This document shows positions 1-64,000 of a stretch of DNA of 64,000 nt, one piece after another (position 1 is the first letter of the stretch; every line of letters starts with the position of its first letter). A program made the translations under genes and the position numbers. The notes beneath the pieces are model-generated. The model searched no databases. It was not told the origin of the DNA and saw only the letters and a program-made list of their open reading frames with translations. The DNA lies in NCBI GenBank assembly GCA_033816765.1, contig CM066287.1, positions 1,302,001-1,366,000 of the forward strand, in the 5' to 3' direction. This DNA comes from Nothopassalora personata (Eukaryota > Ascomycota > Dothideomycetes > Mycosphaerellales > Mycosphaerellaceae).

Positions 1-1443
1 GTTGTTGCGAGCCGTTCCTTCTGGGTCGTAGTCGCCGAAGTTCTTGTTGAGGAATTTGAGTGCTTTGCGTACAGACGTGAACTGCTTGCTAGTGGTCTGT
101 CTGCCGAAGACGATCTTCTGAGGGATGTGGTTTCGCAACATCTGCTGTGCTAGACCAGTGGTGCACTCCTGCAGGAAGCGCAAGGCGGACGGAACGTCCT
201 TGAAGACGGATACAGAGAACTTGTTACCCACCTGGATTGTCCATTCATCCAGGCTTGGTGAGTCCTTGCCGTAGTTTTCTCCTGAGAACTTGGGCTTAGG
301 CATGTCGACACGGCTATTTGTCTTGAAGTCTTCTGTCATGGTGGGATCGTAACGCACGACATCGACTGAGTCGAGGGGAATGACTTCGAAGTCCTCGTCT
401 TCACCCTTCTTCTTGCTCTTGCCCTTGCTCTTGCTCTTGCGCTGAGGGCGTGCGTCGTAGTCGGATTCTGAGTCGGAGTCGGAGTCGGAGGAAGATGAAT
501 CGGATGAGTCGGAGTCGTAAGGATTGCTGCGCTCCTTGCGCTCCTTGCTAGGTGCAGACTCCTTTTCAGCCTCCTCAGTAGGCTTCTCAGGATTGTCGGC
601 AGGCTTGTCGCCGCGGCGACGTCGAGACAAAGAGAGTTCACGGGCGGAGCGTTCCTTGGGCTTCTCAGCAGGACGACCGCGCTTGGCGTCCTCAAGGTCC
701 TGCTTGAGTTTCTGAATGGTTTGTTGAAGACCTGCTATATCGGTAGCGGTAGGTGCGGTGTCGTCAGGAACTAGAGAGTCTAGTTCCTTGACTTTGTCCT
801 TAAGCGCGTCGACCTCTTTCTCAGCAGCCTTAGTGTTGTTATACCAGGTGTCGGCTTCCTGCCTCAACTCGTGTTCAGATTTCGCAGTGTGCTGAAGTTC
901 TGTGAAGACCTCCTCGAACTTCTTCTTGTTCAGCTCATTGGCATCGAACAGCGCCGCCCCATCCAGGATGGCTTGGCGGTGATCGGCCTCGAGCTTACGA
1001 AGTGCGTACGAGATGGCTTGTGGTTGGCTCTTGACGTGTTCGTGAAGCTGGGTCGCATCGAGTGACTGCAGCTGTTCGAGTGGGATGCGGTAGGTGCCCG
1101 AGCGACCTTGTGTGTCTGTCCAATCAACGGCAAAGTCCTTTCGTGAGGTATCCTTCGTGCCGTCGTCGTTCATGTGGCTATCAACATCACTCTCGTGTAT
1201 CAATGCTGCGAGGTTGAATGTGTCTGGGATTTGTGATGCCTCTTCCTCCTCATCCTCGGGAAGTTCATCGAGAATCGCTCGTTCCTGTTCGGCGTATTTG
1301 GTGTAGGGATCTATCGCAACGGAGTCATCGGACTGGGTGTGCTGATCGGATCGCGTGAAGAGTTCTGAGTTTCGAGTCAGTCGCGAACGGCGCTCGACAC
1401 GTTGAGTATCGGCGCCGCCGCCAGGTTGATTTAGTCTGGCCAT
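1..1443 (-). CDS. Gag protein of Ty3/gypsy chromovirus A (C-terminus beyond left edge)
   Basis: A single open frame of 481 codons runs from an ATG at 1443 off the left edge without a stop. The N-terminal half is acidic and Glu/Lys/Gln-rich, as expected of a coiled coil. It is followed by a low-complexity stretch with a run of Ser-Asp pairs and Lys-Ser/Lys-Gly repeats (coding positions about 400-510), then a region with the look of a retrotransposon capsid domain (positions about 1-300). Gag packages element RNA into virus-like particles. The assignment rests on the position just inside an LTR with a primer-site-like sequence, and on the same layout as the gags of B, L and M. No RIP-type stops are present, so this copy is young. 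The zinc knuckle and pol, if present, lie outside the window. Confidence 0.8.
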   Translation of the reverse strand, partial: MARLNQPGGGADTQRVERRSRLTRNSELFTRSDQHTQSDDSVAIDPYTKYAEQERAILDELPEDEEEEASQIPDTFNLAALIHESDVDSHMNDDGTKDTSRKDFAVDWTDTQGRSGTYRIPLEQLQSLDATQLHEHVKSQPQAISYALRKLEADHRQAILDGAALFDANELNKKKFEEVFTELQHTAKSEHELRQEADTWYNNTKAAEKEVDALKDKVKELDSLVPDDTAPTATDIAGLQQTIQKLKQDLEDAKRGRPAEKPKERSARELSLSRRRRGDKPADNPEKPTEEAEKESAPSKERKERSNPYDSDSSDSSSSDSDSDSESDYDARPQRKSKSKGKSKKKGEDEDFEVIPLDSVDVVRYDPTMTEDFKTNSRVDMPKPKFSGENYGKDSPSLDEWTIQVGNKFSVSVFKDVPSALRFLQECTTGLAQQMLRNHIPQKIVFGRQTTSKQFTSVRKALKFLNKNFGDYDPEGTARNN

Positions 1444-1591
1444 GCTGGCCGACGTGCGCCTTTCTGGCGACTCGGGGAAAGAGAGAGCACTGCGCTATCT
1501 TTGCGCTAGTGCGAGTCGGGGATTTCGAGGAGTCGCGATGTCGCGATTTTTGAGCTGAGCGGCGCTGAATGTGGCAGCGTCCTTGTTGGCG

Positions 1592-1602
1592 AGCTATCGA
1601 AG
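1592..1602 (-). promoter_or_regulatory. Putative self-priming primer-binding site of element A
   Basis: Immediately inside the LTR on the minus strand. Positions 1592-1600 are perfectly complementary (9 nt) to 1651-1659 in the LTR, which lies about 35 nt downstream of a TATA-like box at 1691-1699. This matches the geometry of Tf1-type self-priming; no tRNA match is evident by eye. The rest of 1444-1602 is leader sequence with no other feature seen. Confidence 0.5.
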
Positions 1603-1808
1603 TGTCACGAGGCTACAGTGCGAGAGTGCAGGGGTGTAGTATTAACAAAGTCGATAGCTAAAGAGAGAAGTAGGTTCTAAGGTCGAGGCCTATACTTAAG
1701 GGCCGAGGTGTCGCGGGTCGGCTTCGGGCCGGGCTGAGTCATCCTGGTCACGTGCTCTGAGGTCACGTGATCCATCCCAAATCCTTCACTTGCGGAGCGG
1801 CCGTGACA
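1603..1808 (-). repeat. 5' LTR of element A (206 bp)
   Basis: Begins TGTCAC and ends GTGACA, a perfect 6-bp terminal inverted repeat, and sits upstream of the A gag start in the minus orientation. A TATA-like motif lies at 1691-1699. The other LTR is outside the window. The sequence switches to RIP-mutated DNA at 1809; a candidate target duplication ATAAT (1809-1813) cannot be verified. Confidence 0.75.
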
Positions 1809-1849
1809 ATAATAGCTCCCGGAGTCGCCTCCTCCTTTAGGGATTGCTA

Positions 1850-3126
1850 GAGGGAGTCGCGAAAGCGGTCTACAAGGCTTACGGGCTTCACCTAAAGTAA
1901 CCTAAGAAGTTTAGGGACTTTTAGAGGATCCTCGATAAAGCTGCTAGCATCGTAGATAGTAAGGAGGGATAGAAAGCTATGTATATAGATTTCCCTCTTA
2001 CTTTGCCTTAGCTATACCGCTTAGTCGTAAAGTAAATGCCGCGCCTTAAGCCTAAGATTAACACGCTTAAGAAGGCTACTTCTAGGACTGTTGTTAATAA
2101 TGACCTTATCTAGAAGGTAGCTAAAATGAGCATACGTGCATACTAGCGCGGTCGCGTCGCGGATGCGGGTGCCTTCTACCCGAGCGAGAATTAACGCTCT
2201 ATATAACCGGAGAGGCCCGACCTAGACACTAAACTGTAGGTTTACGCAATGTAGCGTCCCCTATCGTAGAATCGCGAGCAGTCTAAAGCGATAGATAGCT
2301 GTTACTACAACTGTAGTAGTTCGAAGCACTAGGCTAGTAATTATAGGGCGATAAGGTCCTTAATATCCCGGGGCTACGTACACCTCGCCCTAAATAACTA
2401 GTAGTATCTAGGGAAAGAAGGCAATCCGCGTCCTACTAAGTTCAACTTTCGGAGGGACTATAGTAAACCGAAACTGCTCTATATACTCCCTCTACTCGAA
2501 GAACATTATAGGCCGATCGAGTTTAACAACTAGTATAAGATTCCCGTACTACGTAAGTAATAGATAGGTAGGGACTACACTAGGGTAATAAAGGTCACGC
2601 CTCCTAATTATTCTAAGCCCCCTCCTAACTTTAGGCATTTAATAGAGTATAGCCCTTAGGACGTACGGTCTAGCTAAACGGAGAAGGCTACTAGTACATA
2701 TTAGGTCTCATTCGGAGAAAGTAAAGTGGAGTAGGCGGTCGACTTAGGCGAGCTTAACGAAGTATCTACCTATCCTATGTAGTCTAACAAAGTGAAAGGG
2801 AAGGCACCCGTAGGCATTCTAAAGAATCCGCACCCGAGGACCCGGTCCTTAGCCTAGGATCTACGAGCCCGAGCTAAGGCTACTAAGAAAGTTCGCCTAC
2901 AATTAGAATAGGAGATCCGGTAAGCTAAGATTAACTAGTAGGAGGTTGAAATGATTAACGAAGTTAGTGCTTAAATAAGCGAAACTTAATCATTAGCTAA
3001 ATCCGGGGTAACCCTAGGAAGGGGAAATGATGCCTAAGTAAATAGATTAGGGAACGATACTAATAAAGGACTGCCTAAGGATATGCCTATTAGTCCCGTA
3101 AACGCCCCCTTCGTATAAAGGAAGCG
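1850..3126 (+). pseudogene. RIP-mutated gag of element C
   Basis: The recognisable part is a decayed zinc knuckle at about 2299-2343, where a Cys-X2-Cys core is followed by Ser-Ser-Ser-Lys-His. Two of the expected Cys positions now read Tyr, as C-to-T or G-to-A mutation would produce. The remainder is a basic, stop-riddled frame. The start is not identifiable and no intact product is possible. The frame stops at the left end of transposon D and resumes after it. Confidence 0.5.
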
Positions 3127-3128
3127 TA

Positions 3129-3198
3129 ACGTGCTTCACCACCGAGCGGGCCACACCACCGAGCGGGCCACTTTTGCCAAGAACTGTACCACTTCCAC
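3129..3198 (+). repeat. Left terminal inverted repeat of D
   Basis: 70 bp matching the inverse of 4925-4994. It contains a perfect 17-bp direct duplication (3137-3153 and 3154-3170, unit CACCACCGAGCGGGCCA), probably a pair of transposase-binding sites. Confidence 0.9.
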
Positions 3199-3246
3199 TT
3201 TGATTGCGACGGTATCTTAACACGACGACATCCTACAGAATCGTTA

Positions 3247-4914
3247 CTAGGAGGACAATTCCTCTTCAGATTCTTCGCTATCTAGCAAGTCTACTTGACA
3301 GGTGCGTACGTTATGCCCCGACTCGCCACATCGCTTGCAGCGTCGTAGCCTTGGTGCTGGCCGAACACCATCTAGCGACTCTCTACTTACTTCCTGCCTC
3401 CTAGTATCCTCTGGAGGTATCAATTGCGACGCCTCATCGAAGGTTAGAGACCCTCTAGACTGAATATACTTGCGCTTTCGTGCTTTCCGCTGTGTAAGGG
3501 CCTCGTTAGACTTGCGTAGCTCACTGATCTCGCTTCGCATAAGAGCCATCTGATGCGCTATCTCTCTACTCCCTTTCACAAGCTGATGCACCCCTTCCTG
3601 TAACGAGTTTGGCGATGAACCTGCCCGGGCACGCATTTTGTTCGTTACTAGTGTCGATTGAGAGTCGAATTCTTTTGCAGTTCGTGGTGTCTTCGACTCC
3701 CAAGGGGTAGAGTCCGGAGCTGGAGGCGTTGGCGTACGTAGCTTAACATCAAGCTTGTCTATCACTGCCTGTGGATTGAATGGAACCAAACCAGCGCCTC
3801 TGAAGCTCGATAGGATGTTCTCCTGTCTAAATACAGCGTCATGGGCAGCCCGGAAGGCGCGTAGGAACTCTACTTTGTCGATATGAGTGATGCGCTGGCG
3901 TGCCAAGCCCGAGAGCTGAGCACCGTATGCCTTCTTCAAAGGCGAATAGCAACCCACATCCAATGGCTGGAGTAAGTGCGAGGCGTGCGATGGCATACAT
4001 AGGGCCAAGATCTTGTATTCCTTGCACAGATTCTGGAATGCCTTCGAGTTGTGGCTCTCGTGGCCATCGATAATGAGCAGTCTCCATGCCCCAGTCGTAC
4101 GAGCTACAGTATGCTTCTGGAAATGCTCCAGCCACCGTATACCGAACTCATTGTTGGTCCAGCCGTTCTCTGTTAGCCCGATTGTCCAGTCTGGACCCAA
4201 GTTGCCGTCTTGGTACCAGGTACTGATGTGCTGTTTGCCTGCAAGGATGACGTAGGGTGGGAGCGCTGTTCCGTCTGCACAGATGGTCTCAATCACTGTT
4301 GCCCATTCTCTGTTGCCCTGTTGGACGACCTTCCTCTTTCCACCACGCCTTTCTGAACCCGTAACGACGCTCTGCGACGTAATAACACCCATCATAAACC
4401 CTGTCTCGTCAAAGTTGTAGGTGTCCTGGTCGAGGATGCCATACTTCTCCTTCATATTACGCACAAGCAAGAACCACTTCTCGATAACGTCTGGATCTTC
4501 CATTAGGGCTCGCTGACGATCGTATCCACGTGTCATGCGAACCTTTAGCTCACGATGCCGCCCAATGAACCTGTCTGTCCAATTGAGACCAGCGGGCTTG
4601 AGGCCCTTCTCTTGTAGCAATGAATCGGCCATTGCTCGTACGCTAGCCTTTGATGGCGGGAAACCTCTAAGATCCAGCTCGAGTATGTACTCAAGTATCA
4701 CCCTCTCTTCTAGCTCTGTAAGCTTCTTCGAATTGGGCTCGCAGTCACCCCGAGGAGGTCGTCCATTCAATCGATACCCTAGTGTGGTTCGAGACGCGTC
4801 GTATACCTTTGCAGCAAGTCGATTCGTGATTGTCGCGTCGCGTTTCGTGGCCTGGACAGCTAAGGTCAGTTTGGCCTCGTTTGAAGACAATACACGCTGT
4901 AATGGTGGTTGCAT
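3247..4914 (-). CDS. Pogo/Fot1-family transposase with C-terminal zinc knuckle
   Basis: DDE transposase of 555 aa that would bind the D inverted repeats and move the element by cut-and-paste. The start is taken at the ATG at 4914, just inside the right inverted repeat. An upstream in-frame ATG at 4992 would translate the inverted repeat itself and is less likely. The N-terminal ~140 residues resemble the CENP-B/Tc5-type helix-turn-helix DNA-binding region. The catalytic triad is visible as Asp169 (in NFDETGF), Asp283 (in IIDGHESH) and Asp319 (in QPLDVG), spacing DD35D. The C-terminus has a helical charged segment and then a Cys-X2-Cys-X4-His-X4-Cys knuckle at about 526-539 and an acidic tail. 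The frame is fully open and probably functional. Confidence 0.93.
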   Translation of the reverse strand: MQPPLQRVLSSNEAKLTLAVQATKRDATITNRLAAKVYDASRTTLGYRLNGRPPRGDCEPNSKKLTELEERVILEYILELDLRGFPPSKASVRAMADSLLQEKGLKPAGLNWTDRFIGRHRELKVRMTRGYDRQRALMEDPDVIEKWFLLVRNMKEKYGILDQDTYNFDETGFMMGVITSQSVVTGSERRGGKRKVVQQGNREWATVIETICADGTALPPYVILAGKQHISTWYQDGNLGPDWTIGLTENGWTNNEFGIRWLEHFQKHTVARTTGAWRLLIIDGHESHNSKAFQNLCKEYKILALCMPSHASHLLQPLDVGCYSPLKKAYGAQLSGLARQRITHIDKVEFLRAFRAAHDAVFRQENILSSFRGAGLVPFNPQAVIDKLDVKLRTPTPPAPDSTPWESKTPRTAKEFDSQSTLVTNKMRARAGSSPNSLQEGVHQLVKGSREIAHQMALMRSEISELRKSNEALTQRKARKRKYIQSRGSLTFDEASQLIPPEDTRRQEVSRESLDGVRPAPRLRRCKRCGESGHNVRTCQVDLLDSEESEEELSS

Positions 4915-4924
4915 AGCTGTATCT

Positions 4925-4994
4925 GTGGAAGTGGTACAGTTCTTGGCAAAAGTGGCCCGCTCGGTGGTGTGGCCCGCTCGGTGGTGAAGCACGT
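4925..4994 (-). repeat. Right terminal inverted repeat of D
   Basis: Inverse of 3129-3198, including the two 17-bp direct units. Followed by the TA target duplication at 4995-4996. Confidence 0.9.
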
Positions 4995-4996
4995 TA

Positions 4997-7900
4997 TATA
5001 GAATGCTAAGACTATAAGGATTAATAACTACGTCCGATAATATAGTTTAGCTAGTAATGGTCCGGTTATAAAGGAAGAGGGTATCATCTACTAGATTAAT
5101 TAGATCCTCTAGACAACGTTTCCTAATGTAAACGCCTAAGATTAGTTTCGATATAGTCGCTAGTTCGAGGCTACCCTCTTCGGTCGCGTTACTAACACCC
5201 CCGCTCTTTAGGAGAAGCTCGCTACAGTACGACGTCTTATAGGAAAGAACCCTAAGGTTCGCACTAGATAAGTAGTTACCTATAAAGATAAACCTAAGTA
5301 TAATAAGGAGGTCTTCTACGAAGATAGTTAGGCCTAGTATATCGGAGTATATTTAACTATACTTTACTCTAAGGGTGCGGTCCCTACTACTAAGCTATAT
5401 AAGGACGTTAAGAAAATCGGGCTCTCTAGTGTCCTTAATAACTTTACTATAGTCCCTAGTCCTTAGGTAGTAGCGGAGTTTAGGATAAACAAGAACTAGA
5501 TTAGGTGCTTAATTAATAAGGGTTCCGAGGTAAATATTATCGGCTAGAGGAACGCTTATAGGTTTAGGTTACTAGTAATGTCGAGTACTTAGCTTACCTT
5601 TCGAGGTACTAGAGGGCGGGCCTAGTTTAAAGGTGTTATAGGCAATTTGGATGTTTAGGTATTTAGAGTTTACTACTAAGTAGACATGTTTATCTCCTCG
5701 GATCTAAACTTACTAACAATCCTAGGACGCCCGTAGGCCCGTAAGGTGCGGCTCACTGCCCGTAACTACGATGATAGTTTATAGGAGGGGACTATTACTA
5801 GCCGTAAAGGTAAAATTGTTATGTTTACTACCCTAGTTAGCTCGGACAGGTACAAGACCCTTTAAGAACTGTTAAAAGCGTCGGGAAATGGAAGGGTAGG
5901 TTAAGTTACGGCGCTTAACCCACCGACTTACTAAAGCCGGATTTAATAAAATTAGTAAGGTTCTCGCACTATCTCGGAGGAACCTCGGACTTTAATTTGC
6001 CCGTCCCGGGACCGGTAAATAGCTATAGTAAGGAAAACGGATACTACTACGACACGACGTATCTATAGGAAGACACGACGCGTCTATAGGAACCCGGCAA
6101 GGCTCTAACGCCTAGTAACCATTCAGCTCACTTATTAGGATTGCTTAGGACTACTAGAGCAAAGGAACGAGTTGCAGAAATTGGAATAGGCGCGTTTAAG
6201 GGAGATTCTATTACTAACGTTTATTCAGTTTAAGGGGATTAGCCTTCCGAGATCCTAAGGTAATCTACATTGAACGCTTAGGCACGGAAGCAATAGGTAG
6301 GCTAATATATAGCTAACATTAGGATGCCGCAGGTCTTTACGATATATAAGCGTAAGGCGGACAAGAAGAAGCTAGTAGACGCGAGCGTTTACGAACGCCT
6401 AGAATCACGAGTTAAGGGAGATATAGAATAGAAGCGTAGGGCACTATACCTAGAATCTAAGATGCCTAAAGGACAAGGTCAGTTCGATAGGAAGTACTTA
6501 ACTAAGAAATTCTCAAGTATTAAGCGAGGTAGCCGGATTACTCTAGAACGACTTACCTTAATTAAGGTTAGCATTAAGCTATTGCTAATAGAAAGGGCCT
6601 TGTTCGATAAGATGCTCTATAACCGGGAGGTAGTCCTTACTTAGGATTTTAGTCACATAAGGCAAATTAGGCACGACGTTATGCTACCTTAGAAGATTAA
6701 CACGGTCCCTTATAGGCTATAGTAGGCACGTCCTATCCGATTGCACCTAAGTCTTAGGGCGATCGTTAAACGCATAATTAGAGCCCGGATTAAGAACAAC
6801 ATCCTAGAATACTTATAAGGGGCATATTCTAATAGCTAGTTCCTAGTCGTAAAGAAGGTTAATGCCTCTAGAAGCGATGTGCTATATCGGTTAATTAACT
6901 TAGCTATGCTCCTAAATAAGGTTACTATACGCGATGCTAACATTCCACCGGACACGGATAGCTTCTTAGAGGATTTTGCCGGGTGCCGAGTCGCTTTACT
7001 TATAGACTTGTTTTTAGGTTATAATTAGATTACTTTAGATGAGTCCTACCGGGACTTAACAGCCTTCATAACCCCTCTTAGCCTAGTACGTAACACGACT
7101 CTACCTTAAGGAGCTACTAATTCAGTTACTTAGTTCGTACGTACGGTAACAAAGATTCTACTTAATTATATCTCGTATCGAGCGAAGCCGTTTCTCGATA
7201 ACATTGGTATTAAGGGACTAACTAAGGATTATAGGAATGTAGAAGTAGAGCCTAGGTTAAGGAAATAGGTCGTTAAGCACATTGTTTCCCTAGATCTAGT
7301 TCTTACTAACCTGGAAAGAGCTAGTGCGGTAGTTACTAGAGGCAAATCCTAATAGTTATACGAGAAGCTTAAGATTGTTAGGTACGTTACTAGCCCGGAT
7401 AGTCGCTATCCTAACCTAAAGGTTATAGCTAAGATCCTAGATTAGCCTACGCCTACCTATATTAAGGAGGTCCGCACCTATGTAGGACTGTGTGTATACT
7501 TCCGGATATGGATCCCCTAGTTCGTTATTATCGCTCGACTAATGTATAAGCTACTAAAGAAGGACGCCGAGTTCACCTAGATAGAAAATGAGCAGTTCTC
7601 GAAAGAAGAGGTTACTAGATATCTTATATAGGCTCTAGCCTTAGTTACTCTCTACTACTTACCTAGTGCTAGGTCTATCTTTATCTCAGTTAATGCTAGC
7701 GGCACTAGATAGGGATGTATCGTTTCTTAAGAATTAATGGACAGTACCCGACGGCGTTACCCGGTGCGGTATAAGAGCGGAATCTAGAACGCGTTAGAAT
7801 CTAGATATAATGCTAGTAAGCGGGAATGCCTTAGGGTCCTTAAGGGGCTTAAGAAGATCTAGAGATATATTACTAGCGTTAATTTTGTCCTTAAGGTTAA

Positions 7901-9690
7901 TGCTAAGACACTTGTATAGTAGCTTAACCGGCCGGCTTCGGACCTACCGAACTCGGCAATAGCCCGGTAGGTCGCGTAGATTAGGTTATTTACGTTCGAA
8001 GTAAAGCACGTTACGGGGGCTAGGTACACTAGCCTAGATACCCTGTCTCGTAGGCCCTCTATACCTTAGGAACCTAGGGAAGCTAACGAAGACGAAGTCG
8101 ACTAGATAATTAATAATAAGCTATTCGGGTACCCGGAGCCGGTCGACACCTATCCAGTTAAAATCTAGAAAACACGACATCTCGGGGACTAATATTCTAA
8201 GGGCTCTTAATAGCTTACTTAGGTTATAGAAACTAGGACCCGACCCGATAGTGTTACCCGTACTAAGTACCGGCGGCTAGTAAAGAAGAGCGTTAACTTC
8301 TTTATCCGAGACCAATTGCTATTCTTCTAGAAGCGCCGAGGAGCACCGTTATAACTTGTAATTGACGATAATAAGGCTTAGAAGGAGATCGTTATAGAAT
8401 GCTATAAGAGACACGGTTACCGCAGCGCTAAGGTCGTGTATAACCTCATTTCCGATCGGTATTACTAGGACGGGTGCTTCGCCGATGTCTCTACGTAGGT
8501 TCGAAGTTATGCTCCCTATCGGTTTCGCGAGGGCAACTAGCGCGCTAGTAAGCTTTACTTATCGAGCCCTTAGGTTATTAGTGAAAAGTAGTACTCGGAC
8601 CCCGTCTAGGTGCATAAAAATAGATACCTCCTAGTTACGCGCGAAGCACTTAGTAACTAAATCGAGGCTAGAGTAATAAGGGTACCTCCTAGCTCTAAGA
8701 CGGTTACTAAGTTTCTATACAAAGATGTCTTCTATAGGCACGGCTACTATACTGAAATTGTGCTCGATAACGCTACGGTTCACGCGGCTAAGGTTAAGCG
8801 GTTACTCGTAGGACTTAGTGTTAGAAGGATCCGAATATTACCGTACTATCCGTAGTCTAATGCTCTAGTCGAGGTTAGGTACCGTCCGATTCTTATAGCG
8901 TTAGTAAAGCTTATAAGGAACACATACCGCGGATAGGAGCAATGGGTACCCGCTGTATTATAGGCTAATAGGACTACGACCTGTCGTACTACTAGAATAA
9001 CGTTAGCTTAGGTCCTATTTAGCCATCGCACGATTCTACTAATTAAGGTTAAGCACCCGACGTAGGCGAATTACTAATAGGGATCGGTAAGAACGACTAA
9101 GGAGCTACTTGCTATACGTGCGTGTTAACTCTAGGCTCGAGACCTTAGTTTAGAAGAGCTATATGCTCGAAGGAAGCGACTAAGAGAACTTAGTAAGGAC
9201 TACTTTAATTCTTACCGGAATGTTAACTCTATTAGTTTCTAGAAGGGCGACCTTATTATAAGATTCGACAAGCTATATAAGGATAACTTCTCACGTAAGA
9301 TCGGTTACCGATAGTAAGGCCCATATTGGGTGTCTAGTATCTCTAGGGAATTTAGTACCTATATTCTTAAGGAACTGAATAGTACGCTAATAAAGGGTAT
9401 TTAGGCACGGGAAAACCTTAAGCTAGTTCTAGAGCTTCGCCCGGATAACATAGGAGTACTAAACTTAGATAATAGGACCGATCTCGTAATAGGGGAGGGA
9501 GAAGTCGCTAATAGCGAAGACAGTAGTAATTCGAATGAGATTAAGCCTATCGCCGACAAAGACGTGCTACCTGTAGGAGTTAACGAAAGGGGATCGTATC
9601 CTAAACCGGAATCCAAGAAGCTATAGGTTAGGCCTTATAACCTTTCTATAGCCGAAATTTTACAGTTTAGTAGGATCGAGGCTAAGAACT
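4997..9690 (+). pseudogene. RIP-mutated pol of element C (PR-RT-RNase H-IN)
   Basis: Read through its stops, the plus frame shows a protease remnant near 5510-5740 (Gly-Ser-Glu-Val-Asn), and RT near 6740-7450 with an FAGCR block followed by a LIDLFLGYN-like motif. RNase H follows near 7640-8060. Integrase spans about 8380-9320: a His/Cys zinc region, a core with RHGYYTEIVLDNA, and a GPYWV motif near 9305. The domain order is that of Ty3/gypsy pol. No chromodomain was seen after the GPY motif. All stops inspected are TAG or TAA in positions consistent with former CAG, CAA or TGG. This copy cannot be expressed. Confidence 0.75.
6000..6015. repeat. Palindrome, copy 1 (one mismatch)
   Basis: CCCGTCCCGGGACCGG inside element C, flanked by ATTTG on the left and TAAAT on the right. 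The same GC-rich palindrome recurs at 9839, 14144 and 46047. This copy is not next to a recognisable E element. Confidence 0.6.
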
Positions 9691-9838
9691 AATTAGTTAG
9701 TAATGGCGTATAGAGTTCACTTTCCTTAGGTATGTGTTGCACATGCCCTTCAGTTTATTAAGCCGATTCGGTTATCTAGACTTCACTTTATAGGGTGTTC
9801 TTACCTTAGTTAGACCTTAGTTAGTAGAGTTACATTTA
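9691..9838. other. Untyped AT-rich spacer between C and E1
   Basis: Possible 3' end of element C or flank of E1. A short stretch at 9730-9755 keeps CA/TG dinucleotides. No ORF, LTR boundary or RNA gene is seen. Confidence 0.4.
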
Positions 9839-9854
9839 CCGGTCCCGGGACCGG
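9839..9854. repeat. Palindrome, copy 2 (left end of E1)
   Basis: Perfect 16-bp palindrome CCGGTCCCGGGACCGG with flanks TTTA and TAAA that extend the symmetry. Confidence 0.75.
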
Positions 9855-10439
9855 TAAATCGGATCACGTAATAGCGTAGCATGCCTCTACCGAATGCTTA
9901 CCTAGGTGGTTACTAGCACTGGTTTTCGGTTACATGTAGGGTTATCGGACCTTTAGTGTAACCTTAATAGTACTGCTCTTACTACTTATAAGACCGGTCT
10001 CGGCGCTACTACCTTACAACGGTTATAGGGACATACGCTAAGAGGTATACTTAAGCGTAGCTCTCTACCTACTACTTCCTCTCTTTTCTTTAAACACTAG
10101 CACATCCTTACCGACAACTAACTACTAACACATCTATCTACTACTACTATACACGTTAGACGGTTCTTTAGCCTCTCTCTCTTTACGACCTTAACCTTCT
10201 TTAAAGCCCCTACCCCGACAATAAGCTTTTAAAAGCTTACTAACACTCTAGAGTAGTACTACGAGATAGCTAGCTCTTACGATCTTACTACTAGCGAATC
10301 CTAGTTATTATAGCTTTAGCTAGTCTATCGTCACGCCCGGCTAGCTCGAGCATAGCGCTTACTAGTACTGTTACTAGGCTTACCCGCCTACCTTAGACCT
10401 TGTTCGAGTTCCTTCGCCTACTAGATAACGTTAAGCATG

Positions 10440-13220
10440 TCCTTACTAACACGAACACGCCGAAGTCCGCCGCTAATGTTATATTCCGAGAGCTTAGTCC
10501 TTAGAAGCGGGTTAAGGTGTTAAAGGACTTCTATAAGGGCTTCGAGAAGGTGTTTAAAGACTACTCCGTCTAGGTTAACCTATTTTTCGAGGAAGTTAAG
10601 AGTAGTATAGGTAAGAGCTACTAGGATGAATTCCTTAGTAATAAGAAGCTCGATGTCTTATTTCCTATCGTCGGTAAGATTCGCAAGACCGGTTTAGAGA
10701 TTCGTAACCGAGAGAAGACTCTTCGAGCTACGCTTACCCGCTACTAGCTATAGTAGATAGACAATAAGATTCTTAATCGACGCGTTATCTCCGAGCTTTA
10801 TAGTACTAACAGCGGGCGCTACTAGTTCACGGCCTTTATTAACAAGTACCTAGACTATAGTAGGGCTGTTAGTAGAATTTAGAGGGCATTAATCTAGCGT
10901 ATAAGGATCGGCCGTAAGGGTATAGATCGTAAGCGAATTCTAGAGCCTAGTAATCTTACCCGGTGCAATAGGGAGGCTAAAGCACGTAGCATTAATCCGT
11001 AATCGGCTAAGAGTAGGGAGATTATTAGAAGACACTACCTAGCCGTCTATAAGGATAGCCTTCTATACTTTATAGAGGGTACTATTACTAAGAAGTCCGC
11101 GTCCCTAGAGGACAGTATAGATTAATCTAGACCATCTAGCTAGTAATAGCTACGTTAGCTACTACCGGGTAGTAAAGGTAAAGGACGTATAAAGAGTACT
11201 ACGCTAACTCCTCTACTAGCCTCTACCTAGCCTATAGTCCTATCGAGAGGCGGTCGTAAGTCGAGTCGACTTAAGTAGCTCCGTATAGGCGAGAGTATAG
11301 GTAAGGGCATAACTACGCCTACTCGATCCTCGCCTAACCGAACGCTAGACGGCGCACCTATACGCGAAGGTAGTCCGCTAGGTACACCGGTTAGTACCCT
11401 ACGATCCACTCCGGCCCTAACTAAGAATAGTAATCCGATACTTACTATATTACCTTCGGCTATAATTAGGGATGTATTAGTCTTTAAAGATTAGATCCTA
11501 TAAGAAGACGAGGCCCTCCGGATTAAGCGCGCTAACTACACCTATAATAAGCGGTACTATAGCATTAAGTTTAGAAACTCGATTAATGTAGATAGCATTA
11601 ACTAGCTACCTAAGCACCGGATAGCGGGTCTTAAGATGCTCGAATATGCTGTCTCGGACGTTCTTAAGAGGGATAGTAAAGTTAGCGCTATAATGTGCGA
11701 TTAGTATGTTCGAGATTTCTACTATAAGGCCCTCTACTTCGTTACGAATCCCGGTATTACCGCTAATACCCTATGTAAGCGCGCGCTTAAGGTCTAAGAC
11801 TAGCTCTTTAAAGGTAAGAGTTTTTTAGCTATTAAGGTGAAGAATGGGTCGTGGCTTTGCCCTAATAAGCGTAGTTAGAAGACTATTAACCCGCTTAGCT
11901 ACCTCCGTGTTCGAGGTAAAGTCGGCACTACGAGTAGCATCGTTACGTATGCTAACTATAACTAGATCCTCGACAAATTTAGCATCGATGAAGCTAACTA
12001 AGCCGATCTTAATAGCACCGGTACCTACATTAATAGCAACATGCTATACTAGTACAATGACGCTAAACTAGCGCCGCGGGTTAAAACAGTTAGAGAGATA
12101 ATAAGTCGAGAATTCGACGTGTACCGATAGTACCTACGAGAATTGAATAAGGTTAGTAACGGCGGCGTCTACTAGAACATATAGTATTCTCTAAGCTAAT
12201 AGATTATGCGACAAGACCCCGGGCTATAGCTCTTATAAGTAGCGCTACACCCTTAGTACTACACTCGGTTTATCTCCTTCCCTAGGCCTACGATTTTTAG
12301 CTTTAATAGGGCTTATTAGGGGGGTAACGCGAATACTATAGTACAGTATACTAGGGTCGACTTAAACCTCGAAATTGAAAACTACTAGACTAGTAACCGG
12401 CTTAATATGCTGTACTCTCTTAACTTAGAGGGCACTAGTAGGCCGGAGTTTTTACACGGCTTTTATAAGAAAGGGAATGCTAGAGAGTTTATCTAGTAGT
12501 GCTAGATTAACGACTATATAGAAGACGGCCGATTTAAGCGTTTCTTCTCGGTTAGGGTCTAAAATTACCTAAGTAAGAATAGCATTAGCTAGTTTAGAGA
12601 GGACCTAAGCGCTAGGCAAATGCGGGTAACTACTATAGGCGTTCTAATAAGGCAGGCCGCACATAAGAGGATACTACGTTAGATTAACCCTTACTTTATC
12701 GAGATCCGCGACGATAACTATCTTAAACTCTAGAGAAGCTAGAGCATACACTAGGTAATGGATCTCCATCGTAACTTTAAGACGCTAAGTGAGAGCGCTG
12801 TAGGGTTTAAGTATCGACGCCTAGTACCTAGCTATCCTTTCCCTACGGCCGTACACCTTAGTAGCATTAGCCCTCTATCCGATGCCCTAGCGGGTTTAAA
12901 GTCTTAGAACGATAACGAAGTCATCCTTAATGCTAGAAGGTGGCTTAATGCTACGGTCCGCCTAGACTCGGAGCTCTTTAATAAGAAGATGCATAATTAG
13001 CGCGTCCGAGCTATAAAATTAATAGACAAGTAGCTTAGCTTAGTTACTACTCTCGAGTAGATATGCTTTATAAGCGAAGGGCGTAATAAGAGCTTCTTCC
13101 GCAACTACTATAGGAACTTCACTAGCTAGCTACTTAGGGACGCGTCTAGTGAGACTAGTATTAGCCACGATAACGAGTAGGTCTAGACAAAGGAGTTGTG
13201 TAAGAATGAGTGGAACTAAG
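10440..13220 (+). pseudogene. RIP-mutated ORF of element E1, function uncertain
   Basis: Reading through RIP-type stops gives a protein of roughly 900 residues with a basic Ser/Thr/Pro-rich middle (about 11170-11440) and a well-structured C-terminal half. That half contains a Gly-Gly-Asn stretch, then a Val-Asp-Leu-Asn motif about 12355-12370, then EFLHGFYKK near 12450. In copy E2 the residue four before the Asp reads His where E1 reads Tyr. A His-then-Asp motif after a glycine-rich stretch is reminiscent of 2-oxoglutarate/Fe(II) dioxygenase-like proteins found with fungal transposons (JmjC or TET/JBP type), but I recall this only loosely and do not claim it. It is not expressible as it stands. 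Confidence 0.4.
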
Positions 13221-13287
13221 TAGTTAGTGCGGGTTTATAGGCTCCTAGTTTCTAGTTAATTTCCGGCTATAGCTATAGCCTATAGGA

Positions 13288-13338
13288 TTCTAGTTCTAAT
13301 TCTGGTTCTAATTCTAGTTCTAATTCTAGTTCTAATGC
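13288..13338. repeat. 12-bp microsatellite-like array in E1
   Basis: About four tandem copies of a TCTAATTCTAGT-like unit near the end of the E1 coding frame, encoding Ser/Asn-type repeats. The counterpart in E2 is at about 46835-46905. Confidence 0.7.
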
Positions 13339-13844
13339 TTCGGGTATAGGTGCTTCTAGTCCTTAGATCTTACTTGTTTCTTATAGTTACTTATCTTCCC
13401 TTAACTTACCTTCTAGCTACGCGGTAGACTCGTCTTTAGATTTATTAGGTTACTGGTACTAACGCTCACTTGTCTTATAAGTGGCGTTTACGTTATTCGA
13501 CCATCTAGCCCGCTCGATTAATGCTAACATAGCTGTCAATTCCCTCGCCAGTTTCGTAGTATACGTTAGTATAGTACGACGGATGCGAGTCGCGGTTATT
13601 AGCGTTATTATTACGGTCTCTATTAGAAGGATCCTTTCGATCTTTACAAACTGTCGCTAGTAGGCCCTAGGACTGCCTAACATCTTATATGTTAAGCTAA
13701 ATAGTAGGGTGAGCTACTATGCTGCTATAAGACTACCTTAGCTTATAGCGACTAACTACGCTACCTATAGTGCCCGGGCTTACTGCTTTAGAACCTAAGG
13801 ACAGGTTCGTAATAGGGGAGGATATATTAACGACTAATTAGTTG

Positions 13845-13904
13845 TGTCGACCTTAGGTTTAGTTATGTCGACCTTAGGTTTAGTTATGTCGACCTTAGGT
13901 TTAG
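13845..13904. repeat. 21-bp tandem triplication in E1 3' region
   Basis: Unit TGTCGACCTTAGGTTTAGTTA repeated nearly three times (13845-13865, 13866-13886, 13887-13904). The E2 copy shows only one comparable unit, so the array expanded or contracted after the copies separated. Confidence 0.8.
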
Positions 13905-14143
13905 AGGGGGGGTCCCTTAGGTCTAACTTACCCCAATTTCATTTAGGTTTGATTAGACATTTAGGTAAGCTAGCGGGATCTAGTATAGCTATTTAGATAT
14001 ATACTGCGCAGTTAAGCATTATAAGCGTAGCATTAAGGTAACAATTCAATTTATACCTCTCGAGTAGAGGGTATAGGGGTTTAGGTCCGCTAATCCTCTT
14101 GTTTTATCTAACTACTGCGCTACTCGTCACGTGACCTGATTTC

Positions 14144-14159
14144 ACGGTCCCGGGACCGG
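14144..14159. repeat. Palindrome, copy 3 (right end of E1)
   Basis: ACGGTCCCGGGACCGG, one mismatch from the perfect palindrome. Followed by about 85 bp (14160-14243) shared with the flank of E2. Confidence 0.7.
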
Positions 14160-14244
14160 CAAATACCTCTACTTACATAAGCGCCGCTCCACACTACCAC
14201 AACTCGGATAGGCCTACATAGGGTAGTTAGTAGACATTAATAGG

Positions 14245-14496
14245 TAGACACTATAGATCTAGATAATGTATTCCTTATATTTAGGAACGTAGCGAAATGC
14301 CCTATAGCTTTCGAAGCGTTTAACTTACTGTTTAATCTTACTGTTTAGAATATAACCTTACCTAACCGCTACCTCGCTACTGCTTTATACTACTCTCCCT
14401 CCTACTCCTACTCGACGAGAATAAATCTCGATCGAACGAAGGTTACCTAACTTGTTACTTAACTTAGTAAGATTATAGGTTTAACTAAACCTGATA
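14245..14496 (+). repeat. 5'-truncated LTR of element I
   Basis: Homologous to the right part of the H 3' LTR. It holds a TATA-like box at 14275-14283 and the segment 14316-14323, which is complementary to 14500-14507 just inside the LTR (putative self-priming site). The end CTGATA corresponds to CTAACA in H. Confidence 0.65.
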
Positions 14497-14589
14497 GCTT
14501 TAAACGCCCTCTAGAATAGGAGATCGATAGAGTACTAGGGGAACACCCGCCCCTAGTAAAGTAGATAGAGGTACCCGACTACGGACCGC

Positions 14590-16700
14590 GAACGATGCTA
14601 TTAATGCCTTAGCTACTTACGTAGGTAATAAATCCCTTAAGGTTAGTAAGCTAGAGTTCTACTATAGCGACCGAGACAAGTTTAACACTTAGATTACTTA
14701 GATAGATACGTACTTCTTGTTTAACTCTATAGCTAAGAACCTTAAGCCTATCTTTACTACTGCCTTCTTAAGAGGACGAGCATAGCATTAGGTTAAACCC
14801 TTCCTAAGAACCTACTTAGATAGCAACGGTACCGATAACGCTAATAGAGTCTTTACGTCTTATAACTATCTTAAGAATGCTATAAAGAGCGTCTTTAGAA
14901 TCTCTAACGAGGTTGCTACTACCGTTCGTGTTATATAACACTTAACCTAGAAGACGTCTACCGCCGAGTATACTGCCAAATTTTAGGAATACGCTTAACT
15001 TACCGACTAGGACGACGAGGCCTTATAAGTTATATACTAACGTAGCTTAAAGGAGAACGTTAAGGACGAGTTAATGCGAGATAGTCGAAGAATCGATAAC
15101 TTAGGCAACCTTATTAGAGTTACGATTAATCTTAACGACAAGCTCTACGAGAGAGCTATAGAACGACGATACGACTCTAGGGTATCCGGAAAGGCCGGAT
15201 ATACCCTAGGCTACGACAACCGAGGAAAGGGCTTTAGTAATAACTTTAATAACAAGCCTAACGACAAGCTATACTATAGACTACAGCCTATAGAACTCGA
15301 CGTTACCGAGAAAGGTCGTAAGATCGAAAGTAAGAATAGGGGTAAAAAAGGGCCTAAGAGTTTAAAAGGAAGCTTTACTTACTATAATTGTAGTAAGGAA
15401 GACTATATAGCAAGGGACTACTACGGTAAGAAAAATATAGTGCGCCGTAAGCAGTTTAACATAATGCAACGAGGAACTAGTAAACTCAAGAGCAGTGTTA
15501 GACTACTAGGAGGTACCGACTATACTCGAGGAGTAGAGGAGAGAGTTAGTAACGGAGGTAACATACCTCTCCTAGACCCCTTATAAGGACGAGGAGGATA
15601 CTACGGGCAACTAATAGAAGTTACACTATTCGGGTTATAGAACCGACTATAATAGTTTAAAAGGACATAACAATTCAATACAATCTAGATAGGGGATACC
15701 TCGGAAAATCACTAGACGACTAAGAGTCTCTACGACGAACTATAGGACTAGTAGGGGGAAGTTATAGGTAGAATCTACTAATAAGGAAAACGAGAATTTA
15801 GTATAATAGTAAGAAGAGTCGACTACGAGATCGATCGCGATACTCGAAATAGTTACGGAGCCCTTTATTAGCGTTTCTATTACTAAGACTCGTGCTAAAC
15901 CTATTACTTCGCTAAGGAAGGCGTAGGATATTTCCTATAGCAACTATAAGGAACCCTAGGGGCAACATATAGGTAGAATGCTACGCTCCGAGAAGTAGAC
16001 ATCGACGAATCCTACTTCGATAGCGATAGAAGCGATAAAGAAAACTAGGACCTAGGATAGAATAGATCGTAGTTACCGGAACTATAGGAAGAAAGTTAAG
16101 AAACTACCGGGCTAGATACTATCGAAGAAAACTAGGATCTAGAAGAATTAAGCGAAGAGGATTCCTCTAAAGGAGAAGAGAGCGATACTAATAACGATAA
16201 CGAACGACTAACCTTTACGATTAATGTACCTAAGAAACTATATAACATAATCGTATACCTATAGAGAAGGCACGAAGAATTCCTACCTAAAATAGACGGA
16301 CGACGAATGCTATACTCTATTAAGTTCGATAAAACACTCGATACCCTACGAGGCATAGCCTAGGGATACCTACTTATAGAGACGATCGAAAACCTAGTAA
16401 CCGCTATTATAGAACGACTACCGGTAGGAAGCCGAATAATAGGTACTAAATACCTTACGCCGTTAGGAACATTTATATCGAATAAATTACGTAACGTAGT
16501 GTAATACGTACGCGTACTCTACTTAGAAACGTAGAAGATCTAGGAACGTTACCGAAGATAGGTGTAGATATAGAAAGGCTCGCGCTAGGTTTAAGCGGAG
16601 GCCTTAAGACACGAAGTACGACGTTCTATATACGAATAGGGAAAAGGATCAACTCCTTAGGAATAAGCGACTAAAAGGAGTTATGTGATACATAATAAGC
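14590..16700 (+). pseudogene. RIP-mutated gag of element I
   Basis: The capsid region is recognisable by alignment with the intact F gag: both have a conserved block ending Lys-Asp/Glu-Asn-Val-Lys-Asp/Ala-Glu-Leu and a later Glu/Ile-Leu-Asp-Val-Thr-Glu motif. A 170-codon open piece survives at 15074-15586. Within it the zinc knuckle near 15376-15426 retains one Cys, while three other expected metal ligands (two Cys, one His) read Tyr, the direct product of C-to-T or G-to-A changes. The region 15600-16700 is a post-knuckle extension shared with H. Confidence 0.7.
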
Positions 16701-16719
16701 TTAAGTATTAACAGTAGTC

Positions 16720-17990
16720 TTCTGAACATAAGTAATCGTTAACGGTTATAGGACTAGGGTTATAATTAACTCCGGAGCGAGCGGGAATTTTGCCTCCGAA
16801 GTATTTATTAGGACTAAAGGGATCGTAACCCGACATAAGAACGAAGGGTATAAATTAATCGCGGTAGACGGATTATCCTTACCTAGCGTAGAACGAGAGA
16901 CGATACCGTTACTACTAGCTATCTAACGGCACTACGAGGAAATTGTCTTAGATATTACTAACATAGCTAATTATAAGGTCGTACTAGGCATACCTTAGTT
17001 AAGAAAGCATAATCTAGCTATCGACTAGAGAAGAGGAGTACTTACATTTAAGTAATACGATTGCGTTATCGATATTAATCCTACGTAGCGGTAGCGTTCG
17101 CTAGTAGATAAGGTAAAGAGACAGCTTAATCGAATAGAGCTTACGCCGACTAGAAGGATAGAAGAACTACCTTCGACCGGGATAGACACTAGCGTAGGGC
17201 CGCCGGGTTATAAAGCTACTAGAAGTAATAGGCTTAACGTACTATCGAAGGATACTAACATTTCGGAGTTAACTATCCCTAAGGAGTACCTTAAATAGAA
17301 GAGGCTCTTTAAAGAGGAAAAGGGTAGAGACGCCTTACCTAAGTACTAACTATAGGATTATAAGATAAACATTTAGCTAGGAAAAGAGCCTCTATAGGGA
17401 CCCCTATATCTAATGTCCGAAAAAGAGCTAACAACCCTACGAGAATAGCGAAAGGAGAACCTAGCGAAAGGACGAATACGAAGGTCGACCTTAAGAGTAG
17501 CATCTCTATATATGTTTATTCTAAAAGTAAACGGGAAACTACGACTCGTATAAGACTACCAAAAGTTAAACGAGATTACTATTAAGAACCGATATCTACT
17601 ACTAAACATCGAAGAAGTATAGGATAGATTAACCGGATTAGACTAGTATACGAAGATCGATTTATAAGACGCCTTCTATACTATCCGTATAGTAGAAGGA
17701 GAAGAATGGAAAACCGTATTTAGGACTCGATACGGACTATACAAGTTCTTAGTTATGCCTTTTAGATTAACTAATGCACTAGCCGCATTCTAAGACCTAA
17801 TTAACGAGATACTAAGAGACCTACTAGACGTATATGTTATTGCCTATATTAACGATATCCTTATCTATATAAAAGGGACACTCTAGCAGCATATACGACA
17901 AGTCTAGGACGTACTCGAGCGACTATCTAAAACAGGTTTCCGGACGGTACCGAAGAAATACGAGTTTTATAAGAAAGATGTTAAGATGTA
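16720..17990 (+). pseudogene. RIP-mutated, truncated pol of element I (PR-RT)
   Basis: Aspartic protease motif near 16765 (Asn-Ser-Gly-Ala-Ser, where Asp is expected first) is followed by the RT domain. Blocks for the fingers and palm are visible, ending with Ala-Tyr-Ile-Asn-Asp near 17850, where the catalytic Asp-Asp pair has become Asn-Asp. Coding similarity stops at about 17990, so RNase H, integrase and chromodomain are absent. Confidence 0.75.
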
Positions 17991-18380
17991 GCATCTTAAG
18001 GGGAGCTAACAGTTAGGTTGTAATCTAATAGCCTAAGACATCTACGATAACTTAGCTTATCGGAAGACACCTTCTCTCCCCTTTAGCTTAGATAGACATT
18101 AAACACAATTAACGCATTGGTTCCTAATATATTGCTGCATGCCCTGTGGCTGTCAGCTAGTTGAAGATTAATCTCTTACTCCACTCCGCTGCTAACTACG
18201 TATCCTATAAGGTCTTAACTTAATAGGTTATGAGCCCGGGTTTATGTAGGAGTAAGAGCAACCTATATTAGTACAGGTTACTTGTATCCCTTGCTATTAT
18301 AGCAGAAAACATCTAGGAAGCAGAAGTCTACCCTATCTGTCCTATTAAGGAGCTTAGTTTAATACTAAGTAATAGGTAAT
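17991..18380 (+). other. Untyped sequence upstream of B, probably leader/LTR of copia element J
   Basis: Less RIP-mutated than its neighbours (CA/TG retained at about 18110-18170). It is continuous with 25925 onward once B and one target duplication are removed, and the following DNA is a Ty1/copia gag. I therefore infer 5' LTR or leader sequence of J. No ORF is seen. Confidence 0.35.
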
Positions 18381-18573
18381 TGTCACCGTACCGGCGCCCA
18401 TTCACCTCGATCCGCGCGCACGTGCGTGGGCACCACAAGCGCGCCGCTGACTAAGCCGCTGACTAATCGGCTTGGCGCTCCCTTAAGTATCTCGCGCTCT
18501 CCGCGCCTCTCTTAGATAGCTATCTATTCGACTTGTACCTTATCCGACCACGTGCTTGCACCTGCTTGTGACA
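18381..18573 (+). repeat. 5' LTR of B
   Basis: 193 bp, TGTCAC...GTGACA, a perfect 6-bp inverted repeat at the ends. TATA-like TTAAGTAT at 18483-18490. The segment 18522-18531 is complementary to the primer site inside the LTR and is the likely transcript start. Confidence 0.95.
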
Positions 18574-18585
18574 CTTCGAATAGAT
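18574..18585 (+). promoter_or_regulatory. Putative self-priming primer-binding site of B
   Basis: TCGAATAGAT at 18576-18585 is the exact reverse complement of ATCTATTCGA at 18522-18531 in the LTR (10 nt), about 39 nt downstream of the TATA-like box. The geometry is as in Tf1/Tf2 self-priming. Confidence 0.6.
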
Positions 18586-18723
18586 CATCACCAACGTGTA
18601 GAGAGACACGAGAAGCTGCATTCGGGAGATTGCAGAGAAACCGCGACAGCACAAGGTGCTGAGATCAGGTGTTGGACTCGACTGAGTCGCACCTTGAAGT
18701 AGGTCATAGCTAACACAGCAGCA

Positions 18724-20796
18724 ATGGCAAGACCCACCGGCACCGGCGCGCCAGGCGCAGGCGCAGAGAACACTGACCGACGCGTCCATCGCGCGTCCCT
18801 TAGTAGATCATCCTTCTTCACCCTCCCACCTGATCCGCCGGATCCCAACAGCGCGAACCCAGCCCAGGCGACTCAGACCCAAGGACGAGAAGAGGATATT
18901 GTGAACAAGCTCCTCGACGAGAACAACCAGTACCGCAAGCAGCATAAGAAAGTGTTCGACCAACTCCAAGAGATTGAAGAGGAGGAAGCCGAAACAGAAC
19001 TGAACTTGGCTGATCTGTGCGGGCACGAGTTCATCGAGGATGAGACAGAAGACGAAGGAGCGGGCACGAGTGCAAGCGCACCTGAGAGGAGGGTTACTAT
19101 CGACAACTTCCAGGAAGCTTTTGACTCACTGAATGGGCTGAACGCCGATAAGTTCAAGAAGACGGTCAACGACCACCCTCAAGCGATCCACAAGATCCTG
19201 TGCGACATCGAGTCAGACCATCGCCGCACACACAAACTAAATGCGACACTCGAGATGGCCAACCGCATCAACCTCCGTAAGGCGCAAGATGCAAAGGACC
19301 AGATGGACCGACTCGAGGATGCGATTGGTGAGGAACAAGCGGAGAACACCACTCTCAAGGAGGAAATCACCAAGTTGAAGGAGGAGATCGCAAAGCACGA
19401 TAACACCATCAACGTCGACCCCGATGAACTTATCCAAGCCAAGGCTGATACGGCCAAGGCCACGGAAGCTAAGAAGCTGTACCGCACCCAGTGCAAGGCA
19501 GCTGAGGCCAAGCTTGTAGCTGCCGAGGAACGCATTGCTGAGCTCGAGAAGCAAAAGAAGGAACGAGGGCGGTCCAAGGAGAAACAGGACCCACCTCCGC
19601 AGAGAACGGAGTCCGAAGAGTCGCTGGAGCGTCGCCAGAATGGCGGCAAGCCAAACAAGCCTCAGAAGTCCGGCAAGCCCACGAAGAACAACGGAGATCC
19701 TGATTCGTCTGACTCTTCGGACGACGAGGATGGTGACAAGGACAAGAACCGCAAGAACAGTCGCAAGAGCGGTAGTCGCGAGAGGGCTAGTAAGAAGACG
19801 GACTCAGATGGCAACCCCATCTCGGCATACACCACATATGATGCCAACATGACTACCGGCATCAAGTCTTCTACCGAACCGAAGGCCCCTACCAAGTTCG
19901 ACCCGAAGAGCGACGACATCAAGTTTCAAGAATGGCAGCGTGCTGCTGAAGCTAAGCTGCAAGCATCCAAGTACCGTACAGTAAAGGACTCCCTTCAAAA
20001 CGTCCAGAGCTGGCTGAAGAACGGCGCTTGGACATATGTCGACTCAAAGATTCCTAGTCTCACCAAGTCCACGGATGGCACAACTACCCAGTATGCCTCC
20101 GTTGATGAGATGATGGAGGATCTGGCTAAGCGCTACGGCACCCGCAACGCCCACGCCAACGCCATGACCAAGCTCAACACTCTTCAGCAAGGCGACAAGG
20201 AGAAGTTCAGCGACTTCTACCCATCCTTCCGCGAGAACGCCGACATCGTCAATCTGGACAACGGCGCCGAGGAGAAGAAGCTCGAGAAGGACTTCTTACT
20301 CCGCAAGCTGAATGCGCGCTACGACAACCGCATTATGAACGAGGATACGGCCAAGATGACTCTCGAACAAGTTGTCTCAGCACTGTACGATTACGAGGAC
20401 AAGTTTGAAGCCTACGACCTTAAGCACGGCAAGACCAGCAACAAGACCCAAGGTGACAAGAAGAACACCAAGGGTGGCGATGACAAGAAGGATAGCACTT
20501 CGAGCGGTGGAGGCAACACGAACACCACTACCAACCCGAATGCTAAGACCAAGTGGGCTGACCGTCCTCAGCAGTATCAGCACATCCAGCCTCTGGATGC
20601 GACTCGAGCCCAAGAATGCATCGACCAGAATCGGTGTCTGAAGTGCGAAGAAGAGGGACACCGCCGCGTTGACACAGACCAGTGTCCACTGCGCGATGTT
20701 GCCCGCCGTCCTTTCGCACCAGGTTACAACCCAAGCAACAACCGTCGCAATGGTGGTGGCAATGCCAACAACAACGGCGGCGCGGGAAACGCCTAG
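18724..20796 (+). CDS. Gag polyprotein of chromovirus B
   Basis: 690-aa structural protein that would form the virus-like particle and bind element RNA. The start is the first in-frame ATG after the leader. It has an acidic Glu-rich region (about 50-110), a long heptad-like coiled coil (about 165-290), a basic Ser/Asp/Lys low-complexity linker (about 290-375), a capsid-like domain (about 390-560), and a variant zinc knuckle Cys-X2-Cys-X4-His-X7-Cys at 638-654. The tail is Asn/Gly/Arg-rich. The 3' end overlaps pol by 115 nt in a different frame, with pol in -1. The knuckle spacing (X7 instead of X4) is unusual but clear. Confidence 0.92.
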   Translation: MARPTGTGAPGAGAENTDRRVHRASLSRSSFFTLPPDPPDPNSANPAQATQTQGREEDIVNKLLDENNQYRKQHKKVFDQLQEIEEEEAETELNLADLCGHEFIEDETEDEGAGTSASAPERRVTIDNFQEAFDSLNGLNADKFKKTVNDHPQAIHKILCDIESDHRRTHKLNATLEMANRINLRKAQDAKDQMDRLEDAIGEEQAENTTLKEEITKLKEEIAKHDNTINVDPDELIQAKADTAKATEAKKLYRTQCKAAEAKLVAAEERIAELEKQKKERGRSKEKQDPPPQRTESEESLERRQNGGKPNKPQKSGKPTKNNGDPDSSDSSDDEDGDKDKNRKNSRKSGSRERASKKTDSDGNPISAYTTYDANMTTGIKSSTEPKAPTKFDPKSDDIKFQEWQRAAEAKLQASKYRTVKDSLQNVQSWLKNGAWTYVDSKIPSLTKSTDGTTTQYASVDEMMEDLAKRYGTRNAHANAMTKLNTLQQGDKEKFSDFYPSFRENADIVNLDNGAEEKKLEKDFLLRKLNARYDNRIMNEDTAKMTLEQVVSALYDYEDKFEAYDLKHGKTSNKTQGDKKNTKGGDDKKDSTSSGGGNTNTTTNPNAKTKWADRPQQYQHIQPLDATRAQECIDQNRCLKCEEEGHRRVDTDQCPLRDVARRPFAPGYNPSNNRRNGGGNANNNGGAGNA

Positions 20797-23700
20797 TCCA
20801 CTCTGTGAGCGCAACACACAGTGGACCGCACGAGTCACGAGTACAAGAGCATGAACATGAGCAAGGACCTCCTGAGAGAGGCAAGGTTTTGAGCATATCG
20901 GCACACTCCCTGCTGGCTGCAAACCACTCTGTAGATGAACACAATCCAGTGATAGCTTCTCATTTGGTTATGCCATGCACAGTGAATGGAAAGATCCCTG
21001 CTCAAACCTTTCATGATGATGGTGCTAACTCTACGTACTTCGACATCGACTTTGCGCGCAGAAATAACCTTGATATGATACAACTGCCCAACCCCATGGG
21101 GCTGATGTTAGCAGACGGCCAACCTGCTAGTGACCTAATCACTCACAGAACAACGGCACAGATCCAGATCGGCGACCACGTGGAGACAAGGTCTGGTTAC
21201 TGCGCATCACTGGAATATGATGTAGTCCTCGGCCGACCCTGGCACGACGAGCATCAGCCTGTGTTCCACTATGCGTCAGGAACCATGACTCTGTTCTCAG
21301 CCTATTGCCGCGCCAACTGCTTGAGGAGCACTGAACCCGTATGCGTGCAGTCTATCAACGACAAAGGAACCACGCCGGTGTGCATCCTGCAGACCGAAAT
21401 GCCAGTGCTCGAACCCTCCAGATCCAACTTCGCTAACTACGTACGACCTTACGTAGAGGATGAAGATGAACCCGTCCCAGCTGTGGTTCAGGAGACACAC
21501 AACACGAAGGCAGCCATGCGGCATGCAGTAGACCTTGAAGAAGAACTGGAAGCATCACACCACGCCCGTAAGCCATTACCTGCTGATGGTCCTGACACTC
21601 TGAAGCGTCCGGCTCGACACACCAAGAAGGCGCCGAAGCCTATGCCAGAAGAACCCGAGATCGATATCAAACCCATCACGGCAGAGGCGCTTAGGCGAAT
21701 GAGTCGCAGGCAAGGCTGTGAAATTCATATGATGTGGATGTTTGATCCGAAAGAAGACCTTGACAAACAAGTCGCTCGCGATCCCCTCTCAGCTTGTGCG
21801 CTGAAGGCATTCGGCATGCGAGCTAAGCCCGTAAGAGGAGGCACGGCTGCGATGTTGGTGGACTCCAACACTCAGGAGAACATGGACAGATTGGAGAAGT
21901 CCCCGGGTGATTACACCCAGCGACAACTCAATGCATCTGCCGTGTCAGCCGACGACTATCAGCGATTCATGAACGGCAAAGACAAAGACCAAGATCCTAC
22001 CCCTTTGCTGCCGGTTGAATTCCGAGAAATGGCCAGACTGTTCAGCCGCAAGGAGGCAGACAAGGTGCCACCAAGGAGACCAGGTGTGGACCACGAGATC
22101 AAACTGAAGAACGGTCAAACCCCTCCGTTTCGAAGACCATACTCCTTCTCCGCTCGGGAAAACGAGGTCATTAAAAAATGGGTCGATGACCAGCTCGAAA
22201 AAGGCTTCATCCAGCGCAGTGTGTCACCAGCAGCAGCACCTGTTCTGATAGTAAAGAAACCAGGCGGAGGACTCCGCGTTTGTGTCGACTATCGTGCACT
22301 GAACGCGCTGACCACAAAGAGCAGGTACCCAATCCCTCTCTTTCAGGAAACGCTAGACCGCATTGCAGGCGCGCAATGGTTCACTAAGCTGGATGTCATT
22401 GCAGCATTCAACCGTATCCGCATTGCAGCAGGGGATGAATGGAAAACGGCATTCACTACTAGGTATGGGCAGTTCGAATGCGTGGTTATGCCCTTTGGAT
22501 TATGCAATGCGCCAGGAACATTCCAATCCTTCATTAACGACACTCTGAGGGAGTTCTTGGATGACTTCGTATCATGCTACCTGGATGATGCACTTGTATT
22601 CAGCAAAACCAGGGAAGAGCACGTCCAACATGTGCTAAAGGTTCTAAGAAAGCTCGACGCTGCTGGACTGCAGCTCGACATCGACAAGTGCGAGTTCTTC
22701 AGACATGAGACCACATATCTTGGCGTGATTATTACGAACGAAGGCATCAAAATGGATCCAGCCAAGATCGAATGCGTGAAGAACTGGCCTACTCCCGCCA
22801 ACGTTACCGATATTTTGTCGTTCACGGGGTTTGCCAACTTCTATCGGCGGTTCATCAAAGACTTTAGCAAGATCTGTTTGCCCATGACCAAACTCACGCG
22901 CAAGAACGTACCATGGGAATGGTCAGAGTCGTGCCAACGAGCATTCGACGCGCTGAAACAGGCATTCATCGACGCCCCTACACTGAAGCACTTCTATCCA
23001 GGAAGAGAAACGATTCTCGAAACAGATGCCTCGGATTACGTGACCGCAGCAGTCCTTTCTCAACGAGATGAGAATGGCGTACTTCATCCGATCGCATACA
23101 TGTCCAAGAAGATGGATCCGCAACAGTGCAATTACGACATCTATGACAAGGAGCTTTTGGCGATCGTACAAGCTTTCGAAGAATGGCGCCCGGAGCTAAC
23201 CGTCAACGAGTACGGCACTGACGACTACGAGAATCTGCCAGACCCCGACTCTGCAGAGGACAAGCCTACTCTCGTGTATTCTGATCACAAGAACCTTGAA
23301 TGGTTCATGAGTACGAAACAGCTTAACCGAAGGCAAGCTAGGTGGGCCGAGTTCCTGTCCCAATTCTTCTTCAAGATAGTGTACCGACCAGGCGTACAAG
23401 GCACGAAGCCGGACAGTCTCACACGGCGCTCACAGGACCTTCCTGTGCCTGGCGATCTTACTGATCCGCGCAATCAGCAACAACATCAGATATTGCTTGG
23501 GCCAGACCGGGTTCTGAATCTGTCCTCCACGAGAGTCCTTAGCGCCTCCGCCAACGACGTCGTGACTCCGCTCACCACCGCCATCCGAGAATTGTATGCG
23601 CAGCCAGAGGCAGAGGAGGCCGTCCAACAACTGGAACGCGATGAGCCATGCACGCTGCTACGAAAACATCGTATCGACGACCGTCATGCAGTGCCAGTTG

Positions 23701-25796
23701 GGGGAATGATATACATCAAGAACATCTATGGCGGATACAGCCTGTTCGTTCCACCAGAGTCAGAAGATGCCCTTGATGAAGGAGAAGTGCCGGTGCGCAC
23801 TCGCATCGTGCAAGCTTTCCATGACCATGCCGCAGCGGGCCACATGGGAGATGAAAAGACTTACGAACTCGTTGCTCGCAATTATACTTGGCCAGGCATG
23901 GCTCGTTTTGTCAAGAAATACGTCCGAGCTTGTCGCACTTGCCACACGAACAAGAGCACCAACATCCAGTACCCTGGACTGTTGAAGCCGTTGCCTGTAC
24001 CATTCGGCGCATGGGAAGACATTGCTGTCGACTTCGTCGTCAAACTGCCGGAGGGGAAGAGTGCGGTGGATGGACGAACATACGAGAACATCATGACGGT
24101 CACATGCCGCCTTACCAAGGAAAGACACATCATTCCTGTCCTCTCGATGACCGCCGAACATTGTGCCTTGGTGTTCTTGAAGTACGTGTTCAGCAGACAT
24201 GGGCTTCCCAAGTCCATCGTCTCAGATCGCGGCACGCAATGGGTATCGGCCTTTTGGCGAAGGATCTGTGCCCTCCTAGGCATCAACCAGAAGCTCTCAT
24301 CTTCATATCACCCGGAGACGGACGGCCAGTCGGAGAACACGAACAAGGTGATGGAACAGTACCTCCGCATGTTCGTCAATTACGCTCAGGATGACTGGCC
24401 GGATTGGGCCCCGTTGGCCGAGTTTACTGCTAACAACGCCGTATCAGCTACAACAGGGGTATCACCGTTCTACGCCAACACAGGACGTAACCCACGCTTT
24501 TCCGAGCTCCACCTCGAGCTCCCAATGCCACTTATGCCACACAGGCAACGACTCGACGCGGAGTCAGCAGACAGGTTCGCAAGAAAGATGCATGACATGC
24601 AGGAGTTCCTACGACAGCAAATGGCCCTCGCCCAAGCCGTCCAAGCCGAATACGCAAACCAAAACCGTACACCAGCACCACGATACGTCGAAGGTAACGA
24701 GGTATGGGTGAGCACCGAGAACTGGGAGATGGAGAGACCGTCTAGGAAGTTGGACGTGAAGTGGTCAGGTCCGCACGTGATCACGGAGGTGCTGCCGGGG
24801 AACACCTATAAAGTGGAGCTGCCGCCCACTATGAATATTGACAACCGCTTCCACTCACACCTTCTAGCACCGGTTCATCCTCCAGTCGAAGGGCAAGTAC
24901 AACCTGCGCCTCCACCGATACGAATCGTGGACGACGAACAACACGAAACCAACCCAGCCGAGCCCGACTTTTGGGAAGTGGAGGAGGTGTTGGATTGCAA
25001 GAAGAGATGGCCGAGAGGAAGAACACCTAGAGGTGGTGTGAAAGAGCCATATTATGAGTACTTGGTGAAGTACGTTGGATACCTAGAACCATCCTATGAA
25101 GCTGCGGGCCAGGTCATTGAGACAGCCGCCGCCTCTGTCGCCGACTTTCACCATAACCATCCTCGAGCAACCAGACCACCTGGTTTTCAACCTCCTGCAG
25201 ACTGGGTTGCCAATGAGGATGCCACGGGCATGCGACTGGCGCGTGACTCAGCACTCAATGCAGCAGCGATGGCTCTGATGCCGGTGGGACCTGGACTCAG
25301 GACTTGTGAGAAAGAGAGCGATACGCGTCGCGATGACGATCTTTCTCGACAAACAGACCAAGTAACAGGAGTGGATCTGCTGATTGGCGCGAGTCATGAC
25401 GACAGTGAAGCTGATGCGCATCAGATCGCAGTGTGTAGCCGCCTGGATGGCGCGAGTCACTACGGCACAGGGTACCTGTGTGAAGAGCTGGGTACACACA
25501 CCGAGAAAGACACCGTCCGGACAGTAGCTGAGGCTGCTGCGCCGTGTCGCCGCGAAAGTCTGCCTGCGTTACGTAGCGTCATAGATGGTTACGCGGAGGA
25601 CGAGGAAGTCGACACTGTGACGGATGATGAGTTGATAGACGACGAGAAGTTCGCGAAGGCAATGATGGATACGATGGATAGGAGAGGACAGAGTGCTCCG
25701 GAGCGCACTCTCAGAGGGGGGGGTAGTGTCACCGTACCGGCGCCCATTCACCTCGATCCGCGCGCACGTGCGTGGGCACCACAAGCGCGCCGCTGA
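20682..25796 (+). CDS. Pol polyprotein of chromovirus B (PR-RT-RNase H-IN-chromodomain)
   Basis: Open frame of 1,704 codons in the -1 frame relative to gag, presumably expressed by -1 frameshifting in the overlap. The ATG at 20682 marks the overlap and need not be a start. Protease: Asp-Asp-Gly-Ala at 112-115 and LGRPW near 183. RT has YLDD at 633-636. RNase H spans about 778-910. Integrase has His1047/His1054/Cys1084/Cys1087 and the D1117, D1182, E1218 triad with 35 residues between the last two. A GPHVI variant of the GPY motif is near 1363. The chromodomain (about 1430-1492) should target integration to heterochromatin. The stop lies inside the 3' LTR, so the last ~23 residues are LTR-encoded. 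Confidence 0.95.
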   Translation: MSTARCCPPSFRTRLQPKQQPSQWWWQCQQQRRRGKRLVHSVSATHSGPHESRVQEHEHEQGPPERGKVLSISAHSLLAANHSVDEHNPVIASHLVMPCTVNGKIPAQTFHDDGANSTYFDIDFARRNNLDMIQLPNPMGLMLADGQPASDLITHRTTAQIQIGDHVETRSGYCASLEYDVVLGRPWHDEHQPVFHYASGTMTLFSAYCRANCLRSTEPVCVQSINDKGTTPVCILQTEMPVLEPSRSNFANYVRPYVEDEDEPVPAVVQETHNTKAAMRHAVDLEEELEASHHARKPLPADGPDTLKRPARHTKKAPKPMPEEPEIDIKPITAEALRRMSRRQGCEIHMMWMFDPKEDLDKQVARDPLSACALKAFGMRAKPVRGGTAAMLVDSNTQENMDRLEKSPGDYTQRQLNASAVSADDYQRFMNGKDKDQDPTPLLPVEFREMARLFSRKEADKVPPRRPGVDHEIKLKNGQTPPFRRPYSFSARENEVIKKWVDDQLEKGFIQRSVSPAAAPVLIVKKPGGGLRVCVDYRALNALTTKSRYPIPLFQETLDRIAGAQWFTKLDVIAAFNRIRIAAGDEWKTAFTTRYGQFECVVMPFGLCNAPGTFQSFINDTLREFLDDFVSCYLDDALVFSKTREEHVQHVLKVLRKLDAAGLQLDIDKCEFFRHETTYLGVIITNEGIKMDPAKIECVKNWPTPANVTDILSFTGFANFYRRFIKDFSKICLPMTKLTRKNVPWEWSESCQRAFDALKQAFIDAPTLKHFYPGRETILETDASDYVTAAVLSQRDENGVLHPIAYMSKKMDPQQCNYDIYDKELLAIVQAFEEWRPELTVNEYGTDDYENLPDPDSAEDKPTLVYSDHKNLEWFMSTKQLNRRQARWAEFLSQFFFKIVYRPGVQGTKPDSLTRRSQDLPVPGDLTDPRNQQQHQILLGPDRVLNLSSTRVLSASANDVVTPLTTAIRELYAQPEAEEAVQQLERDEPCTLLRKHRIDDRHAVPVGGMIYIKNIYGGYSLFVPPESEDALDEGEVPVRTRIVQAFHDHAAAGHMGDEKTYELVARNYTWPGMARFVKKYVRACRTCHTNKSTNIQYPGLLKPLPVPFGAWEDIAVDFVVKLPEGKSAVDGRTYENIMTVTCRLTKERHIIPVLSMTAEHCALVFLKYVFSRHGLPKSIVSDRGTQWVSAFWRRICALLGINQKLSSSYHPETDGQSENTNKVMEQYLRMFVNYAQDDWPDWAPLAEFTANNAVSATTGVSPFYANTGRNPRFSELHLELPMPLMPHRQRLDAESADRFARKMHDMQEFLRQQMALAQAVQAEYANQNRTPAPRYVEGNEVWVSTENWEMERPSRKLDVKWSGPHVITEVLPGNTYKVELPPTMNIDNRFHSHLLAPVHPPVEGQVQPAPPPIRIVDDEQHETNPAEPDFWEVEEVLDCKKRWPRGRTPRGGVKEPYYEYLVKYVGYLEPSYEAAGQVIETAAASVADFHHNHPRATRPPGFQPPADWVANEDATGMRLARDSALNAAAMALMPVGPGLRTCEKESDTRRDDDLSRQTDQVTGVDLLIGASHDDSEADAHQIAVCSRLDGASHYGTGYLCEELGTHTEKDTVRTVAEAAAPCRRESLPALRSVIDGYAEDEEVDTVTDDELIDDEKFAKAMMDTMDRRGQSAPERTLRGGGSVTVPAPIHLDPRARAWAPQARR
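25713..25723 (+). promoter_or_regulatory. Polypurine tract of B
   Basis: AGA followed by eight G, ending three bases before the 3' LTR at 25727; the expected plus-strand primer. It lies within the pol reading frame. Confidence 0.75.
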
Positions 25797-25919
25797 CTAA
25801 GCCGCTGACTAATCGGCTTGGCGCTCCCTTAAGTATCTCGCGCTCTCCGCGCCTCTCTTAGATAGCTATCTATTCGACTTGTACCTTATCCGACCACGTG
25901 CTTGCACCTGCTTGTGACA
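25727..25919 (+). repeat. 3' LTR of B
   Basis: 193 bp, identical by eye to 18381-18573. Followed by the GTAAT target duplication. Confidence 0.95.
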
Positions 25920-25924
25920 GTAAT

Positions 25925-28153
25925 CTAGAAAAGAACTCTATACGGCTTACTATAAGCTAATACCTTAAAGACACTCTATAGGCAGAACTGCATCGAGATA
26001 CTATTAAGAAGGACTTTAAGCAAGTCATTTAGAACTCTACTAGGAGAGATAGACCTATGTCCTAGCTCCGAGACTACACCGCTCTTTCTTTACCCTACTA
26101 AGTAGGCCTTAGTATCTATACCTACGAACCTTACTATTCTACACTAAAAGCCTTAGTAGGACCTAAGCTACGACTTTGAAGCATATATACCTTGTTTCAT
26201 TACATTCAATTTATTATAGATTTATACTAAGAGAAAGGAGAAGAGAAGGGAAGCAAAATCCCAATTCTTAGGAGAGACAACTAGAAGAGATAGTTCAACC
26301 TTTAGAGATATAAGATGGAGAGCTAGTTAGCATTCTTTACAATTAATAACCTATTAGAAGTGTCATTTAACAACATTAAGGGCAAGAACCTAAAACTCTA
26401 GGAAGAGACTAAGATTAAAGAGATTCTTAATGCACTAACATAGACAAAACAAAATGCAGCTTATAGCTTTAGTATCCTAAGTAGGATTATAGAAGAAGAT
26501 GAATTTAAGCTTAAGGGCTCTTACGAATCTAGAAAAGCTACTAAGATATAGGTATATCTCTAGAACAAGTATAGCTAGGTGTTACTAACCTATGTACATA
26601 AGCTTATAAAACAGTTTATGAACTTTAAGATAAGTGAAGAGTTCACTATTAGATCTGCATAGGCACACCTAGTGTCTCTTAGAAGGAGGATTGCTAATGT
26701 TAACCTAGAGGGCTAGTACTATAGGAAAGCTAATGTAAGAATAACCTAGCTTTTAAGCTTACTACTACCTAACTACTATGTAGCTAGGGATACCATTATA
26801 GCTTAGCTAAAGATGGATTATAAAAGGACCTTAAAGATCCTTAAGGCTTAAGAGGCTAGATTGAATCCCTCTAAGGCTAAGTATAGTATAGTAGCTACCT
26901 AGGTTAGGCCCTTAGGTTAGGTAAGATCACTTTCCTACCTTCTCTATAAGAAGGACCATCTCATTAAGGACTGCCCTAGTCTCTCTAAGGCAAAGAAGGT
27001 CCTTAGATCTCATTCCTAAGCACCATCCTCCTAGAATGTAACACATATTAAGAAGAGAAGATCTCTACTACCATCTTTAAGAAGAGCACTAAGAGAGAAG
27101 TCCTCTATAGAGGAACTTAAGAAAATAGTAAAGAAACTTAGCTCTAACATGCTATTACTCTAGAAGAACTAGGCCTAGTCTCCTTCCTCTAAAATAAGAA
27201 AGACTAGGAAAGGTTTCTCTAGCTAAGAGCTACCTAACTTATGCAACTTATCCTAGAAGACAATGTCTAATAATAACAAGTATAATAAAGTAGCTTACTC
27301 AACTGTAGAAGTCTAAGGCAAGTTCCCCTTATTAGAGTAGTTACTTAATTCTTATGCTTCATCCTATATAACTAACTAGAACTGCCTCTTTAGATCCATG
27401 ACTCCCTTAATAAAGAAGAAATGGATCAAAGTAGGAGGTAGGCATTTGTTAGCTACTTATATTAGGACTATAGAGATAAGTAGGAGATCTAGTAGGAAAG
27501 TTGTTTTAGAAGATGTTCTACTTATACCTAAGCTAGGGGTAAACCTAGTTTCTTAGAACCAGTTTAGTAAGCAGTTTAGTGTCTAACCTCCTTTATTTTC
27601 TCTTATATCCCCCTCTAGCTAAACTGTTGTCTAGACAAGGCTCCTTAGGGGGGTTCTATTTATTAATAAGATTTCTCCTCTACTATAAGAAAGGGCACAT
27701 CACTTATTATATGCACTACTAATAGAGAATGCCTTTATAACTACTAAATTAGAGACTGACCTAAAACAGTAGGAGCTTTAGTATAGAAGATTTACACACT
27801 TTAGGAAGAACTTACTCTAGAATCTTTATAAGGTAATAGACTTAAAAGAACCTATTCCTATTCCTAGGGATAGCTTCCACTAGTATAGAGTGTGTTCAAT
27901 AGTAAAGATAAAGAAGTATAAAGGTAAAGTTACTAAGAGAAGACCTAAGAGACTTGCCCTTATATCCATTAACATATGTAGTCTACTACTAACCTTAAGG
28001 CTAGGGTTCAAATACTAGCTTAAGATTGTTAACAACTTCTCTAGAAAAAAGTGGACCTATCCTCTTAAGAAAAGAGAAGATGCTCTAGTTACTCTCTAGA
28101 ACTGGAAGATTAAGGTAGAGAGGAAATCATTAGTACAGTTAAAAGTAGTTAGG
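25925..28153 (+). pseudogene. Element J: RIP-mutated Ty1/copia retrotransposon, gag to start of integrase
   Basis: Plus-strand decayed frame from about 26312. There is a copia-type gag with a degraded zinc knuckle near 26935-26970, where an LIKDCP-like motif keeps the last Cys. A protease remnant lies near 27350 and a GVNLVSQNQF-like block near 27540 (Gln now a stop). The pre-integrase His-His region is near 27690, and the start of the integrase core is near 27960-28100. Stops are TAG or TAA. The copy is cut off by the LTR of G at 28154, so the rest of integrase, RT and RNase H are missing here. The first ~390 bp (25925-26311) is leader sequence with no ORF seen. A copia RT piece at 44798-45960 may be from the same family but on the opposite strand. 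Confidence 0.7.
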
Positions 28154-28560
28154 TGTTATGTCTCGTTCTAGGGCTAGTCTTAAAGGAGAGATAAGTTAAG
28201 TCACGTGGCGGTATTCTTTAGAGAGGCTAAAGTAAGCTAAGCGAAGATAAATGATTAGAGTAAGAGTTATATTCCAATTAGTGAGATAGTAACATAAGTT
28301 GAACGCATTAGAACCATAAGGGTTTTTAGCGTTCCTAAATATAAAGGAGATTCGCGGCGTAGAGCCTATAGCTTAGTATAATTACCTTAATTAGTCCTAC
28401 TAATTATACTAATTACACTAATTAGTCCGCGAAGTGATTAGTGTCACGTGCGTCTAGATGATTAGTATTACGTGTCTCTAAGTGATTAGTATTACGTGTC
28501 TCTAAGTGATTAGTGTTACGTGTGTCTAGTCGGGGCTACCGTTTAGACTAAACCGTAACA
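28154..28560 (-). repeat. 3' LTR of G (407 bp)
   Basis: Read on the minus strand it begins TGTTACGG and ends with ACATAACA, similar in length and sequence to the H 3' LTR. It contains a TATA-like box and the GCGTT motif used in I for priming, and a four-unit tandem repeat at 28436-28529. Confidence 0.8.
28436..28529. repeat. 24-bp tandem repeat in the G LTR
   Basis: Four units (28436-28459, 28460-28483, 28484-28507, 28508-28529) of GATTAGTATTACGTGTCTCT plus AAGT, the middle two identical. Each carries a TACGTG or CACGTG core, resembling repeated upstream activator sites in the U3 region. Confidence 0.85.
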
Positions 28561-28651
28561 CTATCCCCCTTCTAGCCTAGCTTAGTCCCTTAAGCTTACT
28601 TATAACGAACGGTATCCTCTATGTATTCGCGTATAGCTTCTTCCCTTTACG

Positions 28652-29257
28652 ATGCCTATCCACTAACGCCCTTCTAGTACTATCCGTCGCCGCCGTCTCT
28701 ACGAGTTCGTTAAATCTACGGGAGAAGTTATAGTTAAGAAATGCTCCACGTGTGAAAAGCATAGTCGCGTATGTAAAGTGCACATTCGTTCCGGGAAGTG
28801 TAGTAAGTGTCTTTGTCGCGGCTAAAGGTGCGATATAAGAGTAACTTAGTCGGAGTTTAAGAGGTTAGTAGAGGAGAAGGCTCGTCTTCGTTAGAAAATC
28901 TAGGAGTCTCGGTCCGCTTAGGAGGAGGCGATACGGGTTCATAAGAAGGCTCTCGAGGACCTAAAGATTGCTCGCGCGCGCGAGGAGCGCTTACGTTAGT
29001 AGATGGATCTAGTAGATCGTCGCGCCGAGGAGGCGATTTCCGTCGAGGAAAGGGAGATCGAGGAGTAGGAGCTAGAAGAGGCTTCTTTACTTCCTTCGGA
29101 TATCCCTTATAAGGGTCTAGCTCTTAACTTGTCACTAGGCACATAGGGTGCTATTAAGGGTCTCGGTAACGAGTTCTAGGAGGTGCTCCGAACTACTTCC
29201 CGCGGGTTAACTTATGGGTCTTTGTTTTTTCTTATAGTATTCTCGGATCTTTATTAA
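28652..29257 (+). pseudogene. Antisense Zn2Cys6/coiled-coil gene of G, RIP-damaged
   Basis: One continuous plus-strand frame of 201 codons from an ATG at 28652 to TAA at 29255-29257. It is interrupted only by TAG/TAA codons explained by RIP of Gln or Trp codons. All six cluster cysteines survive: Cys31, 34, 41, 50, 53, 60 (CX2CX6CX8CX2CX6C). A long charged, Glu/Arg/Lys-rich helical region (about 65-145) follows. It runs opposite to pol and meets it tail to tail just inside the 3' LTR. It is homologous in layout to the intact gene in F and the damaged one in H. The family pattern matches fungal binuclear zinc cluster DNA-binding domains; the actual function is unknown. Confidence 0.72.
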
Positions 29258-32068
29258 CAGTTTTATAGGTTCTTTTCTAGTTCCTAGGTATTTTCTAATT
29301 CGTCGTATCCTTCCCATTTAATAAGGTATCGCTAACCTTTCTTATCTAGGATTCTTTTAACTTTAAATTCGTTTTCTGCTTCCGGCTCGAAATGGAAGCT
29401 TTTCTAGTAAGGTGTTTCGGCGTCCGCGGGTTCTAACTTAGAGATATAGAAGACTAGGTGGATTTTTGCGTCTAGTGGTAGTCGTAGTCGATAGTTAACT
29501 AGTCCTACGACTTTATCGATTAAAAAATGATCCGACCTTAACGTAATCTAGTTTCTTGGTCTATCTTCTTATTCTTAAGTTTTTTATAAGGAGATAGACC
29601 TTATCCCCCTCTTTTAGTAGAGGTGCTATTTTTCTCGTGTCCTACCGTTATCGAGACAGTTTTTGTTATGTATCTTCGATCGCCTTACGTGTTTCTTTAT
29701 GCACTTCCTTAAGAGTATCCGTCGTCACGATCGCTCTTTCGGCTTATAGGTAGGATCTAGGTGTTCCGAATAGGTTAGGATCTTTACTAAAGTTCGTATA
29801 AAATAGTGTCGTTAAAGTTGTCTCCGATTTATGGTTGTTTAGTACGATCTACGCTATTGGTAGTAATGAAACCTAGTTGTTTTGTGCATAATTGATGTAG
29901 TATCGTAGGTATTGTTCTAGCGTTTAATTTATCCTCTCGGTTTATCCGTCCGTTTCTAGATGATATGCCGTTAATAGCTTATGTTTAATTCCGATCGTTC
30001 CTATAAGCGTTCTCTAGTAATTCGATGTAAATAACTTATCTCTATCCGTTATGAACGCTTAAGGGAATCCGTAGTATCGGATAAGTCTATCTAGTACGAG
30101 GTATCCGAGCTACTCTACATTGTATGTTTCTAATGTAGGAATGAAGTGTGCGTATTTCGTAAGTCTATTAACTATAACTAGTATTATGTCGTATAGTTGT
30201 TTCGTAACTTAATCTTTTAACGGTAGGAGTTTCGTAATAAAGTCTATTATAACCTCGTCCTATGGTTTCATCGGTAGTGTCCTAAACTGTAGGTGACTAT
30301 ATTTTGCATGTCTCGTAGCCTTGTTTCGTTAATAGTGCACGCATTACTTAATGTAGCGTAGTACCTTTTGCCTCATTTATAGGAATGAGAAGCTACGTTA
30401 TATTAGGTCTATTGTTTTCGAAGTTCTAGGGTACCTATATATTAGTCCGTCGTGATGTTATCGTATATATTCTTCTTCTCGGTCCTTAGGTACTTAGTAT
30501 TTTCCTTACGATATAGGAATTGTTCGTCCTTATCGCCTAGTATCCGTACGATGTTATTAAATTCTCTCGTGTTTATACTAAGACTTCCGTCGAGGTTTGT
30601 CTTTAATATCTTATGTTACACTAGTTCTTTTCCTTCTATGTAGTCGCTTCTTCGGCTTAGCGCGTTGGCGCGGCCATTCTCTTGTCCTAGAGTATATTTA
30701 ATTTCGAACTTATACTGTCCTAGTAGCTCCGACTAGCGGGCTTGCCTTCGGGTAAGTTCTTTCGTCGTCGTGAAGTACGTGAGATTCTTATAGTTAGAAA
30801 GAATCGTTAACTTCGGTAGGCCCTCGATATATACTCTCTAATGTTACATAGCAGTAACAATAGCTAGAAGCTCTTTATTATGGATGTCGTAGTTCTATTC
30901 CGCTATAGTCATTTTCCGGGAGTAATAGGCTACTAGGTGTCTCTACCCGTCGTGTGTCTATGTTAGACACGCGCCTATTACTATATTAGACGCATCGGTC
31001 TCGATGTGGACTTCCTTGCTACTATTAAATAGTCGAAGCGTAGGGGCTAAAGCGTATTGTTCCTTAAGTTTCTTAAATGCTTTAATCTATTCCTTTCTCT
31101 ATTTCTAAGTAACATCTTTCCTCGTAAGCATCGTTATTAGTACTACTGTCTTTACGTAGTCCTTAATGAATTTCCGGTTATAGTTCGCTAGTCTAAGGAA
31201 TAATTATACGTCCTTAACTGTTTTCGGTTCTAGCTATTCTCTAATTAACTATGTCTTCGTAGGGTCGATTGTTATCCCTATAGTGCTAATAATAAAACCT
31301 AAGAATTTAACTTCTTCTTATAGAATTCGCATTTCTCGGGTGCTGTCTTAAATCCTAATTGTGTAAGTCGTTCGAAGACGTCCTAGACTTGTCTTATGTG
31401 TTCCTATAGGGATCCTTTCGTGTAGACTAGTATGTCGTCCATGTACGCGATAACGTATACGTCGAGTAGGTCTCTAAGTGTCTCGTTAATAAGGTCCTAA
31501 CAGGATGCGGGTACGTTAGTCAATCCTATTAGCATAACTAAGAACTCGTAAAGTCCGTATCTTATCCTAAAAGCGGTCTTCCATTCTTCTCCTTCTACTA
31601 TTCGTATAGCGTAGAAGGCATCTCGTAGGTTAATCTTCGTATACTAGTCCGATCCGGTTAATCTATCTTATGCTTCTTCGATGTTAGGTAGCGGGTATCG
31701 GTTCTTAATCGTAATCTCGTTTAACTTCCTATAGTCTTATACGAGTCGTAACTTCCCGTTTACTTTTAGAACGAACATGTATAGAGTTCCTACACTTAAG
31801 GTAGATCTTCTTATCTATCCTTTAGCTAGCTTCTCCTTTAGCTATTCTCGTAGGGTCTATAGCTCTTTCTTAGACATTTAATATAGGGGTCCCTATAGAG
31901 GCTCTTTCCCTAGCTAAATGTTAATCTTATAATCCTATAGGCGGTACTTAGGTAAGGCGGTTTTGCCTCTCTCCTCTTTAAAGAGTCGCGACCACTTACA
32001 ATACTCCTTAGGAATACTTAACTCTAAGATGTTAGTATTCTTCGATAGTGCGTTACTTCTATCTATAA
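29240..32068 (-). pseudogene. RIP-mutated pol of G (RT-RNase H-IN-chromodomain)
   Basis: Minus-strand frame with RIP stops. The chromodomain is near 29280-29400, with a block of Ile-Leu-Asp-Lys-Lys-Gly, Gly-Tyr-Asp-Glu-Leu and Glu-Asn-Thr. Integrase lies near 29600-30450, RNase H near 30650-31050 and RT near 31300-31930. The exact end is uncertain because every stop could be a former Gln or Trp codon. The frame aligns with H at 40780-43600 and loses similarity at about 32068. Confidence 0.75.
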
Positions 32069-32339
32069 GGGGCAGCCTAGTAGCTAACCCTTATATGTAG
32101 CCTTACATATAACATGCGGTCGCGACCGGCTACTAAGCCGTACGTAACACGTATACATACACCTTACGACGCGCGTTGCGTCTTAAATAAAAGGTAAGAA
32201 TTAGTTCATCTACGACTAGTAGGTCGTGGGCGTGCTATACATTGCGACATCCCTTAACAGTTCTAATTCTTCTCTTCGTTATAATCTATATATGCTATAG
32301 AGTCCGAACGTAACGATAGTAGCGCTACGCCTACGGCGC
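32069..32339. other. Untyped sequence between G and K
   Basis: Begins where G similarity ends and precedes a RIP-mutated gag. It may be the LTR or leader of K, but I could not delimit LTR ends and no partner copy is in the window. Confidence 0.3.
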
Positions 32340-32892
32340 CCCTAAGCCCTAGGGCCTAGCAATAAGCGAGGCGCGTAGCCTTAGTCGTAAGGAGGGATGC
32401 CCTTCGGGCAGAGGTTAAGGAGAAGGGGATATAGAGGGAGATTAAAGAGTTAGAGATCTTACGGGACGTAAGCGTGCCGCCGGCGGACCCTTAGGGCGAA
32501 TCCGGCAGAGAACTATCCCCTACTCCGCCTCCCCCTCCTCTATCTATAGTAACTGACGATAATATCGTAGCTCGAGGCGCGGTCGCATCGTATACGACAC
32601 GTTTACGTCTTAAAGAACCTACGCCTTTTAGAGGGGACTCGATTAAGAAAGCACGGGTATTCCTAAGGGAGCTCTCTCTTATCTTTACCCTCTTAGGCGG
32701 CACGTATGCGACGAACGAGTTAAAGGTCCTATATAGGGTTATGTACCTAAGCGGAGAGGTAAGTAAGCGATAGTACGCTAACTATAGCGTCCTTAACCTT
32801 AAAGGGTATATATACTAGGACTTTAAGGAGTTCTGTCGAGACGTATACGGTAACCCTATAAACCGCGTACTTAACGTAATGTTAGAGTATAA
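32340..32892 (+). pseudogene. Element K: RIP-mutated gag N-terminal part
   Basis: A plus-strand frame with a handful of RIP-type stops reads as a charged helical region, a Pro-rich linker near 32520-32540, and a capsid-like domain near 32620-32890 (Phe-Arg-Gly-Asp, then Ala-Arg-Val-Phe-Leu-Arg-Glu-Leu, then Phe-Lys-Glu-Phe-Cys-Arg). This is the layout of a Ty3/gypsy gag. The frame is still coding-like at the assembly gap. It differs from the gags of I, H and F and from those of B, L and M, so it represents another family; relation to N or C could not be tested. Confidence 0.55.
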
Positions 32893-32992
32893 NNNNNNNN
32901 NNNNNNNNNNNNNNNNNNNNNNNNNNNNNNNNNNNNNNNNNNNNNNNNNNNNNNNNNNNNNNNNNNNNNNNNNNNNNNNNNNNNNNNNNNNN
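32893..32992. other. Assembly gap (100 N)
   Basis: Exactly 100 Ns, the conventional placeholder for a gap of unknown size. By comparison with M, the gap hides at least the last ~114 codons of L pol and the 3' LTR of L, plus the left junction with H. Confidence 0.98.
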
Positions 32993-35900
32993 TATCATTG
33001 CAGGCTCTGCAGGTCTTACTAAAGCATCGGTACAACTGCCTGTGCTATCGCAGAGCTGAGGACGGCTGGCGCCGGTGACCTCAGTTGTGACGACGGGCTG
33101 TCTCGTAACCTGGTCAGTGCAGCGGTGCGTGGTGAACATGCGCTGACCCGATTCCATCAGAGGCAAGGCTCCGGCTGGCTCAATCGTGACGGTGTCTTGC
33201 TTGACCCTGATCGTGTTGAGTCCGAGCACCTCATTGTCTGGTGGGGACCAGTCGGATGGAGCTGCAAAGCCTGCAGGTGTGGATAACTCCGGCCGGTTAT
33301 GGTGAAAGTCTGCAAGAGCGGCGGCTGCTTTCACAAGCAAGTCCTCAGCTGGTTGCCAGGTTTCTCCATCTTCCATATCCTGATATCCTGTCCAGCGCAC
33401 CTTGTACCAAGTGTCCACGTTGCGCTTCTTTCCTTTCTTCACCTTGCCAGCCCTCTTGCGGGTGTACATGTCTAAGATCTTGTCCACCTCGTATTCGAGT
33501 GTTGGTGCGGTAACGTCTGCTGCAGCTTCGGCTTCTCTCGTGTCTGGTTCAATCGTGATGGCTGGGGGTGGCGCCAGCCGTTGTCCCTCGAGCGGTAGGA
33601 GATCGGGGCTGTCAGCGCGCTGAAGTAGTGACGTGTGAAAGCAATTGTCTAGTCCTGCAAGGGCATCAGACAGGTTCAGCTTATATGATAGCTTCGCCGG
33701 CATAACCTCCGTGATCTGGTATGGGCCGGCGTACTTGCGGTCGAGCTTCTTCGACGGTCGTGTCGTGCGGATGTTCTTCGTGCTCAGATACACCCAGTCG
33801 CCAACCTTGTAGTCTGGCGAGATGCTGCGGTGCCTGTTTGCTGCTTCCGCTTGAAGTGCTTGTGACATTCGCATGTTCTCTTGAAGGTTGCGATGCAGCT
33901 CACAGATCCGTCGGGCGAACGCCTCAGCTGATTTGCTGTCGAGTCGCTGGATAGTCGTGAGGTTACGGTCTTTACCGGCTTGCAGATCAATGCGCTCGGT
34001 GAACTCGGGGTTGTAGCCTAGGTTGGCGTAGAATGGTGACACACCCGTAGTCTCTGACACGTGGTTGTTCATTGCAAATTGGGCCAGGGGGAGCCATTCT
34101 GCCCAGTCACTCTGCGACTCATTGATGAAGGCTCGTAGGTACTGCTCCATTGCCTGGTTAGTACGTTCTGACTGCCCATCGGTCTGGGGGTGATAGGAAG
34201 AACTCAGCTTCCTCTCTGTGCGGAGCATCTTGCACAGGCGTTTCCAGAAGGTGGCTATGAACTGCTTGCCGCGATCTGAAGTGATAGTGTCAGGGAAGCC
34301 GTGTCGGCAAAAGACGTGCTTGAGGAACAACCTTGCAGCGTTCTGCGCTGTCATAGCGCCAATAGGTATCAGTTCCACTTCCTTCGTGAGCCTGTCTGTG
34401 ACAGTCATGATGTTAGTGTAGGTCATGCCGTCGAGTTCGCTCGGTGGCAGGTCGACTACGAAGTCTACTGCGATGTGTTGCCATGGTCTTTCTGGTACCG
34501 AAAGTGGGTGCAGCAAACCCGGTGGCTGGGTGTGCAGAGATTTCGTCGTGCGACAAGGCCGGCAATTGCCGGTGTACCTGCGCACTGACCGTGCCAAGCC
34601 AGGCCAGTAGAATTCACGTGCCACGAGCTCGTAGGTGCGTGCTCTGCCTGGGTGTCCTGCGGCTGGCGGGTCATGGTTCATTCGGATAATGCGAGTGCGC
34701 AGTGTTCGATCATCCGGCACCCACAGGCTCCATCCACCATACTGATTGCGTACGTACAGTAGATCACCTTCTACTTTGCAGTGCACTGGGTGCACCTTAG
34801 CCTTCTGAAGCAGTGTAGGGATGGCATCCCCCTTCTGCAGTGTCTTGATTGCTGCATTCAACTCTGTATCCACGGCATAGGCTGTTGTCATGCGGTATTC
34901 GAGTTCGGCTTCTCGTATTGCGTCCTGGACCGACTCCGCCTGCGGCTCGGCAGCAGTGGCTGCTGTTCGTGTGAACTCTGTGGCTTCTAGGTTCAGTGGT
35001 GTAGTCTCCTCAGCTACGTCCTCTATAGTTGCGCGCATCGAGTCGATCTTAAGGAATCGCTCAGGCGGCAGCAACGTCTGGTGCTGATGCTGATTACGCG
35101 GATCGTCCACCCCCTGCGGAAGGTCCTGGCTGCGTCTCGTGAGGCTGTCAGGTTTCGTTCCCTGGACACCTGGTCGATATATGATTCGAAAGTTGAACTG
35201 TGACAGGAATTCAGCCCAGCGCGCTTGGCGCCTGTTTAGCTGCTTCGTGGTCATGAAGTACTCGAGGTTCTTGTGATCAGTGAACACCTTGACTGGTTCA
35301 ATAGTGTCATCGTCACCCTCACAGGCCAGCTCTGGCCGCCATTCCTCAAAAGCCTTAATGATTGCCAAAAGCTCCTTGTCATAGATTTCGTAATTGCACT
35401 CTTGCGGGCTTAGCTTCTTCGAGTAGAACGCGACAGGATGCAGTACTCCGTTCTCATCGTATTGCGACAACACGCCTGCGTTGACGAAGTCGGAGGAGTC
35501 CGTTTCGACAACCGTCTGTCGCCCTGGCACGTAGTGCGCAAGCATCCCAGCTTTGCTAAATGCCGCCTTTAGTGCATCAAATGCCCGCTGACACTCTGGT
35601 GTCCAGTTGACCTTGCGGTTCTTGTGGTTACTTGGCCCATTTGATTTGGTCAGATCTGTCAGCGGTGCCGCCAACCTCGAGAATGCCTCGATGAATCTCC
35701 TATAAAAGTTGGCGAATCCCAAGAAAGCTTGTACGTCCTTCAGGTTGGAAGGCGCTTCCCAGGTCTGAATGCACTCGAGCTTCTCTAGGTCCATCTCAAT
35801 GCCCTCAGGCGTGATGATTAGGCCAAGGTACTTCACCCGCTGCTGGTGGAATTCACACTTGTCAATGTCCACTGTAAGCCCAGCGTCGCGCAGCTTCGTG

Positions 35901-37411
35901 AGCACCTTCTTCACGTGCTCGATGTGCTCTTCGAGCGTATCGCTAAAGATTAGCACATCGTCGAGGTAGGCTGACACAAAGTCGTCTAGATGTTCTTGCA
36001 GCACCTTGTTGATGTAAGACTGAAAAGATGCGGGACCATTGCAAAGGCCAAATGGCAGCACGAGGCATTCGTACACGCCATACCGTGTAGCGAATGCTGT
36101 AAGCCATTCGTGCCCTTCTGCAATGCGAAGCTTGTTGAAGGCTGCGACGATATCCAGCTTCGTGAAGTACTTCTTGCCGTGCATGCGGTTTAGCGTCTCC
36201 TGAATCAACGGTATCGGGTATCTGTTCTTGATAGTGATTGCATTCAACCCGCGGTAGTCGATGCACACTCGCAGTCCTCCGCCTGGCTTGCGCACCACAA
36301 GCACAGGTGCTGGGGATTGACTTGTCTTCTGCCCTGCTGGTCTGATCTTGCCAGGTCCTTCTTGCTCAGTGATCCATTTCTTGACGGCCTCGTTTTCTTG
36401 CGGAGCGAGACCATAGGGTTTGCGATATGGCGGCTCCTGCGGGCCATCTGGCTTGATGTGAATCTCATGGTCGATGCCGGGTCTGTGCGGTGGCAGCACA
36501 TCATGGTCCTTTGCCGAGAAGGTGTCTGCCAGATGATGATATTCTGGTGGCAGCTTTTCCTTCGGGTTATGGTTGAACTCCTTGTTCAGAAACTGATCCA
36601 GGTCATCAGCTGCCATTGCGCTCAGCTTTAGGTTGCCATTCTCGTCACACTCCTCACCCGTGGGCAGGACGTAGAAGCACTTGGCCCCAGGCCGGTGCGC
36701 GTACATCTCCCAGGCTCGTTGCGTGACTTCAATGCACTCAACCTCTCCGTCATCATCCAGGTCCATGGATGACACGTTCAATTCTGCCCCTCCTGCTGTG
36801 AATCCCCCTGACTCACTAGTGAAGGGCTCCGGTCCGTATTTCGTTGTGTCCTTGCGAGCACGGTGTTGGTGGTTCAGTGACTGTACGGTTGTCGACGTCT
36901 TGTTATGAAGACAGTGACCAAAGCAGTAGTCCGATCTGAAAGCCACTTCGCCGGTCTCCCAGAAGATGTCGGGGTTGTGAGCACTCAACCATGGCAGGCC
37001 AAGGACGACGTCGTATTCAAGGTCGGTGACGTAACATAGCATCTGCTCGCGGTGACCCTTGATGTCGACATCAACCAGGGCTGCATGGGTGATACGTCGG
37101 CCGCTAGACTTGCCATTGCCCAGGGTCAGGTTCTTGCTTTTTACCAGAGGGGATAAGGGTATTATATGTTTGCGTGTGAACTTCCAATCCAGAAAGAGAG
37201 AGGTGGAAGCAGAGTCTACAAGGCCTCTTGCCTTTTCATGTTGTATCCTTACTGGCAGGACTATGTGAGGGTGTACATCTGGCTGCTGCGGCTCTAGCGC
37301 GCAGGCTGATATCTTCAGTTCCCCCTCCTCATAGTCCATCTCTTGCACTCTGTGTCTCTCAATCTCATGCTCTTTCTGTCCTTGGATGTTCGGTTGACCA
37401 CTGTCTGCCAC
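32993..37411 (-). CDS. Pol polyprotein of chromovirus L (3' end missing)
   Basis: Open frame in -1 relative to gag. The first codon after the gag stop that could initiate is GTG (37411), so expression by -1 frameshifting is more likely than a separate start. Order: protease with Asp-Ser-Ala-Ser in place of the usual Asp-Ser/Thr-Gly, LGLPW block, RT with YLDD, RNase H, integrase (His-His-Cys-Cys, then D, D35E ending at QSERTNQ), GPYQI motif, and chromodomain (from Tyr-Glu-Val-Asp-Lys-Ile-Leu-Asp to Ala-Asp-Phe-His-His). The frame enters the gap about 114 codons short of the M stop. No RIP stops. Confidence 0.93.
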
Positions 37412-37413
37412 GC

Positions 37414-39492
37414 TTAGGCAGCGGTCTCGCCATTTCCCTCAGCGCCGAGGGAGCTGAGGTTCGGGTCCTTGCGTGGACGCGGTGGGCGGTAATCGCCGTC
37501 GTAGCCGTACATGGGGCACTCGGTGTTGCTTGACACGTGCAGTCCAGTGCGGCAGCGGAAGCACTTGCCCTGTTTCTTCAGTTCCTCACGGCCCTCACGG
37601 TTGAGCGGTGTAAGGTTCTGAAGGTAGGCTGGCAAGTCTTCCTTCTTCTTGGTGCCGGCGTACTGTGGTGGACGCTGCACGACAGCGCCAGCAGCCCCAG
37701 CAGCGGCGGCAGCAGCAGTGTCGCCCTGGGTCTGGTTGCCGGGGTTCTGGTTGCCTCCATTGCCACGTGGACGGCTCTCTTGAGGGTACAGCTGCTCAGT
37801 CTCGTAGAAGCTCTCGTCCAATGCGGTGCACTCCTCGATGACGTCCAGCATGCTGTGTAGGCGGCGATCCACTTCACGGTCGCCGAAGGTCTTGACATAG
37901 TACTTGCGATTTAGACGGGTTCGAAACAACATAAGCTCCGTCTCATCGCTCCAGTCCATCCACGCTCGCAGCTTCGAGTAGCGGGCGTGGAATGCGACAA
38001 ACGTCTCCTTCTGTTGCTGCTTGCAGCTCGTAATGTCCACTGCAGCCTTGGTGGCCTCATTACGAGCGCCATACTGTCGAGTCATCCAGTCCAACAGTTC
38101 TTCGCCAGTCTTGAACTCGTTGTAGGCCAGATGTCCGGGGATGGGAATGCGCGGCTTAATGGTCTTCTGAACTTCTCCATCAGTCCAGCCATACAAGAAG
38201 CGCAGGCCATCCTGCTCGGTGCGAAAGGTCGCCACTGTCAGTTTTAGTAGGATACTGGTGTACCAACTGTCGTAGGTGGGCTCTTCGTCGTTCTTGAACT
38301 TGCGTGGGTCTGGCACGCCCTTGCCGATCTTCATATTGCGATCCAGCAAGTCGTCGATGTTGAGGAGGCGCTCTGGCAGGTCGACCAGTGGTGTCTGTGT
38401 GCGGTTGCTGCGGCCTCTAGCAGTGCGGTGTGATTCTTGACGCTCGTTGCGACGCGGCAGTGGTCGGTTGTTGCGTCCTTGGTCATTGTCCTTGTCACCC
38501 GAGTCGTCGTCATCATCGCCATCGTCCCCACCTCCACCGCCGCCGCCCACTGCCTCACGATACTGACGCTGGAGAGCTTCAAGGGAAGTCTCACGTAGGA
38601 CAGGGCGTGATTGGGAGCGGTGTGAGCGTGGTCGCGAATGGGTGCGGCCTCGAGAGCGTGAGCAGCGGGCATTGTTGTTGTCCTCTGCTGCCTGCAGGCG
38701 AGTCTTCAACTGGGTGATCTCGTCTTGTAGTGTCTTGTTCTTGTTCTCGGCTGTTCGAGCCCTCTTCTTCTCTTGATTCGTGATGTCGGCGAACTTCTTG
38801 CATAGGTCGTTCGCAGCATCATACTTCTTCCGAAGCTCCTGCGCCTTAGTAGAGTCGGCGTTCTTGTCCTTGAGGTCTCGGGCCATCTTGCTCAAAGCGG
38901 CCTTCTCGGTCTGCAGCATTCCATGAATGCGGTCGTATTCGGCGTACAGGGTGCGGTACTGGCTATTCTGATGTGCGTTCGCGCGCTCGAGTACACTGAG
39001 CTGCTTACCCTTCATCACTGCTGTGTTGAATCCACGTAGGATGAAGTCATAGAGGGTCTTCGGGTGGTCCTTGACCAACTCGACGAGGTCGTCTAGCTCG
39101 ACATCTGTGAAGTCGGCAGCGGCGATGTGTTCGGGTACGTCGAGCGATGTGAAGACCGTATGTTCTTGGCCCTCCTCTTGGAGGACTTTCGGTTCGAAGA
39201 GATCTGTGAAGTCAACCTTTCCCTTTGCCTCGCTGTCCGATGCCTCTTCGTAAGCCTCGTCCAACTCTTGCTGAAGCGCGGCACCGGTGTCTACTGTGAC
39301 TCGCCGGGTGTCGTCTCCTTGAGTCTGACTCTGAGGGAAAGAGGAAAGATCGGGGAAAAGAGAGGTGCGTGTACGCTTGCCTAGTGGCTTTGCCGGTGGC
39401 GGCATGCCGTTCTGTGCCTGTGTGTCCTGGGACATGTTGTCGGTGTCAACGCGACCTGTCGAGGTCTTTGCTGCGTTAGTTTCTCTAGGCAT
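37414..39492 (-). CDS. Gag polyprotein of chromovirus L
   Basis: 692 aa, starting at ATG 39492. The N-terminus is acidic (about 60-130), followed by coiled coil (about 165-275), an Arg/Ser-rich basic stretch (about 280-310), and a Gly/Asp run (about 320-335). A capsid-like domain follows (about 380-570), then an Ala-rich segment, and a knuckle Cys-X2-Cys-X4-His-X6-Cys near residues 640-656. It packages element RNA into particles. It ends with a TAA that pol overlaps in the -1 frame. Intact, unmutated, and highly similar to M gag. Confidence 0.92.
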   Translation of the reverse strand: MPRETNAAKTSTGRVDTDNMSQDTQAQNGMPPPAKPLGKRTRTSLFPDLSSFPQSQTQGDDTRRVTVDTGAALQQELDEAYEEASDSEAKGKVDFTDLFEPKVLQEEGQEHTVFTSLDVPEHIAAADFTDVELDDLVELVKDHPKTLYDFILRGFNTAVMKGKQLSVLERANAHQNSQYRTLYAEYDRIHGMLQTEKAALSKMARDLKDKNADSTKAQELRKKYDAANDLCKKFADITNQEKKRARTAENKNKTLQDEITQLKTRLQAAEDNNNARCSRSRGRTHSRPRSHRSQSRPVLRETSLEALQRQYREAVGGGGGGGDDGDDDDDSGDKDNDQGRNNRPLPRRNERQESHRTARGRSNRTQTPLVDLPERLLNIDDLLDRNMKIGKGVPDPRKFKNDEEPTYDSWYTSILLKLTVATFRTEQDGLRFLYGWTDGEVQKTIKPRIPIPGHLAYNEFKTGEELLDWMTRQYGARNEATKAAVDITSCKQQQKETFVAFHARYSKLRAWMDWSDETELMLFRTRLNRKYYVKTFGDREVDRRLHSMLDVIEECTALDESFYETEQLYPQESRPRGNGGNQNPGNQTQGDTAAAAAAGAAGAVVQRPPQYAGTKKKEDLPAYLQNLTPLNREGREELKKQGKCFRCRTGLHVSSNTECPMYGYDGDYRPPRPRKDPNLSSLGAEGNGETAA

Positions 39493-39625
39493 CTGCGCCT
39501 TTGCGCCTTGCCGTGTTCTGTGTCGAGTGCGACTCGGCGCGACTCTGCTATTGCGCCGTGCGCGTTCTGTTGTCTGTTCTGAGTGTTACGCGTCCCTTAC
39601 CTAGATCCGTGATCTGGGTAGGGTG

Positions 39626-39636
39626 GTAGAACAAAC
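39626..39636 (-). promoter_or_regulatory. Putative self-priming primer-binding site of L
   Basis: 39626-39634 is complementary over 9 nt to 39678-39686 in the LTR, as in M. The remainder of 39493-39625 is leader without other features. Confidence 0.55.
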
Positions 39637-39819
39637 TGTAAGGGCGCGCGTACCAAAGGGTCCGAATGAGATAGTTGTTGTTCTACGAAGCTATGAAAGA
39701 GGAGCGCGAGGCGCGGCGGGTACTTAAGCTAACGCCAAGCCGCTAGTCCCGATGCAGAAGGTCCGAGGTTCACCCGGGACGACGCATCGTCAGTGAAGGG
39801 TCGCGGGCTGCCCGTGACA
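39637..39819 (-). repeat. 5' LTR of L (183 bp)
   Basis: Homologous to the 184-bp LTRs of M but with many differences in the middle (about 39715-39775). Forward ends are TGTAAGG and GTGACA. Confidence 0.9.
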
Positions 39820-40255
39820 AAGGTACGAGGAATTCCTACCTAAGATAGGCGGACGAAGGATGCTATACTCTATTAAGTTCGATAAGACACTCGACACCCT
39901 ACGAGGCATAGCCTAGGGATACCTACTTATAGAAACAACAGAGAATCTAGTAACCGCTATTATAGAACAACTACCAATAGGGAGCCGAATAATAGGAACC
40001 GGATATCTTATACCGTTAGGAACATTTATATCGAATAAATTACGTAATGTAGTATAACACGTACGCGTACTCTACTTAGAAACGTAGAAGATCTAGGAAC
40101 GTTACCGAATGTAGGTGTAGATATAGAAAGGCTCGCGCTAGGTTTAAGCGGAGGCCTCGAGACACGAAGCACGACGTTCTATATACGAATAGGGAAAAGG
40201 ATTAACTCCCTAGGAATAAGCGACCGAAGGGAGTTATGTAACATAGAAAAGGCTT
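39820..40255 (+). pseudogene. RIP-mutated gag C-terminal extension of H
   Basis: Matches 16255-16720 of element I closely, including Arg-Arg-Met-Leu-Tyr-Ser-Ile-Lys-Phe-Asp-Lys. Stops are TAG or TAA. Interrupted on the left by L. Confidence 0.65.
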
Positions 40256-43200
40256 AAGCATTACTAACGATAACAGTGTTTCGAACTAAGATTATTATTA
40301 ACGGGCATAAGATAGATGCTATAATAGATTCCGGAGTAAGCGGGAACTTTACCTCCGAATTATTTGTTATAAGACATAGGATCGCTACCTATAAGAAGAA
40401 AGAGGGTTATAAATTAATTGCGGTAGACGGATTATCCTTACCTAGCGTAGAGCGCGAGACGATACCGCTACTACTTACTATCTAACGGTACTACGAGGAG
40501 ATTATCTTAGATGTTACCGACATAGCTAGTTATAACATCGTACTAGGTAGGCCTTAGTTAAGAAAGCACAACCTAGTAATCGACTAGAGGAGAGGAGTAC
40601 TTATATTTAAGTAATGCGATTGCGTTATCGACATTAATCCTACGTAGCGGTAGCGTTCGCTAGTAGATAAGGTAAAGAGATAGCTTAATCGAATAGAGCT
40701 TACGCCGACTAGAAGGATAGAAGAACTACCTTCGACCGGGATAGACACTAGCGTAGGGCCGCCGGGTTACGAAGTTACTAGTAGTAATAGAAGTAACGTA
40801 CTATCGAAGGATACTAACATCTTAGAGTTAAGTATTCCTAAGGAGTATCGTAAGTAGTCGCGACTCTTTAAAGAGGAAAGAGGTAAGGATGCCTTACCTA
40901 AGTACTAACTATAGGATTATAAGATAAACATTTAGCTAGGGAAAGAGCCTCTATAGGGACCCCTATAAAGTATGGCTGAGAAAGAGCTATAGACCCTACG
41001 AGAATAGCTAAAGGAGAAGCTAGCTAAAGGATAGATAAGAAGATCCACCTTAAGTATAGGAACTCTATATATATTCGTTCTAGAAGCAAACGGGAAGCTA
41101 CGACTCGTGTAAGACTATAGGAAGTTAAACGAGATTACGATTAAGAACCGATACCCGCTACCTAACATCGAAGAAGTATAAGATAGATTAACCGGATTAG
41201 ACTAGTATACGAAGATTAACCTACGAGATGCCTTCTACGCTATACGGATAGTAGAAGGAGAAGAATGGAAAACCGCTTTTAGAATAAGATACGGACTTTA
41301 CGAATTCTTAGTTATACTAATAGGATTAACTAACGTACCCGCATCCTATTAGGACCTTATTAACGAGACACTTAGAGACCTACTCGATGTATACGTTATC
41401 GCCTATATAGACGATATATTAGTCTACACGAAAGGATCCCTTTAGAATTATATAAAGTAAGTCTAGGACGTATTCGAACGACTTACGCGTTTAGGATTTA
41501 AGACAGCATCCGAGAAATGCGAATTCTATAAGAAAGAAGTTAAATTCTTAGGCTTTATTATTAGCACTATAGGGATAGCGATCGACCCTACGAAGACATA
41601 GTTAATTAAAGAATAGCTAGAACTAAAAACAGTTAAGGACGTACAATTATTCCTTAGACTAGCAAACTATAACCGGAAATTCATTAAGGACTACGTAAAG
41701 ACAGTAGCACTAATAACGATACTTATAAGAAAAGACGTTACCTAGAAATAGGGAAGAGAACAGATTAAAGCGTTTAAGAAACTTAAGAAACAATATGCTT
41801 TAGCCCCTACGCTTCGACTATTCGATAGTAGTAAGGAAGTCTATATCGAGACCGATGCGTCTAATATAGCAATAGGCGCGTGTTTAATATAGACACACGA
41901 TAGGTAGAGATACCTAGTAGCCTATTACTCCCGAAAAATGACTATAGCGGAATAGAACTACGACATCTATAATAAAGAGCTTCTAGCTATTATTACTGCT
42001 ATATAACATTAGAGAGTATATGTCGAGGGCCTACGGAAGTTAACGATTCTTTCTAACTATAAGAATCTTACGTACTTTACGACGACGAAAGAACTTACCC
42101 GAAGGCAAGCCCGCTAGTCGGAGCTACTAGGACAATATAAGTTCGAAATTAAATATACTCTAGGACGAGAGAATGGCCGCGCCGACGCGCTAAGCCGAAG
42201 AAGCGACTATATAGAAGGAAAAGAACTAGTGTAAAATAAAGTACTAAAGACGAACCCCAACGGAAGTCTTAGCGCTAACATAAGAGAATTTAACAACATT
42301 GTACGGATATTAGGCGATAGGGACGAACAATTCCCTATATCGTAAGGAAAATACTAGGTACTAAAGGATCGAGAAGAAGAATGCATACCATAACATTACA
42401 ACGGACTAACTTATAGACACCCTAGAACTTTAAAGACAATAGACCTAATATAACGTAGTTTCTTATTCCTATAGATAAGACTTAAGGTATTACGCTACAT
42501 TAAACAATGCATATACTACTAACGAAACAAGGCTGCGAGACATGTAAAATACGGTTACCTACAGTTTAGGACACTACCAACGAAACTATAGGACGAAGTT
42601 ATAATAGACTTTATTACGAAACTCCTACTGTTAAGAGACTAAGTTACGAAATAACTATACGACATAATACTAGTTATGGTTAATAGACTTACGAAATACG
42701 CACACTTTATTCCTATATTAGAGACATATAATATAGAGCAGCTCGGATACCTCGTACCAGATAGACTTATCCGATACTACGGATTCCCTTAAGCATTTAT
42801 AACGGACAGAGATAAGCTATTTACATCGAACTACTAGAAGACGCTTATAGGAACGATCGGAATTAAACATAAGCTATTAATAGCATATTATCTAGAAACA
42901 GACGGACAAACCGAGAGGATAAATTAAACGCTAGAACAATATCTACGACACTATATTAACTACGCACAAGACAACTAGGTTTTATTACTGCTAATAGCGT
43001 AGATTACACTAAACAACTACTAATCGGAGACAACTTTAACGACACTATTCTATACGAACTTTAGTAAAGATCCTAACCTATTTAGAACACCTAGATCTTA
43101 CCTACAAGCCGAAAGAGTAATTGTAACGACGGATACTCTTAAGGAAGTACATAAAGAAACACGTAAGGCGATCGAAGATGCATAACAAAAACTGTCTTAA

Positions 43201-43620
43201 TAACGGTAGGACATAAGAAAAATGGCACCTCTACTAAAAGAGGGGGATAAGGTCTATCTCCTTATAAAAAACTTAAGAATAAGAAGATAGACTAAGAAAC
43301 TAGATTACGTTAAGGTCGGACTATTTTTTATCGATAAAGTTATAGGACTAGTTAATTACCGCCTACGACTACCGCTAGATGCAAAAATCCACCTAGTCTT
43401 CTATATCTCTAAGCTAGAACCCGCAGACGCCGAAACACCCTACTAGGAAAGCTTTTATTTCGAGCTAGAAGTAGAAAACGAATTTAAAGTCGAAAAAATC
43501 CTAGATAAGAAAGGTTAGCGATACCTTATTAAGTAGAAAGGATACGACGAATTAGAAAATACCTAGGAACTAAAACAAAACCTACAAAACTATTAGTAAA
43601 AGATCCGACAATACTAAAAA
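40256..43620 (+). pseudogene. RIP-mutated pol of H (PR-RT-RNase H-IN-chromodomain)
   Basis: An unbroken protease piece survives at 40276-40485 with Ile-Asp-Ser-Gly-Val-Ser, so the catalytic Asp is intact. RT follows (about 41050-41600, with Tyr-Ile-Asp-Asp preserved near 41407), then RNase H (about 41800-42210), integrase (about 42400-43050, with Thr-Asp-Arg-Asp-Lys near 42803 and Glu-Thr-Asp-Gly-Gln near 42895), and a C-terminal chromodomain (about 43480-43590). Stops are RIP-type. The reading frame is otherwise coherent from end to end, giving a good view of the full-length family of which G and I are fragments. Confidence 0.78.
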
Positions 43621-43668
43621 TAGGTCCGCCGATACGACTAACGACAATCGATCTCTCGGCCGACGAGC

Positions 43669-43741
43669 GACTAGGGTAGGAATCGAACCTACGACCTTAA
43701 GAGTATAGATAGCTTACGCTCTACTACTAAGCTACCTAGCC
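43669..43741 (-). tRNA. tRNA-like pseudogene embedded in element H
   Basis: 73 nt that fold as a tRNA on the minus strand. The 7-bp acceptor stem is GGCTAGG with CCTAGTC (one G-U). The D arm is GCTT/GAGC with an AGTAGTA loop. The T arm is perfect: GTAGG-TTCGATT-CCTAC. The anticodon arm is two bases too long and its stem is imperfect, so no anticodon can be assigned. G-to-A changes (loop AGTAGTA where AGTGGTA is usual) fit RIP. It lies between the pol end and the antisense gene. Element G has nothing comparable there, so it is an insertion specific to H. Probably non-functional. Confidence 0.55.
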
Positions 43742-43837
43742 GATTAATAAGAATAGGGACACAACTCACAAATAAATATCCTAATAAGTCTCTACCCCTA
43801 GGGACTCGCCCTAAGGCTCCGCTCTAGAAAGCGCCGC

Positions 43838-44320
43838 CTAGTTATTTACGGGCATCTCGAGGATATCCGAGAAAGAAACTAGCGAAGGCGACACCTCTAC
43901 CCCCGACGCCCGCTTAAGAGACGCTAGCTCCTCGCGCGCCTCTTCCTCCTCGAGCTCCTCTAACTCCTTAGCGACGGTATCGTCGGTACGACGCTTAGCT
44001 AATCGTAGCTGTTTCCGAAGACGGATCTTACGCATCTTTAGCCGCACCTCCTCCTCTTTAATCCTCTTAAGCTCTAGCTTAAGATTATCGCGCGAATCGC
44101 GAAGACGTTCCTACTCCGGACGAGAAAGACGTATATCGCAATCTTTATAGCCTTTTCGAATATAGGCCGAACACTTTCTAGACCGAGAACCTACGATACA
44201 CTTTACTACTACGCCCGAGGATCGAGACTTCTAACAATTCGTGTATAGAGCTATTTTAATACTAGAAATTTTAGTATCCTAAGTAAGTCGTTAACGGCGC
44301 TTATAGGAGGAAGAAGACAT
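43838..44320 (-). pseudogene. Antisense zinc-cluster/coiled-coil gene of H, RIP-damaged
   Basis: Minus-strand frame from ATG at 44320 to the stop at 43838, 161 codons, broken by a few TAA/TAG. The second half of the cysteine cluster aligns with G: Lys-Cys-Ser, then about eight residues, then Cys-Asp-Ile-Arg, with one cysteine position reading Tyr. The first half keeps two Cys. A strongly charged helical region follows, and its last 69 codons (44047-43838) are fully open. Located between pol and the 3' LTR and opposite in strand to the element, exactly as in F and G. Confidence 0.62.
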
Positions 44321-44393
44321 AGTTAACTATTACGATAAGAAATGATAACGGCTTAAGAAGCTTCGGGACGAAGCTAGGCTAAGAAGGGGATAG

Positions 44394-44797
44394 TATTACG
44401 GAATGATTCCTATAGACCCTAGAATCATAACAATAAGACGAACACGTAACTCATCCTACCTAAGCGCTTAGACTTAGAGCGATTAGACTGCTTATACTTA
44501 GACTAATTAGACTACTTATAATTAGACTAATTAAACTAATTACCGAGATCTACGAATCTCCTTTATATTTAGGAACGCTAAGAACCTCTTATGGTTTCGA
44601 AGCGTTTAACTTACTGTTTAATATTACTGTTTAGAATACACTACAACCTAACCTCTACCTTACTGCTACTTAGTCTTTACGAGATAAGACAGCTACTGCT
44701 TTATTACTCTCCCTCGACTTCCTATCGGCCCGAGAACAAACCCGATTAAGGTTGTCTTCTTAACTTGTAATATCATTAGGTTATACTAAACCTAACA
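44394..44797 (+). repeat. 3' LTR of H (404 bp)
   Basis: Starts TATTACGG (TGTTACGG in G and F, a G-to-A change) and ends CCTAACA. Preceded by a purine-rich tract AAGAAGGGGA. TATA-like box at 44562-44571, and GCGTTTAA at 44602-44609 as in I. It contains several TTAGACTAATTA-type repeats at 44470-44545. Confidence 0.75.
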
Positions 44798-45960
44798 ATT
44801 AGCTAACAATTTAGCTAAGTAGTTTATTATATAGGAGATGTCTAGCCTCGTCTACTTAGCTAGGTACTAGAGTTCTTTAATTAATGTATTAAATAGATTA
44901 TAATCCTATATATTGCATTGCTCTTTATAAGCTTTATATAGGCGGTTAAGGGGATACTTAACACTTTTAGCTAAGTCTAGACTATGTTTCTAAAGTTTCT
45001 CTAAAGTATAGTACTTTTAGAAGATATAGAGATCTCTATTCTTTTACTCTTTAGTTATATACCTAGAAAAAGGTTAGTATTAACAGTTTTAATAGAGTAC
45101 TTATTCTTTAGCGTAGTAATAAACTTATTAATCTTCTAATTACTATTACTAAAGATTTAAAAGTTATCTACGTATAGGAGAACTAAAAGATTCTCCCCCT
45201 AAAAGAGACATATATTAGAATCAAGTCTCTTTAGGCCTAATTCTTCTAGAGCTTCCTTAGTATTATAGTACTAGAGGTTTATAGCTTATTTTAGTCTATA
45301 AAGTCCCTTCTTAATTTCTAGGACTTTATTAGATAGATCTTTCTTAATAAGCTCTACGCCTTCTAGTAGTTTAATATATAAAGGTCTATTAATGTTAGAG
45401 TTTATAAATGCTGTTTTAACATTAATCTATCTCCTCTTCTAGCTAAGAACTATATATAGAGCCAGGAGAATCCTACTTATTAGTAGCCTTAGGGTTAGAG
45501 TAAAGGTTTTAATATAGTCTATACCTTACTTTTAGGTAAATCCCTTAGCTACCTATCTAGCTCTACGCTTCTTAATAGACCTATTAGGAAGATACTTGTA
45601 GTATAGGACCTATTTTCCTATAAGTAGTTTCCTACCCTTAGGGACTTTCTATAATAGGATCTATATAATATATTCTATGTCTTCTAAGGAGTTAAATCCC
45701 TTTCTAATTGCCCTAATCTATTTTGCTCTATTAGGTCTATTTAATGCTTTAGTTAGGGTAGTAGGATCTATAAGCTTCCCCTTCTTTATATTATCTATAG
45801 CTAATATAGCAAATACTTTTCTAAGTTTACTATAATTATAATTAGATCTATTCTGTCTTAAACTTCTCCTTATTAGCTTAGGATAGACCTTAGCTTATTT
45901 AGTCTTTATAGGCTTATAAGTCCTATCTCTCTTCCTCTTCCTAATATATAGAGTAGGGTA
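44798..45960 (-). pseudogene. RIP-mutated Ty1/copia RT-RNase H fragment
   Basis: On the minus strand the decayed frame shows a copia-type RT: a Gly-Arg-Lys and Val-Ala-Lys-Gly-Phe block near 45555-45650, Lys-Thr-Ala-Phe-Ile-Asn near 45400, Lys-Lys-Gly-Leu-Tyr-Arg-Leu-Lys near 45300, and Leu-Tyr-Val-Asp-Asn near 45170, where the catalytic pair is Asp-Asn. RNase H-like sequence tails off toward 44800. It has no LTR. It could be the missing 3' half of the J family, but the strand is opposite and the junction is with H's LTR. Confidence 0.65.
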
Positions 45961-46046
45961 GAATAATAATGTCTACTAACTACCCTATGTAGGCCTGTCC
46001 GAGTTGTAGTAGTATAGAGCGGTACTTACGTAAGTAGGGGTATTTG

Positions 46047-46062
46047 CCGGTCCCGGGACCGG
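46047..46062. repeat. Palindrome, copy 4 (end of E2)
   Basis: Perfect CCGGTCCCGGGACCGG, with TTTG on the left and GAAA on the right. Confidence 0.75.
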
Positions 46063-46949
46063 GAAATTAGGTCACGTAACGAGTAGCGCAGTAGCTAGAT
46101 AAAACAAGAGGATTAGCGGACCCTAAACCCCTATGCCCTCTACTTAAAAGGTATAAATTGAATTGTTACCTTAATGCTACCCTTACAATGCTTAACTACG
46201 TAGTATATATCTTAACAGCCATACTAGGTCCTACTAGCTTGCCTAAATGTCTAATTAAACCTAAATGAAATTAGGGTAAGTTAGACCTAAGGGACCCCCT
46301 CTAAACCTAAGGTTAATACAACCTATTAGTCGTTAATATATCCTCCCCTATTACGAACCTGTCCTTAGGTTCTAAAGCAGTAAGCCCGGGCACTATAGGT
46401 AGCTTAGTTAGTTGCTATAAGCTAAGGTAGTCTTATAGTAGTATAGTAGCTCACCCTACCATTTAGCTTAATATATAAGATGTTAGGCAATCCTAGGGCC
46501 TACTAGCGACAGTTTATAAAGGTCGAAAGGATTTCTTTAATAGAGATCGTAATAGTAACGTTAATAATCCGCGACTCGCGCCCGTTGTACTACGTTAACG
46601 TATGCTACGAAACTAGCGAGGGATTAGGCAGCTATGTTAGCATTAACTGAACGGGCTAGATGGTCGAATAATGTGAACGCCATTCATAAGACAAGTAAGT
46701 ATTAGTACTAGTAACCTAATAAATCTAAAGACGAGTCTATCGCGTAGCTAGAAAGTAAGTTAAGGGAAGATAAGTAACTATAAGAAATAAGTAAGATCTA
46801 AGGACTAGAAACACCTAAACCCGAAGCATTAACTAGAATTAGAACTAGAATCATAACTAGAATTAGAACTAGAATTAGAACTAGAATTAGAACCTATAGG
46901 CTATAGCTATAGCCGGAAATCAACTAGAAACTAGGAGCCTATAGACCCG

Positions 46950-49230
46950 TACTAACCACTTAGTTCCACTTAGTCTTACACAACTCCTTTATCTAGACCT
47001 ACTCGTTGTCGTAGCTAACACTAGTCTTACTAGACGCGTCCCTAAGTAGCTAGCTAGTGAAGTTCCTATAGTAGTTACGGAAGAAGCTCTTATTACGCCC
47101 TTCGCTTATAAAGCATATCTGCTCGAGAGTAGTAACTAAGCTAAGCTACTTATCTATCAATTTTATAGCTCGGACGCGCTAATTATGTATCTTCTTATAG
47201 AAGAGCTCCGAGTCTAGGCGGACCGTAGTATTAAGCTACCTTCTAGCATTAAGAATAACTTCGTTATCGTTCTAAGACTTTAAACCCGCTAGGGCATCGG
47301 ATAGAGGGCTAATGCTACTAAGGTGTACGGCCGTAGGGAAAGGATAGCTAGGTACTAGGCGTCGATACTTAAACCCTGTAGCGCTCTTACTTAGCGTCTT
47401 AAAGTTACGATAGAGGTCTATTACCTAGTGCATGCTCTAGCTTCTCTAGAGTTTAAGATAGTTATCGTCGCGGATCTTAATAAAGTAAGGGTTAATCTAA
47501 CGTAGCGTCTTCTTATGTACGGCCTACCTTATTAGAACGCCTATAGTAGTTACCCGCATTTACCTAGCGCTTAGGTCCTCTCTAAACTAGCTAATGCTAT
47601 TCCTACTTAGGTAATTCTAAACCCTAACCGAGAAGAAACGCTTAAATCGGCCGTCTTCTATATAGTCGTTAATCCGGCACTACTAGATGAACTCTATAGC
47701 ATTCCCTTACTTATAAAAACCATGTAAAAACTCCGGCCTACTAGTGCCCTCTATATTAAGAGAGTATAGTATGTTAAGCCGGTTACTAGTCTAGTAGTTT
47801 TCAATTTCGAGGTTTAAGTCGACCCTAGCATGCTACACTATAGCGTTTATATTACCCCCCTAATAAGCCCTATTAAAGCTAAAAATCGTAGGCCTAGGGA
47901 AGGAGATAAACCGAGTGCAGTATTAAGGGTGTAGCGCTACTTATAAGAGCTATAGCCCGGGGTCTTATCGTATAATCTATTAGCTTAGAGAATACTACAT
48001 GTTCTAGTAGACGCCGCCGTTACTAACTTTATTCAATTCTCGTAGGTACTATCGGTACACGTCGAATTCTCGACTCATTATCTCTCTAACTGTTTTAACC
48101 CGCGGCGCTAGTTTAGCGTTATTATACTAGTATAGTATGTTACTATTAATGTAGGTACCGGTACTATTAAGATCGGCTTAGTTAGCTTCATCGATACTAA
48201 ATTTGTCGAGGATCTAGTTATAGTTAGCATACGTAACGATGCTACTCGTAGTACCGACTTTACCTCGAACGCGGAGGTAGCTAAGCGGGTTAACAGTCTT
48301 CTAACTACGCTTATTAGGGCGAAACTACGACCTATTTTTCACCTTCATAGCTAAAAACCTCTTACCTTTAAAGAGCTAGTCTTAGACCTTAAGCGCGCGC
48401 TTATATAGGGTATTAGCGGTAATACCGGGATTCGTAACGAAGTAGAGGGCCTTATAGTAGAAATCTCGAATATGCTAATCGCATATTATAGCGCTAACCT
48501 TACTATCCCTCTTAAGAACCTACGAGACAGTATATTCGAGCATCTTAAGGCCCGCCATCCGGTACTTAGGTAGCTAGTTAATACTATCTACATTAATCGA
48601 GTTTCTAAACTTAATGCTACAGTACCGCTTATCGTAGGTGCAGTTAGCGCGCTTAATCCGGAGGGCCTCGTCTTCTTATAGGATCTAGTCCTTAAAGACT
48701 AATACATCCCTAATTATAGCCGAAGGTAATATAGTCAGTATTAGATTGCTATTCTTAGTTAGGGCCGGAGTAGATCGTAGGGTGCTAACCGGTGTACCTA
48801 GCGGACTGCCTTCGCGTATAGGTGCGCCGTCTAGCGTTCGGTTAGGCGAGGATTAAGTAGGCGCAGTTATGCCCTTACCTATGCTCTCGCCTATGCGGAG
48901 CTACTTAAGTCGACTCGACTTACGACCGCCTCTTAATAGGACTATAGGCTAGGTAGAGGCTAGTAGAGTTAGCGTAGTACTCTTCGCACGTCCTTTACCT
49001 TTACTACCCGGTAGTAGCTAACGTAGCTAAGGCTGTTACTAGCTAGATAGTCTAGGTTAATCTATACTGTCCTCTAGGGACGCGGACTTCTTAGTAATAG
49101 TACCCTCTATAAAGTATAGAAGGCTATCCTTATAGACGGCTAGGCGGTATCTTCTAATAATCTCCCTACTCTTAGCCGACTACGGATTAATGCTACGTGC
49201 TTTAGCCTCCCTATCGCACCGGGTAACGTT
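46950..49230 (-). pseudogene. RIP-mutated ORF of element E2
   Basis: Same decayed protein as in E1, lacking its N-terminus. Useful because its RIP hits differ: at about 47832 it keeps His-Ala-Arg-Val-Asp-Leu-Asn where E1 has Tyr for the His. Not expressible. Confidence 0.4.
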
Positions 49231-49290
49231 ACGGGTAAACGACGTATATACTAAAGTTCTATAAGGTTTATAATAAGTTTGATATAGAAG

Positions 49291-49625
49291 TGTTACGGAC
49301 ACGTCCATTCGCTACGAACAACAAGGGCTCATGCAGGCTGCGAGGCAGCAGGACTGAGGGTGGACGACTCAGATCGAGACTGAGGCTGAACGACTCAGAT
49401 CGAGACTGAGGCTGAGCGACTCAGATCAGTCACGCCAAGACATGGCACTATATAGACGACGCTTCTTTACGAGTAGATAGGAGCCTCGTGCTCAACTCAA
49501 ATCAACACTCTTGTGTTAAGTTGCAACCTTGTAGTGAACTCTCGTTCACACTACTTTAGAGACATATCGAGGATCGACACTTCCTAGGCCACCCACGTGA
49601 CGAGGGACAAGGCCCAACCGCAACA
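49291..49625 (+). repeat. 5' LTR of F
   Basis: TGTTACGG...CGCAACA, 335 bp. TATA box at 49449-49455. The segment GTGCTCAA at 49488-49495 is complementary to the primer site. It contains a 26-bp direct repeat (49365-49390 and 49391-49416) with a partial third unit. Confidence 0.95.
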
Positions 49626-49635
49626 CTTTGAGCAC
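49626..49635 (+). promoter_or_regulatory. Putative self-priming primer-binding site of F
   Basis: TTGAGCAC at 49628-49635 is complementary (8 nt) to 49488-49495 in the LTR, 39 nt after the TATA box. Confidence 0.5.
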
Positions 49636-49664
49636 CAAAAGCCGCGGGGAGTGCTATCGATTAT

Positions 49665-50654
49665 ATGTCTGGGAGAGACGCTACCCGGAGTCCGTCACGA
49701 CAACAGCCACAGTCAACTGGCATCACGGAACGAATGAGCGAAATGTCGATTACAGGAAGCAGCAAGAACAACAACACTCCTATGGGCATGCTGAACCCAT
49801 TGGACCACCACCGTGCACCTAAGGTGTCCACGCCGGAGACGTTCGACGGGACTAAGGACAAACTGGAGGCTTTTCAACTGCAGGTTCAGTTGTACCTTCA
49901 CTTCAACGCACACCAGTTTCAAGGCGAGGCCAGCAAGGTCTTGTACGCCGCATCCTTCCTACGTGGAAAAGCAGCTAGAGGATTCCGACCATACCTCAAG
50001 GACTGGCTCCATAACCAGGGTGAGGGGGAAACACCGAAAACGGAGACTCGAAAAATTTTTCACGACTACGACGAGTTTGAGACGAAACTCGATGATCTAT
50101 ACGGGATACCAAATGAGGAGGTATACGCCGACCGACATATCCGACAACTTCGACAGACTACTTCTGTAGCGCTGTACGCCTCAGAATTCCAAGGATATGC
50201 CGCCGACCTGGAATGGAACGACGCAGCTTTGCGATCGCAGTTCTACCTCGGGCTGAAAGACAACGTCAAAGCCGAACTATCCCGAAACGCCAGCGTCGTT
50301 ACGCTAGGGGCGATGATCAAGGCAGCAAAGGAGATCGACGAAAGGCTCCAGGAGTTGAGGTACGACCGACACGTACAGCCTGGATACCAGAGACCCGCCG
50401 CGGGCGGAAGAGGGGGCTTCAAGGCCAGAAGTCAGGACCCTAGTTACGGAGATCCAATGGAATTGGACGTAACGGAGCGTAGGACAGGAAGGGGGCTGAA
50501 GAGCAAAGGTTCCACCTGCTACGTATGTGGCGAGCAAGGCCACTTTGCAAAGAACTGCAAGAAAAAGAACATGGTTAGCCGCGAGTTCAACGCAATGATT
50601 CGCGAAGAGAATACATACCAGGAATGCGAGAACTTCTTCTCGAAATCTGCCTAG
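49665..50654 (+). CDS. Gag protein of non-autonomous element F
   Basis: 329 aa, starting at ATG 49665 shortly after the 5' LTR. The N-terminus is basic and Ser/Gln-rich. The retrotransposon capsid domain (about 50-225) begins at Phe-Asp-Gly-Thr and has two paired blocks similar to the I gag. A Pro-Met-Glu-Leu-Asp-Val-Thr motif near 262 precedes a standard Cys-X2-Cys-X4-His-X4-Cys zinc knuckle at 285-298. Such Gag proteins assemble particles and bind RNA. The product is fully intact. The sequence after its stop (50655-50767) has no pol homology that I can see. Confidence 0.92.
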   Translation: MSGRDATRSPSRQQPQSTGITERMSEMSITGSSKNNNTPMGMLNPLDHHRAPKVSTPETFDGTKDKLEAFQLQVQLYLHFNAHQFQGEASKVLYAASFLRGKAARGFRPYLKDWLHNQGEGETPKTETRKIFHDYDEFETKLDDLYGIPNEEVYADRHIRQLRQTTSVALYASEFQGYAADLEWNDAALRSQFYLGLKDNVKAELSRNASVVTLGAMIKAAKEIDERLQELRYDRHVQPGYQRPAAGGRGGFKARSQDPSYGDPMELDVTERRTGRGLKSKGSTCYVCGEQGHFAKNCKKKNMVSREFNAMIREENTYQECENFFSKSA

Positions 50655-50767
50655 CAGAAACAACCTGAGGACAGCAAGGCATCAAACAGCGGCTTCTTGA
50701 TTTGATGACCTAGGACATAGAAGTCAACATTACGGCATGGACAAATGACTACTGGATACTGGACAAC

Positions 50768-51265
50768 TTACCCGACCATGTGACCCGAGGAATCACCCGA
50801 AGGACCCGACCACGAGAACGGAGACCCGACGCCGGCAGACTGGAGGTTGGCCTCCAGCTCCTCGAGAGTAGAGGGGTCACCATCCTCCTCCGACACCTCT
50901 TGCGCCATGCACCGCAATTTCTCGTCCGCGCGGCGGCTGTTCTCAGAGAGAACTCGCTCGTTTCTCGTGATACGGGACTGGAGCGCGGCGAGCTGTTCAA
51001 GCAGGGAGTCACGGGCTTTTCGATCCGTTTCCAGCCTGGCGGCTAGTTCCTCCGCTGTTCGGTCAAGCGCCTCCCAGGAGGTGGTGACGCAGGACCTGCC
51101 TGTGCGGACGCAGTGGGCACAAGACGACGACATCCTTAGATCGGAAGAGTATTGGCAGGACCGTTTCAGACGACGACAAGTATCACAAGGAACAAGAGCA
51201 GGCCACGAATCCGCTAGGATACGAGCAACAAGAGCCTTGCGAGAAAGGGTAGATTTGGAAGGCAT
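50768..51265 (-). CDS. Antisense Zn2Cys6-like protein with coiled coil, carried by F
   Basis: 165 aa from ATG 51265, on the strand opposite to gag and close to the 3' LTR. The frame extends upstream to an ATG at 51385 inside the LTR; I prefer 51265 because it follows a TATA-like sequence by about 45 nt and matches the start position in G relative to the cysteines. Six cysteines at 27, 30, 37, 49, 52, 59 give CX2CX6CX11CX2CX6C, the fungal binuclear zinc cluster pattern, with basic residues (Arg-Arg-Leu-Lys-Arg) in the first loop. Residues about 66-130 are heptad-like and charged, then an acidic tail. It lacks the large regulatory domain of ordinary Zn2Cys6 activators. The role is unknown; DNA binding to the element's own LTR is a guess. 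Confidence 0.8.
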   Translation of the reverse strand: MPSKSTLSRKALVARILADSWPALVPCDTCRRLKRSCQYSSDLRMSSSCAHCVRTGRSCVTTSWEALDRTAEELAARLETDRKARDSLLEQLAALQSRITRNERVLSENSRRADEKLRCMAQEVSEEDGDPSTLEELEANLQSAGVGSPFSWSGPSGDSSGHMVG

Positions 51266-51307
51266 CCTTTGAAACTTGGGGAAGTTAGGAAACGAAGGAG
51301 GGGCATT

Positions 51308-51318
51308 GATTATATAAG
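51308..51318 (-). promoter_or_regulatory. TATA-like box for the antisense gene of F
   Basis: CTTATATAATC on the minus strand, about 45 nt upstream of ATG 51265 and inside the element between gag and the 3' LTR, suggesting its own promoter. Confidence 0.45.
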
Positions 51319-51367
51319 ACAACGACACGTGATCAATAGGGACATTGATCCTAGAGGAGGGAGGTGG

Positions 51368-51702
51368 TGTTACGGACACGTCCATTCGCTACGAACAACA
51401 AGGGCTCATGCAGGCTGCGAGGCAGCAGGACTGAGGGTGGACGACTCAGATCGAGACTGAGGCTGAACGACTCAGATCGAGACTGAGGCTGAGCGACTCA
51501 GATCAGTCACGCCAAGACATGGCACTATATAGACGACGCTTCTTTACGAGTAGATAGGAGCCTCGTGCTCAACTCAAATCAACACTCTTGTGTTAAGTTG
51601 CAACCTTGTAGTGAACTCTCGTTCACACTACTTTAGAGACATATCGAGGATCGACACTTCCTAGGCCACCCACGTGACGAGGGACAAGGCCCAACCGCAA
51701 CA
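51368..51702 (+). repeat. 3' LTR of F
   Basis: 335 bp, identical by eye to 49291-49625. Preceded by purine-rich AGAGGAGGGAGGTGG, the probable polypurine tract. Confidence 0.95.
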
Positions 51703-51707
51703 AGAAG

Positions 51708-52320
51708 AAAGGGGAAGTTACACGCTATCCGAAGAAAAGGTGTCGGAAAGCAATCCGAACGCATAGGCGCATCCTATGCTAAGGAACAGGGGCCCGCCCC
51801 TTACACTACCCCCCCCTTCCTCCTCCGCCGCCCCTAGTCCTAGCTCCGCCCTAGAGCCTATTGTCCTAGCTGTTTTTATTAGGCTCGTAATAGGAAGTGC
51901 CCGAGCTTCTCTTCCTTATTATCTAGCCCCGCCGACGCCGAGACGAAGTATTATTACCTAGGTAAGTGTAAGGTTTACTATTGTCTACTAAGTAACAATA
52001 GCTATTGTTATATGTAAATAATAGGAGCCTAGAACATATCTTTAGGTTCTCGTTCTCTTTTTCTTTCTTTCTTTTTTTCTTATTACCTACCGTACGCGTA
52101 AGTCGCCCCTCCCCCTCCCCCTAGCTAAGCGTCTCTAGCCTTAGGGGTATACGTTTACGCATCTTATACCTATCGCTTAGGGAGACGACATTTTCCCTAC
52201 GGGTTCCGATAGATACTAACGGCATGCCGTAAATAGAAACTACTACTACTACATCTCCTATTAATACTATTAAGTAAGTCCGAATAAATTACTACGGGGA
52301 CCGACACATTCTAACTAGAA
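51708..52320. other. Untyped RIP-mutated sequence, possibly N 3' LTR
   Basis: Contains a C-rich stretch at 51806-51835 and a long pyrimidine tract at 52050-52081, which is a polypurine tract on the minus strand and so fits the 3' end of minus-strand element N. LTR ends could not be fixed. No ORF of note. Confidence 0.35.
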
Positions 52321-52770
52321 CCTAGTACAAAATGGCCTAACGCCGTATTTACTACGTCCCCTACGCCTCTACTAGCGTAGACTACGTCTCCTAGTATATA
52401 AGTACCGGTCCCCGTCCTATTCCTATCGGGGTCCGCTAATTATCGTTAGGGCGCAACCGCGCGCGCCTACTAGGCCTACAATACTAATCGTAAGCATTGC
52501 GAGGACATATATATACTACGCGGACACCGAAGGAAAATTATCGCTAACTGCACGTTTTAGGCCGGAGCTCGCCTACGCCGCCTATACTAAGTGGACCCGC
52601 GCTACTAACTAGAACCGCGCGTAAGTATCCTCCCTAGCGTCCTCCGCGACTTTTCTACCGGCTTACAGTCTTTTAGCGACGACGCCCGTACTAAGCTCCG
52701 CGCCGTCCTTAAAGCCTAGAAGGCTTTAAAGCCTCTCTAGCGTACTAGCGTGCTCTCCCGGTAAGTTTCC
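52321..52770 (+). pseudogene. Candidate antisense cysteine-cluster gene beside N, RIP-damaged
   Basis: A plus-strand frame opposite to N stays coding-like with only TAG/TAA breaks. It has a Thr/Pro/Ser-rich start, then near 52470-52500 a pattern in which Tyr-X2-Tyr-X6-Cys would be Cys-X2-Cys-X6-Cys if both Tyr codons (TAC) were RIP-mutated TGC. This is followed by basic and helical segments. A TATA-like TATATAAG is at 52394-52401. A related segment seems to recur at about 52868-52960. The second half of a Zn2Cys6 cluster is not visible, so the assignment is tentative. Confidence 0.3.
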
Positions 52771-53260
52771 CCGGCCCCCGCCTCTTTATACGCGCTTACC
52801 GATCCTTTTAGTACGGTCGCCACTAAGGTTATAGGCACTATAGCTAATGCTTAGCTTACCTTTAGGTAGACGTATATACTACGGGCCCCGTTATAAAACT
52901 ATCGCTAACCGACTCTTTAGTCCCGGGGGCGCCCTACGCGACCTCTAGCTAGGCTAGCGCCGCGTGTGTTAGGCCTCGGTCTCCTCTAAGTAGCCTTCGG
53001 GCACCCTCGTCTTTCGCGCGGGCCGCGACCGGGCTATTATAGTATGTAGCTATCTCGAAAGGGATCGGGCTTCGCTAATTTTACGGTAGACGCCGCTAAA
53101 ATGAAACGCTCTTAAACTTACCTATACCTTCTCACTTCTCTCTATCTCCTAAAAAGACTCCCTAACCTAAAAGAACGCCTACCTTTTCCTAAACGCCTAT
53201 GTCTACGCTAAATCCCTAGTAATCCTTACCTTTTCGCCTTTTCCCCCTTCTATTCGTATC

Positions 53261-53983
53261 CTATGCCTCCTTCGGTCCGTTATGCGTTATTAGGTTACTA
53301 TATCTCTTCTCGAAGTTATCCGCGGCTACTATGTCCGCGAGGTACCCTAATGGTTCCTATGTAGGCTTGTAGTATCCGGTCTATTTTACTAGGACTTCGC
53401 GTACTCGGCCTCTACCTCTAACCTTAGTTCTAGCGTAAAGGATCTCTTCTACCTACTACTCTTTGTAAGACTCAATTATTATGGGGTCCGGCTATTTGTT
53501 ATCGATCTCCTATCTAGGTAAGGGGTCTTAGCTTATAGGTCGTAGCAAGTTAGGATAGAAGACCGGGTAGATCCCGTCGGGGATCCTAGATGAGCGTATA
53601 GACAACGGTAAGATTACTTCTACTACCGTATACTTCGCGTGTCTATAGTCGAGGCTCTTCTTTAGTCGTATAGTAATATAGTTACGTAGATCTAGCTAAA
53701 CTTTATCGCCTACACGATAGATTAGTACGGGCTTCCTACTCCGGTTAGCGTAGTCCTCCTGTTTTTAGGCGGCTTCCGCTATACTCGCCTAACATAGGTC
53801 CGTGATCTTTTACATCCTTTCTACGAATAGCGTTACCCGTTACGCGGCGTCTAACTAAGAGGTCTCTAGATCCGGTTATAACTAAACGGGTAATGGTGCC
53901 TCGTATCCGTATACCGCGAAGAAGGGGCTTATTCCTAGCCTAGCGTAATACCGCGCGTTTAGAGTAAGTTACGCCGTAGGGAG
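53261..53983 (-). pseudogene. RIP-mutated pol of element N, C-terminal part (IN end, chromodomain)
   Basis: The minus-strand frame continues directly from 61284 once M and one GGGAG duplication are removed. It reads from the end of the integrase core (Leu-Thr-Leu-Asn-Ala-Arg) through the GPY-like region to a chromodomain at about 53290-53470 (Val-Glu-Glu-Ile-Leu, Val-Lys, Thr-Gly-Tyr, Glu-Pro-Leu-Gly-Tyr-Leu). It terminates at a TAG at 53261-53263. Stops elsewhere are RIP-type. Confidence 0.75.
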
Positions 53984-54167
53984 TGTAAGGGCGCGCGTAC
54001 CATAGGGTCCGAATGAGATAGTTGTTGTTCTACGAAGCTACGAAAGAGGAGCGCGAGGCGCGGCGGATAGATAAAGCATCGCCAAGCCGCGCTAACCCGA
54101 TGCGGAAGGTCCGAGGTTCCGCCGGGACGACGCATCGTCAGTGAAGGGTCGCGGGCTGCCCGTGACA
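53984..54167 (-). repeat. 3' LTR of M
   Basis: 184 bp, identical by eye to 61100-61283. A purine tract on the minus strand (54170-54181) adjoins it. The last ~25 codons of pol lie inside. Confidence 0.95.
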
Positions 54168-57100
54168 GTACCCCCCCTCTCAAAACTCGTCTCAGTCCTC
54201 TGAGCGTTCAGTCCATTAACTCGCCTATCCATCGTCTTGTGCGGCCACTTATCACCCTTGCCTGTCGAACTCCATAATCGTGCAAACGTCCAATCGTCTT
54301 CAAGGTCGTCCTCCATCTCTGTCACTACTGCTGCGGCTTGCGCATCAGACTCTGTTTGCTCATACTGCTGGCACGCCCAGGGCCTAAGCCCCTCTTCGGC
54401 GAACGCTCGCGTCTGATCCTTTTGACCAAGGTTGGGTATCAATGCAGGCTCTGCAGGGTTCGCTAGAACATCGGTACAACTGTCTGTTCTGTCGTAGAGC
54501 TGAGGGCGGCGGCTTGCACCGTGATCCTCAGTTGGGACGACGGACTTTCCTGTAACCTGATCATCGTAGCGGTGCGTAGTGAACATGCGCTGACCAGATT
54601 CTATCAGAGGCAAGGCTCGGCTAGGCTTATTTGTGGCGGTGTCTCTGTCGACCCTGATCGTGTTAAGTCCGAGCACCTCATTGACTGGAGACCAGTCAGA
54701 TGGCGTTGCGAAGCCCTGAGGCGTGGGCAAATCCGGCCGGCTGTGGTGAAAGTCCGCAAGAGCGGCGGCTGCCCTCACAAACAGGTCCTCTGCAGGTTGC
54801 CAAGTCTCTCCGGCCTCCATATCCTGATAGCCAGTCCATCGCACCTTGTACCAAGTGTCCACCTTGCGCTTCTTTCCCTTCTTCACTTTGCCTGCGCGCT
54901 TCCGCGTGTACATGTCCAAGATCTTGTCCACCTCATATTCTGGTGCCGGGGCTGTGACTGTGACATCGGCGACTGCGTCAGCTGCAGTTGTGTCGGGTTC
55001 GATGGCCACTGGCGGCGGCGGTGCCAGGTGCTGTCCCTCGAGCGGTGGGAGATCGGGGTTGTCGGCTCGCTGTAACAGGGAGGTGTGGAAGCAATTATCG
55101 AGTCCGCTCAATGCATCCGACAGGTTCAGCTTGTATGACAGCCTAGCGGGCATCACCTCCGTGATCTGGTACGGTCCTGCATATCTGCGGTCCAGCTTCT
55201 TGGATGGTCGAGTGGTGCGAATGTTCTTCGTGCTTAGATACACCCAGTCGCCAACCTTGTAGTCTGGTGGGATGCTTCGGTGCCTGTTTGCTGCTTCGGC
55301 TTGCAGCGCCTGTGACATCCTCATGTTCTCTTGAAGATTGCGATGTAGCTCACAGATGCGTTTGGCGAAGGCTTCGGCTGACTTGCTGTCGAGTCGCTGA
55401 AGGGTTGTCATGTGTCGGTCCTTGCCTGCTTGCAAATCGATACGCTCGGTGAACTCTGGGTTATATCCAACATTGGCGTAGAACGGTGACACTCCAGTGG
55501 TCTCCGACACTCGGTTGTTAATAGCGAACTGCGCTAAGCACAGCCAGTCGGCCCAGTCGCTCTGTGCCTCATTCGTGAAGGTGCGTAAGTACTGTTCCAT
55601 CTCTTGGTTAGTGCGTTCTGATTGCCCATCCGTTTCAGGGTGGTAGGAGGAACTCAGCTTCCTGCTGATGCGCAGCATCTTGCATAGGCGCTTCCAGAAA
55701 GTGGCGATGAACTGCTTTCCGCGATCAGACGTGATGGTTTCTGGGAGGCCATGCCGGGTGAACACGTGCTTTAAGAAAAGTCGCGCCGCGTTCTGCGCTG
55801 TCATCGCGCCGATGGGTATCAGTTCCACTTCCTTAGTGAGTCTGTCGGTGACTGTCATAACATTGGTGTAAGTCATGCCGTCGAGTTCGCTTGGTGGCAG
55901 GTCAACCACAAAGTCAACTGCGATGTGTTGCCAAGGTCGTTCTGGCACCGAAAGTGGGTGCAGTAATCCAGGTGGCTGGGTATGCACAGATTTCGTCGTG
56001 CGGCACCTGCGGCAATTCGCGTTGTATCTGCGCACAGATCTAGCCAAACCAGGCCAGTAGAATTCACGTGCAACGAGCTCGTAGGTGCGGGCTCTGCCTG
56101 GGTGACCGGCCGCTGGGGTGTCATGGTTCATCTTGACTATCCGAGTGCGGAGCTTCTGGTCCTCTGGCACCCATAGACTCCAGTCATTATACTGGTTACG
56201 GACGTACAGCAGGTCCCCTTCGACCTTGCAGTGTACTGGATGCACCTTCGCTTTCTGAAGGAGTGCTGGGGTCTCGCCCTTCTGCAGGGCTCTGATAGCT
56301 GACTTCAGGTCTGCATCCGCGGCATAAGCCATTGTCATTCTGTACTCGAGTTCGGCTTCCTGTTCCGTCTCGGATGCTGTCTGCGTCTGCGTGGACGGTA
56401 TGAATTCGGTGGCCTCCGGGTTCAGGGCTTCCTCAATTGGTGCGGTAGGTGTGTTCTCAACAGGTGCAACATCCTCAGCCGCATCTTCGACAGTTGCGCG
56501 CATCGAGTCGATCTTAAGAAATCGCTCAGGCGGCAGCAACGTCTGATGCTGATGCTGATTTCGCGGATCGTCCACCCCCTGCGGAAGGTCCTGGCTGCGT
56601 CTCGTGAGGCTGTCAGGCTTTGTGCCTTGGACACCTGGTCGATAGACAATACGGAAGTTGAACTGGGACAGGAATTCGGCCCAACGTGCCTGGCGCCGAT
56701 TCAGCTGCTTAGTGGTCATAAAGTACTCCAAGTTCTTGTGATCCGTGAACACCTTCACGGGTTCGATGGTGTCATCATCCGCCTCGCAGGCCAACTCCGG
56801 GCGCCATTCCTCGAAGGCCTTAATAATCGCTAGAAGCTCCTTGTCATAAATCTCATAGTTGCATTCCTGCGGGCTCAGCTTCTTTGAATAGAATGCTACA
56901 GGGTGAAGCACGCCTTCCTCGTCGTACTGAGAAAGCACTCCGGCGTTCACGAAATCTGATGAGTCCGTTTCGACTACTGTTTGCCTACCGGGCACATAGT
57001 GTGCGAGCATACCGGCTTTGCTGAATGCTGCCTTCAGAGCGTCAAATGCTGCTTGGCATGCTGGTGTCCAGTCAACCCTGCGATTCTTGTGATTACTAGG

Positions 57101-58894
57101 TCCATTTGACTTGGTCAATTCGGTCAGCGGCGCTGCGAGGCGTGAGAAGGCCTCGATGAACCGTCTGTAAAAGTTGGCGAATCCGAGGAACGCCTGCACA
57201 TCCTTGAGGTTGGAAGGTGCTTCCCATGACTGGATACATTCAAGCTTCTCTGGGTCCATTTCGATGCCATCTGGGGTGATAATAAGTCCCAGGTACTTAA
57301 CTCGCTGCTGGTGGAACTCGCACTTGTCGATGTCGACCGTCAGTCCGGCATCCCTCAATTTTGCTAGTACCTTGCGCACATGTTCGATGTGCTCCTCCAG
57401 TGTGTCGCTAAAAATTAAAACGTCGTCCAGGTACGCGGAGACGAAGTCATCCAGGTGTTCTTGTAACACGCTGTTAATGTATGACTGAAACGACGCAGGG
57501 CCATTGCATAGGCCGAATGGTAACACAAGACATTCGTACACCCCATATCGTGTAGCGAATGCTGTAAGCCATTCGTGCCCTTCTGCAATGCGAAGCTTGT
57601 TGAAGGCTGCGACGATGTCCAGCTTCGTGAAGTACCTCTTGCCGTGCATGCGGTTCAGTGTCTCTTGGATTAGCGGTATAGGGTACCTGTTCTTGATAGT
57701 GATCGCATTGAGTCCTCGGTAGTCGATGCACACGCGCAGTCCACCGCCTGGCTTTCTAACTACCAGTACTGGTGCCGGCGATTGGCTCGTCTTCTGTCCT
57801 GCTGGCCGGACTTTGCCTTGTTGCTCCTGTTCGGTGACCCACTTCTTGACTGCTTCATTCTCCTGAGGCGCCAGTCCGTAGGGCTTACGGTATGGCGGTT
57901 CTTGGGGCCCATCAGGCTTGATGTGAATTTCGTGGTCGATTCCAGGTCTGTGAGGAGGAAGTCCTTCATGGTCTTTCGCTGAGAATGCATCTACGAGATC
58001 ATGGTATTCTGGTGGGAGCTTCTCCTTCGGGTTATGGTTGAACTCCTTGTTCAGGAACTGATCCAAGTCATCAGCTGCCATTGCGCTCAGCTTGATCTCA
58101 CCATCGCCTTCTTCGTCCTCTTTGCCGGTAGATAGTATGTAGAAACATTCAGCGCCAGGTCGGTGCGCGTACATCTCGAAGGCGCGCTGCGTGACGCCTA
58201 TACACTCGACTTCCTCATCATCGTCGTACAGGCCCATCGAGGATAGGTTCAGTTCTGCTTCTGCCCCTCCTGCCGTGAAGCTGCGATCATCGGTGAAGGG
58301 CTCTGGTCCATATTTCATTGCTTCCTTACGTTGTCGGTGTCGATGGTTCAGGGACTGGACTGTTGTCGATGTCTTGTTCTTAAGACAGTGACCAAAGCAG
58401 TAGTCTGATCTGAGTGCCACTTCACCGGTCTCCCAGAAGATGTTTGGGTTGTGCGTGCTCAGCCACGGCAGGCCCAGGACGATGTCGTATTCGAGGTCGG
58501 TTATGTAGCATAGCATTTGCTCGTGATGACCGTCGATATCAACATCGACGAGGGCTACGTGCGTGATGCGACGTGCAGCAGCCTTACCATCCCCAAGGGT
58601 CAGGTTCTTGTTGCGCACAAGGGGTATCAAGGGTATTCTGTGTTTGCGTGTGAACTTCCAGTCGAGAAAGAGAGAGGTGGAAGCAGAGTCTACAAGGCCT
58701 CGTGCCTTCCCATGCTGTATCATTACTGGGAGTACTATGTGAGGGTGTACATCTGGTTGCTGCGGCTCCAATGCGCAGGCCGATATCTTCAGCTCCTCAC
58801 CATAGTCTGTATCCGTGTCTTGCTCTTGCACTCTGTGTCTCTCAATCTCATGCTCTTTCTGTCCTTGGTTGTTCGGTTGACCACTGTCTGCCAC
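54092..58894 (-). CDS. Pol polyprotein of chromovirus M (PR-RT-RNase H-IN-chromodomain)
   Basis: 1,600 codons, in -1 relative to gag. The first codon taken, at 58894, is GTG, and the frame is open further upstream into gag, so frameshifting is expected. Protease: Asp-Ser-Ala-Ser at 69-72 and LGLPW at 140-144. RT about 375-560 with YLDD at 488-491. RNase H about 638-766. Integrase zinc site His924, His931, Cys961, Cys964; catalytic D994, D1057, E1093 with 35 residues between the last two. GPY motif at 1240-1242. Chromodomain about 1319-1385. The enzyme set copies and integrates the element. The stop falls within the 3' LTR. All catalytic residues are present, so it is probably active. Confidence 0.96.
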   Translation of the reverse strand: MADSGQPNNQGQKEHEIERHRVQEQDTDTDYGEELKISACALEPQQPDVHPHIVLPVMIQHGKARGLVDSASTSLFLDWKFTRKHRIPLIPLVRNKNLTLGDGKAAARRITHVALVDVDIDGHHEQMLCYITDLEYDIVLGLPWLSTHNPNIFWETGEVALRSDYCFGHCLKNKTSTTVQSLNHRHRQRKEAMKYGPEPFTDDRSFTAGGAEAELNLSSMGLYDDDEEVECIGVTQRAFEMYAHRPGAECFYILSTGKEDEEGDGEIKLSAMAADDLDQFLNKEFNHNPKEKLPPEYHDLVDAFSAKDHEGLPPHRPGIDHEIHIKPDGPQEPPYRKPYGLAPQENEAVKKWVTEQEQQGKVRPAGQKTSQSPAPVLVVRKPGGGLRVCIDYRGLNAITIKNRYPIPLIQETLNRMHGKRYFTKLDIVAAFNKLRIAEGHEWLTAFATRYGVYECLVLPFGLCNGPASFQSYINSVLQEHLDDFVSAYLDDVLIFSDTLEEHIEHVRKVLAKLRDAGLTVDIDKCEFHQQRVKYLGLIITPDGIEMDPEKLECIQSWEAPSNLKDVQAFLGFANFYRRFIEAFSRLAAPLTELTKSNGPSNHKNRRVDWTPACQAAFDALKAAFSKAGMLAHYVPGRQTVVETDSSDFVNAGVLSQYDEEGVLHPVAFYSKKLSPQECNYEIYDKELLAIIKAFEEWRPELACEADDDTIEPVKVFTDHKNLEYFMTTKQLNRRQARWAEFLSQFNFRIVYRPGVQGTKPDSLTRRSQDLPQGVDDPRNQHQHQTLLPPERFLKIDSMRATVEDAAEDVAPVENTPTAPIEEALNPEATEFIPSTQTQTASETEQEAELEYRMTMAYAADADLKSAIRALQKGETPALLQKAKVHPVHCKVEGDLLYVRNQYNDWSLWVPEDQKLRTRIVKMNHDTPAAGHPGRARTYELVAREFYWPGLARSVRRYNANCRRCRTTKSVHTQPPGLLHPLSVPERPWQHIAVDFVVDLPPSELDGMTYTNVMTVTDRLTKEVELIPIGAMTAQNAARLFLKHVFTRHGLPETITSDRGKQFIATFWKRLCKMLRISRKLSSSYHPETDGQSERTNQEMEQYLRTFTNEAQSDWADWLCLAQFAINNRVSETTGVSPFYANVGYNPEFTERIDLQAGKDRHMTTLQRLDSKSAEAFAKRICELHRNLQENMRMSQALQAEAANRHRSIPPDYKVGDWVYLSTKNIRTTRPSKKLDRRYAGPYQITEVMPARLSYKLNLSDALSGLDNCFHTSLLQRADNPDLPPLEGQHLAPPPPVAIEPDTTAADAVADVTVTAPAPEYEVDKILDMYTRKRAGKVKKGKKRKVDTWYKVRWTGYQDMEAGETWQPAEDLFVRAAAALADFHHSRPDLPTPQGFATPSDWSPVNEVLGLNTIRVDRDTATNKPSRALPLIESGQRMFTTHRYDDQVTGKSVVPTEDHGASRRPQLYDRTDSCTDVLANPAEPALIPNLGQKDQTRAFAEEGLRPWACQQYEQTESDAQAAAVVTEMEDDLEDDWTFARLWSSTGKGDKWPHKTMDRRVNGLNAQRTETSFERGGTVTGSPRPFTDDASSRRNLGPSASG

Positions 58895-58896
58895 GC

Positions 58897-60930
58897 TTAG
58901 GCAGTGGCCTCGCCATTTCCCTGCCCGGCGGCCAGGGAACTGAGGTTGGTGTTGCCTCCGTTGTTGTTACGCGGGCGCGGTGGGCGATAGTCGCCGTCGT
59001 AGCCATACATCGGGCACTCGGTATTGCTGGATAAGTGGGGTCCGGTGCGGCATCGGTAGCACTTGCCCTGCTTCTTCAATTCCTCGCGACCCTCATAGTT
59101 GAGCGGTGGGAGGTCCCGAAGGTGAGCTGGCAAGTCTTCCTTCTTCTTGGTGCCTACGTACTGTGGTGGGCGCTGAACGACGGCGCCGGCAGCACCAGCG
59201 GCTGCAGCTGCAGCTGTGTTGCCCTGGTTCTGGTTGCCGTTGCCGTTGCCGTTCTGGTTGCCTCCTCCATTGCCGCGTGGGCGGTTGTTGTTCTCTTGAG
59301 GGTACAGCTGCTCGGTCTCGTAGAACTGCTCGTCCAGTGCAGTGCACTCTTCGATCACGTCCTGCATGCTGTTCAGACGTCGGTCCACCTCGCGGTCTCC
59401 GAAGGTCTTGATGTAGTAGCGCTTGTTGAGGCGTGTGCGGAACAGCATCAACTCGGTCTCGTCACTCCAGTCAACCCATGCCCTCAGCTTGGAATAGCGT
59501 GCGAAGAATGGGACGAAGTTCTCCTTCTGAGCCTGTTTGCAGGTAGTGATGTCCACTGCAGCCTTGGTGGCCTCGTTGCGGACGCCGTACTGTCGAGTCA
59601 TCCAGTCCAACAGTTCTTCGCCAGTCATGAACTCGTTGAAAGCCTGGTGCCCGGGGATGGGGATGCGAGGCTTCACAGTCTTCTGCACCTCACCGTCCGT
59701 CCATCCATACAGGAAGCGTAGGGCGTCCTGTTCAGTGCGGAACGTCGCGACTGTCAACTTCAGCAGGATGCTTGTGTACCAGCTGTCATAAGTCGGGTCG
59801 TCATCGTTCTTGAACTTCTTTGGGTCAGGCACACCCTTGCCGATCTTCATGCTGCGGTCGAGGGTGGGGTCGATGTTGATGAGACGCTCCGGCAGGTCCA
59901 CGAGAGGTGTCTGCTGCGTGCGGTTGCTGCGACCACCGCCTGACCGCTGCGTGCCTTGTGTGCCTTGGCGCTCATCACGACGTGGTCGGTCATGGTCACG
60001 ACCACGGCGATCCCTGTCCTTGTCTCCATTGCCATCGTCATCATCGTCTCCTCCGCCACCTCCTCCTGCTGCCGCCTCACGGTACCGACGCTGGAGCACC
60101 TCGAGTGAGGTCTCGCGGGGTGGTGGTGATCGTGGGCGTGAGCGTGGGCGCGAGCGCGAACGACGTCCTCGTGCCTGGTCCTCTGCTGCTTGCAGACGGA
60201 CCTTCAGGTCATCAACCTCAGCTTGTAATGCCTGGCTCTTCTTCTTCTCCGAGTCGGTGATATCGGCGAACTGCTGACATAGCTCGTTCGCATCCTTGTA
60301 CTTCTTCTCGACAGCCTTGAGTTTGAGGGTGTCGGCGTTCTTATTCTTAAGGTCCTGGGCCATCTTCGCGAGGGCGGTCTGTTCGGTCTTGAGCATCCCG
60401 TGGATGCGATCGTACTCGGCATACAGCGTACGGTACTGCTTGTTCTGAAGTGCATTGGCGCGTTGCATCACATCGAGTTGTTGGCTAGATATGATGGCAG
60501 TGTTGAATCCTCGTAGCACGAAATCGTGGACGGTCTTCGGGTGTTCCTTGGTCAGTGTGGCCAGGTCTTCGGCGGTGATGTTCTGGAAGTCGGCGGCAGC
60601 GATGTGTTCGGCTTCGTCGTGTGAAATGAAGACTGGTGTGTCCTCCTCTTCTCCCACCCTGGGCTCGAAGAGTTCTGTGAAATCAAGCTCACCGTTCTGC
60701 TCCCTGTCTTGTGCTTTGTTCCATGCCTTGTCCAGCTCTTGCTGAAGCGCGACACCGGTGTCAACTGTGACTCGCCGAGTGTCGTCTCCTTGTGTCTGAC
60801 TGTCGAAACTGGAGAGGTCGGGGAAAAGAGAGGTGCGCTTGCCTTGTGTCTGTGACTGCTGGGAAGTCATGTTGTTTCCTTCAACGCGGCCTGTTGCTGA
60901 GGCCTTTGGTGCGTTGGTTTCCTTGGGCAT
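58897..60930 (-). CDS. Gag polyprotein of chromovirus M
   Basis: 677 aa from ATG 60930. Domains in order: acidic N-terminal region, coiled coil (about 160-260), Arg/Ser-rich stretch (about 260-285), Gly/Asp run (about 300-315), capsid-like domain (about 365-560), Asn/Gly-rich and Ala-rich linkers, and a knuckle Cys-X2-Cys-X4-His-X6-Cys at 624-639. It forms the particle and binds RNA. Its TAA is two bases from the first pol codon taken, and the pol frame overlaps it in -1. Confidence 0.93.
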   Translation of the reverse strand: MPKETNAPKASATGRVEGNNMTSQQSQTQGKRTSLFPDLSSFDSQTQGDDTRRVTVDTGVALQQELDKAWNKAQDREQNGELDFTELFEPRVGEEEDTPVFISHDEAEHIAAADFQNITAEDLATLTKEHPKTVHDFVLRGFNTAIISSQQLDVMQRANALQNKQYRTLYAEYDRIHGMLKTEQTALAKMAQDLKNKNADTLKLKAVEKKYKDANELCQQFADITDSEKKKSQALQAEVDDLKVRLQAAEDQARGRRSRSRPRSRPRSPPPRETSLEVLQRRYREAAAGGGGGGDDDDDGNGDKDRDRRGRDHDRPRRDERQGTQGTQRSGGGRSNRTQQTPLVDLPERLINIDPTLDRSMKIGKGVPDPKKFKNDDDPTYDSWYTSILLKLTVATFRTEQDALRFLYGWTDGEVQKTVKPRIPIPGHQAFNEFMTGEELLDWMTRQYGVRNEATKAAVDITTCKQAQKENFVPFFARYSKLRAWVDWSDETELMLFRTRLNKRYYIKTFGDREVDRRLNSMQDVIEECTALDEQFYETEQLYPQENNNRPRGNGGGNQNGNGNGNQNQGNTAAAAAAGAAGAVVQRPPQYVGTKKKEDLPAHLRDLPPLNYEGREELKKQGKCYRCRTGPHLSSNTECPMYGYDGDYRPPRPRNNNGGNTNLSSLAAGQGNGEATA

Positions 60931-61088
60931 CTGTTGCTTAGTGCCTTACCGTGTTCCGTGTTCTGAATCCGTTTGCCTCTGTTGCGATGTTGCGAGTCGC
61001 GAGTTCTGTATCTACGCCGTGCGCGGTTCTGTGAGTCTGTTCCTGTTGTTACGCGTCCCTTACCTGGATCCGCGATCTGGGTAGGGAG

Positions 61089-61099
61089 GTAGAACAAAC
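61089..61099 (-). promoter_or_regulatory. Putative self-priming primer-binding site of M
   Basis: GTAGAACAA at 61089-61097 (forward) is the reverse complement of TTGTTCTAC at 61141-61149 in the LTR. A TATA-like motif lies at 61182-61192 on the minus strand. 60931-61088 is leader with no other feature. Confidence 0.6.
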
Positions 61100-61283
61100 T
61101 GTAAGGGCGCGCGTACCATAGGGTCCGAATGAGATAGTTGTTGTTCTACGAAGCTACGAAAGAGGAGCGCGAGGCGCGGCGGATAGATAAAGCATCGCCA
61201 AGCCGCGCTAACCCGATGCGGAAGGTCCGAGGTTCCGCCGGGACGACGCATCGTCAGTGAAGGGTCGCGGGCTGCCCGTGACA
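61100..61283 (-). repeat. 5' LTR of M
   Basis: 184 bp; forward ends TGTAAGG and GTGACA. Followed by the GGGAG target duplication. Confidence 0.95.
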
Positions 61284-64000
61284 GGGAGCTAGCGTTTCTA
61301 GTCGGACTACTTATAGTTAATGTAGTTACGAAGGTAAGCCTAGACTTCCTAGTTTAATCGTTCCGGGCCTCCGTCGGTTTATAGGTAGTAGGCGGAGCTA
61401 AGCCTCTATTTTACACCGGTTAAACGATAGAAGGTCCTCTAGAAGGTACTCGTCCAGTTAGTACCCCGGTCACTCGTAATAGCTTAAGGGAGGCTATAGT
61501 ATCTCACCTAGTAGTCTAAGAACCTTTTAGCGCAGTCCTCGGCTTTTATAGTAGGCATCGCTTCTAAAACGACGGTCTTACTTAGTCGATCCTTAATTAC
61601 CTAGAGGCAAGTGTTCCCTTACGACTCGGGCATGTCCGTTATAAAATCCATCGAGATCTCCTAGAAGAATCGGTCGGGGACCGGTAAGGGTTATAGGAGG
61701 CCGTGTTTTTATTCTCTCTACACCTTATTCCTACCGTAGTAGTTACAGTTCCTTAAAAACTGCCTTACGTACTTAGACTATAGGGGCTAGTAGAAGTTAC
61801 GACTTAGTATCGATACTATAGAGTCCCGGCTAGGGTAGCCGTATACCGGTAAATCGTGTACGGATTAGATTAGCTTAGTTCGAAGGGTGTTGTTCTATAG
61901 AATCGCTATGTCCGCCTCCTTATAGTCGGACTCCGTAGAACTAGGAGTTCTAGGTACCTAAATCCTACCGCGGTAGCAAAGATACCCGTTACGGTCGATG
62001 CTATAGTTACCTACTTACACCTTAAGTTTCACCTCGCTAGGGAGTAAACGCGCTCCTACCTTAATCGCGCGGTGTACCGCTTAGAACGTGCTATCCTTCT
62101 CGATAGTTCTTTCCTAGAGGTCGTTTAGCTCTTAGTCTTAGAAGGGTCCCTATAGTACGCCCGGTAAATCCGCCTCTTCTATAGCGGATAGTCCTTCGAA
62201 CTACGTAGCTAAGATTCGTACTAACGAAACCTTTATAGTAGAGCTAGCGTCTACTACCTTCGAGCTCGGCTAATTCTTTACGATGTCCGGTTTAAGAAAT
62301 CTACGATACCGTAATAACTTATCGTCCTACCTAAGCGTGTCCTACTCTCTTCGAGAAAGGGTATCCGGTACAATCGCCTCGGTACCCGGCCTATATACTA
62401 GTAAAAACTAGAACTTTGTAACTTCCTTAACCTACCGGATCTACCGTTCGGAGAGCTGTCTCTTCGTTATAAAGTATTCTAGGTTCTTATAGTCCGTCTA
62501 GATTATAAAGGGCCGATATGTTTTTAACTTAGAAGCCTATTCCTTAAGACAGAATACTACTACGAGCATCTCCTTATCGTAAATGTCGTAGTTAATCTTA
62601 GCCTTATTAAGTTTCTTCGAGTAGAATCCTACTAGTCTTACGACTCCGTCCTTTTCTTATAGGAGGGCGCCTCTAAGCGTAAAGCCGCTATAGTCCGTCT
62701 CTAAAAACGTAGGGAGCTCCGGGTTCTAGTAGGCTAAAACTAGTACTTTATAGTACTTGTCCTTTAGGGTCTTAAACGTATTAGCCTAACGATCTCCCTA
62801 GGAAAACACCTTATTCTTACCGGTTAGCGACGTTAAGGGCTCGGCGAGCTTTAAATAGTTTAGAATAAACATTCGGTAGTAGTTCGCGAAGCCTAAGAAC
62901 CGCCGTACTTCCTTCTAGGTAACTAGTACCTTCTAGTCCTTTACTACTGCTACCTTTTCGGGGTCGGGTCCTACTCCTATCCCGTCGGCATGTATAATAA
63001 ACCTAAGGTACTTAACCTTCTTCTATACAAACTTATACTTCCCTAGATCTAGGAAAAGGCCTCCGTCCTAAAGCTTCTAGAGCACGATGCGAACCTTCTA
63101 GAAATAGTCCTCTTTTGTTCCGTCGGAGTAAATGACGACGTCGTTAGCGTAGGCCGAGGTAAAGTCGTCTAGGTAGTCCCGTAATAAACTGTTAATGTAC
63201 CGCTAGAATATTACCGGGGCCCCGGATAAACCAAACGGGCATACTAGCTATTCCTATAGACCGAATCTAGTTCGAAAAGCCGTCTTATACTCTTTACCTC
63301 GAGCTATCCGGAGGTAATAGAATGCGGTAATAACGTTAACCTTCGTAATCTATCTAGCGCCCGTTAGGTTCCGAATAGTTTCCGGGATTAATGGAAGCGG
63401 GTAATAGTCCTACTTAGTAATCGAGTTTAGTGCTCTATAATCGTAGTAGAACCTAAGTCCTCCCCCGGGCTTCTTTACGAATAAGACGGGAGCCGCCGCT
63501 TCTAAGGTAGAAGGGCGAATGTAACCGTTACGTTATAGTTCCGTTAGCGACTTCCGGAGGATAAGTAGCTCGTCTTTCGACATACTATAGAGCGGTCCCT
63601 AGGTCAATGGTTCCGGGCTTCCGTCGGCTTTCGTCCGTATCTCGATCTTATAGTTAAGGTCGCCGCGGTGTAGAGCTAGTTTATTAGCTTCCCTAGTAGA
63701 AAATAACGGTAATATATCCTAAAGTTCTAGAGGCAAGCCCTTCTTAAGTTCCTCTCGCGTAGGCGGCTCCTTCTTACTAAGGGCTTTCTTAATATCTTCT
63801 ACGGTTACCGTAGTAATCGTAGCGAAACGCTTACCCGACTCGTGTTCTTCGTAGTTACGCCCTTCGGGTACCTATTTCTTTACTAAGCTATAGTAGTACC
63901 GGCGCTTTTTAGGCGCGGTCCGGATCTAATTATGCGCCTTCTACGGGTTCCCTAGGATTATAGGGAAGTCTAGATTAGGTACGACATAAGCATAAACCAC
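61284..64000 (-). pseudogene. RIP-mutated pol of element N (protease end/RT-RNase H-integrase), runs off right edge
   Basis: The minus-strand frame reads, from right to left, a region before RT, then RT (about 62960-63560). The RT has Asp-Tyr-Arg-Ala-Leu-Asn, and Ala-Tyr-Ala-Asn-Asp where Tyr-X-Asp-Asp is usual. RNase H follows (about 62450-62760, Leu-Glu-Thr-Asp and Thr-Asp-Tyr-Lys-Asn-Leu-Glu-Tyr-Phe). The integrase zinc region is near 61780-61870. The integrase core is at 61300-61700, with Thr-Ser-Asp-Arg-Gly and a Thr-Asp-Gly-Gly-Pro-Glu block near 61370. It is interrupted by M at 61283 and continues at 53983. Gag and the 5' LTR would lie beyond 64000. Confidence 0.78.

Follow-up and report, generated by a model that had tools for sequence, protein, structure and literature searches.

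An antisense Zn2Cys6-type gene inherited with the U3 promoter in fungal LTR retrotransposons: a candidate exchangeable regulatory cassette

The window (the whole stretch of 64,000 nucleotides of Nothopassalora personata DNA analysed here) contains a small, intact LTR retrotransposon, element F, that carries an additional gene on the strand opposite to gag. Its LTRs have the ends TGTTAC...GCAACA. The features of the element are:

49291-51702: element F, an intact LTR element of 2,412 bp with gag only and no pol
49286-49290 (left) and 51703-51707 (right): both copies of the target-site duplication (TSD) AGAAG, matching at 5 of 5 nt
49291-49625, + strand: 5' LTR, 335 bp, 100% identical to the 3' LTR; its U3 would drive gag
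49366-49427: 5' LTR copy of the repeated words around GACTCAGATC
49626-49639, + strand: primer-binding region, 8 nt of which are the complement of GTGCTCAA, a site of the LTR 40 bp after the TATA
49665-50654, + strand: gag, 329 aa, with Retrotrans_gag and zinc knuckle
50768-51265, - strand: antisense Zn2Cys6 gene, an open frame of 165 aa beside the 3' LTR
51353-51367, + strand: polypurine-rich stretch ahead of the 3' LTR, identified by eye
51368-51702, + strand: 3' LTR, 335 bp, with the variable U3 part from 51368 to a putative U3/R border at about 51564
51443-51504: repeated words around GACTCAGATC in U3, upstream of the TATA at 51525; candidate binding sites

The gag stop and the end of the antisense gene are separated by 113 bp, with no overlap. 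The antisense frame has an in-frame upstream methionine at 51385, 18 nt inside the 3' LTR. The start at 51265, chosen in an earlier sequence-only reading of this DNA, is nevertheless preferable because its methionine aligns with Met1 of the other versions of the protein. The stretch following the 5' LTR can pair with the element's own LTR over 8-9 nt at a site 37-40 bp after the TATA in all nine elements tested. Self-priming of the Tf1 type is an established mechanism, and given this pairing it is probable that these elements prime themselves in a similar way. No Rfam family was found in 49200-51800.

The antisense protein of F comprises a basic N-terminus, a six-cysteine cluster (residues 27-59), a helix (64-127) and an acidic tail. 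The cysteines had been placed at positions 27, 30, 37, 49, 52 and 59; this is correct, and all six are invariant in an alignment of nine sequences. Spacing of the type CX2CX6C...CX2CX6C is the consensus for Zn2Cys6 clusters. Six cysteines are present in 20 of 20 listed versions, with a gap between cysteines 2 and 3 of 13 residues instead of 6 in the R/Gt group (the type names are those of this analysis, and type H is not element H). The Pfam family Zn_clus (PF00172) gives a borderline match to F, of 20.4 bits with the longer start and 21.0 from Met41 against a cut-off of 21, and just two of nine versions match at E 0.1 or better. The predicted structure of the F protein has two short helices in the cluster followed by the helix 64-127. 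Foldseek comparison of this structure with the PDB returned nothing at E 0.001 or better; a second structure comparison listed 11 entries, all of which are Zn2Cys6 DNA-binding structures. The first 60 residues carry a charge of +3 to +10 and the last 60 a charge of -2 to -16 in 19 of 19 versions, and the last 60 are at -3 or lower in 184 of 190 full-length homologues. A tryptophan in the acidic tail (W152 in F), preceded by SP, is at least 90% conserved over 62 sequences, and could be a contact for a host coactivator. The proposal of a Zn2Cys6-type antisense gene without the usual regulatory domain is thus supported, and the gene belongs to LTR elements and is intact in active ones.

The protein is under purifying selection. 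The two closest pairs of versions have dN/dS = 0.040 and 0.086, and four pairs at 61-63% identity have 0.13-0.22; the ratio is far below 1 in unsaturated pairs. Together with the conserved cysteines this rules out a chance frame, or a role for antisense RNA only. Noncoding antisense transcripts have been described for other elements (PMC7264820, in part), and the frame might in principle be incidental to such an RNA. We consider this extremely improbable, since the F gene does not overlap gag, dN/dS is 0.04-0.09, and the six-cysteine pattern is found in all the listed versions and is intact in 194 of 214 homologues.

Two further elements in the window, G and H, carry damaged genes of this kind:

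28652-29188, + strand: antisense gene of G, damaged, type I
29233-32063, - strand: part of the body of G, 91% identical to H
40787-43619, + strand: part of the body of H, 91% identical to G
43838-44320, - strand: antisense gene of H, damaged, a relative of types R, U, Gt and S

The G gene lies on the + strand because element G is inverted. With X put at its stops (nine TAG and two TAA), the gene is read from 28652 onward and has 85% identity to intact type I copies. The gene reported in G by the sequence-only reading is real, as is its start, but a minus-strand reading of the coordinates then given is stop-rich. The H gene is diverged and broken by stops; it is 36-43% identical to types R, U, Gt and S, and by eye its cysteines 1 and 5 are replaced by tyrosines. 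G and H share 91% identity over 2.8 kb of body but have antisense genes of different types. Many old copies have up to 11 stops, mostly TAG, a pattern expected from RIP. Other Ty3/gypsy-like elements of the window (18381-25919, 32882-39821 and 53984-61284) are not among the listed matches to the F or type I proteins; Pfam identifies RT and RNase H domains in pieces of the first and third.

We searched the genome (54.5 Mb, 40 contigs) for copies of these genes. The F protein gave at least 141 matches (150 of 291 candidates scored) and the type I protein at least 150 (150 of 791 scored). The number of matches to F alone indicates that its antisense gene does not arise by chance. A search with gag gave at least 122 copies (122 of 1043 candidates scored). 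The 122 small-body gag copies listed are 98-100% identical, and 121 have no stop. An antisense gene follows gag in all 122, as found by position in 76 and by sequence in 33, with 13 more all of type R. Among the 33 genes read by sequence, L040 has a frameshift, L041 a deletion and L043 a stop, and L047 is cut short; L030, L048 and L061 lack an N-terminal stretch in frame. The 28 loci first fetched (L001-L028) yielded 21 delimited elements, L005, L007, L008, L013, L016, L021 and L022 being tandem, nested, damaged or incomplete. A perfect 5-bp TSD is found in 20 of the 21, the LTRs are 100% identical in 18, and the antisense frame is full in 20 and broken by a stop in L027. The antisense gene starts no more than 486 bp from the 3' end of the element in every one of the 21. 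The association with the 3' LTR, drawn originally from three elements, thus holds for all the delimited elements, as does the succession of gag and antisense gene for all the listed copies. The 121 stop-free copies of gag and the 18 elements with identical LTRs have the appearance of a recent burst untouched by RIP. Locus L016 (C12:1353600-1363500) is a head-to-tail array, where matches on C12 run from 1355590 to 1366463. The array has six type A antisense genes spaced by 2,056 bp, four of them in L016, where the repeat units are 100% identical.

The antisense gene is carried by two types of body. Small bodies of 2.36-2.49 kb have gag only, and large bodies are 6.9-7.07 kb. Pfam analysis of the large body in L011 identifies protease, RT, RNase H, integrase, a Tf2-like SH3 and a chromodomain, and a chromodomain end of pol is seen by eye in L062, L063 and L068. 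The large bodies are Ty3/gypsy chromoviruses with RT, RNase H, integrase and chromodomain. Small bodies such as F have no pol of their own, and the gag of F is 38% identical to that of the large body. Fourteen versions are found on small bodies (F, A, C, D, E, Gt, O, Q, R, S, T, U, V and W, with S2 included in S), and B, H, I and N on large ones. L016 contains a relative of V that was grouped with the large bodies from the R region of its LTR, which is of the large-body kind. Assignment of the gene to one lineage of elements was consequently too narrow; there is a cassette family on at least two bodies. We also considered a captured host gene in a few copies, which is ruled out by the 122 of 122 listed copies and the relatives in other fungi.

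Three profile searches returned 175, 86 and 9 proteins (120, 86 and 9 listed), from sources that include Elsinoe, Sporormia, Cercospora, Bathelium, Cryoendolithus, Cladosporium, Xanthoria and Dissoconium. For 29 of the 120 listed homologues the longest contig is 6.0-7.4 kb, the size of one large element, which suggests that such homologues sit in elements. A search of IMG/VR with the type I protein found no relatives. Some versions are closer to a protein outside this genome than to any version within it (A, 82% over 115 residues vs 63%; B, 93% vs 44%; I, 83% vs 48%; O, 65% vs 51%), whereas C, D, E, H, R and U, among others, are closest to a version of this genome. The closest outside homologues may come from the same or a sister species. 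In a protein tree that included 42 of the 214 homologues and omitted W and S2, the body types are mixed. Well-supported branches force at least three changes of body type, and a single change would suffice in none of 200 bootstrap trees.

Identity between antisense proteins falls as low as 28%, with the adjacent U3 also different, in elements whose gag sequences are ~99% identical. When F is compared with seven small elements of other types, gag is 94-100% identical per 100-bp window, but the antisense gene (windows 1500-2000) is 38-57% and the U3 window 33-52% identical. Between the large types H and I, identity per 200-bp window is 92-100% along the body to ~5.8 kb and 31-54% from the antisense gene to the 3' LTR, where the first LTR window is 40% and the very end 100%. 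Synonymous differences per site are 0.014-0.16 in gag vs 0.32-0.75 in the antisense gene for the corresponding types (10 of 10 pairs computed), a contrast that is 3-fold for R-U and 8-fold or more for the other nine. We have taken this to reflect exchange rather than mutation rate. The protein could alternatively be a cofactor of transposition, acting in nuclear import, RNA packaging or target choice. The gene is kept in gag-only elements without pol, and maize Grande encodes a nuclear protein in antisense (PMC7264820, in part). Yet a shared cofactor would be expected to follow gag or pol, and this protein varies where gag is ~99% identical, so we regard such a role as very unlikely.

The fetched loci contain 88 hits to the antisense gene, of which 81 have a readable U3 and 7 were left out. 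The 81 gene-U3 pairs (23 of them type R) fall into 22 U3 clusters, with S and S2 counted as one type and one F copy counted twice where L005 and L022 overlap. A single protein type is found in 21 of the 22 clusters, a ratio that overstates the independent evidence because 9 clusters have one member each and recent descent has left many copies nearly identical. The exception is L019 (C1:221500-231400), where protein D is joined to the U3 of type W; judged by its sequence, this is a natural recombinant. Strict pairing of protein and U3 is contradicted by it. Judged by frame length among the listed matches to the F protein, L019 differs from all four of the remaining type D copies and apparently occurs once. 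More than one U3 cluster is found for each of C, D, R, S and V, and for C the difference is one of array length. With L019 as the one exception, the antisense gene and the U3 promoter region are co-inherited. We infer that they probably form one exchangeable regulator-plus-promoter cassette.

A 6-mer is repeated beyond dinucleotide shuffles in 12 of 17 distinct U3s (p < 0.05, uncorrected). U3s D1 and P were dropped as duplicates of W and H (tetramer count, G/H comparison), and type N has no readable U3. Tetramers were counted in 15 U3s, without two long arrays. Enrichment is greatest for GATC (54 vs 22.6) and TGAT/ATCA (63 vs 26.7), with CCAA fourth and GAGC fifth (63 vs 37.6). A core GA(T/G)C, picked once the sequences had been inspected, totals 153 vs 76 in the U3s; it shows no excess in four gags tested, and the individual U3s of F, D, B, T and V show no enrichment. 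The U3 sites are densest 30-90 bp upstream of the TATA.

Similarity between proteins is correlated with similarity between their U3 words over 19 cassettes (r = 0.36, p = 0.0002 by permutation), and removal of S2 and U leaves r = 0.20, p = 0.021. The S and S2 proteins are 97% identical and their U3 left ends differ, yet both have arrays of the AAGAGAKC type. V and its relative in L016 are 54% identical in protein, and their U3s align over only 16 bp, both with ACGACC/GGTCGA words. Types A, C and D have almost no U3 words in common. Of 124 windows over the first 130 residues, none varies more in types A, B, C, D and F than the loop that separates cysteines 2 and 3; its mean identity is 0.13, vs 0.61 for the remainder of the cluster, and the R and I clades do not show this. 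The corresponding loop contacts DNA in Gal4, and its variability is possibly a diversification of DNA recognition in the A/B/C/D/F clade. As the setter of the U3 motif the loop is not supported, since it does not predict U3 similarity over the 19 cassettes (partial r = -0.08, p = 0.81). Recognition of the linked sites by the protein thus has the correlated U3 words on one side, and types A, C and D, L019 and the loop result on the other. Another possibility is that the target is host genes or host silencing and the link to U3 is mere physical neighbourhood. Neighbouring sequences co-move in any exchange, L019 separates gene from U3, and A, C and D are almost without common words. Such a target would not account for a correlation of protein and U3 beyond permutation, nor for S and S2 keeping the same kind of array despite different left ends, and we think it quite unlikely.

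The simplest reading of a DNA-binding-type protein that is inherited with a promoter and changes with it, independently of the body, is that it regulates the U3 promoter. We give a probability of about 0.5 to an exchangeable cassette of antisense Zn2Cys6 gene and U3, with the protein most likely a dimeric activator of its own LTR. Its zinc cluster would recognise repeats within U3s of the same family, dimerisation would be through the long helix, and the acidic, aromatic tail would activate LTR transcription. The output of the 5' LTR would be gag or gag-pol, and that of the 3' LTR probably the antisense gene itself. The element RNA would end gene-U3-R, so that one template switch in reverse transcription could shift gene and promoter together onto another body. 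Activation is favoured because the tail is acidic and aromatic and the U3 repeats lie upstream of the TATA. The earlier suggestion was of a dedicated regulator binding the LTR or countering silencing. Its LTR-aimed part is strengthened, if not proved, by the inheritance of the gene with the U3 promoter; countering of silencing has no specific support.

The main rival to activation is repression. The protein might repress its own LTR as a control of copy number or immunity, and new specificities might then spread by escaping the resident repression. The same module evidence would apply, many versions coexist in one genome, and the antisense HBZ of HTLV-1 lowers expression from the viral 5' LTR (PMC10186651, in part). 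Repression nonetheless appears unlikely. The sites lie mostly upstream of the TATA and not over it, the acidic tail with its conserved aromatic residues may well be an activation region, and one type has reached high copy number (R, 23 of the 81 pairs read).

A more specific form of the cassette reading is tentative: each cassette might be a private key, its U3 sites read by its own factor alone, swapped between autonomous and gag-only bodies by template switching and old enough to have relatives in other fungi. Plant and fungal elements are known to have antisense genes next to the 3' LTR, with a function described as unknown (PMC7264820, in part). Here the antisense gene and the U3 diversity appear as one unit, with a protein of recognisable function class; this points to a private switch carried by each element family. 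If each protein acts only on its own U3, retrotransposons would compete through promoter specificity, and a gag-only element could control its own expression. The cassettes would also provide natural factor-site pairs for studying the evolution of Zn2Cys6 specificity.

Temperate phages have immunity regions that are exchangeable repressor-operator modules on a shared body, and cassettes acting as private keys would be their retrotransposon counterpart. In both, a regulator and its sites would be exchanged as one module on a shared body; those, however, are DNA phages with a repressor shown by experiment, and the present system is known from sequence alone. The Gal4-type factors (HAP1, PUT3, LAC9, PPR1, Leu3 and GAL4) similarly have a six-cysteine cluster followed by a helix, and match in structure and weakly in sequence. 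The antisense proteins differ in being ~160-220 aa, without a large regulatory domain and encoded inside a retrotransposon.

HBZ is likewise expressed from an antisense gene at the 3' LTR, as a nuclear protein with features of a DNA-binding factor that acts on its own LTR, but it is a bZIP protein and not Zn2Cys6, lowers expression by binding CREB-2, and in the sections covered has no exchangeable cassette (PMC10186651). Crapaud of Podospora is a fungal chromodomain LTR element with 14 U3 subfamilies, a conserved R-U5 and an internal region independent of LTR subfamily. In the parts of that account covered only gag and pol ORFs are drawn, and the U3 diversity is left without a settled cause (PMC10787394); private keys, if real, could explain such subfamilies. 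Plant elements have antisense ORFs in Grande (gene23), RIRE2 and PvRetro13 (PMC7264820) and in Retand (TRP28; PMC11963269). These too are conserved frames between pol and the 3' LTR, with a nuclear or predicted DNA-binding protein and a proposed regulatory role, but the protein domains are different and the text covered has no exchange as a unit with U3. By the definition of an aORF-3R (antisense, between gag(-pol) and the 3' LTR, in most copies), the present gene qualifies in 21 of 21 delimited elements and 122 of 122 listed copies.

A further close parallel is brtn, the antisense gene of Boty-like Ty3/gypsy elements of Botrytis cinerea (Zhao et al. 2011, Virology 417:248, via PMC8365987, PMC4227169, PMC5987419 and PMC7264820). 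It too is an extra gene placed antisense between pol and the 3' LTR in a fungal element whose gag-pol ends in a chromodomain. The likeness is one of description and not of sequence alignment; coupling to U3 is absent from these mentions, and no listed homologue from the profile searches carries the name. The sequence-only reading knew of no description of the arrangement. For antisense extra genes in fungal elements that does not stand, given brtn, but in the literature searched, mostly outside subscription journals, we found no description of a Zn2Cys6 identity or of gene-U3 coupling in LTR elements. Extra genes in antisense have precedents in brtn, Grande and Retand, as U3 subfamilies have in crapaud, and what appears new here is the Zn2Cys6 identity of the protein and the coupling of its gene to U3.
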